Source of the DNA: Gaertneriomyces semiglobifer
Lineage: Eukaryota > Chytridiomycota > Chytridiomycetes > Spizellomycetales > Spizellomycetaceae
Assembly: GCA_025558075.1 (NCBI GenBank)
Contig: JAHLKF010000009.1
Coordinates: forward strand, 62,001 to 126,000
Direction of reading: 5' to 3'
Length of the DNA stretch: 64,000 nt
Shown: one piece after another, positions 1 to 64,000 of the stretch
Layout of the letters: each line of letters begins with the position of its first letter
How positions within the stretch are numbered: position 1 is the stretch's first letter
Notes under the pieces: generated by a model
Database searches by the model: none
Told to the model about the DNA's origin: nothing
The model's input: the letters and a program-made list of their open reading frames with translations, nothing else
Translations under genes and position numbers: made by a program

Positions 1-176
1 TCAGCCAAGCCCGGGAACACCGAGTCAGGAGACATTGAACCAGCAGCGTTCGGCTAAGAAGGTATTTTATTTAAGAGCAAGCCTTTTATCAAAACAGCAA
101 CCCTGAAGTGGCGTGAATTAGCCTTCTAGTGGAAATTCGACCCTTTTGATCCGCCAGTGAGCATTGTAACGTCAAA

Positions 177-3100
177 ATGGTGGGTATTGAATAAGATCGC
201 AGTCATGGCCACCAGCTGGCCAAGCTGCTTAAAGCGGCTCGGACCTCTACGTAGTGTAAGCGAACAGGCCGCCAGACTTCTTTGATCTGACATGTCTTTG
301 CCACCTTTTGCAGACCGAGAAAAGCCAGAGCATCGATCAGAAAATCGCCGAGCTTCAGAAGAAGATCACCATCGAACAGACGGTGTACGATGGAGCAAAT
401 AAGATGCTGCGAAATCTCACAGATCGCAGTGCTAGGGGCCAGTGTGAGATGAACACCTTAGAATCACGACGTCGTTTAGAATTCTTAGAGGGAGAAATGC
501 GAAAACTGCAGATTAGAAAAGGAAGCAGCACTTCGGCTGCTTCTTCGCCCATAAATGGTGGAGCTCCGACGATTGGCAGCCGCCATAGCTCTTTGGATGA
601 CAGTATTCCGGTGACCGTTCAGTCATCATCGCGATCGGGATCAGGACAGAATCTCTTCGGGAATCTATTCGGCGGAAGAAGCAATCAGCCGTCACCCAAC
701 CCGTCTGGATCAGCAACGCCTTCTCGACGCGCATCCAATGCCGGGATGGACGCCTCAGCTAATAGCCAAGGCACTGTGACGAACTTTGACTACCTGAAGT
801 ACGGAACCGCTATCACTAGCGAAAAGATTCGGTATCGTTTGAAGGAGGTGCGCCACAAATTGGATGTTGAGCAAAAGGTCAAGGCGGGAACCGAAAATAT
901 GATCAAGGCACTGGGAGACACTCCGGCGTCGCATTCCCAAGATCCCGCAGTCATGTCAGAACTGATGGAAAAGATCTCGGATGCTAACGCTAAGATTGCC
1001 TTCTTGCAAAAAGCGGAACATAAATACTCCGGGCTTAGTGTAGATGATGAGGAGGAAGAAGAAGGATACCTTGCTGACGTTCGTCTCCGGAAAACTGGAC
1101 GATTACGAATGAGGCTTGGTGGGGCAACGAATTTGCCTGGTCGACGTTCGGCTCGAGATGAGCTCGTAGCTATTGTCCGTGTGGACGGGACAAAGAAGTA
1201 TGAAACCCGGCCCACAAAGGCTCAATGGAACGAGACTGTGGACATTCAAGTTGATAAAGCTCAGGAAGTCGAAATTGCAGTGTATGACCGCTCTTGGACT
1301 CTCTTGGGTTTGGTATGGTTACGCCTATTTGAGCTGGAGGATGACCTCAAAGCCAAGTATGGCGGGGCTTATGAGCACGTCGATGTGGATGAGACTTGGC
1401 TGGATCTTGAACCGGCCGGGCAACTGTTAGCGAAGCTCAACTTCATGGCAATGGGCCGCGCGAAGACTGCTAGGGATCAGGTGTTCAGAAGAGCACCTGT
1501 CCAAAAAGTGTTGCCGAAGAACGGCCACAGGTTTCAACCACAGAGCTTCTACCATATCATGCAGTGTGCCTTATGTAATGAGTTCCTCGGAAGGCAGGGT
1601 TATCATTGCCAAAGTGAGTGGCAGCGTAGTGTGCTCATCTCAGCTGTAGAGTTACTGATTCGTTCCCTTCAGATTGCGAGTACACGGTCCACGCGAAGTG
1701 TTACAGCAGAGTTATCACCAAGTGTATCACCAAGGACGACATTCAAGCTGGTCGCGATTCAAACACTGGACAGCTCCTTCGTTATCGTATTCCACATCGT
1801 TTCGATGCGACGACCAACCTGGGCGCAGCATGGTGCGCCCACTGCGGTTATATTTTACCACCTGGCAGGAAGATGCACAAATGTACAGAATGCGGGACGA
1901 CTGCCCACCGACAGTGTTCACCGCTATTGCCATTCTTCTGCGGTCTTACGCCCGAAGTTGCGGATACGCTTGTAGCTGCCTGGGAAGATGCTGAAAGGAA
2001 GCAGGAACGCAAGGAGATGGAAGATGCAGAACGGTTACGGAAGGAGCAGGGATCGGGGAGTTCTGGTGGTATGAGCACGTCGACGAGTCCTTTGAATACT
2101 ATGGTGGTCAGAGACGAACCGAATCAGTTACAACAGCTATTCATGGGACAGCAACAACAACCACATCAGCCAATGGTTCCCCCTCCAAGAGTGCAGAGCA
2201 TTGATATGAGATTGCAAATATCCACCACTCAGCAGCAACCCCCTGGGAGCACCAGCCCTAGGTTCAGTCATCACCCGAAACCACTTCCACCTGTTCCTGC
2301 AGGGCAACAGATGCCGCCGGCATCTTATTATCAGGCGCCATACTACCAAGCACCAACGATTCCCTCTCAGACAGTTGAAGTGGATGTTAAAACCCCCGTG
2401 TCCCCGCAAGCCGGTCAACAACTACCACTACCCGCGTATCCGCGTCCTGCGCCCGAAATCTCTGTCTCAGTCCATCCACCACAGGGCCAACCCATCCAAG
2501 TACATCAGAAGCAACCGTCGCAGTCGAAGCAGCTCCGTTTGCCTCCCACCAATGTGACCCTCAATGATTTTTCGTTTGTTTCCGTTATCGGTCGTGGTGC
2601 CTTCGGCAAGGTCCTGCTTGCCAAGGAAAATGCCACTGGTCAGCTTTACGCTATCAAAGCTCTCAAAAAGGAGTTTATCATTCAGAATGACGACGTGAAG
2701 TCTACCAAGTTGGAGAAACGAATTTTTCAAGCAGCGAGCGCGGCGCATCACCCGTTCTTAGTGAATTTGCATTCATGCTTCCAGAGTCCCGAGAGAGTGT
2801 ACTTTGTGATGGAGTATGTTAGTGGTGGTGACCTGATGGCACATATTCAGGAGAAGAAGCGGTTCAGTCAAGTTCGCGCCAAGTTTTATGCGTGCGAAGT
2901 ACTGCTGGCCTTAGAGTACTTCCATCGGAACAATATCATATATCGGTAAGAATTGTTAGTGAAAAATCGGTAGGGATTGTTGCTGATGAGTCTGTCCGCA
3001 GAGATCTAAAGCTCGACAATGTCCTCCTGACACCAACTGGGCACATCAAACTAGCTGATTACGGTATCTGCAAAGAGAATATGCCCTATGGCCAAACCAC

Positions 3101-3703
3101 TCGAACCTTTTGCGGAACACCTGATTATATGGCCCCGGAAGTCCTCATGAGCAGTCGATACGGGCGCGCGGTGGACTGGTGGAGTTTCGGTGTTTTCATT
3201 TACGTCATGTTAGTTGGACGGTATCCATTCCACGGCGAAGACGAGCAAGACGTTTTAGATGCTATTCTGGGCGAGGGTGTGGAGTATCCGAGCAACATAC
3301 CCAAGGATACGCTGAGTTTGTTGCAAGGTTTGATGAACAAAAATCCAGCGAGACGACTGGGAGGTGGACGCTTGGATGCGGAGGAGATCAAAAGACATCC
3401 GTATTTTGCCGGAGTCGATTGGGAGGCGTTTATGGAATTGAGAGTTCAGCCACCATGGGTGCCTACAATTGTAAGTTCCTTTGTGAAGAGTTCAGTTCTT
3501 CCTTTACGTTGTGCGATTTTACTAACACATGAATGATCCTGCAGAAAAACGCGACCGATGTCTCCAACTTTGATCCTGAATTTACCAAAGAGCGTGCGGT
3601 TCTTACCCCGATATCTTCCGTGTTGAGTCAGGTTGACCAGAATGAATTTAGGGACTTTGAGTTTGTGAGCGATTGGGCTGCTCAAGCGAGGGCTGAACGT
3701 TGA
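177..3703 (+). CDS. PKC1: Protein kinase C, fungal Pkc1 type
   Basis: AGC-family Ser/Thr kinase. Fungal Pkc1 acts below Rho1 in the cell-wall integrity pathway. The inferred exons are 177-179 (the ATG alone), 314-1613, 1673-2945, 3002-3470 and 3545-3703, giving 1067 aa with consistent phases. Domains seen in order: HR1 coiled coil (about 4-70), second HR1 (about 165-240), C2 (about 252-375), two C1 zinc fingers (about 406-456 and 476-526), a Pro/Gln-rich linker, and the kinase (about 735-995) with glycine loop GRGAFGKV, catalytic RDLKLDN and activation-loop [12 protein letters not shown]. The AGC tail ends with hydrophobic motif FRDFEF. The Mg-binding DFG reads DYG, as is usual in fungal Pkc1. 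The start is inferred: the N-terminal HR1 begins right after the acceptor at 313, and the ATG at 177 with donor GTGGGT restores frame. An upstream first exon outside the window is possible but less likely. Confidence 0.93.
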
Positions 3704-4288
3704 GGTGACGGTGGACGAGTCTTCCATTCTCGCTTTGATTGATGAATAGTTAGTTCTATAATGACCTTACAATGTTGTACGCATGTGCCTTGTCATGGAT
3801 AATTCAAAATGCGAACCATGAACTCTGCGCTTTTCCGTCCAACGTAGAAATCATCCCCACGTATGCAACCAAACTCGGGATGATGCACGTATCCAACTCG
3901 AGTTAACAGACTTTGTGACACTGAACGAGCGCGTTGGTTTTCCAAAAATAAAACAAGCGTCCTGTAACACAACCGGCCATCACAATGCATGCATTATGGC
4001 TTTGAGATCTGTCAGAGGGGCAAATGAAGTGAATAGGGAGCGGCTGTTTGCTTATGGATCAATTTTCGCTGGTTCGTTCGCATTGATGATGAGGGCACGA
4101 TTTCTTATGGAGATTAAAGTGATTCTCGCCTCTGTTTGCGGGCTCATTTTTGGTTACGCTAACTTTACACATTCGTGGCTTACCGTTCTCATCAACGGGC
4201 GGGAGATCAGAGTATGATATTAGCGCGTGCATCTGTGAAGGTGCTTTAAGGTGTGGTCCAGAATAAATACGGATAGGGCATAGAATAT
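3704..4288. other. Intergenic, no gene recognised
   Basis: This is the spacer between the Pkc1 stop and the PH-domain gene. Short open frames exist on both strands, but none shows a family motif or splice structure. It probably holds the Pkc1 3' UTR and the next promoter; an A/T-rich AATAAATA lies about 25 bp before the next ATG. Confidence 0.5.
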
Positions 4289-5690
4289 ATGTCAAGATCA
4301 AGCGTTCAAATCGAATCACCGGTTGCCCTACGCGAGGAACCGAGTTGGACAGCTCAAGCGCCAGGGCAATTTGATAGCGGTTCTACCATCAAGGACGGTG
4401 CCAGTGAAGCGGGAAGGAATGAAGAAGCAGACATCGTCGCGGACGAGAACGATTGTAGAGATGCACCGCCGTTGAAACCTCGTCCATCATCGGCGAGTAC
4501 GGCTATGAGTGTGCGAACAAATGTGTTGCATCCTGCTCATGGCAAGTTTTCGGCACTGGCTGCGCGTAGTCGGAGACTATCAGCGCCGGTGCTGCTAAAG
4601 CGAAGTGTGTCGGTTGGTGTGGCAGATACAGGGCGGATGAAGGTGAAGGAAAACATTTGGAAGGCCAACAGTGTGAATCTGATTGGGAGTGGAGGGAGGG
4701 GTGGGGATTCCGGGGTTGGTGAGGAAATAATAGTTGGAGAAGGAGAGACGGAAAGCGACGGAAAACCGAAGATGAAGTGGGTTGGGGTAAGTTCATTCTA
4801 CTATATTATCGATCATTTCTCTCCTATCCCACCTTGTTCTCCCATACCATGAAAACATATACTAAATCCCAGCTATCACATTAGCTAAAACGCAAAATTC
4901 GGTACCCCCTTCCAAAAAACTTTCACCGTGCGCAAACTCTGAGTGGGTCCCTCATCATCTGCGAACGTGCATATTCGCCCACCTTTGACTCCAAAATCCT
5001 GTCTAAGGAGAAGCATCGCTTCGTCGTTATCAAAGAGGATAGAATATTCATTCTGAAGAAACAGGGAGATGGATATGCGAGCGAGGTGCTGGAGCTGGAA
5101 GACTGTACGGTGGATCCATGCCCACCGGGAATTAGGGGTGGAAGGGGTACATGGGGGTTGTATTTGCATCCCGAAGACAGAAAGGATGGCGGAAAAGCTA
5201 GGAAAAATAAAAATAGGAGGAGTGCGAACGCAAGAGGGAAAGAAAAGACGAAACCAAAGGAGGCGATCCAAGGGGATGGAAAGGGAAAGGGAAGCGCTCC
5301 CAATGGACGCTGTTTCGTGTTTGTGGCGCCAACAGAGAGTGCCAAACGATCATGGATGGGTGCAGTGTTGACGGCGACGACGTGGAAAGGTCGGCAATTT
5401 GGTAAGGCGCCCACCCGCATTCCTTTTGTTGAGGCCTCGATTTGCTTACACTTTTTTCGTGCCTTTTAGTTCGTCGAGGTACAATCCCCACCATCACCGT
5501 CTGCGACACAGATAGCCAAGCGTCCTCCCTCTCCGAATGCGTGTTCCCATTCCAACCCACCGTGGAAGACATGCAGGGACGACGGTGGTCGGTGAATTCA
5601 GGATATCCAGCCATGAGAAGGAGTTTTAGCTCCGGCATGGCGGATAAGGTTTTGATGGATGATGTGGTCATTTTGGAGGAAGAATCGTAA
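4289..5690 (+). CDS. PH-domain protein of unknown role
   Basis: Three exons (4289-4786, 4885-5401, 5470-5690) give 411 aa; splice phases agree, and an alternative acceptor at 4872 would place a stop in frame. The N-terminal 165 residues are low-complexity and Ser/Gly-rich. Residues about 170-340 resemble a pleckstrin-homology fold: a basic, aromatic first strand, a segment HRFVVIKEDRIFILKK typical of PH strands 2-3, a basic disordered insert, and a closing Trp-containing helix (ESAKRSWMGAV). PH domains bind phosphoinositides or proteins at membranes. No enzyme domain is visible. The PH call rests on pattern only, and the ligand is unknown. Confidence 0.6.
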
Positions 5691-5822
5691 TAATATGTGG
5701 GATGATAGGATGTTGGAGATGTATCGCTCCTTGGACCATGTAAATATAGAACGCGTCCGGGCGCTTCCAACTCCAGGCTCCTGTTGCTCGTACACTTCAA
5801 ATTCATTTAACTGTATGAAAGG

Positions 5823-7244
5823 ATGAACCCCGCAGATAGCTCGGAACGATTGGGCCAGCATGCGGACCAGATCCGCGAGGAGGAGAGGGAAGATGATACC
5901 AATGACGAAGATGAACAGGACGAGGAAATGACTGCAGAGGAGTACTTGGCCCAACAAGAATCACTTGTCGATCTTGCATCTGAAGTCCTACCTGTATGTG
6001 TTCGGATCAAATATATGTAACTCTTTATGCTTCTCCTCAACGTTTTGTTTCTGTTGGAACTTTAGGGAGAAATAGATAAATGCTCGTACGATGCGGGATA
6101 CGTCAAACAGAGCGTCTATGCCTGCCTCACATGCGCACAACAGAACGATGACCAACCGAGTGGAGTTTGCTACGGTTGCTTTGTTTCATGCCATACCACA
6201 CATCAAGTTGTCGAGCTTTTTTATAAGCGGCACTTTCGATGTGATTGTGGGACGGAAAAGTTACCAAATTGTTGCGTCTTGCAGAAAAAAGTCGATGGGA
6301 CGGTGAACGAGGAGAATAGGTACAGCCAGAACTTTAAAGGGCGGTTTTGTTGGTGTGGGAAGATGTATGATCCAGAAAAAGAGGATGGCACTATGTATCA
6401 GTGCTTGGTATGTGAAGACTGGATCCACGATAGATGTATGTCCGCGAGGACCGCAGCAAGCAAAGGCAGTGGAAGCGACCTCAAAGGGCAGGATGGAGAT
6501 GAAAAGACGGCCAATCCAAGTAGTAGGGATCGGTGCATGCCGAGAGAAGATGAGGAGTATGTGTGTAGATACTGTGTGAGGAAAGTCGAGGTGTTGAGAA
6601 GGTATAAAGACCTGGAGGGATTCCGATTTGTTAAAGTGGATGACAGAGAGGAAGACATGGCAGGCAGTGAAGAAGACAGAGAGGCACAAGCGGGTGTTCA
6701 TGAAGATGGCCGGGAGGGAGAGCATATTGCGGTAACCAAGGAAGTGAAACTCAACTATGGTAATGATGACTCCAAGAACGACGAGAATTCCACCAAGAAG
6801 CGCCCTCTTTCTTCAGGTTCATCTCCACCTTCCAAAAAGCAAAAATCGAATTGCCTAGTTTTCGACAATGTAACACTTTCGACGTCCTCACTATACGATC
6901 TTTTCTTGCTTCCGTCGTTCCGGTCGCACCTCTGCCGCTGCCCTGTCTGCATTTCCCAATACGAATCCAGCGGCGTCAGCTTCCTGCTCTCCCAAGAGGT
7001 AACGCACGACCCCGAAGATGATCCCACACCACTCGAATCCTTGCATGATCGAGGGATGAAAGCACTAGGGAACGTGGAACGACAGGTGGCGATTGACGGT
7101 GCGCAGGCGTACCAGACCTTGAAAGATGAGTTGGCAGCGTACTTGAGACCGTTCGCGCAAGAGGGTCGGGTTGTGACAAAGGAGGATGTGGTAGAGTGGT
7201 TTCAAAAGAAGGAGGAGGAAAGGGAAAAGGCAAAACGAGCGTAG
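5823..7244 (+). CDS. UBR7: UBR7-type protein, UBR box plus PHD finger
   Basis: Two exons (5823-5993, 6066-7244) give 449 aa. An acidic N-terminus precedes a Cys/His-rich UBR box (about 65-130), with C-x2-C pairs and the RHFRCDCG signature that is close to animal UBR7 and fission yeast Mlo2. A PHD-like finger follows (about 150-215) with FCWCGKMYDPE and CLVCEDWIHDRCM. UBR7 proteins are putative E3 ubiquitin ligases; in animals UBR7 has been linked to histone H2B ubiquitylation and histone chaperones. The linker is rich in Lys and Asp/Glu and contains a KKRP...SKKQK-type nuclear signal. The C-terminal third has further Cys pairs (CRCPVC). The gene is convergent with calaxin, with 128 bp between the stops. 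Confidence 0.88.
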
Positions 7245-7372
7245 TCTACGTGTATGTGTTCTTTGAAGGTGTGTTTATAAGGCTGTGTCGTCGATTTTGT
7301 AAACTATTGTTCACTATTGTATTTATGCAATAAGAGGGCCACATCACGAAATACCTAGCAAAAAAGCCAACA

Positions 7373-8512
7373 TCATACTCCTACTTTTCGTCCCTTCTTT
7401 ACACCCAAGGATGTTGCTGCGCTCCCACTTTTCCCTGCCGTGCTCGCACCTGCAGCACTCGTCGCGCTCCTGGGTACTGTTCCCTTTTCCTTGAGCCCGC
7501 CCAGCTCAATTTTGTACCGTCCCAGTACATCCCGTCTTTCCAAGCCCCTGGGATCTAAATACATCTCCACCTTTTCCCTCCTCGGTAAACACCGCCCAAA
7601 ACACTCGACCAAGAGCCCTTCCCGCTGCGTTACCGCCATCCAGTCGCTCTCACCGACCCTCCCATCCCTATCCTCATCCAACTTTCTCAAGCAAATCTCT
7701 ACCAATTCTTTCACGCCTTCTTCAACTGTTTCCTCCGTACCGATGAATGCGGGCTGAGAACGGAGCAGCGTGTACATCTCGTCTTTGGATATGATGTGGT
7801 CGCTATTGAGGTCATAGATGCGGAATGTAAATGCGGCTTGAACGGGCAGCGAGGGAGATAGGAAGTGTCGGAGACCGTGAATGTATTCGGAAAAGGAGAT
7901 ATGCGAGTCGGCATCGGTATCAAAAGTGCGGAAGACTAACCGACGACAATAACAGAAGGACACGGGATTAATGATTTGCTCCGCATTTATCACCTGCCAC
8001 TTGCCAGCCTCCTGTTTGTCTTCGTGGCAAACACGCCAGCAAAGATGGTGGGTAGCCATTTAACTTATTATGCTGAACTCACCTCTGTCCATTAACAACC
8101 CACCCTGCACCCCAAACTCCGCTAACAGTTCTCGAAACCGTACGCGATCTACCTTTGCCGCATACACATTCACAAAGGGGTCTCTCTCACTCCCGGTACC
8201 GAAATTTTGAACCAAACTGTCATTGGAAGGCGGAGGCGGAATGTTGGGATATGACGGTAAGAGAGAAGCAAAACGGTAGGTCAGTGTTTGAAGCTGATGT
8301 TTTGTAACTAGATGATACGCAGGATTCGTGAGTATATATCGTATACGCGGGATGCTTCAGGTTGTGGAAGGACACATACATCCCGTTGTTTTAACCAGTT
8401 CATCGGGTGTTGGAAACGGGCGACCAGGGATTGTCGCGGCCGCACCGGTTGCATTAGATGTGGTAGTTGTCGGCGGAGCAGGTGCAGCTGTGGCGGGTGG
8501 GCGTGCTGCCAT
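7373..8512 (-). CDS. CALAXIN: Calaxin (EFCAB1) homologue, ciliary Ca2+ sensor
   Basis: Three exons on the minus strand (8512-8380, 8307-8083, 7935-7373) give 306 aa with matching phases. Three EF-hand loops are readable: DTDADSHISFSE, DLNSDHIISKDE and DEDRDGRVGESD. Around them run calaxin-like segments: LMDRVFRTFD before EF1, and LLVECFGRCLP after EF3, which matches the LLLEAFGPCLP region of animal calaxin. Calaxin is a neuronal-calcium-sensor relative that binds outer-arm dynein and its docking complex in motile cilia, so this is strong evidence for a zoospore flagellum. The N-terminal 45 residues are an Ala/Pro/Thr-rich extension, and the C-terminal tail after about 255 is basic and Ser/Ala-rich; both are extra compared with animal calaxin (about 210 aa). 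Confidence 0.85.
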
Positions 8513-8869
8513 CTTTCGGTCCTACTGCTCCTATGAGTTTTTAAGGGCGTCAATTGGACGAAGAACATCAATTAGGAGCCGAAGGAGCAGCTCAGCGCGT
8601 GTCGCGGATTACGTAAAAACTCCGACCATACCCAAGGCATGCTCAGTGATACTATTCTCAGGTTCACGCAAACAATATTATAGTTAAGGATCTATTACCT
8701 AAATAAACTCCGAATCGGAATAATAAGATTTTAAATATGTCGGGCAATCTCCGTTCCTAGACGAGGTTGTCGACTCATCACGGCTGATACGTATTACAGC
8801 ATTTTTTCTACCGCAGCGTATAGCAAATCGTCGAGGTTAGGAAGCTTCAAGCTTGCATCATTGTCCAAA
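8513..8869. other. Divergent promoter region
   Basis: This spacer lies between calaxin (minus) and the small myristoylation-motif gene (plus). It probably serves both promoters. I see no clear TATA box or coding frame. Confidence 0.45.
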
Positions 8870-9475
8870 ATGGGCTGTTCACCATCCAAGCAAAAACCAA
8901 ACACTACAAGTGCACCCACGCCTGTCGCCCAAGTCAAGAACGCCAATGCGACTTCAGATGGAAATGCGCCGGCGCAACAGCAAATCGTGACAACCGCTGT
9001 TGTGGCAGAGAGTCATACCAAGGTACGCACCAAACAAACGTAAAGACGACGTAGAGCGCTGATCACCGCCGTGTTATGCATGGACGGGAGATTTTTTCCT
9101 TCATATGGATGTCGTTTGCACGTTGATTGTACAAGTCGGCCACTAACTTATGTACTCCAACAGGGAACATCACCCACAACATCCGCACAGAATGTCACTG
9201 CCGCTGCCGCCCTTGTTTCCGCAATCGCTAATGCTTCGGGACCTATGTTGGCGGAAGTCTTGCGTGCGAGTCAAAAGGACTTGAACCAAGTAAGATGAAG
9301 CGGATTGCGCGTTCGAACCTGAAAAACTCGGCTCACGTTTTTGTACGTTTCCTTCCGAAAGACCCCTCCGGTCATCACAGCAGTTTCACCTGACGGTCAA
9401 TCGGTGCCACCTGATAACATGGTTTACCAAGGCGGACATTCACAGGAAAAGCTGTATTCTGAAGCGAAGCAGTGA
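8870..9475 (+). CDS. Small protein with N-myristoylation motif
   Basis: Three exons (8870-9022, 9164-9289, 9362-9475), all joined in phase 0, give 130 aa. The protein begins MGCSPSK, a classic N-myristoylation signal (Gly2, Ser5) with an adjacent Cys3 suited to palmitoylation, so it is probably tethered to a membrane. The rest is hydrophilic and rich in Ala, Thr and Gln, with one amphipathic stretch (ALVSAIANASGPMLAEVLRA) and no catalytic motif. The start is the ATG at 8870; an in-frame TTG nine bases upstream is not needed. The layout is loosely like LAMTOR1 (an acylated scaffold), but I see no sequence match good enough to name it. Confidence 0.7.
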
Positions 9476-9955
9476 CCGCGGCTGAAATAAAATACGAAAG
9501 GCAACTGGTGGAAAAGGTTGGCAGATGGCATTTAGAGCAGAGTGAACCTGCATTGAAACAGAGCGAGTGAGAACGGGTTGGTTGGCTTTTTTGAGCAGCG
9601 CGGGTTGTTCGGGGTTGGACAAGGACAAAAGTGTACTAGTTCTTGAATTAGAAGATCGTCTATTCGAAAATATCTTCCCCTTCAGCTTCTGAACTCTTTG
9701 TACATACCTGTGCAAGTCTCACGCTTAAGTTGACTCTGTTTAAGGCGTGTCAAGGGATGCTTTTATTGATACATACTCTGTAGTTTACAATGACCTATTG
9801 ATAACCAATGAGTGGGCGACTGGACGTCCTTCCAGACAAAAGTGTCTTTCGCCTCGGCGTCTCACTGCGGGCGGCGAGGGAGGCGAACTCAGGCAGAACG
9901 GAGAGGCAGTGGACGAGAGAGAAGGAGGGAGAGTGGAAGCGAACACAGCGAGACA
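9476..9955. other. Promoter region of SMC3
   Basis: No conserved frame is visible. The last 140 bp before the SMC3 ATG are purine-rich (GAGAG/GGAGG runs). The frame remains open upstream of the SMC3 start, but that stretch is low-complexity and unlike any SMC N-terminus. Confidence 0.4.
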
Positions 9956-12900
9956 ATGTATATCAAACAGATTATCATACAAGGGTTCAAGTCCTACAAG
10001 GACCAAACCGCCCTGGAACCGTTCTCACCACATCTCAATGTTGTCGTCGGTCGCAACGGCTCCGGGAAGTCAAACTTCTTCTGGGCAATTCGGTTTGTAC
10101 TCAGCGATGCCTATACCAACATGACCCGCGAAGAACGCCAATCTCTTCTGCATGAAGGCACCGGTCCACCTACCCTCTCCGCGTTCGTCGAGATCGTGTT
10201 TGATAACACTGATCAGCGCTTTCCGACGGGAAAAGATAAGTTGGTATTGAGGCGTACCATTGGATTAAAGAAGGACGAGTATTCTCTGGATAAGAAATCG
10301 GTGACGAGAACAGAGGTCATGAGCTTGCTGGAGTCCGCTGGGTTTTCAAGATCCAATCCCTATTATATTGTACCGCAGGGTAAAATCACTGCCTTAACCA
10401 ATGCCAAGGACGCTGAACGTCTTCAGTTACTGAAAGAAGTGGCTGGAACAAGAGTATATGAACAGCGAAGGGCTGAGTCTTTGAAAATTATGGAGGAGAC
10501 CGAAAGCAAGCAGAAGAAGATTGATGAACATTTGCAACACATCGAAGAGCGTCTCACTGAGTTGGAAGAGGAAAAGGAAGAATTGAAGAAGTTCCAAGAA
10601 ACAGACCGTGAGCGACGATGTTTAGAATACACCATCTACCAGCGCGAACTCGAGGAAATGAACGCGCAATTAGAGGAACTTGAAGAAGCCCGTCGCAATG
10701 AAGTAGATGAGAGCAATCAGAAACAAAATGTTTTCAATGATCGACAACGGATCCTAGCTGATCTTGAGAAACAAATACGAGACCTAAAGCAACAACAGGG
10801 TCAACTGGCAGCTGAACGAGTGCAGTTGGATGATGAAAGACAGGAACAGATAAAGGCCAAGGCGCATTTGGAACTGGTGGTGCGTGATATGGAGGAGCGG
10901 GCGACAACGTCGGTTGATGAGAAGTCGCAAGTACAGAGTGAATTGGAGATGTTGAAACAAAAGATTGCCGAAAAGGAGTCCGAGTTGGACACTATTCGAC
11001 CGGAATTTGAACTTGCCGTCCGAGAGGAGGAAAGGATTAAGGAAGCATTTGAAACTACCAATGTCGAGTATACCAGTTTGCTAAGCAAGCAGACCCGCAA
11101 CACCCAGTTTTCGTCCAAACGCGACCGTGATACCTTTTTGCGACAGCAAATTGCTCAGGCACAGAGTAGCATTCAATCAGACAATGCGAGTATGGAGACT
11201 TTACAAAAAGAGGTGGAGAATGCCAAACGGCGAACGCAGGAATTGGAAAACGAACAAGAACGATTGAGACAGGGTGTGGAGGAAGCCAAGGGCAGTGTGA
11301 GGGATTTGGATCAGGAGATTGTGGCTAAACGCAGGGAGAGGGTGGTGTTGGACGAGCGAAGAAAGGAGCTGTGGAGGGAAGAGAGCAAGATGAGTGTTGC
11401 GTTGCAAACCGCGAAAGACGACGTTGAGACTTCGGAACGGAGATTGTATGGGACGATGGATCGGGTGGGTAACCTCATGCATATATGATGCAGATGTTAA
11501 TGTTTTACTCACTGAGATCGGCCTTTGACATTTTGGCAGGTGACTGGAGACGGGCTGCGAGCGATTCAACGCATCATCAAACGTCACAACATCCCCGGTG
11601 TATATGGCCCATTATACCAACTCTTTACCTTCGATGAACGATACCGGCCCGCCGTCGAAACCATTGCGGGGTCCTCACTTTTCCATATTGTCATTGACAA
11701 TGACACCACCGCGACCATCCTGCTCGAACATCTCAAGAAAGAGAAATCGGGTCGGGTGACGTTTATGCCCCTGAACCGTCTCCACCCGAAGTTACCTAGT
11801 TACCCGCAAAGCAATGATTGTGTTGTGCTTCTGAGAAAGCTTCAGTTCGATGCTCGGTATGGACCAGCCATGGAGCAGGTGTTTGGACGGGCGGTTGTGT
11901 GCCCAAATCTCGAGGTTGCAAGTGGATATGCCCGGCAACAAGGCTTGAATGCCGTGACCCTTTTTGGTGATCGAGCAGATAGGAAGGGGGCCTTGACCGG
12001 CGGGTACCACGATAATACAACCAGTCGGTTAGAGATTGTCAAACGGTTGCAGACGGCCAGGGAGACAATGGAAGAGAGTGAGGGACGGATTGGGGTGGTA
12101 AGAAAAGAGTTGGATGTGGTAGAACAGAGTGTGACGAAATGTAGGGATGAGCTAGGGATGCTTGAAGTCCGGAAAAGGAGGGGTGTCGAGGGTCGCGAGG
12201 ATGAAGTTAAGATGATTACGATTTTGGAGCGAGAACGGGAAGGAGTATTAAAACGGTTGGAACGCAATGAGGCGGCATTACGGAATTTGAGTATGAACGT
12301 GAAGAGTATGACTGTCCAATTGCGGGTTTTAGAAGAAGAGTTGAGTGGACCGTTTGTGCCCGGTGATCCGACAGAGGTCGAGGCGTTACGAGAACGTGTT
12401 GATACGTTAAGGAATGAGCTGGCTGATGCCAGTAAAGTCCGGGCGGGAGTGGAAAGTCGAAAGATGATTGTTGAAGTGGCGTTGAGTTCCAACCTCCGTA
12501 AACGGCTGCTGGAATGTGAAGCACGGTTAAATGAGTTGCGAGACGGAGCTGAGGCCGGACAGAATGTTCTGATTGAAGGTCGGAAGGAGGAACTTATACG
12601 TCTGGACGCCCACCTTGAGCGCATAGAATCACGGTTGGCGGAAATTGACCAACAATTGGAAGACATCACATCTCAACTATCTTCAGCGACATCGGAGTTG
12701 GAAAGTACCCAACAAACCCAAACTTCCCTCCAGAAGAATTTACAGAAACACATGATCACGACGCAGAAGGTGGCAGCCAAGAAGCACACCCTCTTCACAC
12801 GTAAATCCACCATTCTCCAATCAATACGCGATTTGGGCGCGTTACCTTCCTCCATCCCGTCATACACCTCGACAAGCACCAAAACGCTTTTAAACAAACT

Positions 12901-13729
12901 GCATCACATCAACACCACATTATCCTCCCTCCCTCCTGTCAACAAAAAGGCTTTAGAGCAATATCAGCAGTTTACACGCGAGAAGGAAAAGCTGGAGGAG
13001 CGCAGAGAAGAACAGGAGAAGGCTGGAGAGGCGATTATGGAGTTGGTCAGGAGTTTAGACATGCGAAAGGATGAGGTGATCGAACGAACATTTAGGGATG
13101 TGAGGGATCAATTTGCAAAGGTGTGGGGTTGGCTAGTGCCAGGCTGTGCGGGCGAGTTGAGGATTATTAGACGGCTTGATAGCGATTTGGGGACACAAAC
13201 ACAAAATGAGAATGAGAGTGAAAGTGGGACCGATACATCACAGTACCAGGGAATTTCGCTTCATGTGACGTTCACGCCGGGTACGCAGCCACTACAGGTG
13301 TCGCAGTTGAGCGGCGGGCAGAAAAGTCTCGTAGCGCTAGCCTTGATTTTTGCAATTCAAATGTGTGACCCTGCTCCGTTTTATTTGTTTGACGAGATCG
13401 ATGCGGCATTGGATTCGGTTTATCGGAGTGCAGTGGCCAGGGTGGTGAAAATGTTGAGTCGCGGTGGGGGGTCAAGTGCAACTGAGAACGAGGGAGAAAA
13501 TGAGAATGAGAGTGGAGACGAAAGTGATGTAGAGGGGAGTGGAATTAATGCTGTTAAGAGAGGCGCGCAGTTTATTGTCACAACGTTCAGGCCAGAGATG
13601 GTTGAAGTGGGGGACCAGTTCTACGGAGTGACTTTCGTCGGAAAAGTTAGTAGGGTGGTGAGCATTGGGCGGGAGGATGCGTTAGGATTCGTGGAGGAGG
13701 TAGCGGGCGGTGCGAGTGTGGGGAGGTAA
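9956..13729 (+). CDS. SMC3: Cohesin subunit SMC3
   Basis: Two exons (9956-11464, 11540-13729) give 1232 aa, the normal size. Smc3 with Smc1 and the kleisin forms the cohesin ring. The start MYIKQIIIQGFKSY is the conserved SMC3 N-terminus. The Walker A is GRNGSGKSN (32-40). Lys105-Lys106 in GLKKDEY are the acetylation sites used by Eco1/ESCO. The first coiled coil is followed by the hinge (about 505-665, starting GVYGPLYQLF), the second coil, signature LSGGQKSLVALAL and Walker B FYLFDEIDAALD. Two acidic Asn/Glu/Ser-rich inserts interrupt the C-terminal head, one before the signature motif (encoded about 13190-13245) and one after Walker B (about 13465-13545). The single intron lies in the first coil. 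Confidence 0.97.
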
Positions 13730-14498
13730 AACGAAGTGTACGTATATGCATATATGTGTTTTGTGAGAAAGTAAAGATCCACAATCCACTTTCTCAGGTA
13801 TTCTTTCAAATCGTGATTCCATACGATAGCACGATGAGGTCGTAAGTACAAATCCTTGATTACCCCACATGTGGGACCATTGCTACCGGTAGTTTACCTC
13901 GTAATTGATACCGTACGAGATCAGCGGCTTGGTATTGGCAAGGCAATTCAAGGTACACGATGTAACAAGTGGATGTTACGTTCGGCGTATAGTAAAGTCT
14001 CAGAGTATCGTCCGCGGGTGCCTCTGCTGACAACCACCAACGGTACATACAACTGCGCCTTTCCTCGGCGACCGCACAAACCAAGGCACGGCGTCAATGG
14101 GAACTGCAACATCCACAAGCAAGCGACTCACAGTCTGCACTGCAATATGCAGCAACAGGATTCATCGGGCACACCGGGACTCAGGAGCATGCGAGATTGA
14201 TTGTAGCTACAGATGCAGCCATATTGGTCGCTCATGTAGATTGCTATATGAGTTACCTCCGGCGATGCGTGGTTTGGACATCTTAGTGCTCATTCTGCAT
14301 GGAAGCTGATATGTAGGGTCTGACGTAAGCAACTCCGCTCACCCGCGTTTCCTGCGCGGTTGCGTGCAGGTCCATTCGAGTGAACGAATACCCGCGGTGA
14401 CGCTGATTCATTGAAAAAACCGGTGGGCATTTAGGTTTGAACAGGAACGGATTCACTCAGAAAGCTGGCCAGGGCGCCAACCGAGGTGCAAAGCGAAG
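13730..14498. other. Intergenic, no gene recognised
   Basis: This spacer holds the SMC3 3' end and the promoter of the sensor-kinase gene. Several overlapping short frames exist on both strands, none with a recognisable motif. Confidence 0.45.
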
Positions 14499-17400
14499 AT
14501 GGAGCAAAAACGGATCGATAACAATGCGACACATGTAGATCTATCTCTTGATGTCGATGGAGCCACACAACCCGCAGCCGCATCTTCACCAAAGGAAAAT
14601 GACGATCAACATATTTCTGAACAGCGACACGTTACCGAGGCTCATCACCACAGCAAGACCGTACGCAGACGCAGGCGCGCCAAATGGTATAACTTCCCTC
14701 TTCACGCGGTTGCGTTCTTCGCGTTCACTGCCATTTCTATGTCATATACTGCCCACGACTCTCGAATACCTATCGTATGGCTTCCCACCGGTGCCCTTGC
14801 CGGATGTTTAATAATGGGACATTATCGTTTGCCATACATTGGAGCATGCAGTTGGTTGCCGTACTGTTTCATTCACGTGGTAATTGTTTTTGCGGCCATG
14901 TGCATATGGGACAAACCGGGGAACTCAGCGGCTACCGCTGTGATCTCAACCGCCAGCGGACTTTGCATCGCGGGGGTCGTGCGATACTGCTATGAGATGG
15001 AGCTACGATGTGATGAGGACAACAATTTCAATGTTGCTGATCGTGCGACAGTGCTTGAAAGCCTCAAGCCAATGCTGGGGTTCCTGGTGATTACACCTGC
15101 AATGGCGGCAGTGGAAAGTGCTGTGCGCGCGTCGGTGGTCCCCTATCGCGTACGATTGGAGTGGGATGGCGAAGGAGATGTTTACCAAGACCTGACCTAC
15201 TCGCGACGCGTTCTTCGAGTATTCGCCCCGTATCTGTATGGAACATTGTTTATTACACCATTGGTCTTGCGGTGGGAAAGAATGTTGACCTCAAAGCGGA
15301 TTAGTTGCTCAAGATGGGTTGACGCAGCGATTGCACGGCCTATTGCAGCTTTGTTACTAGTTCTGGCTCTAGCTTTAAGCGTGGCGATTCCGTTCGGGAT
15401 CTCCGCTGCTCCCGATGCTGAATTCTCCGCCGCATTTTTCTACATGTGGCCATTGATTGTGTGTGCGGCGTTCGGGGCCGGTATGATAGGTGTGTCAATT
15501 ATCTCTGCCATCTCGTTGGTTGTGGTGATTGAAGCCAATCGATTTAATGAAGACGAAGGGTGGGTGATGCGGGCGGGCCGAGAGGGTGTGTTGTTACCAG
15601 ACATGTTGGAAAAGCTGCAGTTTTGGTGCGCAGTATCGTCTTGCGCGGGTCTTATTCTCACAGCACTTCTTAGCGAGCGAATCCGATTGAAAAAGCGATT
15701 CGTACAAATGCAAAGCGATATCAACGCTGAGGTAGGCGAAAAGGGCAACAAGGACGGTCTACCGCCTCCTATAACGACAATGGATTCAGCAATGATCCTG
15801 AACTTTGTATGCAGCGAGTTCCGGAAACCATTGAGGGATATAACAGATCTATGTACACAAACCTCAACTACAAGTGCGGCCCACAATACTAGCAGTTTGG
15901 ACGCCAGTGGGAACGCCACTGCCATGGCGGACCCATCCACTGACACCATCAAACACCTTTCTCAACAAGTTCTCTCCCTCCTGGAAGATGCATATGACGT
16001 AGCGAAGCTTAGTCACGGTGCAGTTCCATCAGATGCAGGCGTGGTTGAGTTGAGTCGGTTTTTGGAAAGCGTGGTGAGAGAGATGGAGGTCGAGGTCGAC
16101 TTGCGATTGGAAGAAGGGGTTCCAAAACATGTTGCCTTGGATCCGTATGGGTTTAGAAAGGTAATACAAGCGATCATAAAGACCGGTTTGAAGGTAAGGA
16201 ATAAATCGCAGCTTGCAAGTAATTGGTGTTTTCATTTTCCAGAATATCTGATTCTGAGTATTACATCCACTCGTAGTTCAAGAGTCCAACGTCCACTTTG
16301 TTGTTTACCACGTCGTCAACACCTACGTCTCTTTATTTTTCCGTGCTCGTCTCCGCTCTTCTCTCCGACATTGACATCCAGACACTACTGCGACCGTATT
16401 TGTACCCCCAGAACCTCACCACCACTACAGCGGACCTATCAATGGTCATAGCGTCCGGCTACGCGCGGGCAATGGGCGGAGACCTCAAACTGTACACGCA
16501 AAGTGAGGGGACTGTGTTCTGCTTCTTGTTGCCGATCAGAAGCGTCAGAGTGGAAAAGGGATCATGGGGAGAGGGAATTATCATCAGCTTAGGCAATAGT
16601 CAGGAGAATTTGGCGAGTACACTGAACAGTGTGCAGGAAACGGGCTCAGGCATCGGTGTAAATGCATTACCTTTGACAACATCGGAAGAGGTCCCTTCAG
16701 AGTTCGAGCGAGAAATGACCCGTGTTTCGTTGCAAGGGCAAAAGCAGCAGCAACAGGAAGTCGACCCGCTCCCGGAAAATCCGAAGATGGTTGTCGTGGC
16801 GGATGACAGCAGTATCTCCCGGGCGATCCTTGTTCGCATACTGCGTAAACACACCGATCTGCGTGTAATCGAGGCTGTGGATGGGGCGCAAGCTCTCCAA
16901 CTCTGTTTAATGGAGAAAACCAGTATCCTTTTCATTGACCTCGAAATGCCTGTCATGGGTAAGTGATTCTCTTGTTGGTTTCGTTCTCGCTATGATCATT
17001 TGCTCATTGTAAGTCGATCAACAGATGGACTACAAGCAGCAACCCGTCTGCGTCACTCGGATTTCACATCTCCCATTATCCTTACAACGGCGCACTCTGA
17101 AGCTTCTTTGAAGCGAGACATGACAGCTGTTTCATCCGTCCTCTACAAACCCATCACCGTCTCTAAAGTTCTCAGCATCCTCTCCCATTACAATATCATT
17201 CCACCTGAACCCTCACACGCGCATTTGCTGCTACCGTCACCACCGACGGCAGTGCCAGCTTCTCCTGCATTGTCCCTTAAACATATGAAAATGAAGACAT
17301 CAGATAGCCTGAGTTCATCGAACTCCTCATTGCACACGCTGAGTACTCGTGCGCCCATTTTGCTCGTGGATGACGATATCACTGCGCGGGATAATCTTCG

Positions 17401-17827
17401 CGTGATTTTGAGAACCTTAGTACCCGGTCGCGAAGTCGTAGAAGCAGTTGACGGCAACGAAGCAGTCGAACTGTGTGCGAAAAGAGGGTTTGCGATCGTG
17501 ATGATGGCATTGGAGGTAAAAGGACTTGATGGCGAGGTGAGTCCTAAGAGTTCCCACGATTGACGCCTCTGCCTTGTGTCGGTTGCTCACGCAGCGTTTA
17601 TGTTTATTGCCGGATTACAGACGGCAAGTTCACGGATCCGCAACACGCGCAGTCCGTCCTCATCCTCGCCCATCATTGCTATGACCACTGCCCCGATCAA
17701 TGCCCGGATGATCCGAACTATCCGTGCGGCGGGTATGAACGATGTGGTCATCAAACCTTTGTCCATTGATGCTGTCAAGGAATGTTTTAGGAAATACCAT
17801 GTCATGTCGGCTTTTGGTCCTCAGTAG
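14499..17827 (+). CDS. MASE1 hybrid sensor with degenerate kinase
   Basis: Four exons (14499-16193, 16277-16958, 17025-17536, 17621-17827) give 1031 aa. After a basic N-terminus, about eight hydrophobic segments (about 70-390) have a MASE1-like layout (HAVAFFAFTAISM, IVWLPTGALAG). A histidine-kinase-like region follows, but the H-box reads CSEFRKPL where SHE-x-R-x-PL is expected, so the phospho-accepting His is absent. The ATPase region keeps only a G-x-A-x-x-MGGDL...F-x-F-LLP tail and lacks the G1/G2 glycine boxes. Receiver 1 (about 765-885) has FIDLEMPVM with its Asp and the KP lysine. Receiver 2 (about 945-1030) keeps LVDDD and IKPL, but its phospho-Asp position is Ala (MMALEV). It is probably a pseudokinase scaffold that receives phosphate only at receiver 1. 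MASE1 is best known from bacterial sensors. Confidence 0.8.
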
Positions 17828-18053
17828 AGACAAGCGTTCTAGTAAGTTCGTAGTGGCAAGTGTTCATTGACGCTCTCTTGACGATTTACCATTATGATGT
17901 ATATCACTGGCATATGTGCTTATTTACACGGTATTAAATTCATCTTAAATTAACAAAAAGAGGGGAACATAGAGCGCCCATCGGTCATGGTCGATGCAGC
18001 TGATTGCCAGAACAGAAACGCGCAGTTACGTTGATGCAACGCACGAACTACCG

Positions 18054-21000
18054 CTATTCCAAACGTCTCCTTTTTCGGCCAGCCATTCCTCGTCCTCGCC
18101 TGCTGACATATTGCACATCACCCATTCCTGTCTCTGCAGAACGGCAAGGTTCTTCATAAAGCTGGCGTAGCGAGTCCCACAGATCGGTTGCGCCATGATC
18201 AAAGTCGACGCCCGCTCCCTGATCCGGAAACGACGAGGTAGGTTGCGCAGGAGAAACCGATGCGGACACGTTAAAACCCTCATCCGAGACGGAGGAATTC
18301 TGTGATGCGGGTGATTCTACAGCGCCATTTGGAAAAGTCGTTGGTTCTCGTTCAGACGACAGCGATCTTTGGTCACCCTCACTTGTCACAGCGACGTCGC
18401 CAAAGAGACACCACTTGACATCTTCACCGTCAACAACTTCTCCTGCACTCCCTTTCCCAATCTTCACGTTCCTCGCTCCCATTACTCCGACTTCTTCTTC
18501 CTCATCACTATCACCAGTAGCTTGCCCCACTCTCCACTTATCCCGCTGGCCCAACAAAGCAACTCGCTCTTCGATAGTCTCCCCAACGACCCACTTCCAC
18601 ACATACGTCTCTCTCGTCTGTCCAATCCTCCAAATTCGATGCACCGCTTGCGCCTCGAGCGCCCCATTAACAATCGGTTCCACTAGGATTACGTGATTCG
18701 CCGCCACCAGTGTCAAGCCCGCCGCTTGGGACCGCGCATTCAACATAATCACTTCTATGTCAGGGTCGGTCGTAAACTGCTGTGCTGCTGTTTTCTTTGC
18801 TCCAGTGAGCTTGACGTGGGAAATGTTGTTTTGTTGGAGGCCGTGAGAGAGGATGGAAAGCACTTGTTCCCATTGACTGAAGATCAACGTCTTGCATGTA
18901 CGATCTTGAAGACGGAGGTACTTAAGGTGTCGGATGATGTAGTCAAGCTTTGTCCCATAGCTTCCAACTATCGGAATGCGATTCAATTCCAGCAATAACT
19001 CTCGATTTTGCGCCATTTCTTCATCACTCAATCGCAACGCGATAGTGTTGGTTGGTTCGGTACTCGAACCATTCTGATGCGAAGATTTTTTCACCCCGTT
19101 GGGACCAAAGAATACAGGAGTGGCAGTTCTACCATTCGCTCGTTGGTTGCACATTGCACACTTATTATGTCGCACCACCCATCCAAAACATCCCTTGCAG
19201 TATAGATGACCACATTGTGTCAATTTTCCTTCTTTCACCGGATCTCGACATATCAGACACTCTTTACCCAATTCTCCTATGCCATCTTCCCCCGCTCTCT
19301 TCTGCTTTTCTTCATTGACAAGTGTCGCAAGGTACCTTCTTTTCCCTAACAACTGCGCCAACTCTGTTTGCAGCGCTCGCTCTTGTGCCTCTATATCCTC
19401 AATTTCGCGCTGTACGTCTTCCGGTTCTGCAATGAAGTCGACACCATCGCTAATCTTTTGCAGCTGCACAAAATATTTTGTCCGTGTGTTAAAAAAAGTG
19501 TTCATCGCAAACTTCTCCTTTTCCAGCATTCCAAAGGCTTTTAGCTGGTGCGTTAGCACTTTGTTCAACACGTTGGCGGCATTCGCCAGCAGCCTCTCTT
19601 CCATTGCCGAATGACTTTTGCCCGTCGCCTTCTTTAGATCTGAAATCAACTCACGCAATGATTTTGCTCCTTTGGGCAAAGCACACTCATCCAATAACGA
19701 TTGGATTTGTCTAACTGCAGGCTCGATGTCCAAAGCTGCTAGATTCTTGGCACGCCGTGACCCCTCTAGCTTGACACCAATGAGAAGCTGCCGGCGGTCT
19801 TGGATGGCTTCATTTAACCATCCGATGAAGAAGTCGGCCTTATCCTGCAAAGCACGGGATTTGGCGTACTCATCTTTGGTATGCTTATCTGCGTCCCAAA
19901 TCTTTTCCAACGCACTGCCCTGCTCCTGTTCTTCATTTGGAGCTTCTTCGTTGCTGTTAGCCATGGGTTCCCCGCCTTCCACAGGACCTTTTTCAGTTTC
20001 ATGATCGTTACTTTCATCTCCACCAACTGGCCAGACCAATGCGTCGATAACGCCCTTCCTCCACCGCGCATATAGTTCCCACTGCTTATTTAATAGACTC
20101 ACGACATCTCGTGCTCGTTGCACCAGAGACTTTCCAGTTATTCCCACCTCGACGCCAGTTAAATTCACCTCTACACCATTGCCTAGCACCACTTCCGCCT
20201 CTTCCTCGAAATGCATAAAAGAACCCCTGACTTTCTCAATGTCCTCCAGGAAAGGATGGAGCATATCCCTTCGAAGAGACTCTGCGGCCTCATAATACTG
20301 AGTCTCGAGTTTATCGTGTTCTTCGAAATTGAGATGCGTACATTGCTTGAGAAGATGGTGTGTTCCTGCCATAAAATAGACGGACCTGTGCAAGACTTCT
20401 TGAAAAGAATGATATCGACTCGTCAGGTTTTGCTGCATGTCTTTGACGGACTGCAGCGTATCAGCATCACCCAGTCGAGGGAGGTGCAACGTTGTGTCCG
20501 CGTTATCCAACAGGTCATCAAACTTATTTTCTGCTGATCGAGCAGGTTGTGATGCCTCGCCTTCAATCAATTTTCGTTGTTCTTCAATCTCACTCATTTC
20601 CTTCCGAATTTCCTCCAAATTAAGTTCAACATCTCTTTTGACCTTTTCATATATGTTGAGAACGTCTCGGCCAGCACATACCCAGCCTGCAGCTTTTCCC
20701 TTGAACTCCCCAACCATGGCCTTTCGTATAGCCAAAAGCGCTGCCCGCCGTTCACAGGCGTACACATCCCCTCTGGCTTTCTGATACATCACATCAAGAA
20801 CATCCCTCATGCTCCTTAACGTTCCTCCGAGTAATGTGCGGTTGTGGCTTCCAATCTGAGGATGGCAGCATGTTTGCCGTAATTGCAATAACCACGAGGA
20901 CAGTTTTGCGAGGTCATCAAGATCAACTCCCACATCAAGCATCATTTGTTCAACGAGCTGAGAATACCACGTGCGTTCGACCCTTGAGAGTGTCAGCATC

Positions 21001-22835
21001 ACAGTCCGTTGTCGTTGCGGCGGTAACACGAGTTCACCCTTGACACTTTTTTTGGTATTGCGGTGTACAAAACACTGCAACACCTCGGCCATCATGCCAT
21101 AACTTTTAACTGTATCCCAGGCGTTCCTCGTCACATCATTCAACCGCAAAAAGCGGATCAGCTCGTACACATCAGTCCACGAAGACTTCACCGGAGTACC
21201 CGTAACAGCCCAACTAAGCTCACGATGCAATTTACTCGCCATTTTGGAGGCATTCGTCCCGGCATTTTCCACCATCTGCGCTTCATCCAAAACTACACGC
21301 CACCATTCAACTTGGACCAATGACGACCGTTTGTGTGCGGGCCGATAGTCTACGCCAGAACGCCGAGCACGTGTGCGCGGCGGGTCGGCTGAGTGGACTT
21401 CCTTCCTCAGCACTTCGTACGTCGTCAAAACAATATCATATTTTACTAGCTCGGCCACCGTAAGAGTGGTAGCGTGGCATCCTTCGTAAGCCACACACGT
21501 CAACGCATCCGTGTGTGTCTTGATTTCGGTTACCCATTGTTGAAAAATGCTCGCCGGGCAGACAATTAAAGTGTTGCCTTTAAACCGGGGTTGCCCTAAC
21601 CGCAAGGCCGATTCGCATTCACGACACACAAACGTTCTCGCTTCGTCGGCCACCGCGCTTGATAACCCGACACAGCCGAGATGAAACCATCCGTTGCAGG
21701 TATCACAAGCGACCCAATCAGGTTCAATATCTTCTTCTTCATTACCGCCACAGACAAGACACTTCTCCTCCCCTTGTTGTCGTGATTGTTGTTGCTCTTC
21801 AAAGCGCGTTTTAAACTCTCCAGGAAGGCTGGTGGGTGTATGTGTCATGATCAGACTTAAAACCATCACTGTCTTACCCAAACCCATTTCATCCGCTAGA
21901 ATGCCTCCCCTTCTCACCTCTAGTGGTCTCCTCTCCGTGATCTCCCGGAGTGCTATAGACACCCAAAGCACATTCCCTCGAGGCGTGGCGATACGGCGCC
22001 ATAACATCGGAACATCCTGAGAGGTATCCCGAGTAGCAACAATGAGTTCGTCGTTGTGCTGTGCTCGTAGGAGGACAACGTTTTCCCGATCTAGCATCCA
22101 CGATACAGATCGTTTTTGATATTCCAGCAGTGTAGTTTTAAGCTGGGAAGGTTGCAGAATCTGATGGTAGGCGGGATATTCCGATGGTCCAAGCCGCCCG
22201 AAAAACTCGCTTTCCGAAGTTTGCTTTGGGTGTGGGTAGCAATGGTCCAGCAAAGAACTAAATAGGGATGTCTTCTTCCACGGCGGCATGTAGTACCCAT
22301 TACTGTTCTTAAGAGCAGACAGCCTCAAGTGTACATCCACTTCAGCTTCAATTACCGCTGCGTCAGTTGCATGATCACACACTCTTCTTACTGTCCCACA
22401 TAGTGGTGCGATCCAACCAACCTGATTGAATTCGTCCAAAACTCCCAACGCACTTGCACAACTCGGAATGGGCACCGAAACACACCATTCATCAAAAGAG
22501 AGTTCAAGGACATCTCTTACAAACAGAGCAGTCCAGGAGGAATTCTCATCGACAGTACGTATATGATAAGTACATTGCGCGCAAGGTAAAAATGTCAGTG
22601 TAGCAAATATCGCAGTGGTTTCAAGTAAAGGAGATGTCGAGTCTGGCACAGGGGTTGCAACTGCTGGTGGTGAGACTTTGGCCTCCAAGCATCCTTTATG
22701 TATTTCCCGTCCATTGAGTAAGAGGACGCAACAACCAGCAACGTCAACGGCCTTGAGCTGTTTCCGACTACCTATGGGACCATCCGGTTCAGAAGGGCCC
22801 TCCAGTTCGCCAAATGGTCGCTTTGCAACGGTCAT
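18054..22835 (-). CDS. SHPRH: SHPRH/Irc20-type SNF2 ATPase with PHD and RING
   Basis: One uninterrupted frame of 1593 aa from the ATG at 22835; an upstream in-frame TTG at 22895 is not an initiation codon I would use. It has a split SNF2 motor: Walker A DEMGLGKT (about 317), motif II DEAQ (about 515) and TGTP, then after a long coiled-coil insert the second RecA lobe (about 1315-1430) with IFSQW and QAVHRIWRIGQT. A PHD finger (about 360-405; CLVCGG...CDTCNGWFHLGC) sits within lobe 1, and a C3HC4 RING (about 1190-1230; CLICRDP...CGHLYCKGC) lies between the lobes. This order matches SHPRH and yeast Irc20, PCNA/SUMO-linked ubiquitin ligases in DNA-damage tolerance. The lack of introns in 4.8 kb is unusual among these neighbours. 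It is convergent with the sensor kinase. Confidence 0.92.
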   Translation of the reverse strand: MTVAKRPFGELEGPSEPDGPIGSRKQLKAVDVAGCCVLLLNGREIHKGCLEAKVSPPAVATPVPDSTSPLLETTAIFATLTFLPCAQCTYHIRTVDENSSWTALFVRDVLELSFDEWCVSVPIPSCASALGVLDEFNQVGWIAPLCGTVRRVCDHATDAAVIEAEVDVHLRLSALKNSNGYYMPPWKKTSLFSSLLDHCYPHPKQTSESEFFGRLGPSEYPAYHQILQPSQLKTTLLEYQKRSVSWMLDRENVVLLRAQHNDELIVATRDTSQDVPMLWRRIATPRGNVLWVSIALREITERRPLEVRRGGILADEMGLGKTVMVLSLIMTHTPTSLPGEFKTRFEEQQQSRQQGEEKCLVCGGNEEEDIEPDWVACDTCNGWFHLGCVGLSSAVADEARTFVCRECESALRLGQPRFKGNTLIVCPASIFQQWVTEIKTHTDALTCVAYEGCHATTLTVAELVKYDIVLTTYEVLRKEVHSADPPRTRARRSGVDYRPAHKRSSLVQVEWWRVVLDEAQMVENAGTNASKMASKLHRELSWAVTGTPVKSSWTDVYELIRFLRLNDVTRNAWDTVKSYGMMAEVLQCFVHRNTKKSVKGELVLPPQRQRTVMLTLSRVERTWYSQLVEQMMLDVGVDLDDLAKLSSWLLQLRQTCCHPQIGSHNRTLLGGTLRSMRDVLDVMYQKARGDVYACERRAALLAIRKAMVGEFKGKAAGWVCAGRDVLNIYEKVKRDVELNLEEIRKEMSEIEEQRKLIEGEASQPARSAENKFDDLLDNADTTLHLPRLGDADTLQSVKDMQQNLTSRYHSFQEVLHRSVYFMAGTHHLLKQCTHLNFEEHDKLETQYYEAAESLRRDMLHPFLEDIEKVRGSFMHFEEEAEVVLGNGVEVNLTGVEVGITGKSLVQRARDVVSLLNKQWELYARWRKGVIDALVWPVGGDESNDHETEKGPVEGGEPMANSNEEAPNEEQEQGSALEKIWDADKHTKDEYAKSRALQDKADFFIGWLNEAIQDRRQLLIGVKLEGSRRAKNLAALDIEPAVRQIQSLLDECALPKGAKSLRELISDLKKATGKSHSAMEERLLANAANVLNKVLTHQLKAFGMLEKEKFAMNTFFNTRTKYFVQLQKISDGVDFIAEPEDVQREIEDIEAQERALQTELAQLLGKRRYLATLVNEEKQKRAGEDGIGELGKECLICRDPVKEGKLTQCGHLYCKGCFGWVVRHNKCAMCNQRANGRTATPVFFGPNGVKKSSHQNGSSTEPTNTIALRLSDEEMAQNRELLLELNRIPIVGSYGTKLDYIIRHLKYLRLQDRTCKTLIFSQWEQVLSILSHGLQQNNISHVKLTGAKKTAAQQFTTDPDIEVIMLNARSQAAGLTLVAANHVILVEPIVNGALEAQAVHRIWRIGQTRETYVWKWVVGETIEERVALLGQRDKWRVGQATGDSDEEEEVGVMGARNVKIGKGSAGEVVDGEDVKWCLFGDVAVTSEGDQRSLSSEREPTTFPNGAVESPASQNSSVSDEGFNVSASVSPAQPTSSFPDQGAGVDFDHGATDLWDSLRQLYEEPCRSAETGMGDVQYVSRRGRGMAGRKRRRLE

Positions 22836-24192
22836 ATTGACGGGTATACGGTTAGAGAAACCCCCTTTGTGACGCAGCCGGGCACCTTTCCACAATCATC
22901 GTCTTGATTGTGGTTAATTCAAGTTTGCTGTTGCTACTACTGACTGGTCTCTCTAATTGCGTTGCTGCTTTTGACAATGTATACTTGTCGTGCACATGTG
23001 TTTTTGTAATCGTCAACAGGACTGATAATTCACTTTTCATTGACCTGAAGATGACAAAATGGACCAGGATAAAACCACAAGTTCCTAAGAGGTGTCCTCA
23101 CTCCTAGGTGTCCGACTGGAGACTGTGCAAGCATCCAGGATTGAATGGTGAACGTGGCATTATAATCTGGAGCATAACCGCTCGAGTGGGGTACACTGGC
23201 AGGAATGTGGGGAGTCTCAGTGTCTCACGGAGATGACTGTGATTTAACCGACAGAACGATTTGGTTTTTTTTTTTTGGGATGATAAGTAGCATCTCCATC
23301 TCCATCGTCTGATGACGGCCCTAGCTTCGACCATCCGCCCGACACTCACGTCCAGCACCTTTCAGGCTTTCACCGCCGCCCGCGCGGACCGCGCGGACCG
23401 CCGCCGCTCCCAGCAGGGATATTAAAAGTGAGTACGTGAGCGTGAGCAAGTGAAACAGTGGAAATGAACTGAAAGTTGTTCGATTCCAGGATGTCACAGC
23501 GCCGTTGCAAACGTCAAAACGCGCTCTCGCATTCTCAACCTGGGCACCGAGAGAAAATTGACACCCAACGTGAAAAAAACGAGATGCTCCGAGCTCTGTG
23601 TTTTTCTCTCTCCGCAAACACCATTGGCCCATAGCAGGGCCGCTGTGTTGTTTTAGGTTCGCGCATGTCGGGAATCAGAGAAAAAAGAATGATGGCACGG
23701 TACGCATGTTGACGTGGTTTAACTATGAATCAACCGACCTACAAAGACTTACGATAGCGTTTGCTCGGGGCGTCAGCAAGGTACTGACTGAAGAAAGTAA
23801 TGCCGTTCAACCGCTGCAAAAAACGGTCACGAGACCAATGTTCAAGCGGCCGACGCACGAATTCTCCTGTGGCGGCCCGCCGCAAGGCGCGCAGCTGTCG
23901 TGTCCACAACTTTAGATGATCATATCTTCTTCGTCATCATGCTCCCTTGGATATCCAAGTTGACGTAGAGAAGAGAAGGGGGCTTGTCGTGTATAACGAT
24001 CTCGCTGGCTGCAGTTGGTCCAGATTTGAAGAGATTGGTGGATCGGTACATGATGGCAAAAAAAGGTGTTGAACGAGAACCTCTGGGCTATAAAAGAGCG
24101 ACGGGACGGCGAAAGGGCTGCTCGGTACAACGCTCACCTGTATTGTGACACTTCAATACTGCAACCCCATATCCTCATCTTTGACATTCAAA
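22836..24192. other. Divergent intergenic region
   Basis: This 1.36-kb spacer lies between SHPRH (minus) and the thaumatin-like gene (plus). It includes a GC-rich CCGCGCGGAC repeat pair near 23378-23402 and a T run at 23263. The short frames on both strands carry no motif. It probably contains both promoters. Confidence 0.45.
24089..24096 (+). promoter_or_regulatory. TATA box of thaumatin-like gene
   Basis: TATAAAAG lies about 100 bp before the ATG at 24193, the usual distance for a fungal core promoter with a short 5' UTR. Confidence 0.6.
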
Positions 24193-25426
24193 ATGTTCAT
24201 CCGTGCGACTTCTGCCATGTTGGTGCTGGCCACCAACGCGTTGGTCCAGGCTAACCCTGTCTCAATTTGCGGTGCCGGGTGAGTAAATAAAGTTTGTGAA
24301 TATCAGATGCCGTGTGTCAGCGAACTAACACGTCGTCCTGTCTGCCAGACTTGTTCAGTGCGGACCTCATTGCTTCAACCCCGCACAAAACCTCTACAAG
24401 TGTGAGAACGATGTCCTCCTCCAAATTCCTCAGGGCAGTGCTCCAGTACCTGCACCGGCACCTGCACCTGCACCTCCAGCGCCAGCGCCAGCACCTGGGA
24501 AGCCCGCTCCTGGAAAGGACTTAAACCCTCCACCAGCTACTCCCGGGGGCCGAACTATGCAAGTCGTCAACAGGTGTCCCCATGACGTCTGGGTCGGTAT
24601 GCAAGGCAACCCTCTCCCACGTGACGGCGGTTTCTTCCTTCCCAAGGGCGGTAGCGAAAACGTACAACTGCCTCAACGCTGGACTGCGGGTCGCATCTGG
24701 GCCAGGACTGGCTGCACAACTCAAAACGTGGGCGGCGCCCAACGGCTGGTGTGTGCCACTGGTGACTGCGGTTCCGAGAGCAACGGCTTTGGTATCGCTT
24801 GCAAGGGTATCGGCGGTCAGGCCCCTGCCACACTTGCCGAGTTCACTCTGCAAGACGGTGGATTGACCGACTTTTACGATCTCAGCAATGTGGACGGGTA
24901 CAACGTCGGTGTTTCCATTGAATCGTTCGGGACCAAAGTCAACAATCCCGACTTGCAAAAATTCAACTGCGGTAACCCAACCTGCACCTTTGACATGAGC
25001 AAGTGCCCACCCGAGCTTAAGATGGTCGATGCATCCGGTATCGAAAGTTGCGCGGCCATTCACGCAGCTGTGCACAAGCCCGAACAGGTAGCCAAGTTTC
25101 CCATTCTTCAAGCCATCGCTAAAAGCCCCACCGCTGTCGCACAAGTCTCCTGCTCTTGCGATTGTGGTCCTGACTGTGGTTGCACGAACCCTGCTTCCAA
25201 GTTTTGCTGTTCGCCTTTCAACAACGATCCCAAGGAGGTGGGCGGCAAATGTTTCGTTGAGCAGTGGCCCGTATCCACCTCTCCTGGTGCTGGAAGCGTT
25301 TTCCCGGCTCGCTACGATGAAGTTTTCAAGTCGCAATGCCCGGACGCTTACTCCTGGCAATTCGATGACCATCAGAGTACGTACCAATGCCTCACCGCCA
25401 ACTACCGCGTTACTTTCTGCCCTTAG
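24193..25426 (+). CDS. Secreted thaumatin-like protein
   Basis: Two exons (24193-24278, 24349-25426) give 387 aa. Residues 1-20 form a signal peptide (hydrophobic core AMLVLATNALV, small residues before NP). A short Cys module follows (CGAG...CGPHCFNPAQNLYKC), resembling the small Carb_bind-type modules of early-diverging fungal secreted proteins, then a Pro/Ala hinge. From about residue 120, MQVVNRCPHDVWVGM opens a thaumatin-like domain with many cysteines, a basic RIWARTGC segment and the terminal YRVTFCP typical of the fold. Thaumatin-like proteins bind or cleave beta-glucans; I cannot tell which from the sequence. The protein is likely extracellular or wall-associated. Confidence 0.85.
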
Positions 25427-27162
25427 ATTGGAGATCACCGGCCGCAACAGGTTGCGAAAGCACAACATAGACCCAGATACTTTGTAGAATATCCGCCTGA
25501 TGCGACCGATCAGAAATATATTTCAACCTCATTTCCCGATCGCCATTCAGAAGCGCATGAGGCGACATTGATGACGTGGACATCCACTCAGCTCATGCCA
25601 ATTATTAGCTTTTTGTTTAGAGGGAGCATGATGCTATAACTACCTTCTCATCCAGCAGGCCGTGGTATGCATTCTCCCAACATTGCACCTCAATATGCGA
25701 CCATCCATCTACATGGAGAACAACTGAGGCGCAGTGTGATAAGCTGGGCTTCGTATGAAAACACCTTCACAATTCCTAAATCCGGCGTTTCGACGGCACT
25801 TTCCCAGTACTTCCTCCGCAAGGGTTTGAACATCTCACATTTTATTTTAAATTCTATCGCCTTCTCATCCCGCATTTGTTGTCATTCCCGCATTGACTTC
25901 AGCACGGCGGCAAACTTGGACGCAGTTCTTAAATGTTCTTTATCACTTGTGAGAGAAGCCTTCTGACTGCTATAATAGTATCCCGTCCTCGTACCGAACA
26001 TTATGCAGTTCCCCTTCCTTTTGCAATGGGTTTCATATTCTCCAACCACATTTTTAGCCCGCGTGAGAACTTGTACAGCGTCTGCAAGGACCTGGGTGAC
26101 TTTCACCGCGGCCAATCGCTCTGCCAGAACTAGATTGGATTCAATACCAATTACTCATATCATTCTCCATACCATTCTCGTCAAACCCATCGATACGCTG
26201 CCATATCCTCACATAACTTGTCTGACAGCTGCTTGCGATGGACCGACGGAAGAGCAAGTACAATCAGATTTCGGGCATCTGGGTGACGTACACTCCTTAT
26301 CTCATCCCGACGAGCCTTTTTATAGCCAGCCCAACACTCTCCGCCCGGTTCCAACCTGCGTAGGTACTTCAATCAACTGGACCCGCAACCAGCATATTCA
26401 AATGGGCCAGCATTGTATCAGTTAATTCCATCCTGGTGTTGACGGTCGAAATTGGTTTATCCAGGAAGAGGCGGGCAGCTGTTAGCAAATCAATGCATAT
26501 GTACGCCACATTACAGGAAGCGAATTGTTCCTCGACGATAGGGACATTTTCGGTGCAATTGCGGATCTGTCCGGTCTGCTCATATGTGAAAGTGTGGATT
26601 TTTATGCGTGGCACATATGCGAATATTCATTGCGGTCATATTTTATGAACTTGGTGGATAGTAGAGGTCAGGGATTCACGATAGCTGACAGACCTTTTTA
26701 CCATCAAAAACACTCGCACTCATTCTTGCTGCACTGGTCAAGCTTCATCCGCAGCTCTCATCCCGTTTGAATCTTGAAGTGCGCGACCATGACTCAACTA
26801 CAATGGGATGCCGCTCGACCAAAGTGGGATCCTGCCTTCACCCTAGAGGAGAATACCGACCTCCAACGTTTGGCCTCACCGTTGCACCCGTTTCAAACCA
26901 AATTAATCTCCGCAGACTTTGTTATAGAGTCACGGACAAGAAGCGCAAGAAGCTGCAGGTGTTTAACGTCACGCCCGGCACCACCTTCGTACCTTTCGGA
27001 GCGTCGTGCTTCGTTCCAAAAGAGGCCGTACATAGCAGGTATCCGACACTCTTTGGGGACACACCATTGTTTGCTGTGTGATACCAGCTTCAGTTCTAGA
27101 TCTATGCGTTTCTCAGTTTACTTTGCGTTGCATCGTCTTGCATAATCAAGTCCTCTCAACGC
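25427..27162. other. Start of accessory island, mostly decayed sequence
   Basis: No intact conserved gene is visible. A helical minus-strand candidate is listed separately. On the plus strand, a frame starting with the ATG at 26789 continues sensibly only if frame changes near 26930, and I read it as a decayed copy of an unknown gene. Confidence 0.35.
25882..26614 (-). CDS. Possible helical protein, uncertain model
   Basis: Two open blocks on the minus strand look protein-like. One (about 26614-26385) contains VAYICIDLLTAARLFLD; the other (about 26150-25882) contains RLAAVKVTQVLADAVQVL. Both are amphipathic-helical with sensible codon use. Joining them needs a weak donor (GTCCAG), and I find no clear start, so this may be a broken gene. 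No family is recognised. Confidence 0.22.
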
Positions 27163-27209
27163 AACCCTAACCCCGTGCCCGGACGGGGCGAAACTGTCGC
27201 GATATAAAT
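27163..27209 (+). promoter_or_regulatory. AACCCTAACCCC motif followed by TATA box
   Basis: AACCCTAACCCC (27163-27174) is followed 28 bp later by TATAAAT (27203), about 90 bp before the ATG of the next gene. The same motif-plus-TATA pairing recurs at 34254. It looks like a core promoter with a telomere-like (telo-box) element. Confidence 0.45.
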
Positions 27210-27294
27210 TCAGAAGGCGCTTCGAATTCGCCCCCCTGCCGTCAGAACAACATCCAGATCCACATCCACATTCAACATCCAAGAATGGTATATC

Positions 27295-29513
27295 ATGCGT
27301 GCGTGCAAGCTGTTGCCGGTGGACATCACATCTAACTTCACACTTGCCAGGCACGTATCACCACCGACAAACGCCAACAAGTCTACAGCCGTGGAGTCCA
27401 ATGGACGTATTTGCCGGGTTCTTCTTGGTGAGTATGAACATACCCCACCACCTTAGTTGCTCAATGCATGGCTTGCCGTGCTTGGGCTGCTCTGGCCCCC
27501 ACCCACCTAAGTTGCTCAATGCATGGCTTGCCGTGCTTGGGCTGCTCTGGCCCCCACCCACCTTAGTTGCTCAATGCATGGCTTGCCGTGCTTGGGCTGC
27601 TCTGGCCCCCACCCACCTTAGTTGCTCAATGCTGGCTTGCCGTGCTTTGGGTAACTCTGGCCCCCACCCACCTTAGTTGCTCAATGCATGGCTTGCCGTG
27701 CTTTGGGTAGCTCTGGCCCCCACCCACCTTAGTTGCTCAATGCATGGCTTGCCGTGCTTTGGGTAGCTCTGGCCCCCACCCACCTTAGTAGCTCAATGTA
27801 TGGCTTGCCGTGCTTTGGGTAGCTCTGGCCCCAGCCCACCTTAGTTGCTCAATGCATGGCTTGCCGTGCTTTGGGTAGCTCTGGCCCCCACCCACCTTAG
27901 TTGCTCAATGCATGGCTTGCCGTGCTTTGGGTAGCTCTGGCCCGAACCCACCTTAGTAGCTCAATGCATGGCTTGCCGTGCTTTGGGTAGCTCTGGCCCG
28001 TCCTCTTGCTAAGCGTTCGCGTTGAGCTTGCTGTCCAAACGGTATGGGAGCAGGACTGCAGTGGTCTTTGATCAGCAGCTAATGAAATGCTTTGTGGCCA
28101 GGCGTTCGACTCGGGTGCATTCAAGACATATTATCTAGCCCATACTACTTACTGTGTTATGTATATACGCCTGTTTGTCTAATATAGTCCCGTTCTTCCT
28201 CAATTCAGTGTTGCTGCCAAAGGAGAGCATTTACAGCTTAAGGTGACCTGGAGATCTGCGCAATTGACCTTGAAAAGCGTGGCAGAGGCTGTCCATGGCA
28301 AGTACCCCTTCCTCATTCCGGACTGCACTGTGAGCCAGGGCCAGACAGCGCGAGCTGCAATGTGCTTTCATTTCACCAATGAAAATGTGCCGGACTGTGT
28401 GGACACCATGACGCTGGACAATTGTATGATAAAGCTGACTTGGCCGAAGGTGCAGACCACGACAGCAGGACCTTCGGTCCCCAGAGTGTCCGCAACCCCG
28501 CCCCCAGTACCGCCCACCAATGTGACACATTTGGTCACGCCTTGCAAGCCGCTCGGAGGTCGGGCGCGGACAATGGAAGTGGAGGACACAAGTATAAGGG
28601 CCATAACGGCCGACTGGACACCCTGTATGACCGAACTCATCGACGGGTTGGTCAAACAGTTCCTAAGGTATGGCGAATCTGAAAACGGGAACCTGACCAT
28701 GGGGATTTGTGTAACTGTTGCGGCAATGGAGGGAAGCTGGCCCAAAGACCAGGACCATGCCAGCTTCCTGACTGCGGCAGTGGACCACTTCTCAACCTAT
28801 GCCACACTAACGGCGGTGGGGTCAGTGACGCCCCAGGATGGTGAACGCAAGTTCATCGTGGAAAACTTGTCACGGACCTTCATATGCCTCGAGCGCGTAA
28901 GGCAGATTGGTTAGAACGCCAGGCGAAGACTAGCCGGCACGCGACGTACCGATCGCTCTCTCGGGTGGCCGACGATACGTCGTCGGTCGTGACGTACCAG
29001 TCGTCAAACATGACTAGTGCGTGCACCAGCAAAAACCAGGCCCGTCATGACCTGGTGTTGAGCGGCATGGAGTTCACCACCAACTTACTGTTGGTCGAGA
29101 TCTCTGGCCCACCAACCACCGCGCAGGACCACCAGCATCCTGCCGAAGACGCCATCAAGCTGGAGCTGGAAGCCGAAAGGGTGCTCGTGTCGCGGCTGCT
29201 TCCCTATGCCCGGTTGCCCGCAAGCGTCTGCAGCCAGTTGTGTGTATTCACCCTGCAAGGTATTGGGAGCCGACTTACCTTGCATTCCCACAGCCTGACC
29301 GCCCGAGGCACCATCACTGTAAAAGAACTATACACCTTCCAGATTGCGTTCTCGCGCGTAGCAGTGGCAAATATTCGCAAGCAGTTTGTGCTGTGTTGGC
29401 TTCTGCGGAAGATTCTGATGGCAGAAACCACTGCTGAGGCCAAGGTCGCTAGTATTGATGAAGCGGTCGCAGGCGAACAGACGGTACGAGATTGGTTGCC
29501 AGAAACTGTATGA
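27295..29513 (+). CDS. Lineage-specific protein of unknown function
   Basis: Proposed exons 27295-27431, 28209-28896 and 29001-29513 give 445 aa with consistent phases. The second intron (GTAAGG...ACCAG) joins two long frames exactly in phase, which supports the model. The first intron (777 bp) carries a minisatellite and uses donor GTATGA, because the stronger overlapping GTGAGT would break the frame, so exon 1 is less certain. No known domain is visible. The N-terminal half has a Pro-rich stretch (about 130-155); the C-terminal half is helical, with LVSRLLPYARLPASVC and a Thr/His-rich beta-like segment. It has no sequence likeness I can see to its neighbours. It is probably a young or fast-evolving gene of the island. 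Confidence 0.5.
27455..28001. repeat. Ten-copy 55/56-bp minisatellite
   Basis: Units begin at 27455, 27510, 27565, 27620, 27675, 27731, 27787, 27843, 27899 and 27955. The core is AGTTGCTCAATGCATGGCTT. The first steps are 55 bp with TGCTTGGGCTGCTC; later steps are 56 bp with TGCTTTGGGTAGCTC. The array lies inside the proposed first intron of the unknown gene at 27295-29513. Confidence 0.95.
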
Positions 29514-29612
29514 CAAGGTTAGCACTAGAATCGCTTGACCGCCAATTTTCAATACATCTACAGATACCTTTTGGGCTTTGTCGTCGGAAAGCCTTCCAGT
29601 CGATATCTGCTA

Positions 29613-29867
29613 TTAGCAACTCGTAAAACCGTCAATTTCGGCGAGATTAACTAAGTGTGAATCTTCTGGGTCCTCTTCGCCCGCTTCACCGTCCGTATTG
29701 TACTCGCGCGCAAGGTGCGCCTTTTGATACTCTTCCCTCGAAGAAAACCCAAGAGCCTTAATCACAAACTCTGGAGGATATGCAGCGTGCGGACCGCTTT
29801 CGCGGTTTGTGGTGTTGGTGAATGTCCCGGACGGCATATCAAGCGCTAGAGGCGTGTTGGTAGACAT
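29613..29867 (-). CDS. Small acidic hypothetical protein
   Basis: A single frame of 84 aa starts at a true ATG (29867). It is hydrophilic, with a central FVIKALGFSSREEYQKAH segment that reads like a short helix-turn-helix-sized fold, and an acidic tail (GEAGEEDPEDSH). No family is recognised. The composition looks like real coding sequence rather than a shadow frame. It lies tail-to-tail with the unknown gene at 27295-29513. Confidence 0.45.
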   Translation of the reverse strand: MSTNTPLALDMPSGTFTNTTNRESGPHAAYPPEFVIKALGFSSREEYQKAHLAREYNTDGEAGEEDPEDSHLVNLAEIDGFTSC

Positions 29868-30136
29868 TGGTGGATTGATGGCGAGTCGCGGATTAGGAAG
29901 CGGCTCTATCGTCCCGGTGGTCTTTTGTTTTCCTCCTTATTTGTTTGTTGAAAAGAGGGACAGTCTGAGCCAGGCAGGCTGTTGTAAGGGGGTCCCGGTG
30001 ACATACGCGCTATGACATGGGTTCTTATCCATATCAACACATACACGTGCGTCATGTGTCCATGAGCACGTGACCCATGTGACTGGGTGCCCTAACACCT
30101 GGCACGTGATCTTTTCCGTCGGGTGGTTCTCTTATG

Positions 30137-30458
30137 CACCCCTAACCCTGCCGCACACCCAGCGGACCTACATTTTTCCCTCCCGTGGGACATGTCCGAG
30201 CGCATGTAAAAGGCATACCGTCAGACGTCCGACGTACATTTTCAGTTCGATCTCCGTCAGCACTCCAAGGCCATGATCTCCGTGGGACATCCAGCTTTGT
30301 AGCGTCAGAGCTCCTGCGGAGATCCTGTGGATGTGCGCCCGGATACCTTTTACCAGGGCATTCATCGGGGGTTCCCTGCATACTGGGTTTACCGCTGGAT
30401 GCTGCTTACACCGACAATAATATTGCATTATAATACAGCATCAGTGTTCATATACGTC
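30137..30458 (+). repeat. Left subterminal block X
   Basis: These 322 bp match 33874-34195 on the opposite strand with no difference that I could find. Identity stops exactly at CACCCC on the outside and at ACGTC on the inside. Confidence 0.92.
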
Positions 30459-30743
30459 CCCCCAGTTGGTTTGGAGAGAGAGCGGAGAGCGGTACGTACG
30501 CGCTTGGTCATCTAAGTCAGTGATCATTCACAGATATTAGAAAGCGCAGGTAACGCCAGTGATTATCTGGAGTGGTGAGTGGTCCATCCAGCAGAGACAT
30601 GTCACCAGTGCTAATTCGACATTTTTGTTTACTGAAACAGATCAAAAGTACATATAACGAGGAATTTTATGTAGACGAAAATACTCTGCGCGAGATCGCG
30701 AGGGAGAATCTAAATGGTCTTACGAACAGTCATCAATAGAAGT

Positions 30744-31713
30744 CTAGCTAGGAAGCGGCTTCATAGCACGAGTCGATTGAGAGTAGCCTGAAAAAGCCCG
30801 TGAGCATGGGCGCTTGTGACCGATGGTTTTGATCTTGAAACCTACGTTCAATGGCTTTATATCCGATTTTAGCTCTCCGCTTAGCACTTTCGCATTGTGG
30901 GCTGACTTGAGCGCCAGCAGGTTGCGCACGTCCTGGAACATCTTTAACTGTTTCACGTTTGGCTCATGTTTGGCCTACATGAAAAATACGGTGAGAAAAT
31001 CAAAAAGGATGGGCAGCACGGATCATACCTTGACTTCCTTCTGCTGGTGCCGTAGACCTTTTGCCAGATTCTCTTGCTCAAGCAAGCGTTTGTTATATAA
31101 TTCGCGATAACTCTTAAATCCTCGGCTTTTCTGTTGCTGCTCTAAAGCCTCATCCCCACCTATATATGCATTCATCTCCTGCATGACTGCACGTATCAAA
31201 CTTCCGGTTAACGTGATAGACCATAAGCAACTTCAATGTCGAGCCATCTACCTCGCTGCTGCGCAATATCGGCCATCTCAATTTGCATATTCAAATAATG
31301 AAAGCGGCTTTGATCATTGTCAACGTCCTGTCGACAGGCCCTCACCCCATGTTCCAATTGCATGACCTCGCTATCTCATGAAAGCACAACTGTGAGATCC
31401 ATGGCTCATGTAAGTTGAAGCGGGCAAACGTGCGATCTGACCTCTCTATTCCAGCCACGGTGGCATCATATAAGCGTTTCTTTCCGAACCCCACTTTCTC
31501 ACTGATGTCGACTGGTGCCCAAGGCGGGTAGATAGTGAGTTGTGTTTCGCAGCCCCGTTGTGGACAGGGATAACCAGCTTCGCGTAGATTCGCAATTTCC
31601 CTTGTGTTTGATGAAACTTCATAATCAATGCTCATCTTCTCCTGGAAGTCAGCATAGTCCATTTCTAGCTCCGCCGCCGCATACCGTGGTCGTTCCCCAG
31701 CGAACAAAAACAA
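30744..31713 (-). pseudogene. IFT81: IFT81 C-terminal fragment, frameshifted
   Basis: Exon pieces on the minus strand read like the C-terminus of IFT81, the IFT-B coiled-coil protein that helps carry tubulin into cilia. Landmarks are KKRLYDATVAGIE, then after a small intron QSRFHYLN, then EMNAYIGGDEA, then QENLAKGLRHQQKEVK and EPNVKQLKMFQDV. These match animal IFT81 segments such as SRYHYTN, DEMKAYISSD and QENLGKKLR. The calponin-homology N-terminus is missing, and near 31079 a one-base loss shifts frame between NKRLL and QENLA. The 5' limit is uncertain because sequence before about 31500 drifts away from the family. Introns at the old splice sites remain, so this is a DNA-level copy, not a retrocopy. 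Confidence 0.72.
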
Positions 31714-32070
31714 AGCTCTACCAAAAGTTCTTTCCGAGAAGCAAAGTTCTTCTTAAAAAAATATTAAAAAATAGCAAGCCTTCTAAACTAACAGGCAATC
31801 TGCCCGCAATCCGTTCTCTTGTTTTCACCAAACGAGACACTTACTTCCCAGATGATACTTCAAGACACTTATTTACGAATTGGAGATGACAATCCCAGAC
31901 CAGATTTGACAAATGGTGAAAGACGCTAGATAGGTCTGCTAAATAGAGACGGCGCCAGTATAGAAATTGTCGAAAAAAAAGTGTCTTTCGTTTGGGCATT
32001 TAAAGAGCGCCGGGGCCTTTTCAACCATGTAACGTACAACGATAATAGCAACTATTTTCTAGCAACCTAC

Positions 32071-33003
32071 ATGCCTACTTCTCCAGTTACAGAAGGATAT
32101 TACGCAGATAAACTTACCAATATGGTAGGTGTCAGGGTGATGAATCGACGTAGCCAACACCTTCCTAACGAGTGTTAGCTTGACTGCGAGGCGGAACCAA
32201 CCAGGTACACACCCTTTGACTTTTCCGAATCCATCAACGAGTACACCCTGGCCAGCATGCCAGAAAGAGTCTGGCGAAAAGTTGTCCGGGACCTTCAATC
32301 CCATCCTGACAAATACATCTCGCTTGTATCACGGTGCAGGTGTGACCGTGAATCGACAATCGTCTTTGATCTCGAAAAGGAAGCCATCACCGGGCCTATC
32401 GTTGATACACTGTCGCAGTATGGCGAACAGCAATGGAGGGCGACGCCCATTGTATCCTTCGTGGCCATCAAGTTGCTGCTACGCAAGTGGCACGATGGTG
32501 GGATTGTCCGCCCAGAAGCCATCGCGTCTCTACAGGGAGCGAAGCGTGCTAGAGGAAACGGGTTCCGGTATGTAATTCACTCACCTCTTTAGAGTGTTTC
32601 AACTAACTTTAAGGATAGGATTATAGTGCACATGCGCACTCCGGCGGATGCGGCCAAGCTAGTCGCCGACTTGAGAAAGACGCCACCACAAGGCACCGCA
32701 GGCGGCTGTTTCGGGAAGCCCGGGCTGTTCTTTGGGGTAGGAACAGTCTGGTTCTCAGGTCCCTTCAAGGAGCCCCAGCCAGAAACAACTACCGAAGGTG
32801 CGCCCTCTTCATCCTCAAAGAGGCGCCGCTTGACGGAGGTGTCGTTCCCAGCAGCCCTTCAAGTGAGGGAGCAGCTGCAGCAGGCCAATGTTGAGATGAA
32901 CGACAAGGAAATGATGGTAGCCGTGGCAGCTCTCAACATGGTGGGGCTCGATGCTATGGAGGCTTTGATTGCCGCCATGAGACGCATGGAATACTTGGAA
33001 TAG
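32071..33003 (+). CDS. Unknown 275-aa protein inside the element
   Basis: Three exons (32071-32124, 32179-32567, 32619-33003) give 275 aa; the phases fit at both junctions and all introns are GT-AG. No known domain is recognised. Features seen: a globular N-terminal region with RVWRKVVRDLQSHPDKY and FDLEKEAITGP, a helical middle (VSFVAIKLLLRKWHDGG), a Gly-rich turn (GCFGKPGLFFGVG), a Ser-rich linker with basic cluster SSKRRRLTE that could be a nuclear signal, and a helical C-terminus. A decayed partial copy of exon 2 lies at about 34998-35058. It is the only clearly intact gene between the element's ends. It has no visible transposase DDE/D signature, and its role in the element is unknown. 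Confidence 0.6.
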
Positions 33004-33283
33004 ACTGTTTCATAGCTCGGATAGATATAGAGGAAACCATGGCAATTACTAGAGTGACCGCTACATTCACAAATATACTAGAGATCTCGGGAACTCACAC
33101 TCTGTAGTTTGCTTTTAGGATTGTACTGGCTCGTAACGTTAACGTCCTTTTAATTTTGTCCCATGAACCGTCCAAGAGCTGATGCGGATGTACTGTCGAT
33201 CTCGATATCGTCCTAAGTAAGCCATATGCACAGTAGGCAGTATGCCATTGGCATAGCAGATTCTCAAGTTGAGCGTTTACATA

Positions 33284-34195
33284 CACCCCCAACCCTGCGG
33301 GATGTCCGACGGGAGTGCTTAGGTAATGGAGTACGTCAGTACATGCGAAGTTTTGTTCCCCAGCACATTTTGGCCGCACATTCAGAGAGCATACGCGGAT
33401 GCTCCTACGAAGGTACACAGGGATGTCCTGAAGGAGTCACGTCAATGTAGTCCCGCTACACATCCTTGGGGACATCCGTCGGAGCTGCTGGGTTAGTATG
33501 TGCGAGGGGACATTCACAAGGATCTGCGCTGCATGTCGACTCTGCGGAGATCCCCCGGACATCCGTCCGTTTGCCACGTCCGTTAGCAACGTCCGTTTCC
33601 ATGGCATTTGCCTCCCTCCAACAGTTCAACTCGCGATTTTCTTCCAAGTTCATTTTCCACCCAGAACACATCACGATTCCTTGTCGAGATCGCTGCTTTC
33701 CTCTTCCTCCAAACCCATTGGCTCCGCGATACCGTCTTCGATATCACCGAGACTCAGTATCCTCGGACATGGTTTCGGTGATATCGAAGACGGTATCGCG
33801 GAGCCAATGGGTTTGGAGGAAGAGGAAAGCAGCGATCCCGGCAAGGAACTGTGATCAAGGCAGTCATATCTTCGACGTATATGAACACTGATGCTGTATT
33901 ATAATGCAATATTATTGTCGGTGTAAGCAGCATCCAGCGGTAAACCCAGTATGCAGGGAACCCCCGATGAATGCCCTGGTAAAAGGTATCCGGGCGCACA
34001 TCCACAGGATCTCCGCAGGAGCTCTGACGCTACAAAGCTGGATGTCCCACGGAGATCATGGCCTTGGAGTGCTGACGGAGATCGAACTGAAAATGTACGT
34101 CGGACGTCTGACGGTATGCCTTTTACATGCGCTCGGACATGTCCCACGGGAGGGAAAAATGTAGGTCCGCTGGGTGTGCGGCAGGGTTAGGGGTG
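33284..34195 (-). mobile_element. 912-bp deletion derivative nested in reverse
   Basis: It begins CACCCCCAACCCTGC and ends with the inverse of CACCCCTAACCCTGC, with TA on both flanks (33282-33283 and 34196-34197). It consists of right block Y (to 33878) fused to left block X (from 33874), sharing five bases ACGTC at the junction. It lies in opposite orientation to the 7.83-kb element around it. It has no coding capacity of its own. Confidence 0.82.
33688..33837. repeat. 63-bp perfect hairpin
   Basis: Arms 33688-33750 and 33775-33837 are exact inverted copies with a 24-bp loop. The hairpin sits in subterminal block Y. The other Y copy (37457-37561) has lost 47 bp covering the loop and part of one arm. 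Confidence 0.93.
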
Positions 34196-34253
34196 TATAC
34201 ACGCGTCGGTCACCTGACATGGAACTATGATGACTGTGCCCAGCCAGTGAATT

Positions 34254-34282
34254 AACCCTAACCCCAGACCTGCATATAAATA
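34254..34282 (+). promoter_or_regulatory. AACCCTAACCCC motif followed by TATA box
   Basis: AACCCTAACCCC (34254-34265) is followed after nine bases by TATAAATA (34275). It lies just outside the nested derivative and upstream of the 265-bp duplication and the NDUFA6 relic. No intact gene now follows it. Confidence 0.4.
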
Positions 34283-34411
34283 GGCCGCGTGTCGGGCCTC
34301 TCGTTGAACACGCGTCGATCGAGGACACTGGCGTACGTACATATCGCTGCTCATGCTCACCCTGGATGGATGGACTTTGCAATAGGTGAGTGTTGTCAGC
34401 ATGAGGAATCT

Positions 34412-34930
34412 GTTGCATCCCCGCCGTCACTTTTCTTCATTGTCACATCTACCCTGTGGTATCTTCGGGTGTGTTGCCTTCGGGTTGCACACTGCTGGGG
34501 CCACTTGGTGCGGTGGCTTTCAACATCAGTGCCATGTGCGATGTGGATGCGCTGCTTTTGATGGTCTTTACCGCTCTTGCTGTTGTCCTCTGCCATAGAG
34601 ATCTTCGGGGTGTTCTACCTGCTGGGCTCTGTGGTACAGGCCGCTTGATCGCTTCAGACTTCTAGGAGGCATCCAGGTTGCATCCCCGCCGTCACTTTTC
34701 TTCATTGTCACATCTACCCTGTGGTATCTTCGGGTGTGTTGCCTTCGGGTTGCACACTGCTGGGGCCACTTGGTGCGGTGGCTTTCAACATCAGTGCCAT
34801 GTGCGATGTGGATGAGCCGCCTTTGATGGTCTTTACCGCTCTTGCTGTTGTCCTCTGCCATAGAGATCTTCGGGGTGTTCTACCTGCTGGGCTCTGTGGT
34901 ACAGGCCGCTTGATCGCTTCAGACTTCTAA
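34412..34930. repeat. 265-bp tandem duplication
   Basis: Copies start at 34412 and 34677 and run to about 34930. They are nearly identical, differing around 34556 versus 34815. The period is not a multiple of three. A splice-donor-like AATAGGTGAGTG sits just before copy 1 (34381-34392), so the pair may lie in an old intron. Confidence 0.88.
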
Positions 34931-34997
34931 AAGGAATCATGCTGACCACTCCCTTTTTTAGCCATCTTTCGCCCCGTATATATATATATAGGAAGGG

Positions 34998-35058
34998 CGA
35001 CCGCGCGAATCGACAATTGTTTTTGATCTCGAGAAGGAAAGCCATCATTGGGCCTTTG
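34998..35058 (+). pseudogene. Decayed fragment of the 275-aa gene
   Basis: About 60 bp closely match exon 2 of the unknown gene (32342-32398): GACAAT-GTxTTTGATCTCGA-AAGGAA-GCCATCA-GGGCCT in both. The copy contains an extra base within GGAAAGCC that breaks frame, and similarity ends abruptly. Confidence 0.6.
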
Positions 35059-35121
35059 TATTTTTTACGTTTGAATACAGTGACCCTATCGATGGTCTTC
35101 TTTGATATCTTGATAACTATG

Positions 35122-35597
35122 ATGGCCAATGGAACTTATCTGCAGCCCAGTCTCGCTAGCCGCAGTTACAGCAATCATTGCGCACCCTGTACCGGTACAT
35201 CCCCGATATCGTCGAAATGTACCGGTTGCACTTTCCTGTGTGGAAGGTGAGTGTTTGCGGTGGAGTTCGAAATGTAGAGTCTGGAATTATGGAGGAGAAC
35301 TTGGGGAAGGAAGAGTCGCGAACGTTGCTGTGGTCGGTTTTGCAGAGACCGATGTTCATTCAATAATGCAACTACCATTCCACACGATCTTTTGGCGAGC
35401 ACGGGAGCTATACATAGTTTCTTGCAACTGATGCGATCATTGTCCACCCTCAGGTCCGTCAAAGAATGCGCGAAGAGTTTGAGAAAAACGCACATGTCCG
35501 TGACCCGCAAGTAATCGATGTCCTCATCTTCAAAGGCCGCAACGAACTCGCCGAGACCCTTCAACAATGGAAACAGGACGATCACATCCAACGCTAA
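35122..35597 (+). pseudogene. NDUFA6: Decayed NDUFA6 copy (complex I LYR subunit)
   Basis: Two exon pieces (to 35246, and 35454-35597; intron with good GT-AG ends) read as the LYR-motif protein NDUFA6/B14 of mitochondrial complex I. Landmarks are RTLYRYIPDIVEMY, REEFEKNAHVRDPQV and WKQDDHIQR, matching family segments such as MKNAHVTDPRVVD and VWKQRTHV. Damage: the N-terminal part (ATG at 35122, PSLASRSYSN) is one base out of frame with the LYR part near 35175; the LYR helix is several residues short; and a stop at 35595 removes the usual C-terminal tail of roughly 20 residues. A functional copy should exist elsewhere in the genome. Retained intron structure argues for DNA-level capture. Confidence 0.68.
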
Positions 35598-37415
35598 GTC
35601 TCGAGATACCAAGAGGTTGACCGCAGGTACAGTGCTGCAGGTCACTTCTGCACCAACTAGGATTTAATAGTTTCGATTCCATTATGATTAATAAATATTA
35701 TCGTGAGAAAAGTATGTCGTACGGTAATCGTGTGGAACCGGCGTTTGCAAGAAAGCTGCTGGGTTCTTGAGGATGAGATGGCTATAGCCACAGGGACCGT
35801 TCGGGCAGTGTGGACAAAACGCTTATCCCCTGACTGAGAAACTTGCCCTAGGTTATGTTGCAATGCTATCGCTGAGGCGATGAGCAGGGACTTCTGATTG
35901 GTTTGCTCTCCTATCCTTGCCAATGACGGGATGCGCGTATGTCTGGGCGGTGGGTGCCGCGATGAGAACGGGCGTGCAATGAAATATTTGCATCAACAGA
36001 CTTTGCCTTCTGTTGAATCCTAGCGTTCATTAGACATTTACAAGACGGAGAAGCATTACGACCTCCCGAACTTCCGAAAGCGAGGGGCGTTGTTTTCAAG
36101 TGCTTAAAATGGCGCAAGACGAGAATATGATATGGATATCACACGCAAAGGAGCCAGGCACTCTATCTGGATGTTTCCTATATTAACAGATGAGATGGGT
36201 CAGAAGCATTACTTAGCTGTAAGAGTGCATAATGCTTGGGCGGAGTCAGGACAGGACAAACAAAAGCACCCCAAAACAGAATTAACTTACAATGAATATT
36301 CGGAACGCTAACCCAAAAGATGCAGGCAGCGATGTTTTTTACCATGGACCCATATTTAAACAGAGCTTGTCGATGTTCTGTCAAGTCCTGGTTGTCTGGC
36401 AAAGGCTGTGAGCGTGAGCAGCGGTAACCGCTCCAAGGCAAGCAATATGGAGTGGGCGCTCTGTGCTTTTGGAACCAAGTCGCCGCACGAGTGGAGACAA
36501 CTTCGGGTGTAAATGTCCGAGTGTTTCGGTCCTTGAGATGAAACTCCCACGTGACATACAGAGTGTTACGCATGGAATAGCTTCAACGGATATGCTGATC
36601 TGCAAAGAATATGAGAACGGGCCCTATCAGCAGCTGTGCCGAAAGAGCGCCGCATCATCCTGAGTGCACTCTTTATTCCCGGTAGTTCCCTCGATGGTTG
36701 TGAAACAGATTTATCCAGTAGATAATCCTCGTAAACAGCTTGTCCGACATACGTTGTGCTGCTGACAATGTCCGCAAACCTCGAAAGATGTTGCTTCGCG
36801 GGTGACCGGTCGATGCTGGGCGAATCTCCCCTTTCTCGTTAATTCTAAGGGAGATACATGCTCCTCAGGTGGGTCATGTGTACATTGCGAGGAAGCCGTC
36901 CACTGCCAACTTTGTGTTAGCATTATATATCAGCCAGAAGTGCTGACCATTTCTTGAACCATCAACTTTTGAATTACGTATTCCATATTTACAAAGAAAC
37001 GACGTGCTATATTTTCCTCCAGGTCGCAAGACAAAATGGAACCATATTCCCATGGTCTTTTTAAAGGTAAGTGTACGGTACCCAATGAATATGCTTTGGA
37101 CGTGTATCAATCCTGGGGTGTAGCCAAGGCACTCGCAACCCCGAAGTAGACAACCAAAAGGTTTTATTGGCATCGGACTTGTACTCATCCAGAAGTACAC
37201 TCGCTGCTTCGCTCCAAAGAGCCAACTGCTGTGGAACTGGGGCGAAGCGCGAAAAGGTTGCAATATGCGAGTAAGTTTTTTCTGGGGTGGACGGATCCTG
37301 AGTCGGTGCTACAAGTTTCGCATCGCTAGAGCGGGGCGATGTAACCTGGTAGTGATATACACCTGCATGTGCAATGTGAAGGCCACCTGTTGAAATTGAG
37401 TCTGGGGAGCTGCAG
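35598..37415. other. Element interior without recognisable genes
   Basis: Several frames of 60-130 codons exist on both strands, the longest on the minus strand at 36178-36573 and 36874-37263. None shows a family motif or a consistent multi-exon model. Some may be remains of further captured fragments too decayed to name. Confidence 0.4.
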
Positions 37416-37963
37416 ACGTCGAAGATATGACTGCCTTGATCACAGTTCCTTGCCGGGATCGCTGCTTTCCTCTTCCTCCAAACCCATTGGCTCCGCGATA
37501 CCGTCTTCGATATCACCGAAACCATGTAATGGGTTTGGAGGAAGAGGAAAGCAGCGATCTCGACAAGGAATCGTGATGTGTTCTGGGTGGAAAATGAACT
37601 TGGAAGAAAATCGCGAGTTGAACTGTTGGAGGGAGGCAAATGCCATGGAAACGGACGTTGCTAACGGACGTGGCAAACGGACGGATGTCCGGGGGATCTC
37701 CGCAGAGTCGACATGCAGCGCAAATCCTTGTGAATGTCCCCTCGCACATACTAACCCAGCAGCTCCGACGGATGTCCCCAAGGATGTGTAGCGGGACTAC
37801 ATTGACGTGACTCCTTCAGGACATCCCTGTGTACCTTCGTAGGAGCATCCGCGTATGCTCTCTGAATGTGCGGCCAAAATGTGCTGGGGAACAAAACTTC
37901 GCATGTACTGACGTACTCCATTACCTAAGCACTCCCGTCGGACATCCCGCAGGGTTGGGGGTG
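37416..37963. repeat. Right subterminal block Y
   Basis: This block is the inverse of 33284-33878, with 37528-37963 matching 33284-33719 almost base for base (one difference noted) and 37416-37527 matching 33767-33878. The offset between the two parts shows a 47-bp deletion in this copy. Confidence 0.9.
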
Positions 37964-38230
37964 TGCCGGGCAGTCAACTGTACTCTTAGAACCTTAGACT
38001 TGAATACACATAGGCTTATTATATATATAAGGACCAGAGCATCTGAGCATCAGCAGGATCCCTCTGCAACACACGCAAAGTACAATGTGCCACCTGTGAC
38101 CTGTGTTTGTAATACCCTAACCCTCGACTTGCTACGCGCGGCTCATAGCTTAACGTTGCGCATATTTTTTGAATTAATAAATACCATGATCTGCACTTAA
38201 GGCTCGTAGATAGTGGCTTGATCGTTGGGT

Positions 38231-38890
38231 ATGGGCGAAATAAAGAAGCGCTTCCGACATGCCGTGGAGGAACCGCAAAGGCGAAAGAGGCCTTTCACCA
38301 TTAAATTGGAGGACAACTCTGACCCACAATGCTGGTCCGAAAAAAGCCCAGCGGCTGTGCAAAACTGGCCGATTAAAGCAGAAGGGACCCCAAGTTCCAG
38401 CAATGACGAGAAACCCGACCCAGTATCCGATGAGCGCACCCGCCTAGGGACGCCAGAAACTACGGAGCTTAATTCAACGGCCTTGCGACGCCCACGAAGA
38501 GGTCCCAGACGTGCAGACGCCAGATTTATCGCTATGATGTGGGATGAGGGTGACAAGGTGGAAGTCAAGGGCAGGCTCATTGTGCTCCCATCTGAACCGC
38601 AACTGCTGCATGTCCGGTTACCTGTCCATGAAGGCCAAAGGGAGGATTTCACCCTTACTGTGAATAACAGCCTGCGAATGGTGTTGGATCTACCAAGCGG
38701 ACAGTTCAAGTTACAGTGGCCGAACGAGGATTGTGAATTACGGAGCGCAGACAATAGATTGCCCCATCAATACCACACTATCTCAGAGAATAAGCAGAGG
38801 GTTGTTGTTTTTTGGTCACAACCCGGCATGGGGCATTTCTTTTTGGAAGTTGCGCGAGATCTGCGCAATGCCGGTGCCGTCCTTGGTTGA
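38231..38890 (+). CDS. Hypothetical basic protein
   Basis: A single frame of 219 aa from the ATG at 38231. The N-terminal half is charged and disordered, with basic clusters (RRKRPF, RRPRRGPRR) that could direct nuclear entry. The C-terminal half reads as beta-rich (KVEVKGRLIVLPS, FTLTVNNSLRMVLDL). No family is recognised. A strong donor-like CAG-GTAAGT at 38905-38913 lies just beyond the stop in another frame, so the 3' end could be spliced differently. TATATATAA upstream (about 38013) could serve as promoter. It sits just outside the right end of the transposon. Confidence 0.42.
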   Translation: MGEIKKRFRHAVEEPQRRKRPFTIKLEDNSDPQCWSEKSPAAVQNWPIKAEGTPSSSNDEKPDPVSDERTRLGTPETTELNSTALRRPRRGPRRADARFIAMMWDEGDKVEVKGRLIVLPSEPQLLHVRLPVHEGQREDFTLTVNNSLRMVLDLPSGQFKLQWPNEDCELRSADNRLPHQYHTISENKQRVVVFWSQPGMGHFFLEVARDLRNAGAVLG

Positions 38891-39472
38891 AGTAGAGTTC
38901 TGCCAGGTAAGTATCTTCTTTGTCAGGACTGTTCAACACAGCATCTTAACACAACAACCCAAGGTCATTTTGCTGAAACCAAGTGACCTAATTTACGCTT
39001 CGACATCTCAACACAGCAACCCAAGGTCATTCGGGTGAATCAAGTAATCCAGTTCACGCTTTGACGCAATTTATCGCTATATCAATTGCGATTGCCAGTG
39101 AGCTGAGCGCGAACTGGCCTCTCCATTTCATGAAGGTTGTTTCCTCAAACAGGCCACAACGAAATCAGACGAGCCCATGATATAGCATGGCACTGCATCG
39201 CCGAGATGTCAGTTATCCTAGCCTTGCAAATCGTGCTGGGATTGGGGATAAAAGCGGTTTGCACGTCTTCATATCGAACGCGTGCGATTTCGCGCCGAGT
39301 GAACAGAGATTAGGAACACAGTGTTATCAGAAGAGGACTGAACTTAGTAAGATGTTAATTTTAGAGTCGTAGAATGTCTATACTACTCCTGCGCATTACG
39401 TTAATAACAACATCAAATTTCAACTGAAACCATTCGGGATATATCCGAGCTTTTACTATCGAAGAACAACCC
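38891..39472. other. Intergenic, right edge of the island
   Basis: An imperfect direct repeat (CAACACAGCA...CAACCCAAGGTCAT) occurs around 38935-39030. There is no supported gene. Confidence 0.4.
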
Positions 39473-39546
39473 GCCCTCTTGGCTCAGTTGGTCAGAGCGT
39501 CTGCCTAGTAAGCAGAAGGTCCCGTGTTCGAATCTCGGAGAGGGCA
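39473..39546 (+). tRNA. tRNA-Thr(AGT)
   Basis: A 74-bp cloverleaf: acceptor GCCCTCT/AGAGGGC with discriminator A, D stem GCTC/GAGC, anticodon stem TCTGC/GCAGA with loop CTAGTAA (anticodon AGT), and T loop TTCGAAT. The T stem CCGTG/CTCGG has one T-T mismatch. No intron. Confidence 0.93.
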
Positions 39547-40535
39547 TTTCACTTTTGCTGGTCGGCCGAAGGTACAACTGCCGCTTGGAGGGACCAAGGT
39601 AAGGTAAGGCTTGCTCGCCAAACATTGTGAAAGGGTGAGAAGCGACCCTGATTTTAATTTCCGGTGCATACGCATGCAGTGGTCATGTTATTACGATCGA
39701 CTTCATCCAGATCCATGTCCAGCCCAGACATCGTTGCACTGCGTGCGCAAGCGTAGGCATTGCATGCATTGGCGTGTTTCGCAATGGATCAACCAGAATT
39801 GCCCAATTGAGCTGAGAACGTGACTTGATCTTGACCAAGACTCCGCGGGATGCACACGCGCGAATTGCAGCCCGCAGCAGGGGCTGTTAATCTTCCGGAA
39901 GACCCACCCAAACACAACATTGCAAGACACCCCCACTTTATTTAACCAGGCCTCAGCTGACGTGACTCTTTCCAACTGTTTGGGGGAAATGAGTATGACT
40001 GACGCAGGTCATTATGGCACACAAACAGTAATAACCATAAAGGACCAATAGAATGAGCGTATTCTCATTGTATTCGATAAACGTTGTGTGCTTCCTGCTG
40101 TGTTTGTATGTGGGGTTTTTTTTTTCTTTTTCACACAATGACACACTGACCACACACCAGCTGAGCCATTGGCTGCTGCCGTGGGCACACACATAATAAC
40201 AAGTAATAATAAATGGGGCCGATCAAGTAATCGGTTAACAGCACCCCCCATCCAGTTATTACGTAACCGCGTTCGTTGCCCATCCACCGCAACTCGTTTT
40301 TTACTTTTTTCCTGTATACACACCCCGCATGCAGTCATCGCATTAAGTAACTGCTGTGTAATGGCACGCTCCCCCGATGCGCCACATGACGGCCCCGTGG
40401 CGCACACAATGGCGTCGTTCTTGTAAAAACACTCTCCGCTATCGCGTTGTCCGCGCGGCCGCCCCCTTTTTCCTTTGCGTCGTTTGTCGGCGTCGACTTT
40501 TTGTTAGGCTGCTGCTGGCTGCCCCCCCGCGATGG
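39547..40535. other. Intergenic, no gene recognised
   Basis: This is the spacer between the tRNA and the NmrA-like gene. It includes an (A/T) run near 40113-40133. No supported coding frame. Confidence 0.45.
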
Positions 40536-40543
40536 TATAAAAG
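40536..40543 (+). promoter_or_regulatory. TATA box of NmrA-like gene
   Basis: TATAAAAG lies 134 bp before the ATG at 40670, in an otherwise GC-rich stretch. Confidence 0.6.
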
Positions 40544-40669
40544 GGCGACCAGAGGGGGAGTGCCCCCTCCTGTCTCGATCGGTGTATTGTTCATTCGGTG
40601 GATTCACTACGACGCATGCATTTATAGTTTTCTTGATCCATTGCCATCCCTCCACACACAACTGTCACG

Positions 40670-41686
40670 ATGCCCGCCGTAACAAAGAAGGTTTCCACTG
40701 TCGTCGTCACGGCCTCGACCAATTCAACGATCGCCTCGGCTTTTCTGAACGCGCTCTCGTCCCAGCCTCGCCCCGAGACTCGCTCTCTTGCAATTAGCCT
40801 TGCGACAGCTGCGCAAGATGACACTGACAAGCTGCTTCAATCGACACACATAGATACGGTTGTCCTAATACCGCCCACACATGCAGACGAGGCGTCTCTC
40901 GCAAAGACAAAGGACTTTATTGCGAGCTGCTCCCAGTCCAACCATGTCGATTACATCATTCTCTTGAGCGCCATGATGAGCGACGCCGTCGAATCAAAGC
41001 AGAGAAATGTCAAGCTTACTCAGTTTGAGTCACATTACCTTGCCTTGGAGCGGTCACTTCGTCAATCGAGAATACCGCACACGATCTTGCGTCTGGCGCC
41101 GCTTCAACAGTCTCTTTTGTACCTCGACACCGGCTTTCACACGCATCAGGTTGCGACATTAGCCCTGCCCATCTCGAACGGCGCGTTTGCTCCCATCCAC
41201 GTCGACGATGTCGCGCGCGCGCTAGTGAGCATTCTCAACTCGCACAACTCTCCTCACATCTCAAAGACATACACCCTCACGGGGCCGGATTTGCTCACGG
41301 GAGTGGAACTTGCGGGCCGTGCTTCCGTTGCCTTGGATCGCCCTGTCAGGTTCCAACACACATCCCAACGCCAGCTGGATGACCTGGCACGTCAACACTC
41401 GCACCTCCCCATTCCCACATTATTACAAGTGACGGCATTGATCGCCAACTCGCGTTATACGACGCATACGGATACGCTTGCCTCGCTCATCGGCAGGACG
41501 CCCAAGTCGATTGACTACTTTTTCCGTGAGCATCGTCAGGATTTTAACAAGGACATCACGAAGAATGCTCCTTTGTTGGGTGGACGACCCAAAGTCCGTC
41601 AGGATGCGTTTAACGGCGAGCTCTACCGTGGCGCGTGGGGAGATGGATTGGGTCGGTACGCCATTTCCTTCTCATCCAAGCTCTGA
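40670..41686 (+). CDS. NmrA-like NAD(P)-fold protein
   Basis: A single exon of 338 aa from an ATG in good context. The layout is that of the NmrA/atypical short-chain dehydrogenase family: strand TVVVTAS, helix, TVVLIPP, a loop ending YIILLSAMMSD, PHTILRLAP, FAPIHVDDVARALVSIL and YTLTGPDLLTGVELA, all standard landmarks. NmrA-like proteins bind NAD(P) and act as redox sensors or quinone reductases. The N-terminal GxxGxxG cofactor loop is not conserved here (ASTNSTIA), so cofactor binding is doubtful and the protein may be regulatory. The C-terminus (SIDYFFREHRQDF) matches the family. Base composition is more GC-rich than nearby intergenic DNA, as expected for an expressed gene. Confidence 0.75.
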   Translation: MPAVTKKVSTVVVTASTNSTIASAFLNALSSQPRPETRSLAISLATAAQDDTDKLLQSTHIDTVVLIPPTHADEASLAKTKDFIASCSQSNHVDYIILLSAMMSDAVESKQRNVKLTQFESHYLALERSLRQSRIPHTILRLAPLQQSLLYLDTGFHTHQVATLALPISNGAFAPIHVDDVARALVSILNSHNSPHISKTYTLTGPDLLTGVELAGRASVALDRPVRFQHTSQRQLDDLARQHSHLPIPTLLQVTALIANSRYTTHTDTLASLIGRTPKSIDYFFREHRQDFNKDITKNAPLLGGRPKVRQDAFNGELYRGAWGDGLGRYAISFSSKL

Positions 41687-42552
41687 GAATTGCCACCGCA
41701 TTCTCTCGGCATTATATATATATAGTTTTACATTTTTGGATTTAATGTTTGTTTGGTTTCTTGTATTCCCGATCTCTTTTTGATGGAGAGCATCAATAAT
41801 ATTTTGACTTTCTTGCATGTTGCCTTGTGCATCGTGCTGACGCTGAAAAAGACCTTGTAATTGTTGACAATTCGTTGTGACGTTGACCAGAACCACAGGT
41901 GATGACGAGAAACGCATGGTTAAGGCCCTGCTGTCATTGCACTCGCAATTGCCAGAGACCATAAAGGCAACGAACACATTAAGACACCAACCATGTATTT
42001 CAAGCGACTTCTATATATGATATCTGGGCCCTATACAAGTCTATGATGCCACCAAAATGATCGTTGCGAAAAAGGGGACAAAAAGGAAACCAACAAAACA
42101 GAAAGAAAAAAAACAAAAAGGGGGCCTGAGGAAAATAAATCTGATCCCAACACCGCCGTGGGGAAAGGGTCGTGGGTCTCCCCTCCATCCATCTATTCTA
42201 TGCTCCAGATTAATCATTTCCAAACCCAACGAAAGACCCACGATCCCCATAGAAGATCAAATTCCCACCACTCAAAAAAGGCCAAAACAGAAATAGGAAA
42301 GATAATCCAAAGTGTGGGGGTGTGGTGGTAGTGGGGGCGGGGAAGAACAAAAGAAAGAAAAGAAAAAAGAGGAAACCCGTTCTCGGCGAAAGGGGAAGAG
42401 AACTAGTGCCAGCCCGCGTTCTCCCATTTGACTCTCGTCATTGAAAAAAAAAAAATGATCCAACTTAATCAACGTACGAAAAAAAAAAAGTGTGTGCGTG
42501 TGAGGGTGTTGACGTAGTTGGAGTTTTTCCGGTTTTTTAGTTGGTTGGGAAT
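41687..42552. other. Intergenic, A-rich and polypurine tracts
   Basis: Contains TATATATATA (41713), an A/G-rich tract (42060-42130), GAAAGAAAAGAAAAAAGAGG (about 42351-42372) and A runs near 42445 and 42480. It probably holds the 3' UTRs of the two convergent neighbours. No gene seen. Confidence 0.5.
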
Positions 42553-44750
42553 CTATTGCATCTTGCGACGTTCGCTTTTCGCGGGTCTCACGACGGTTCC
42601 TTCATCTTCTGAGCTCCAGAATACGCCTTCTTCTTGCTTGGTGTCAGCGGCACTCATGCCCATTTCGAGACCCATGCCGTTTAACGCAGCGAGGATGCTA
42701 GTTTGTGGCCGTTCACCGCCAAAGGTATTGTCGCTTTCGAACGAGTCAGGGAGAGAGTCCCGGGCCGGATTGTGCGCCGGGGAATAGGTCGACGACGATA
42801 TGAACGAGTCGCGGTATGAGTCGGACGAGAGGAGGGAATCGCGGGTTGTGCTGGACATGAAGGAGTCGCGGTACACGGTAGACGCCTCAGATCTAGACAT
42901 AGATGCGAACTTGCCCTCATCGTCGTCGTCATCCCCGAACTCGGCTTCGTTTTCCGTAGTGCGGTATTCGTCGGCGGTTTCATATTTAGACGCGCCGGTC
43001 CGGGCACTGAGCATTGTTCCTTGGCTGAATGCGCTACGACGTCTTTGGTTGGTGCCCTGGTCGGAATGGGCAGCATCAAGTACCGTGGCGCTTAAAGATT
43101 GAATTTTGCCATCTCCTTCGCCACCAATGAGGACGTCCATGACACTCCGTGGAACTACGACTTTTTCAATCTCATTTCGCTCTTTGCGCTGCAAGCTCAC
43201 ATCCTTCTCAGCTTCGCTGATCATCTTTTGAAGTGTCCCGTCTCCCATAGAACGCGTACCAATCTGGGACATTGAGTCCGAAGGGGTAAGGCTGCACGTC
43301 TGAGATCGCTCATTTTCCGCCAGGTCGGGAACTCCAGAGTCCGTAAAGATACTGGTATGATGGTTGAGTGCGTGAGTCCATGCTGACGGTTGATAAGTGG
43401 TGTCCCGTTCGTTGTACGTGTCCCGATTCTGTGCAGTCAGTGTGATGTCGGTGGCATTATCATAGATAGTATCGCGACTGGAGTCGTACATGGGCTCCGT
43501 AGCGGCACTGTCCCGGTTATGTGGCAGACGTGACTCGTCGGGAGTAGGAATGGTCGAGAATACTGCTTCGGATAACGATTGGCCCATACCAGTCAGCTCG
43601 GGAAGGTCGACGCGGGTGTACTCTGGACTAGTCGCCTGTTTCCGATCACCAGAGTATGCCATAGGAGGCGGCTGGGCATAGCCACCAGCTGGAGGCGGAT
43701 AAGCGACTGGCTCTCTGGATGGAGCCTCATTCATGTACGGGTTGTTAGCAGGCTGGCCATACGAACGAGCCGAGTAGGCGTCCGAATCAGGGCGACGTTT
43801 AGAGGCACCCGATGAGAATACACCTGGTCCATCACCCCAATCGCCTGACACAGGAGAGCGTGATTCATCCTCCTTTGAACGGCGGCGCATAAACAGGAAT
43901 CCACCTGCTGCAAGACCTGCAATAGCTACCACACCTGACACAATCACGAAAATCAAGTTAGAAAACGGACACGGAGCGCCTCAAGAAGATCGAGATAAGA
44001 ATCATTATAGTCGCACTTACCAACAGTGGCGACGATGCCAGCTACAGCTCCCTTGCTCATGATTTTTCCGGGCTTGGCTGCCTCCTCCACTTGAGCCGTG
44101 TCCGTGTTGGGTTTAGTACCAGGAATGGAAGGAATGTTGTTGTTTGGCGTTTTGGGAATGGTACTGGGTTGAGGTTGTTGAATAATTACCGTGGGCGCAG
44201 AGACGGTGGTGGAGACGGCGGGCCCAGCGGGGATGGGGACTGGCTTGTCATCTAGACCCTCTCCAGGATTGTTACCGCCATTGTTGTTGCCGGGAACTTC
44301 GGTAGGTTGCGGTCGCGGGCGAGGGCGAGGACGACCAGGTTCTCCAGAGGGCCGTGGCCGCGGGGGCGACGGGTTCAGCGTCTCAACGGGCGGGTCGACA
44401 TTGGTCGGTTCCGCAGTCGGCGGCTCGGTAACGCTACTGATAGGCGGTTGGCCGTCACTTGTGGGCTGAACAATACTAGTGGTTGGCAAAGAAGGTTCGG
44501 TCGGCTCAACAACCGTCGTCGCATCATCATCACCCACCGGTACAGGATCTGCGGTCACAGAAGGTTGCGAAGGCTCGGTTGGGTCTCCACTCGGTGCAGG
44601 AACAGACGGCGGGAACGTCTCAACGACCGATGGGGCAGGCGATAAGACCTCTGATGCCGAAGACAGTTGACGCCGGTAATGAGGAGACGCTCCCACACTG
44701 CTTGCAAAAGCACCGGCAAGCACCACAACGGACAGCAATGTCGCTCTCAT
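42553..44750 (-). CDS. Mucin-like single-pass membrane protein
   Basis: Two exons (44750-44021, 43934-42553) give 703 aa. Residues 1-21 are a signal peptide (LLSVVVLAGAFASSVGA). The ectodomain (about 22-230) is Ser/Thr/Pro-rich and nearly free of Cys, suited to dense O-glycosylation, with a Pro-Arg block (RPRPRPRPQP). One transmembrane helix (about 235-260, AVAGIVATVGVVAIAGLAAGGFLFM) is created exactly across the splice junction and is followed by MRRRSKED, a stop-transfer signal. The long cytoplasmic tail is Ser/Tyr/Asp-rich and disordered (repeated YRDSF, RDSL). The layout resembles fungal wall-stress sensors of the Mid2/Wsc kind, but there is no WSC domain, so the sensor role is inference. 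Confidence 0.72.
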
Positions 44751-45726
44751 CTCGGGCCGTTCTGTTCTCTCTCTGTCTCTCTATGTGCTATCTGCTTTTC
44801 TATATAATGGAGTTTTCACAATCATCACCCCAAGACGGGACGAGGAAATGAGGCACCGTCTAACCTCTCTCTCACTGTCTGTATGTCTCTGTCGACCTAT
44901 AGTAACTATATGATGATCAGCTTTTCATACCGCTATCAAGGACATGCCTAAAGGATGATAATGATAATAAGCATTAAAACTTTGCCTGTTTGGTGATCTA
45001 GGAGCCTTACCTCGTACGTCCTGGTGCTTCTGCCTTGCCTTCCTATGCGCTGCCTGCCGCTCTCGATCTCGCCCCTTCGCCCGCTTTTCCGGGGACTCTG
45101 TTGTTGGCCTGCCTTTGCGTTGTGTGTGTGTTGTTGTACTCGGACAACGCGAATTTTGGCCAGCCGTTTTCCGGGTGTTTCCCGTGCGGCTTGCCACTTT
45201 TTCCCACCCGCGGGTCACATAATTCATATATATAGGGTTATGGTTAACCCGCATATGATGAACACATATCATTAACTAATACGAGTGTTACTATTATCAT
45301 ATTATTATGTGTGTGCCTTGTGGCTCTTGGGGCCGCTCCTCCTTTTTCGCTTGTGCGAAGGAGGTGTCCGGGGGAAAGACAGAAAGGAAAACCTTTTTCT
45401 GCTTGTCCGCGCGGCCCCCGTTTCGGGCATCAGCCCTCCAGAGTCCAAACCGCAATGATCGAATGCATCATGGATTTTGGGAGCTTGCGTGATGGACACT
45501 GTCGAACGAGCCATTGCATTTTGGGGAATGGAGGCTGTCCACGCTCACACACTCGCGCCGTTCCTGATGTACGTCTAATATCTCACATCCAAAGACAACC
45601 TCCACACGAATGATGAACTCTCCACCGTTACAATGGAAGGCAGAAATAAAATATTATGGTTTGACATTCTAAAAGTGTGGGGTGTTTGTTGGTGACAAGC
45701 TGCGTCGCGTGTTAATATTTCGTCGT
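44751..45726. other. Intergenic, promoter of mucin-like gene
   Basis: CT-rich tract (44760-44790) and TATATAATGG (44810) lie just upstream of the minus-strand gene. The rest has no supported gene. Confidence 0.45.
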
Positions 45727-45800
45727 GCCCTCTTGGCTCAGTTGGTCAGAGCGTCTGCCTAGTAAGCAGAAGGTCCCGTGTTCGAATCTCGGAGAGGGCA
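45727..45800 (+). tRNA. tRNA-Thr(AGT)
   Basis: Identical in all 74 bases to the copy at 39473-39546, including the T-stem mismatch. Flanks differ, so it is a dispersed copy, not a recent segmental repeat. Confidence 0.93.
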
Positions 45801-46712
45801 TTCAAGTTGCTTTTTTTGGCCACGTCTTTACCGCCCAGTCATTTTCACTCTGAAGGTGTGCAGATCTATCAGTCCAAGACTTCCAGTATCCAAACAACAT
45901 CGCATATTATTCGTATTGTGTATCTATGCCCTCTGCATGGAAATTCCCTTCTGGGAATATTCGGGCTGCTGTTTAATTTCCCGCGATGCTTCTCGCGCCT
46001 GAACATTAACGGAGGAAACGTTCATGATAGGAAGGGCTTACTCAATCTGAAACTAAGCACTGAAGCTGAACCCGCTCCGGAGAGCACCGCCCCCAAGCAT
46101 GAATAAGCCCGAATGGACTCACCGTCGGACCATCAACATTTAAGCGTCGTGCAGCAATTGGAACTGTGAACAAGTGAGTTGAAAGGTTGTGAATCGGACT
46201 GCAAGATCGTGTTTCTTTCATGTGTCGTCATTATGGTTCACGAAAAAGTCAAAAATCGAAATGCGCGGCAGCGGATGAATGTCCGCCGGCGCGGGCAGCG
46301 GGTTGCAGCATATGAACACCCTCTCACCTACACGTATTAGGCTTCACACATGCCAGTAGACTAGCACCGGATGCTTTGCTGGTCTCTGCCCGTGGCATAT
46401 GAAAAGGGCATACCGCTTCGGCGGACCTAGGTTCAGTCTCAAAGGGGCTTCAATCAACCGTTCGACGCGCGCGCGTCACGGTAGTCGGCCGGAATTTAGA
46501 ATTTAAGATCGGTTGATAAACTCACAACCGCCATCATGCTCAAAGACGCGGGAAACCAGCGGGGGTTTGTTTGCATGGGAAAGGGGGCTATGGCCGCTAT
46601 CATCATGACAAAAGCAGTTGAGAATGACGAGGATGGAATTCGCATAATGATTTCAACGACAAGGCGGGCGCATGATGTCAATCATTGTGGCCAGGTACAG
46701 GGCTTCTCGGGG
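45801..46712. other. Intergenic, no gene recognised
   Basis: This is the upstream region of the 'allergen'-like gene. Short frames only; none with a motif. Confidence 0.45.
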
Positions 46713-46720
46713 TTATAAAA
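46713..46720 (+). promoter_or_regulatory. TATA box of 'allergen'-like gene
   Basis: TATAAAAG lies 133 bp before the ATG at 46846, after a G-rich stretch. Confidence 0.6.
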
Positions 46721-46845
46721 GCCCTGAACGTCGACAGTTGGTGAACAGAAAGTCAGAATCATCCACCATCTTGAAATCTAAAACTGCTCTCTAACATCAT
46801 CAGCCAAAACTTTACCGTCCAAATCCACAACCACTTTGCATCAAA

Positions 46846-47617
46846 ATGGGTCTTGTTGAAAAAGTCAAACACGCTGTGACCGGTGACCACGCTTCCACCA
46901 CCTCCCCAGCACGCAAATCATCCCAATCGAGCGCCATGCATTCCGGCGTTTCCACTCATTCCACGGGTCTCGGAGCGACGTCCACCTCTTCCGCTGCCCC
47001 CGCCGGTCCAGTCGAAGAGGTGTGCAGCACGCAAAACGCGCCCGTAGTGCAAGAGACATTGCGCGAACACAGGGCAGTCGAGGTGCAACCCATCATCGAG
47101 CGCGAACACGAACAAACCATCGTCCAACAAGTTGTCCAACCCGTGCGAGACCACCAGGCAGCTACCCACCACCACTACGCGGAGAACGCTGCCATTACCC
47201 GCGAAGTGCAGGACGAGCTGAGCGCTGACGACGCCAGGAGGTACCAGCAGAACTTGCAGTCTGTACACTCGGGAAGAAAGGTTGAGAACCTTGAGGAAGG
47301 TGTCATCACCAACGCGCCCATCATCCACGAGAAGGTGAACACCCACGTAATTGAGGAGGTCCAACCCGTCATTGAGCGTACAATTGATGAAACGGTATGT
47401 CGAGCACAAGGCGAGACTTGAATGCTGTTCGGTAGGACTACCGCTAATGCTTTTGTTCTCTTAGCATGTCGTCCACACCACTCAACCCATTTACGAGCAT
47501 CACACCGCTTCCCCACGCGTCGCCGATGTCAGGTACGCCCAGCCCATGTCCATGGAAGAGTTTGAGGCCCGTGGTGGATCCATGTCTGGTACTGGGTTGC
47601 ACTGCGAGAGGAAGTAG
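46846..47617 (+). CDS. Hydrophilic fungal 'allergen'-like protein
   Basis: Two exons (46846-47394, 47465-47617) give 233 aa. The protein starts MGLVEKVKHAVTG and is very hydrophilic. Two related blocks carry the pattern NAPVV-E.....V-E-VQPIIERE and NAPIIHEKV...VIEEVQPVIERTIDET, and the C-terminus has HVVHTTQPIYEHH. This pattern is familiar from fungal proteins annotated as 'allergen', which are abundant, stress-induced cytosolic proteins of unknown biochemical role. It has no signal peptide and no transmembrane segment. The TATA box and long leader suit strong expression. The family call rests on motif memory only. Confidence 0.62.
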
Positions 47618-48037
47618 GTGTCGGAAACGGCGGTGCGAAAGTAGGGCGCTTGTACCTGCAGTGAAATACCTGTGTAGTGGGATGGTATATATCCTTTCTT
47701 TTTTTGAAATGAAATTTGACATGATTGATCGTCTCGCATTGTTATCGCATTTCATACTACTCAACTTGCCCAGTACTTCCAATGTGTTTGAATATCGACA
47801 AGGGTTTCCGATTTCTTCAGACACGACGTATTTACCTGGCGCAGCAGCAAGGCCCACTGTAACGTCTGATTATTCCACAACGTTGTAATAAGTAGGGCAT
47901 TTGAGGGCGGTCAAACCGCTGAAAATTAAACTATCCAAAACAACTCGGTTCATCAACTGGTCATTCTACGGCACAGTGCGAAAAGGCGACGAGCCCTTTG
48001 TACAATCTGGGATTCATTACGGTATAAACTTCACGTA
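47618..48037. other. Intergenic between 'allergen'-like gene and tRNA
   Basis: Overlapping open frames on both strands extend from the upstream gene but show no motif. I read them as shadows. Confidence 0.4.
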
Positions 48038-48111
48038 GCCCTCTTGGCTCAGTTGGTTAGAGCGTCTGCCTAGTAAGCAGAAGGTCCCGTGTTCGAATCT
48101 CGGAGAGGGCA
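48038..48111 (+). tRNA. tRNA-Thr(AGT)
   Basis: Third copy, identical to the other two except for GGTTAG in place of GGTCAG in the D loop. The same T-stem mismatch is present. Confidence 0.93.
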
Positions 48112-48332
48112 CATTTATCAGCCGGTTCTTTTGCATCCCGACGATCCTACACATAGAAATTTCCCGTTGGACTTGGTTCGGATTGGCTTTACTTTTCCAT
48201 TCTGGCACTCCACCAAATCGAATCGATGAACCGAACGGATGATGAAATTCCCAGAGAACTAATTTTTGCTTCACCTGCAGACGCCCAGTAAATGGAGGAT
48301 ACAAATCTGGCTCTAGTGTAAGCGAACAGGTA

Positions 48333-48406
48333 GCTCCGCTAGCTCAGTTGGTCAGAGCGTGGTGCTAATAACGCCAAGGTCACAGGTTCGATCCCTGTGC
48401 GGAGCA
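48333..48406 (+). tRNA. tRNA-Ile(AAT)
   Basis: A 74-bp cloverleaf: acceptor GCTCCGC/GCGGAGC with discriminator A, D stem GCTC/GAGC, anticodon stem TGGTG/CGCCA with loop CTAATAA (anticodon AAT), T stem CACAG/CTGTG with loop GTTCGATC. It lies 221 bp after the third tRNA-Thr. Confidence 0.93.
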
Positions 48407-48620
48407 TTTCCCTTTTGCCAGTTTGAGTAAATTTCTGGGGTAAATTCCCAGAGATTTGGTCTTGCTCAAGTCCGAACACTCTTCATGTTCACAGCAAGTT
48501 GATGGAGTCTGAGCTTGGTGAGTACCTTCCCCACGTCTAATGGCGATTGAATCAGCTCGAACCTATAAAGTACTCGATGCAATTGCCAGATCCCGGTCTG
48601 TTTGATGCGGGAATCCTGTG

Positions 48621-51461
<2,841 letters not shown>

Positions 51462-51861
51462 TAATATTGCCATCACCAAGTTCCGAGCTTTACGATGTGC
51501 GAACCCTTGCGCTCTGGCTAGTTTCTTGACTGGCCACAGCAGTCCACACTTCCGCTCCATCAAAACCAGTAACTGTTATAGCTGTTGAACGACAGTCCTG
51601 CAGTATTTGTCAAAAATAGCCGTTTGGAGCATCGAAAAGCATAGTTTTACACCAAGTGAAGTGTTCCTGAGATTGGCCAGTAAACATATACTTCGTTCAA
51701 GCAGAGGAGACGATGGGACAGGTACGAATGCCCTCCACGGTTGAAGGCAACTTGTTCGGTAAACTTGCATGATCAACGAAGGAGTCAGGATCCAGGCGTG
51801 AAGTACTATGCCTACCTTTATGGAACGACTTCATTCTTTTCTCGCATTCATACTCAAGGTT
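51462..51861. other. Intergenic between RecQ and tRNA-Asn
   Basis: No supported gene. Confidence 0.45.
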
Positions 51862-51935
51862 GCTCCTGTGGCGCAATTGGTTAGCGCGTCTGACTGTTAA
51901 TCAGGAGGTTGGCAGTTCGATCCTGCCCGGGAGCG
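51862..51935 (+). tRNA. tRNA-Asn(GTT)
   Basis: A 74-bp cloverleaf: acceptor GCTCCTG/CGGGAGC with a G-T pair and discriminator G, anticodon stem TCTGA/TCAGG closed by a T-G type pair, loop CTGTTAA (anticodon GTT), T stem GGCAG/CTGCC. Followed by a T run (ATTTTT) as a Pol III terminator. Confidence 0.92.
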
Positions 51936-52307
51936 TTCATTTTTGGAACAATTTTACAGTTGCCGTTTTTGCAGCAGGCGGTGGTAAAAGATCGCTCCAG
52001 CGACCTGGCGTACATCTCGCTGCTATTGTAGCAGCTGTGAAATTAGCACGACGCTCTAATCAACGGAGCCGACGTCATTGTGGTTCTGGAATCTTGCCTC
52101 ATATTAGATAGCTTGAGATACCCAATCTTGAACTGTAATGGGCTGATCTTGATTCACATCTCACCCTCGAGTTTCTGGATGGTATGCTGATGGAGCGGTG
52201 CCTTGTCGAAAGGAAATGTGCGCTAAAGTTGATATAGTTTCACGGACGCGTTGTTCACACCAGTTCTGTTGGTCACCAAATCCGAAAGTAAGAATCTCCC
52301 GGGCAGC
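51936..52307. other. Promoter region of TMEM243 gene
   Basis: No supported gene. Confidence 0.45.
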
Positions 52308-52995
52308 ATGTCTCGTAACCCATTCGCCGATGAGTCCCCGCTATTTGGCGCCGATGTTGCGGAGGAGCCGCTCTTTCTCCAGCCAAACCCCCGGGTAAGC
52401 TGAAGTGAGCGTTAGGGATCAGTTAACGTTTCCACTGATGGCTCCTTTCTTAGGATCGCATGATTGAGAAAGGCATCCAAGCTGCAGTACTTGGCTTCGT
52501 GGTGGTAAGCAGATGGATACAACTGCTCTATGGTGTTGAGCGCTGAGACGGCTCTCATTCATCTCCAGATCACATTCATTTTCTCCCTCGTAACGGGATT
52601 TTCAACCTCTTTCAACAACCTGTTTCTCGGAGTCTGCTTAGCAGCGTTTACGTTTACCACCGTACAACTGGTAAGGCAATGATGAATTTTGCGTGCAAGT
52701 TTTTTTTTTAGCTGAACTTCGTCGATAGATTCGTTGGTATCGCCTTGGCGATCTCGACCCCAAGTTCAAGCTTTTAATCCTCATCTCACTAGCATCTTTA
52801 ATTTTGCTTTGCATTGTCTCCAACGTGTACTTCTGGTCCGATCGAGGCGTCGATATAAGCGCTTGCACGGGACTGTACAAGGATCATGGGCGGTTGAGCA
52901 TGTACGAAAAGGAAACTGGACAATGCTGGTGGAAGTGCGACGAGAACTTTTGCTTGAGGGGCTCACAAGCACCGGGTACCTGTAAGGAATGCTAG
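52308..52995 (+). CDS. TMEM243: TMEM243-family membrane protein
   Basis: Four exons (52308-52394, 52454-52504, 52569-52670, 52729-52995), all joined in phase 0, give 168 aa. The N-terminus has PLFG followed by DRMIEKG, then four hydrophobic segments. The block IRWYRLGDLDPKFK between helices 2 and 3 matches IYWYRQGDLEPKFR of animal TMEM243, and SNVYFW matches its ANLYFH. The family is small, conserved and of unknown function. This copy is longer than the animal protein because of a Cys-rich C-terminal tail (six cysteines after about residue 130) that could form disulphides or bind metal. The last acceptor is GATAG at 52728; an earlier TTTTAG acceptor would lead to a stop. Confidence 0.78.
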
Positions 52996-53222
52996 GACGG
53001 TCAAGAGTCAGAGAGCTGGTGTCGATTTGAAAACGGGCCATATATAATATATTCATCTGCCATCTTTTGGCAAAGACTAGCCTCATTATTAGTCTATCAT
53101 ATAAGCTGCTAGCCAACTGGCGTATACTACATTCTACGGATATGAAGAGGCTATACATACATGGTGGTGGAGGTGCGTCTGAGGGTATGAGGTTCTTCAG
53201 TTCTGAAGCTTGGGTCAACGAT

Positions 53223-55088
53223 TCATTTGCACTTCGCCGGAACTGTAAAGTCATCCTCAAGATTCTCCGCGGCCACTCCAAGGCCACGCTTCGCGAATGC
53301 TTTCCAGATGTCGCAATAATTCTTTCCACCGTAACGCTGTGCATCTGCCTCGAGGACAGCATCACGAGCTTGAACGAATGTCGGGTTGCAAGGCTGTATT
53401 TGAAGGGCATCTACCAATAACCTCAGAGTCATGATGTTCCCCTTCTGTTGGTTGGAATTGAAGATGTCGTCAGAGTAACCGTACTTGTCGACAAGGTTCC
53501 AGTAAACTTCATTCCACATTGCCGCCCACACCTCGCCAATCGCATGAACCCGTTGGGTAGTTGCGACGAAGGAATATGTGTGTGGGTTGATCTTCATATC
53601 GGTGGAGTAGGGGTATTTACGGATACCCGCACTGTTGTTTGCAGACCAAGCCCCAACAGCGAAGTTGGTTTCGCGAGTGTCGGTCCCCTTGCGACCAATG
53701 ATCAAGGCGGCAGCGTCGGACCAGCCTTCTCCCATACCTCCACTTTCAGTCTGTCTCAAGCAGTTCGCGTTGGCCGGACCACCGGTGAGACGGTTCGACA
53801 CGCCGTGCATGTACTCGTGAATCGGAATGGCGTTATCCATACCACCATCACGAGTTGGTGATGTTTTGTCCCAGATGAACATGCCCATTTCAGGCTGTTC
53901 ACCGTCTGGCGGAGATCCAAAGTAAGCGTTGTTGGTTCCCTCCGGATCTTGTACAGAAACGGACACGGCATCACCGCCCTGTCCGCCCTTGCCAAAGTTG
54001 TTGGTCTGGAAGTTGCCGGCCTTTTCGGTGAACCCATAGTTGTAGAACAAATCATGCATCATATTGACGATGTAAAAGTTGTTGACGATGGAGGCTTGCA
54101 AATTGTTAGCGGTCGAGGCAGACGTCTTGATATCATACTTGGTGAGGTATTGGTTGGTGGCACTCTGTGCCGTCTTTTTCGTTGCCTTGCCAAAGAGACC
54201 GCCGCTTTGCGTCAATTTGTAGGCGTACGCATTGTTTCCGATTGTCTCGGTGTAGGTTTTCTTCCCGTCATCGTGCCATCCTTTGGGGCTGGCCTTCGTA
54301 TCAGCAGGATCTTTGACAGTGACAAGCCCCTTCGTAGGATCGGCCGAGCGGAAGTCCACGACTGTGTAGGACGCCTTGTTAATCCAGTTATCCACGCGGA
54401 CGACTTCACCAGAAGCGACAGAGGAATGCACCTCCAACCACTGGGCATCTGTCTCGCTTTTGGGCGTTTGGAGTTGGAATGTGTGGACATATTCGAGTTT
54501 ACCGGCTGCCGTTTCGATGAATTGTTGACGAGGAGCAGCAGAGTTCCGCGGGACGCCTAAGGTGCTTTCGGCGAGCTGAATGGCTTGCTCAAGGTTGTCG
54601 GTCAACTGATTCGATGGAGCAATTTCTTCTGGTGCAAAAGACGCAGCAGTAGGTAGGTTAGAACCGTAAGAAATGACCTTGGAGTCGCGGAAAGCGACAT
54701 TGGCGACTTGGTTGGCGACCTATTAGAGCAGTCGAGTTTAGCATTTAGCCTCATGCCACAAAACGATTGTGGTACCGCAATCTACCTTATAACCATCCAC
54801 CGTCCTGGCAAGGTAAACAAACTTGATTCCCAAGTCGTTTTCAACCTCGTCGGTGATAGTAAGCTCGCTTGCAGGTATGTTGGTACGCTCAGAGATGAAG
54901 GTAGCGGCTCGCTCCGCGTCAGTAGGCTCACCGAAACCGTCCACAGGAACTACAACGCCTCCAACAGATTCAAACGTCGGAGAGCGATTGAAGCTTGCGG
55001 GAACGGCAGCCGGCTGCCGTGGAGCTGGTGCCGCCAGGGCACCAGACAAAAGGGAAAAGGCGAGAAGTACGCGTGGTGTGAGTTGCAT
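53223..55088 (-). CDS. Fungalysin, M36 secreted metalloprotease
   Basis: Two exons (55088-54786, 54719-53223) give 599 aa. The signal peptide MQLTPRVLLAFSLLSGALA is followed by an inhibitory FTP-type propeptide (to about 235), then the catalytic domain. Zinc ligands are readable: HEYMH (about 399-403, the HExxH motif) with SNRLTGG after it, and the distal Glu in GEGWSD (about 431). M36 enzymes are secreted as zymogens and digest extracellular protein such as elastin and keratin; the family is expanded in several chytrids. The C-terminal region (NPTFVQARDAVLEAD) matches the family. All key residues are present, so the enzyme should be active. The second ATG of the long frame (55088) was chosen because it starts the signal peptide. 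Confidence 0.93.
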
Positions 55089-56866
55089 TGTTCGTATTTT
55101 GTTCTTTGTGCAGGAGGGAACTCTGCACTTCTTGGTTAATAGAATGGCTCCTGGGACGCCGAGCTGCACCCGTCCTTTTATGCGTCGCTCCCATTCGTCC
55201 CATTCTGCCCACCATTCTCATTGACTGCATCCAAGAATGAGCGTCTGTCTATTGCGCGATCCACCCCAGATCTAAATCAGTAGCGACAGTTAATACTGAT
55301 AGCGTTCAATCTTCAAAATTCTCACGCCGACAATCGGCAGTGTCGCGAAGATTCTATCAGGGGATGCACCATCAGCTGGATTGTTCTAAATCCCCGCTGA
55401 GGAGCGACGTCCCGACGCGTAGCGGCACAGTTTTCTTCGCGACGTGCACCTCACATTCCCACGGTATACACGTCAAATTCCCCAACAGATTTGATAAAAA
55501 CATTTCCGCCCGCCAACTTGCGAGCTCCAATGAACTGTCAAGTCCTCCACCTCTGTCGTCACCGTTCAATGCCGCCATGATTCGGCAGAGGTTTAGAAGG
55601 ATCTCGGACTTATTCCACGTCAAGCGATTATCGCTCCATCTCACAAGCGCACGGTCTCTCTCTTTCATCCTCCAGACTCCAGACGGTGGCCTTGGCCACG
55701 CGGCGTAAACGTGCTCATCGCAAGCCTGCAGTGACTGCCCGTCCATCAGTGGCCACATTATATGCTAGCATCGAAATGGTTTCTAATTAGGCTGTGTAGC
55801 GAATGATGATCTCCACATACTTCAAGCTTACCTCTCTTGATCTCTCTGTTTCATTTGAATTGAGACAAACCGACGGGTATCTTCCTAAGCACCGTTCAAG
55901 AACGCTGTTACAGAGCTGTCCTTGTCCACCGGAATTGCAGTGACCAATTCTCCACCGCCGCGGAACACGCTCTCTCGTGATTTTTTTTTCCACGGTGCCA
56001 ACCAAGTGGAAATTCAGCGGGCCGATGATGAGTAACTATTAATTCAAAAGGCTGTTGAGGGTTGACCTTTGCCTCATCGAAGAATCAAGGTCAACAGCGG
56101 TCCGGCAAGTGCCCTGTCGGCAGGACTGATGATTCGATGATCATATCCGAAGTTGACACACAACTAGCTGGCACCTGAACTGCCTGCTGGGCAACATCGC
56201 CAGCTATTGGTGTGATTAGCGTTTTGGCCCAACGTACAGTATGGTTCTCGAACCATTGTGTGCCTTGGCCCAAAGTAACCAATTTCCGCATTGGAGGGAA
56301 ACTACCGGAATACCGGATTATCAAGCCATTTTATCGGCACCCCCAGCGTCCTTTGTTGGGAATGGTGTTTTCGCAACTTGGCAATATCAAAGAAACCGTT
56401 TGCTCAATAAGTCTTCTTTGCGAGAACTCGCATTGAAGCAACGGGCGTAACGGGCCACCGGGGTTTACCTTGTTCCTCAACTTCAGATGCTTTATCTGCT
56501 GCTAAGGAAGAATGGATAGTGTACGGTGGCGAACATGCATAGGAAGCATGCTCATAGCATCTTATTACTGACGCCCAGCGAAGCGTAATCTCCCAGGATG
56601 AACGAATAGGGTTAAAGCTCGTATATACTAGTGATCTAATGGTATCCAGGCTGTCGACCTGCTACAATATGTCAACTCAAACGCTGATGAGTTCCTTGGG
56701 GTAGAGGCCCGACATTCCGTGAGCGAATGTAAAGCACGAAAAAAGAACTATCGGAGCCTCAGATAGGCTGCCTAGATTCGTATAATAAAAAGATGTCTAA
56801 ATAGTGATTTCTCAGGGTGATGTGTCGGGACCACGGATGACCAGGCACTTCGTACGTCGCAGCCTT
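55089..56866. other. Intergenic, no convincing gene
   Basis: A 128-codon minus-strand frame with a true ATG at 55758 is the best candidate, but it overlaps a plus-strand frame of similar length and has no family motif. Near 56049-56097 an imperfect inverted repeat around GTTGACCTT...AAGGTCAAC is visible. Confidence 0.4.
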
Positions 56867-58233
56867 TCACTGACTCTTGCCTTTCCGTACATGTATGGGT
56901 ACACCTTGCTTCGCGAAGCACTCACTCAAAGGCGTGGTTGTTAGTAGCCCAGGGAACTTTTTGGGCTGGAAGACCTGAACAACTTCAGATGTTATTGTCG
57001 CCAGGACTGGGAATGGAGTTGTTGGTGAAGCACTGTGCCCGAAACTACTGGTCAGTACCTGCCCTGCACTTATGCACTCGTCAGTCGCACTCACTTGTTC
57101 CCCCCCACACTGCATAGAGCAAACTTCATTCGATAAAACCCGGGCGTGCGAATGCTTAGGTCATGGAATACAAAATAGTATCCTTCTCGCCCGTCCAAAT
57201 CCTCTAATTTGAGACAGCTCGACACCGCAGTCCCGACTAACGTTTGAACCATCTCCCGCGGTTCGTCCGCGTGATCTTCTTTCTTGCCCTTTTTCCCTTT
57301 CTTACCATTCCGGTCCATTGGTGACGTGGGCGTAGGAGTCTCGCTCGGGGTTCGATCATTTTGGTTGTTAATCGCGACGGAATTATGACTTATAGATGAA
57401 TGCTCAGAGTCTCGCCGTTTCAATTCTTCCTCGCGCTGCACTTCACGCTCCTTTGCCTCGACGTCGCTTGATCGAGTTATGTAATAGTAAGGTGAGACAA
57501 CAATGTTCCTGTCTTCCTTGCCGTCTGCCGACCATAATGTAGCATGTACAACTAGATGGCAAGATTCCTCAACGCTGTAAAGTTGGAAGCTCGTTACCAT
57601 CAGTGAAGGTGGACTATAAATCTACGGTTGCCATACCTAATAGGCTCAAGCCCTTGATTGCCGAATGCTATTACTTCAAGAATCGGTGGTGGATCAACTG
57701 GTCTTCTATCTGCGAATGCAAGCAGCGTTAAGGATGAAAAGCACAAAATCTTCTGCTGTGCATACATAGGGTGCAAACATACCGCTATTCCCAAAGCCGC
57801 TCATTCTTGCGCGAACTGGTTGTTGCCTAATTCGCAGTTCAAATCTCTTTTCGCCCTCGCGCAGAGCTCCGGCGCTAGCGAGTCCCGGCAAAGGCGGACC
57901 ATTCATTGATGGCCCAGCCAATGGTGGCGGGCGCACATAGCGGCGATCGTCAAACGCTGGCGGATATGGTGCTGACGGGTCACGTGGGAAGCCCGGAGCG
58001 CCTCGACCATAACCAGGCGGTACATACCCCGGCGGACCACCAGAGTAGGATGCTGATGGAGGAGCTTGAGCAGGAGGATATCCGTGGGGAGAAGAGTGGT
58101 GGGGATGTGGACTGGACGCTACGGGTGGCTGTCCACTGCGCCCTTCGCGGGTTGGTGAGTACGGTCTATCACGTCTTGGTGAAGGATCTTCTGGATATGG
58201 CCGAGATGCGGGGTATCGAGGAGGTCTCCACAT
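56867..58233 (-). CDS. Velvet-domain transcriptional regulator
   Basis: Four exons (58233-57783, 57709-57637, 57574-57095, 57047-56867) give 394 aa with consistent phases. The first 130 residues are Pro/Gly/Tyr-rich and disordered. The velvet domain then follows: FELRIRQQPVRARMSGFG, DRRPVDPPPILEV across the first splice, VVHATLWSADG, LVGTAVSSC..LED..GREGYYFVFHDLSIRTPGFYRMKFAL, and KKFPGLLTTTPLSECFAKQGV near the end. Velvet proteins are fungal nuclear factors with an NF-kappaB-like DNA-binding fold that link development and metabolism. A long charged insert (KKGKKGKK and a Glu/Lys stretch) sits inside the domain, as in several VosA/VelB homologues. Which subgroup it belongs to cannot be decided by eye. 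Confidence 0.9.
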
Positions 58234-60443
58234 GACTCAGAAGTCGCCGCTGAGGGTGCGAGATGCCGTTATCCAAGGGTAACTGCGCTCGTGGAGGCAC
58301 CGTACTTTCACCAAGGAGACAATGGGCTTTGAGATAGATAGCAGGGTTGTTGTCGAATGAGCAGCTGATGCAACACAGGGCAGTATTGGACCTTTCCGCT
58401 TGTGTTGGATTCTTTATGGTATACCCTTGGGGCATAGGCTGGAGGTCAGGCCGTGGGAGAGAAGGGGTTCTTAAGTTCCTTTAAGCACAAAGACTTCCTA
58501 AAGTGTCGAAGGGGAGGGGGGAGGGGGCGTAAAAGGCACACCATTCACCACAAGATCAGCATATTATTCATCGCCTCAATGGGACCATAATGAGGGAATT
58601 GCACAAAGCTTAAAGGCAAAAATACGTACGTTCACCCAAAGTAAGGCGCAAGGCTTGGTATTTGCAGTTGGGTCTCCAAAAATTCATATACACGGAATTG
58701 AAAGGGGCGCCCCTCTTGAAAGGAAACCTTTGGAGCCAGTTCGTCCAGGTATTAAAAACCCCTAAGTTGTTTTCGGGTTGTGTTGAGGGTAAAAAGCCGG
58801 AGGGCCGGAAATACCTGTGCCGGTACCAGCGAACAATGAGGACCGTGTGCCTCCTTGTTATAGGTATGTAATAGTATATAATCCAAGCTCACCAACAAGC
58901 GTAAAATGTTGCCCAATTGGGGAATTTAATGAGAGGCGAGGGCCTTTGTTGTGGCCGGTGCAGGCAGGCAGGGTGGTGTGGTATTGATGACTGTCTGTTT
59001 CCAGCTTACTTTTACCGGGGCGGGTCGTTTATGCGACGTGTGTAAAAGTAGTAGGGATAAGATGGCTTAAACCCCAAAAGCGGCATAACACAGGTTCCGC
59101 AGCCCAAAGTGATATCGAATTTTTCGGAGTGCTGCATATGCCAAGTGTGATGCGCAAATCGGGCGCCCTACGTGAATCACCAGCCAAAGGTAAAAAAGGG
59201 GGAATCGGGATCGTAACGTAGCTATGGTAAAGTATCATAGTATGGTATGGTACAAAACAACGGGAATGGAGTCCAAACTGTAACTACGAACCCACGAACT
59301 CCTTGCCACCACTTACTTCCAATAATTCATTTTGTCATTTTGGCTATGCTCGGGATCAAGCCTGCACTTCCTTCCCACCCACACCCACACCCACCACATC
59401 ACCACATCACCACATCACCACACCGTCGAGAATCACCCCCCTTTCCCCTGTGTATGCATAACGTGTAATATTATGATAAACGCCACTGTGAGAACCGGAG
59501 CGCAGAAAATATCGTACCTGCGGACAGGCACTCAGCCATTCCAGCGGATCATTCTAATGGTACTTCATTTATTAGGACGTTGAACGCGACTTCAGTTCGC
59601 CGGTCAATGTGGACTTGGTCTCTTTCGAGACCACAAAAGGGTTATTATATATATTTGATATCTTAGACACGCGTAACGATCGCCTGATTCCCAATCCGTA
59701 TTGAGTGGGGGTATCAGTCCGTAGAACGAACATGACGACAACGTTGATCGTCCGATACTGCCATGTGTGGTGTGAGAAGGGATGTGGTACGCATGGACCG
59801 GCGAACTGAAGTTGCGAGTGATTGCCATCGCATCGATCCGTTGGATCCCGGCGTACCAGCAATACAGACGCGTTGGCCTTTTTTCTCGTGTGTGTGATGG
59901 GGATCTGATCAGTAGCACTGTTGAACCCATAATAAAAACGCTCCGAGTGTCAAAAAGGCCTTTCGTCTTTCTAATAACTCCGTATCCAACCACCTGCAAG
60001 AAAAAACCTTCTCACTATATACTCTTTTCAAAGAGGTTCCGATCCTTCGAGTTCATACTATTTTGTACATGATACCTCAAGTTTTGGCACCCCCAGTGTA
60101 TAATAATAAGGCTCCGATAAAACCCAGGCCGCTGGGAGAACGCTCCGTGTTTCTGATACCGTCGGTACTCCTCTCGGCATTTGACCATAGCCGTGGCTGT
60201 GGTCTCACCTCACAAGCTTGCACCCCTCCCCATACTATAACTAATGAAGGGCCAACCAACACGATTCAAGGGCGAGATGATCCAGACTCATTACGCCCGA
60301 ACACAACCTTGGTTCCAATTCCGTGACTGTTGCTTCTTGTCAATCTTGTGCTTGTTGCGCGCACCCCCGAAAAAGCAAAATAATAGCCGGCGCGTGATCT
60401 CGGAGGCCTGCTACTAACAAAGTTAGTGTGCAAAAAAAATGAA
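58234..60443. other. Intergenic, low-complexity tracts
   Basis: A 2.2-kb stretch without a supported gene. It contains a G-rich tract (58508-58531) and a CACCC/CACATCAC short-repeat tract (59376-59422). Short frames on both strands overlap each other and have no motifs. Confidence 0.5.
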
Positions 60444-60517
60444 CGCTCCCGGGCAGGATCGAACTGCCAACCTCCTGATTAACAGTCAGACGCGCTAACC
60501 AATTGCGCCACAGGAGC
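60444..60517 (-). tRNA. tRNA-Asn(GTT)
   Basis: Identical in all 74 bases to the copy at 51862-51935 but on the other strand. The 3' flank shares GTTCATTTTT with the first copy and then diverges. Confidence 0.92.
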
Positions 60518-60955
60518 TGTTGCTCTATCGTTATGCACATATTTTACTAATTCTATCGTTGGCGCAAACTCTACCCGCTATATTGGTCGCATACAAGATT
60601 TTGCAACAACGTAAGATTTTGAACCTTTGTTACAGTCAACTGCGTTTCTACATCCAAAAGCTAGTTACAAAAACAATTACACATGCAAAGGGAATATAGT
60701 AGCCAACCCAGCATCCTCTCTACTAAAACGAACCTACAGGTCTGAGAGCGAGACCATCTACGCCGAGGTCATCCCAGACCGAGTCCTTCTCGCAAAGTCT
60801 AGATACAGTGAAAGGAACTCTGCCAAGGTAACCATAAAACACATGGGACCAAACGTGAAGTACATAAAAAGAACACAGATCGTGTAATCAACAAGATGCT
60901 CTCTACGCCAGTTGGGTTCGCAAATCGCTTTGGCGCCGAGTCGCCCGCATTTTCA
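60518..60955. other. Intergenic before RhoGEF 3' end
   Basis: No supported gene; a short plus-strand frame (60627-60887) has no motif. Confidence 0.4.
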
Positions 60956-63900
60956 TTACCGTTCGTCCTGCGCGACCATTCGCTCGACCTCTTGTAACTT
61001 TCCTTTCAACGTACGAATCTCATCTGCCATGCTCTCACACTTTCCCATGAGATCTCGGTACCACTGCTTCTCCAGGCAACCAAGAACAGGTCCGAACTCT
61101 TCTTCTTCCTCTACCGTTCGCATCGTTGGGTTCCGACCATGAAAGTCCTCAACACTCCCAATCCGCTGCAACGAGCTCCCGGTCACGCTTGAAATGCTTG
61201 GCATGGCCAAGTTCGACCGGACTCGACGCAGAACCCGAGGCTGCGAACAGCTGAAGCTCTCCTGCGTGCGGGGATTTACGACCGACGAATGATCAGAGTG
61301 AGTTTGAAGATTGGAGGCATTCATATCATTGACTGGCGGTATTGACGACGGCTTGCTCTCAGCAGGAACAGATTCGTCAACTGGTATCCTATCTAGCATT
61401 CTGCCCCGTTCTCGTTCCGCTGGGAGATCTGGGAGGTCTTTGTCCGGTGTCCCGGGTTGTACAGTGCTCGGAACCGCTCTACACCTTCCGTCCGACCCTA
61501 GGCCGTACACTCCGCTATCGCCCCATTTGTACGCAACGGGTCCCGCAGGTAATGGACTTGGAAGTGGCACGCTTTGCACACTGCAGGCATAAGGCGGGCG
61601 CTGGCGAACTGCATGGCCTTCTTCGCTTCCTCTAGATGCTGCGGCGCCCAACGGAGCAGCAAATTCAGGAAGCTGAACAGGCATCACATTGTGAGCCTGG
61701 TCATTACTCGCGGGTCTGTCCCGTGATTCTGCGTCGAGCTGATCAGCGGGGTTACTTCGACTTCTTCCCCGACCCTTCCAAAACAATTCCTTCAAATCAA
61801 CAAAACTGCCTTTTCGCCCTTCGGTTTTCGCCATTTCCCGTAAATCAATCATGCTTTGGTTTCCATGCAGAGCAGTCAGTGCATCACTACTTTTGCTTCG
61901 CCGAAACAAATTTCGTACGCTCCCAAACAAGTTCACAGCCGAACTCTTGCGCTTGGGGCTTCTTATTGAACGGACTTCCAAGCGTTGCGGTGGAACGAGC
62001 ATGGGTGTATACGTTGATGGGTCATAGTGAGCCAACGCTTCGTGACCAACGAAGTGCTTGCGCGATTGTGTGGCGACCTCTGGGCGCGTTGAGTGCCTGG
62101 TGGCAATAGACACAGGTGCAGCTCTTGCTTGTGGGTGGGGCCGATGGTGACCATTCATTTGCACTTGCACTGGGGGAGGTGGAGCTGCTTCCGCAGTGAC
62201 GGGAGACCCTCGTGATCCTACCGGGGTAGGATAGTAATCCGCTGGCAACGTTTTCGGTAGATGGTCAGTTTGCACGTACAAATCAGTAGTGCGTAACGAA
62301 CTCGGTTCAGCTGCCTGCGCCACTGCGTCCTCTGGTATAGCTGTCGTCGTAACCGCAGAAAATCTCGCATCAGCGCCTGCGGTGTCCGCTTCAGGAAGTA
62401 ATGTCACGATACTGTCTCGACTAACATCCAATGAATGTGCTGCCTGTCCTTCCAGCTCGACAATACTTAACGACAACGGCGCTTTCGCAATAGGGGCAGC
62501 TATTTCCATATTTGCCGTCCTTTCGGTACTATTCAATGTGACGATTGTAGCGGTACTCGGCGTAGCTGCGTCAGGCAATGACTTGCCGACCAAGGGCAAG
62601 GTAATAGCAGAGACTTGCTCAATAGGCGGTAATTGTGGTGCTATCGGACTCACTTGCTCCACACTTGACTCTTGGCTCTGTCGTGTAGGTCTAGAGCCTA
62701 TCCACAAAAAGCTCGCGGGACTACTTGATTGACTGGTCATGTCCGGAGTTACTTCGCCACCACAAGCAGCATCAGCTAGAGTACTCGGCGCATGCGTGCT
62801 TCGTGGTGAACTAGCTGATCCAGCGGATCTCAAAGATCCGATCGCAGATTGTCGAGTGGGAAGTAAAGTCATCGCGGATCCGATGCTTCCCAACGAACTC
62901 CCACTATGAATCCGACTCCTACTTTTAGAATCTCTAATGTTCGCAGGAAGAGGCGGCAATGGAGGAGCATCTGACGCTGGTTTATTCAGAGGCGGCTTGC
63001 CGTCCAAAAAGAGAGATCCAGAATGTCTTCTTTGTGATTGGCCGGATCCACCGCTTTCTCGTTGTCTAACTTCGGCATTCTCAGAGGTATGAAGAACGCT
63101 GAGTTCCGCAGTGGACATGTCGTTTGCTAAGTGTAAGGACCGCACTGCCGCCAATGTCTGCGCACTGGGCATGGGATCACATTTGCCCGATATCAAAGGT
63201 GCTTGCTGGTTTGGCTCGTCAACCTGCTTCAAAAGCTCTCTAGTTGCCTTCTTTTTCAAGATCCGAATACCCCCAACATCAGCCTCTACAAAACGGCCTT
63301 CCTCCACAGCCTCGGCATATTCTCTCAGATTCGGGATACTCGGCCGCTTCTTCCTGATCTTTGCACTCCAACTAGTAAACCACTTGGGCGTTTTACCAGT
63401 TTTCTTTTCTGCGTCGGTTTCGGAAGTCGCAGATTCCGTGTCTAATCGCATATTCGCAAAAGCGGCGCTGACATTCGTTTTCAACTGTGCTTTGAGTGCA
63501 GAAACCCAGTTGTCTCGCTGCTCAGGGTTAAATGCCGTAATAGAGAGTGTCTTCGCTCGGCTCTCATCTGTAAGGTACGTGATATGGAAAGTCATGCCAG
63601 AGACATCGCCTTCATCTTCTGATACGCCTAGAATCTGGCTTCGCGAAACGACAAGCCGTTCTAAGACTTTAAGCTTCAGGTCTCCGCCCTTGACTCTTTC
63701 TGTTCTGCATATAAGCAGTAATCGTTCCAGCAGGTAAAACCTCCTCTCGCGCTTTCTGACACCTTCCTGAAGTTTCAGCGTACCCTGCAAAATCATCCCA
63801 CCGTAGACTTCTAGCCTTAGCCCATCCCATCCATCGAGCTGCTTCATCAAATTTCGCACAATTTCCTTATTCTCGATTATCCTCTTCATCCTGCTGATAT

Positions 63901-64000
63901 AATTGAGTATCCCGGATAGTCGCTTGCAGGCACTTTCAAGTGGTTCTCTATCTGGGTGACTGGCGTCCGTCGCGTCCAGTAAATGGGCAAGGTTTGACCG
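60956..64000 (-). CDS. Rho guanine-nucleotide exchange factor, partial
   Basis: The frame is open from the window edge, so the N-terminus is missing; 1014 codons are present. The first residues, ACKRLSGILNYISRMKR, are the end of a DH (RhoGEF) domain: the last helix, with the conserved Asn-x-x-x-Lys/Arg pattern. A PH domain follows directly (about 63830-63440), with GLRLEVYGGMILQGTLKL, RRFYLLERLLLICR and a closing NPEQRDNWVSALKAQL helix. DH-PH tandems load GTP on Rho-family GTPases. The remaining 800 residues are disordered and Ser/Pro-rich with basic patches, and the C-terminus is a coiled coil (SMADEIRTLKGKLQEVERMV). There is no CNH domain, so it is not a simple Rom1/2 orthologue. Confidence 0.85.
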   Translation of the reverse strand, partial: RSNLAHLLDATDASHPDREPLESACKRLSGILNYISRMKRIIENKEIVRNLMKQLDGWDGLRLEVYGGMILQGTLKLQEGVRKRERRFYLLERLLLICRTERVKGGDLKLKVLERLVVSRSQILGVSEDEGDVSGMTFHITYLTDESRAKTLSITAFNPEQRDNWVSALKAQLKTNVSAAFANMRLDTESATSETDAEKKTGKTPKWFTSWSAKIRKKRPSIPNLREYAEAVEEGRFVEADVGGIRILKKKATRELLKQVDEPNQQAPLISGKCDPMPSAQTLAAVRSLHLANDMSTAELSVLHTSENAEVRQRESGGSGQSQRRHSGSLFLDGKPPLNKPASDAPPLPPLPANIRDSKSRSRIHSGSSLGSIGSAMTLLPTRQSAIGSLRSAGSASSPRSTHAPSTLADAACGGEVTPDMTSQSSSPASFLWIGSRPTRQSQESSVEQVSPIAPQLPPIEQVSAITLPLVGKSLPDAATPSTATIVTLNSTERTANMEIAAPIAKAPLSLSIVELEGQAAHSLDVSRDSIVTLLPEADTAGADARFSAVTTTAIPEDAVAQAAEPSSLRTTDLYVQTDHLPKTLPADYYPTPVGSRGSPVTAEAAPPPPVQVQMNGHHRPHPQARAAPVSIATRHSTRPEVATQSRKHFVGHEALAHYDPSTYTPMLVPPQRLEVRSIRSPKRKSSAVNLFGSVRNLFRRSKSSDALTALHGNQSMIDLREMAKTEGRKGSFVDLKELFWKGRGRSRSNPADQLDAESRDRPASNDQAHNVMPVQLPEFAAPLGAAASRGSEEGHAVRQRPPYACSVQSVPLPSPLPAGPVAYKWGDSGVYGLGSDGRCRAVPSTVQPGTPDKDLPDLPAERERGRMLDRIPVDESVPAESKPSSIPPVNDMNASNLQTHSDHSSVVNPRTQESFSCSQPRVLRRVRSNLAMPSISSVTGSSLQRIGSVEDFHGRNPTMRTVEEEEEFGPVLGCLEKQWYRDLMGKCESMADEIRTLKGKLQEVERMVAQDER

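Follow-up and report, generated by a model that had tools for sequence, protein, structure and literature searches.

A MITE of the chytrid Gaertneriomyces semiglobifer interrupted in place by gene-bearing mosaic DNA, and its uninterrupted counterpart in the same assembly

Among the closest described systems are the plant Pack-TYPE elements, including Pack-CACTA: non-autonomous CACTA-like elements with gene pieces between their ends, in which, as far as these accounts describe it, capture proceeds by fusion of neighbouring elements and the pieces match resident genes (PMC8903248; PMC13317346). How DNA transposons acquire unlinked gene pieces is an open question in the field, and a 2026 review allows that, besides element fusion, an alternative yet undiscovered capture mechanism may exist (PMC13317346). 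Gene capture by fungal DNA transposons has already been published as transduplication in Pyrenophora tritici-repentis, where gene sequences are described within hAT and Tc1/Mariner elements present in many copies (PMC3538342). ESTA and other fungal transposons of the CMCT clade, described from rust fungi, have CA..TG-type ends, 2-bp, mostly TA, duplications and transposases of the EnSpm/Transib/RAG1 kind (PMC12730594). At breaks adjoining transposons in wheat, gene-bearing filler DNA has been described as a copied fragment of the host genome (PMC3445842).

The locus compared with these systems here lies in a 64,000-nucleotide stretch (the window, whose coordinates are used throughout) of Gaertneriomyces semiglobifer contig JAHLKF010000009.1. 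G. semiglobifer is a soil chytrid fungus, and an earlier note had read positions 30137-37963 of the window as a single CACTA-like transposon carrying pieces of host genes. The ends, the flanks and the gene pieces proved real, while the single unit did not, its two sides being the halves of one MITE: the stretch consists of nested layers, in which a solo LTR holds an 865-bp MITE, the MITE a 6,957-bp insert (the cargo) and the insert a 912-bp sister MITE. Like a Pack-TYPE element, the locus is non-autonomous and has gene pieces between terminal repeats with a target duplication; in contrast to one, its gene pieces entered a single existing element, with a 5-bp duplication, and are unlike the resident genes, the cargo occurs once in the assembly with no moved or further copy of the enlarged element found there, and an uninterrupted MITE at the same site speaks against neighbour fusion. 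Compared to the multicopy elements of P. tritici-repentis, it is a single CMCT MITE with its uninterrupted form beside it, and, unlike the copied fragments of wheat, its cargo pieces have resident loci that are only 71-85% identical. ESTA is resembled in ends, duplications and kind of transposase, with a chytrid instead of a rust fungus as the host.

The 15-bp terminal repeat recognized previously is present at 30137-30151 (+) and 37949-37963 (-). In the window it matched four times, where 100 shuffles predict 0.19; besides these ends, one match starts at 33284 (+) and one ends at 34195 (-). Genome-wide it occurred at 38 places with at most one mismatch (17 of them exact), compared to one place for a reversed control pattern. 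The outer TG dinucleotides are a genuine target duplication of 2 bp made by the outer MITE: the left part of the solo LTR (29980-30136, +) has TG as its final two bases (30135-30136), the right part (37964-38071, +) starts with the second TG (37964-37965), and the flanks joined at a single TG align with two intact 277-bp solo LTRs at C9:508268 and C47:12024, where the TG is single. The flanks of the LTR itself at 29980-38071 are CAGGC and CACGC, alike in four of five positions. The subterminal repeats were also confirmed: with the central hairpin set aside, the MITE has five copies of GGACATCC, a count that none of 300 shuffles reached. The X half of the outer MITE (30137-30458, -) carries the first terminal repeat and closes with the left copy of an ACGTC duplication (30454-30458); the cargo follows (30459-37415), and the Y half (37416-37963, -) begins with the right ACGTC copy (37416-37420) and ends with the second terminal repeat. 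The sister MITE nested in the cargo is complete (33284-34195, +), with TA flanks at 33282-33283 and 34196-34197 and a central hairpin built of an 84-bp inverted repeat (33670-33855); projected onto this copy, the break of the outer MITE falls 18 bp away from the hairpin. The X and Y blocks, whose occurrence in other places had been named in advance as evidence against a single transposon, do occur elsewhere: together they make up an ordinary MITE, which is present there in several complete copies.

The locus is found a second time in the assembly, on contig C53, where an uninterrupted MITE has the same TG flanks. Put together, the two halves match the C53 copy at all 865 positions, ACGTC is single there (other MITEs read at this point are contiguous), C53:1-3823 has no mismatch to the window flanks over 3,823 bp, and beyond that the identity beside the window was 99-100% in the tested stretches. 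The two loci are a before/after pair within one assembly; C53 could represent a duplication instead of an allele. A 6-kb query gave no match on a second contig left of 28679, apart from two short ones (C36 and C46). Neither the other aligned copies nor relatives of about 80% identity are interrupted at the break point, so the cargo was inserted into the MITE and did not leave it behind as a remnant. The comparisons show two successive events: first the 865-bp MITE entered the solo LTR, and then mosaic DNA of about 7 kb, flanked by a 5-bp duplication, split the MITE where it stood.

The cargo is a mosaic of gene pieces and the nested MITE. On the left it includes a 3' coding piece of the gene facing IFT81 in the resident C1 locus (30641-30718, +), the last five exons of IFT81 with four GT-AG introns and the stop codon but with the upstream part missing (30761-31482, -), and gene BC832DRAFT_592354 of unknown function (P0138, 275 aa; 32071-33003, +), whose start codon was placed by reading the sequence. 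Right of the sister MITE follow two 262-bp tandem units, 98% alike and 73% like C6:337447-337911 (34412-34938, +), a short scrap of a second copy of P0138 (35004-35042, +), NDUFA6 without its downstream part (35202-35588, +) in two exon pieces (35202-35249 and 35454-35588), and pieces like the C5:33113-34763 locus (36099-37408), with an exon at 37064-37339 (-). The IFT81 fragment and the intact unknown gene had been correctly placed inside the ends, and the interior also lacked a transposase recognizable by Pfam in the nine open frames scanned, with a stop-bearing tenth piece left out. The cargo ends are CCCCC..CTGCAG, with no terminal repeats above chance: the longest inverted match (6 bp) was equalled by 139 of 300 random pairs, and the longest direct match between the 60-bp ends was 4 bp. 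The C5 homology reaches within 7 bp of the cargo end, with no element border there. An LTR retrotransposon was rejected in the absence of terminal direct repeats with TG..CA ends, and a cDNA origin because the introns are kept. A search of the assembly found no donor sequence for the cargo, and base composition gave no sign of a foreign origin (48.4% GC in the cargo without the MITE and about 50% in the flanks; IFT81 third-position GC of 55% versus 53%).

The NDUFA6 piece had been regarded as a decayed copy; its presence was confirmed but not its decay, the differences from the resident gene numbering 4, 1 and 19 at codon positions 1, 2 and 3 over 61 codons (dS 0.5-0.9). The same profile was seen in the IFT81 piece (18, 6 and 75 differences over 151 codons; dN 0.079, dS 1.17), which retained its splice sites and stop; when neutral decay was simulated for 10% of the branch, this codon pattern appeared in 0 of 200 runs. 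The IFT81 piece was sister to the resident gene in the tree (support 100/100), at a distance to S. punctatus equal to that of the resident gene, and the genome has one IFT81 locus besides the cargo. The last of the 20 polarised IFT81 differences reflects an exon border, and two depend on split outgroups. Because the differences are mainly at third positions, the IFT81 and NDUFA6 pieces diverged as working genes and not as decayed copies; recent or decayed copies of the resident genes were rejected on these differences together with the 71-85% identity. The third-position excess was weak or absent in the C5-like exon (4, 3 and 12 over 70 codons) and in the piece of the IFT81-facing gene (7, 6 and 12 over 26 codons), all counts being from gap-free aligned exon blocks, with less alignable parts left out.

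At the protein level, P0138 is identical at 236 of 244 positions (97%) to a protein of Gaertneriomyces sp. JEL0708, a strain name absent from the 28 papers retrieved for the genus or the strain. The agreement between the two proteins stops at residue 244; beyond it, the tail of the JEL0708 protein is similar to a C47 stretch lying between two elements. Resident relatives of P0138 are located near the C5 and C6 matches. Vertical inheritance fits this 97% sharing as well as transfer does. In the IFT81 protein search, JEL0708 was absent among the best 120 of 145 matches.

The element class was approached through full-length relatives (5.9-6.5 kb), which encode a transposase. In a structure comparison its predicted model matched RAG1 best and then HzTransib, with the structural alignment list (VIA-align) holding Foldseek-ranked chains only, so that families missing there are not thereby excluded. 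Pfam found no family in the transposase frames, and searching solved structures by sequence with the transposase alignment gave a splicing factor as the best match (E 0.027), the relation being visible by fold alone. In transposases of the CMC/CMCT group, a C(2)C motif and an H(3-4)H motif lie between the second D and the last E. The chytrid transposase has a CxxC motif (CRFC), conserved acidic residues and, nearby, conserved histidines (GHRHIPVEILH) as a candidate for the H(3-4)H motif. The MITE ends are CACCCCYAACCCTGC, of the CAC..GTG (CA..TG) form of CMC/CMCT, and the target duplications, read at both ends in ten loci, were TA/TA in eight, TG/TG in one and CA/TA in one, which is within the 2-5 bp of CMC/CMCT and agrees with ESTA as EnSpm-like with TA duplications. 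Elements of CACTA/EnSpm in the narrow sense end with CACTA, and the ends here are CACCC. The earlier assignment to CMC consequently stands for the wider CMCT group, because the transposase of the full-length relatives has a RAG1/Transib-like predicted fold in addition to these ends and duplications, but not for narrow CACTA.

Probably, the MITE inside the solo LTR was later broken 18 bp from its hairpin and filled by DNA from a diverged source. The break would have been a staggered double-strand one, healed by joining in several fragments or one already-mosaic piece; the genes of this filler would have diverged from the resident genes while still functional, and its source may have been a related Gaertneriomyces-like lineage or a diverged block since lost from the genome. 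It is very unlikely that the locus is a Pack-type CMC transposon that had picked up host gene pieces at another place and landed here whole, with the TG duplication: intact terminal repeats and TG/TG flanks do surround all 7,827 bp, but C53 shows the 865-bp MITE at this very position, and the cargo inside is bounded by an extra, 5-bp duplication in a large form of which no other copy was found, which reverses the order proposed previously of genes captured before insertion. The second MITE within the locus would suit the published Pack-TYPE model, in which two neighbouring MITEs lost their inner ends, fused and captured the DNA between them, yet this is extremely improbable here with halves that overlap by exactly 5 bp, equal one uninterrupted C53 copy and occupy opposite sides of a single LTR target that has only one TG duplication. 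An assembly error that misjoined unrelated sequence to the MITE is highly improbable. It would explain why C53 is without the insert, and both versions come from assembled contigs alone; such an error would not be expected to create a clean 5-bp duplication in a MITE that is otherwise unbroken, and the deposited genome carries an annotation for a cargo gene.

The clean 5-bp duplication could also belong to an unrecognized mobile element that jumped into the MITE, as LTR elements of this genome also produce 5-bp duplications (GGGAC, GGGTT). The single-copy cargo, without above-chance terminal inverted or direct repeats, without a transposase or integrase found by Pfam in the scanned frames and with introns that exclude cDNA, makes this unlikely. 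It is also rather unlikely that the filled form is the older one in the strain, with C53 resulting from exact cargo loss, either via the 5-bp repeats or through repair templated on another MITE: the assembly has no donor copy, and long inverted repeats within the locus could bring the 5-bp repeats together, but one more, exactly precise event is required and the insertion into an intact MITE still had to precede it. The alternative that bears on the source of the filler is possible, namely that a block long resident in the genus, and shared with JEL0708, was moved into the MITE, in which case the cargo would not be DNA of another lineage. The near-identity of the unknown gene in JEL0708, its resident relatives near the C5 and C6 matches and the uniform base composition favor such a block; the strong constraint seen in the truncated IFT81 and NDUFA6 does not, as these should have decayed if long resident. 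More specifically for the preferred sequence of break and filling, we tentatively consider it quite possible that a RAG1/CACTA-like MITE acquired several kb from another chytrid lineage without leaving its site, resulting in a potentially mobile foreign-gene chimera that coexists with the uninterrupted form. The enlarged element is in principle movable by a partner transposase, since both terminal repeats remain.

The filled and the uninterrupted element share one site with no other difference over 3.8 kb, which makes the junctions, the order of events and the cargo source directly testable, and the pair offers a before-and-after view of how jumping elements may acquire genes. If the source was another species, this would be a route for gene pieces between chytrids, and, should uptake from a foreign lineage be true, transposons would be landing sites for cross-species DNA, with a capture route other than fusion.

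The search of the genome (20.86 Mb in 66 contigs, with the window at C9:62001-126000) confirmed the 15-bp terminal repeat CACCCCTAACCCTGC (e.g. 30137-30151), on which the earlier note had built a single CACTA-like, gene-carrying transposon at 30137-37963: the window contained four exact matches vs 0.19 expected, and with up to one mismatch the repeat occurred in 38 places genome-wide vs one for the reversed pattern. The presence of four matches rather than two in the window indicated a compound region. The window repeat analysis and a genome search with 33284-34195 as the query revealed a family of miniature elements (MITEs) with complete copies of the 911–912 bp class at C25:71732-72642, C2:903298-904208, C6:168461-169372 and, nested, at window 33284-34195, and with an 865-bp copy at C53:1459-2323. 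The subterminal repeats were also real, motif GGACATCC being present five times, a result reached in 0 of 300 shuffles. The target flanks at the ten element loci with both ends read were TA/TA in eight cases, TG/TG in one (the outer MITE of the window) and CA/TA in one. The terminal repeat includes a telomere-like string CCCTAACCCT, and CCCTAA repeats are present near one end of contig C57. The loop in the central hairpin (33670-33855 in the window) points one way in the copies of the window, C25 and C2 and the other way in those of C6, C9:508268 and C47, as if it flips.

The outer ends do not delimit a single element: they belong to one further MITE copy interrupted by an insert. Its halves, 30137-30458 (MITE positions 912-591) and 37416-37963 (positions 595-1), overlapped by 5 bp, ACGTC, and, when joined without the duplicated ACGTC, were identical to the C53 copy at 865/865 positions; therefore, 30459-37415 represents a 6,957-bp insert (the cargo) with a 5-bp duplication. 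Inverted or direct repeats shared above chance were not found at the cargo ends. C53 carries this locus with the MITE unbroken: its positions 1-3823 equal window 28679-30458 plus 37416-39463 with 0 mismatches. Further to the right, C53 was 100% identical over 37964-45963, with 2 extra bases in C53, and 99% identical to window 58001-64000. On the left side, the 6 kb preceding 28679 gave no match to a second contig, save two short stretches. C53 resembles a second haplotype contig; it might also reflect a recent duplication. The right part of the window also holds six tRNA genes (65–67 bits) inside 21 kb at 39473-60517 and, at 53223-54605(-), a strong match to the M36 fungalysin metallopeptidase.

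The outer MITE lies inside a solo LTR, which it divides into 29980-30136 and 37964-38071; the LTR's own flanks, CAGGC and CACGC, are alike in 4/5 bases. Copies of this LTR of 277 bp split two other MITEs, at C9:508268-509457 (L056; 5-bp duplication GGGAC) and C47:12024-13216 (L041; GGGTT), so that nesting of the two families goes both ways. Both copies read CTTATGCCGGGC with a single TG, the window counterpart being TG-MITE-TG; the empty site anticipated in the earlier note does exist, albeit in paralogous LTRs and not in another strain. The inner (nested) and outer MITEs differed by one substitution outside the central region and were closer to each other than either was to the C25, C2, C6, C9:508268 and C47 copies, which suggests a local transposition or conversion between them.

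Leftmost in the cargo is the 3' end of a gene, the one that faces IFT81 at the C1 locus. Next come the final five exons of IFT81, cut off upstream and with the stop codon and four GT-AG introns kept, then an intact unknown gene, P0138 (32071-33003(+), 275 aa), and the nested MITE. To the right of this MITE lie two tandem units of 262 bp, a scrap of the same unknown gene, a part of NDUFA6 (the identity of the resident NDUFA6 gene was confirmed) and parts of a C5-like locus. In the genome search, the left part matched, besides itself, only the IFT81 region on C1 (71%), and the right part matched C5 (85%), C6 (73%) and C19 (85%). The GC content of the cargo without its MITE was 48.4% vs about 50% in the flanks, and base composition does not mark a foreign origin. 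The cargo IFT81 exon starting with KKRLYD joins in frame an upstream open stretch that is not IFT81-like, resulting in a chimeric open frame of 123 aa (31342-31713(-)).

The pieces of IFT81 and NDUFA6, at any rate, are not copies of the resident genes, since the changes are mostly at third positions. Over 151 IFT81 codons, cargo and resident differed at 18/6/75 first/second/third positions with 132 identical amino acids (dN 0.079 and dS 1.17 by YN00; NG86 was saturated), and over 61 NDUFA6 codons at 4/1/19 (dS 0.5–0.9 by two methods). The C5-like exon (70 codons; 4/3/12; dS 0.2–0.27) is a weaker case, and in the neighbour piece (26 codons; 7/6/12) the third-position excess is not clear. The cargo and resident IFT81 are sisters (support 100/100), each identical to Spizellomyces punctatus IFT81 at 100/150 positions, and the 20 amino acid differences were polarised to the cargo in 7, to the resident in 6 and ambiguously in 7 cases. 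In a crude simulation, unconstrained decay over 10% of the cargo IFT81 branch gave the pattern (as few position-1 and -2 changes and no stop) in 0/200 runs vs 35/200 without a decay phase. Apart from the cargo, the assembly has one IFT81 locus, on C1. For the pieces of IFT81 and NDUFA6, at the least, the source genes were therefore functional until shortly before cutting, either in another genome or as copies since lost.

The protein search with P0138 produced a single match besides itself, HDU85_005276 from Gaertneriomyces sp. JEL0708. It was identical to the window translation, intron included, at 236/244 residues, the cargo's intron containing one stop, and to P0138 in the gapped protein comparison at 220/244, with 17 gap positions. 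The P0138 paralogs within the G. semiglobifer genome are 31–57% identical. JEL0708 thus has a near counterpart of this part of the cargo. Transfer and common inheritance fit this match alike.

Insertion of the cargo was probably not the work of the transposase of the MITE family, because the family duplications are 2 bp and that of the cargo is 5 bp. The break point in the outer MITE lies 18 bp from its 84-bp central inverted repeat. In the likeliest of several rival readings, a staggered break at this point, filled with diverged DNA, would account for the 5-bp duplication, the repeat-less ends and the mosaic. In plant Pack-TYPE elements, capture is attributed to fusion of neighbouring elements (according to PMC8903248), in contrast to the G. 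semiglobifer locus, which is not a fusion, and a review leaves room for another, undiscovered capture route (PMC13317346). Gene capture by a DNA transposon in a fungus has already been reported for Pyrenophora tritici-repentis (PMC3538342), and a chytrid precedent was not found in the open-licence literature searched. The apparent novelty lies in the before and after states preserved in place, in a chytrid element of the CMCT group, together with a cargo unlike the resident genes.
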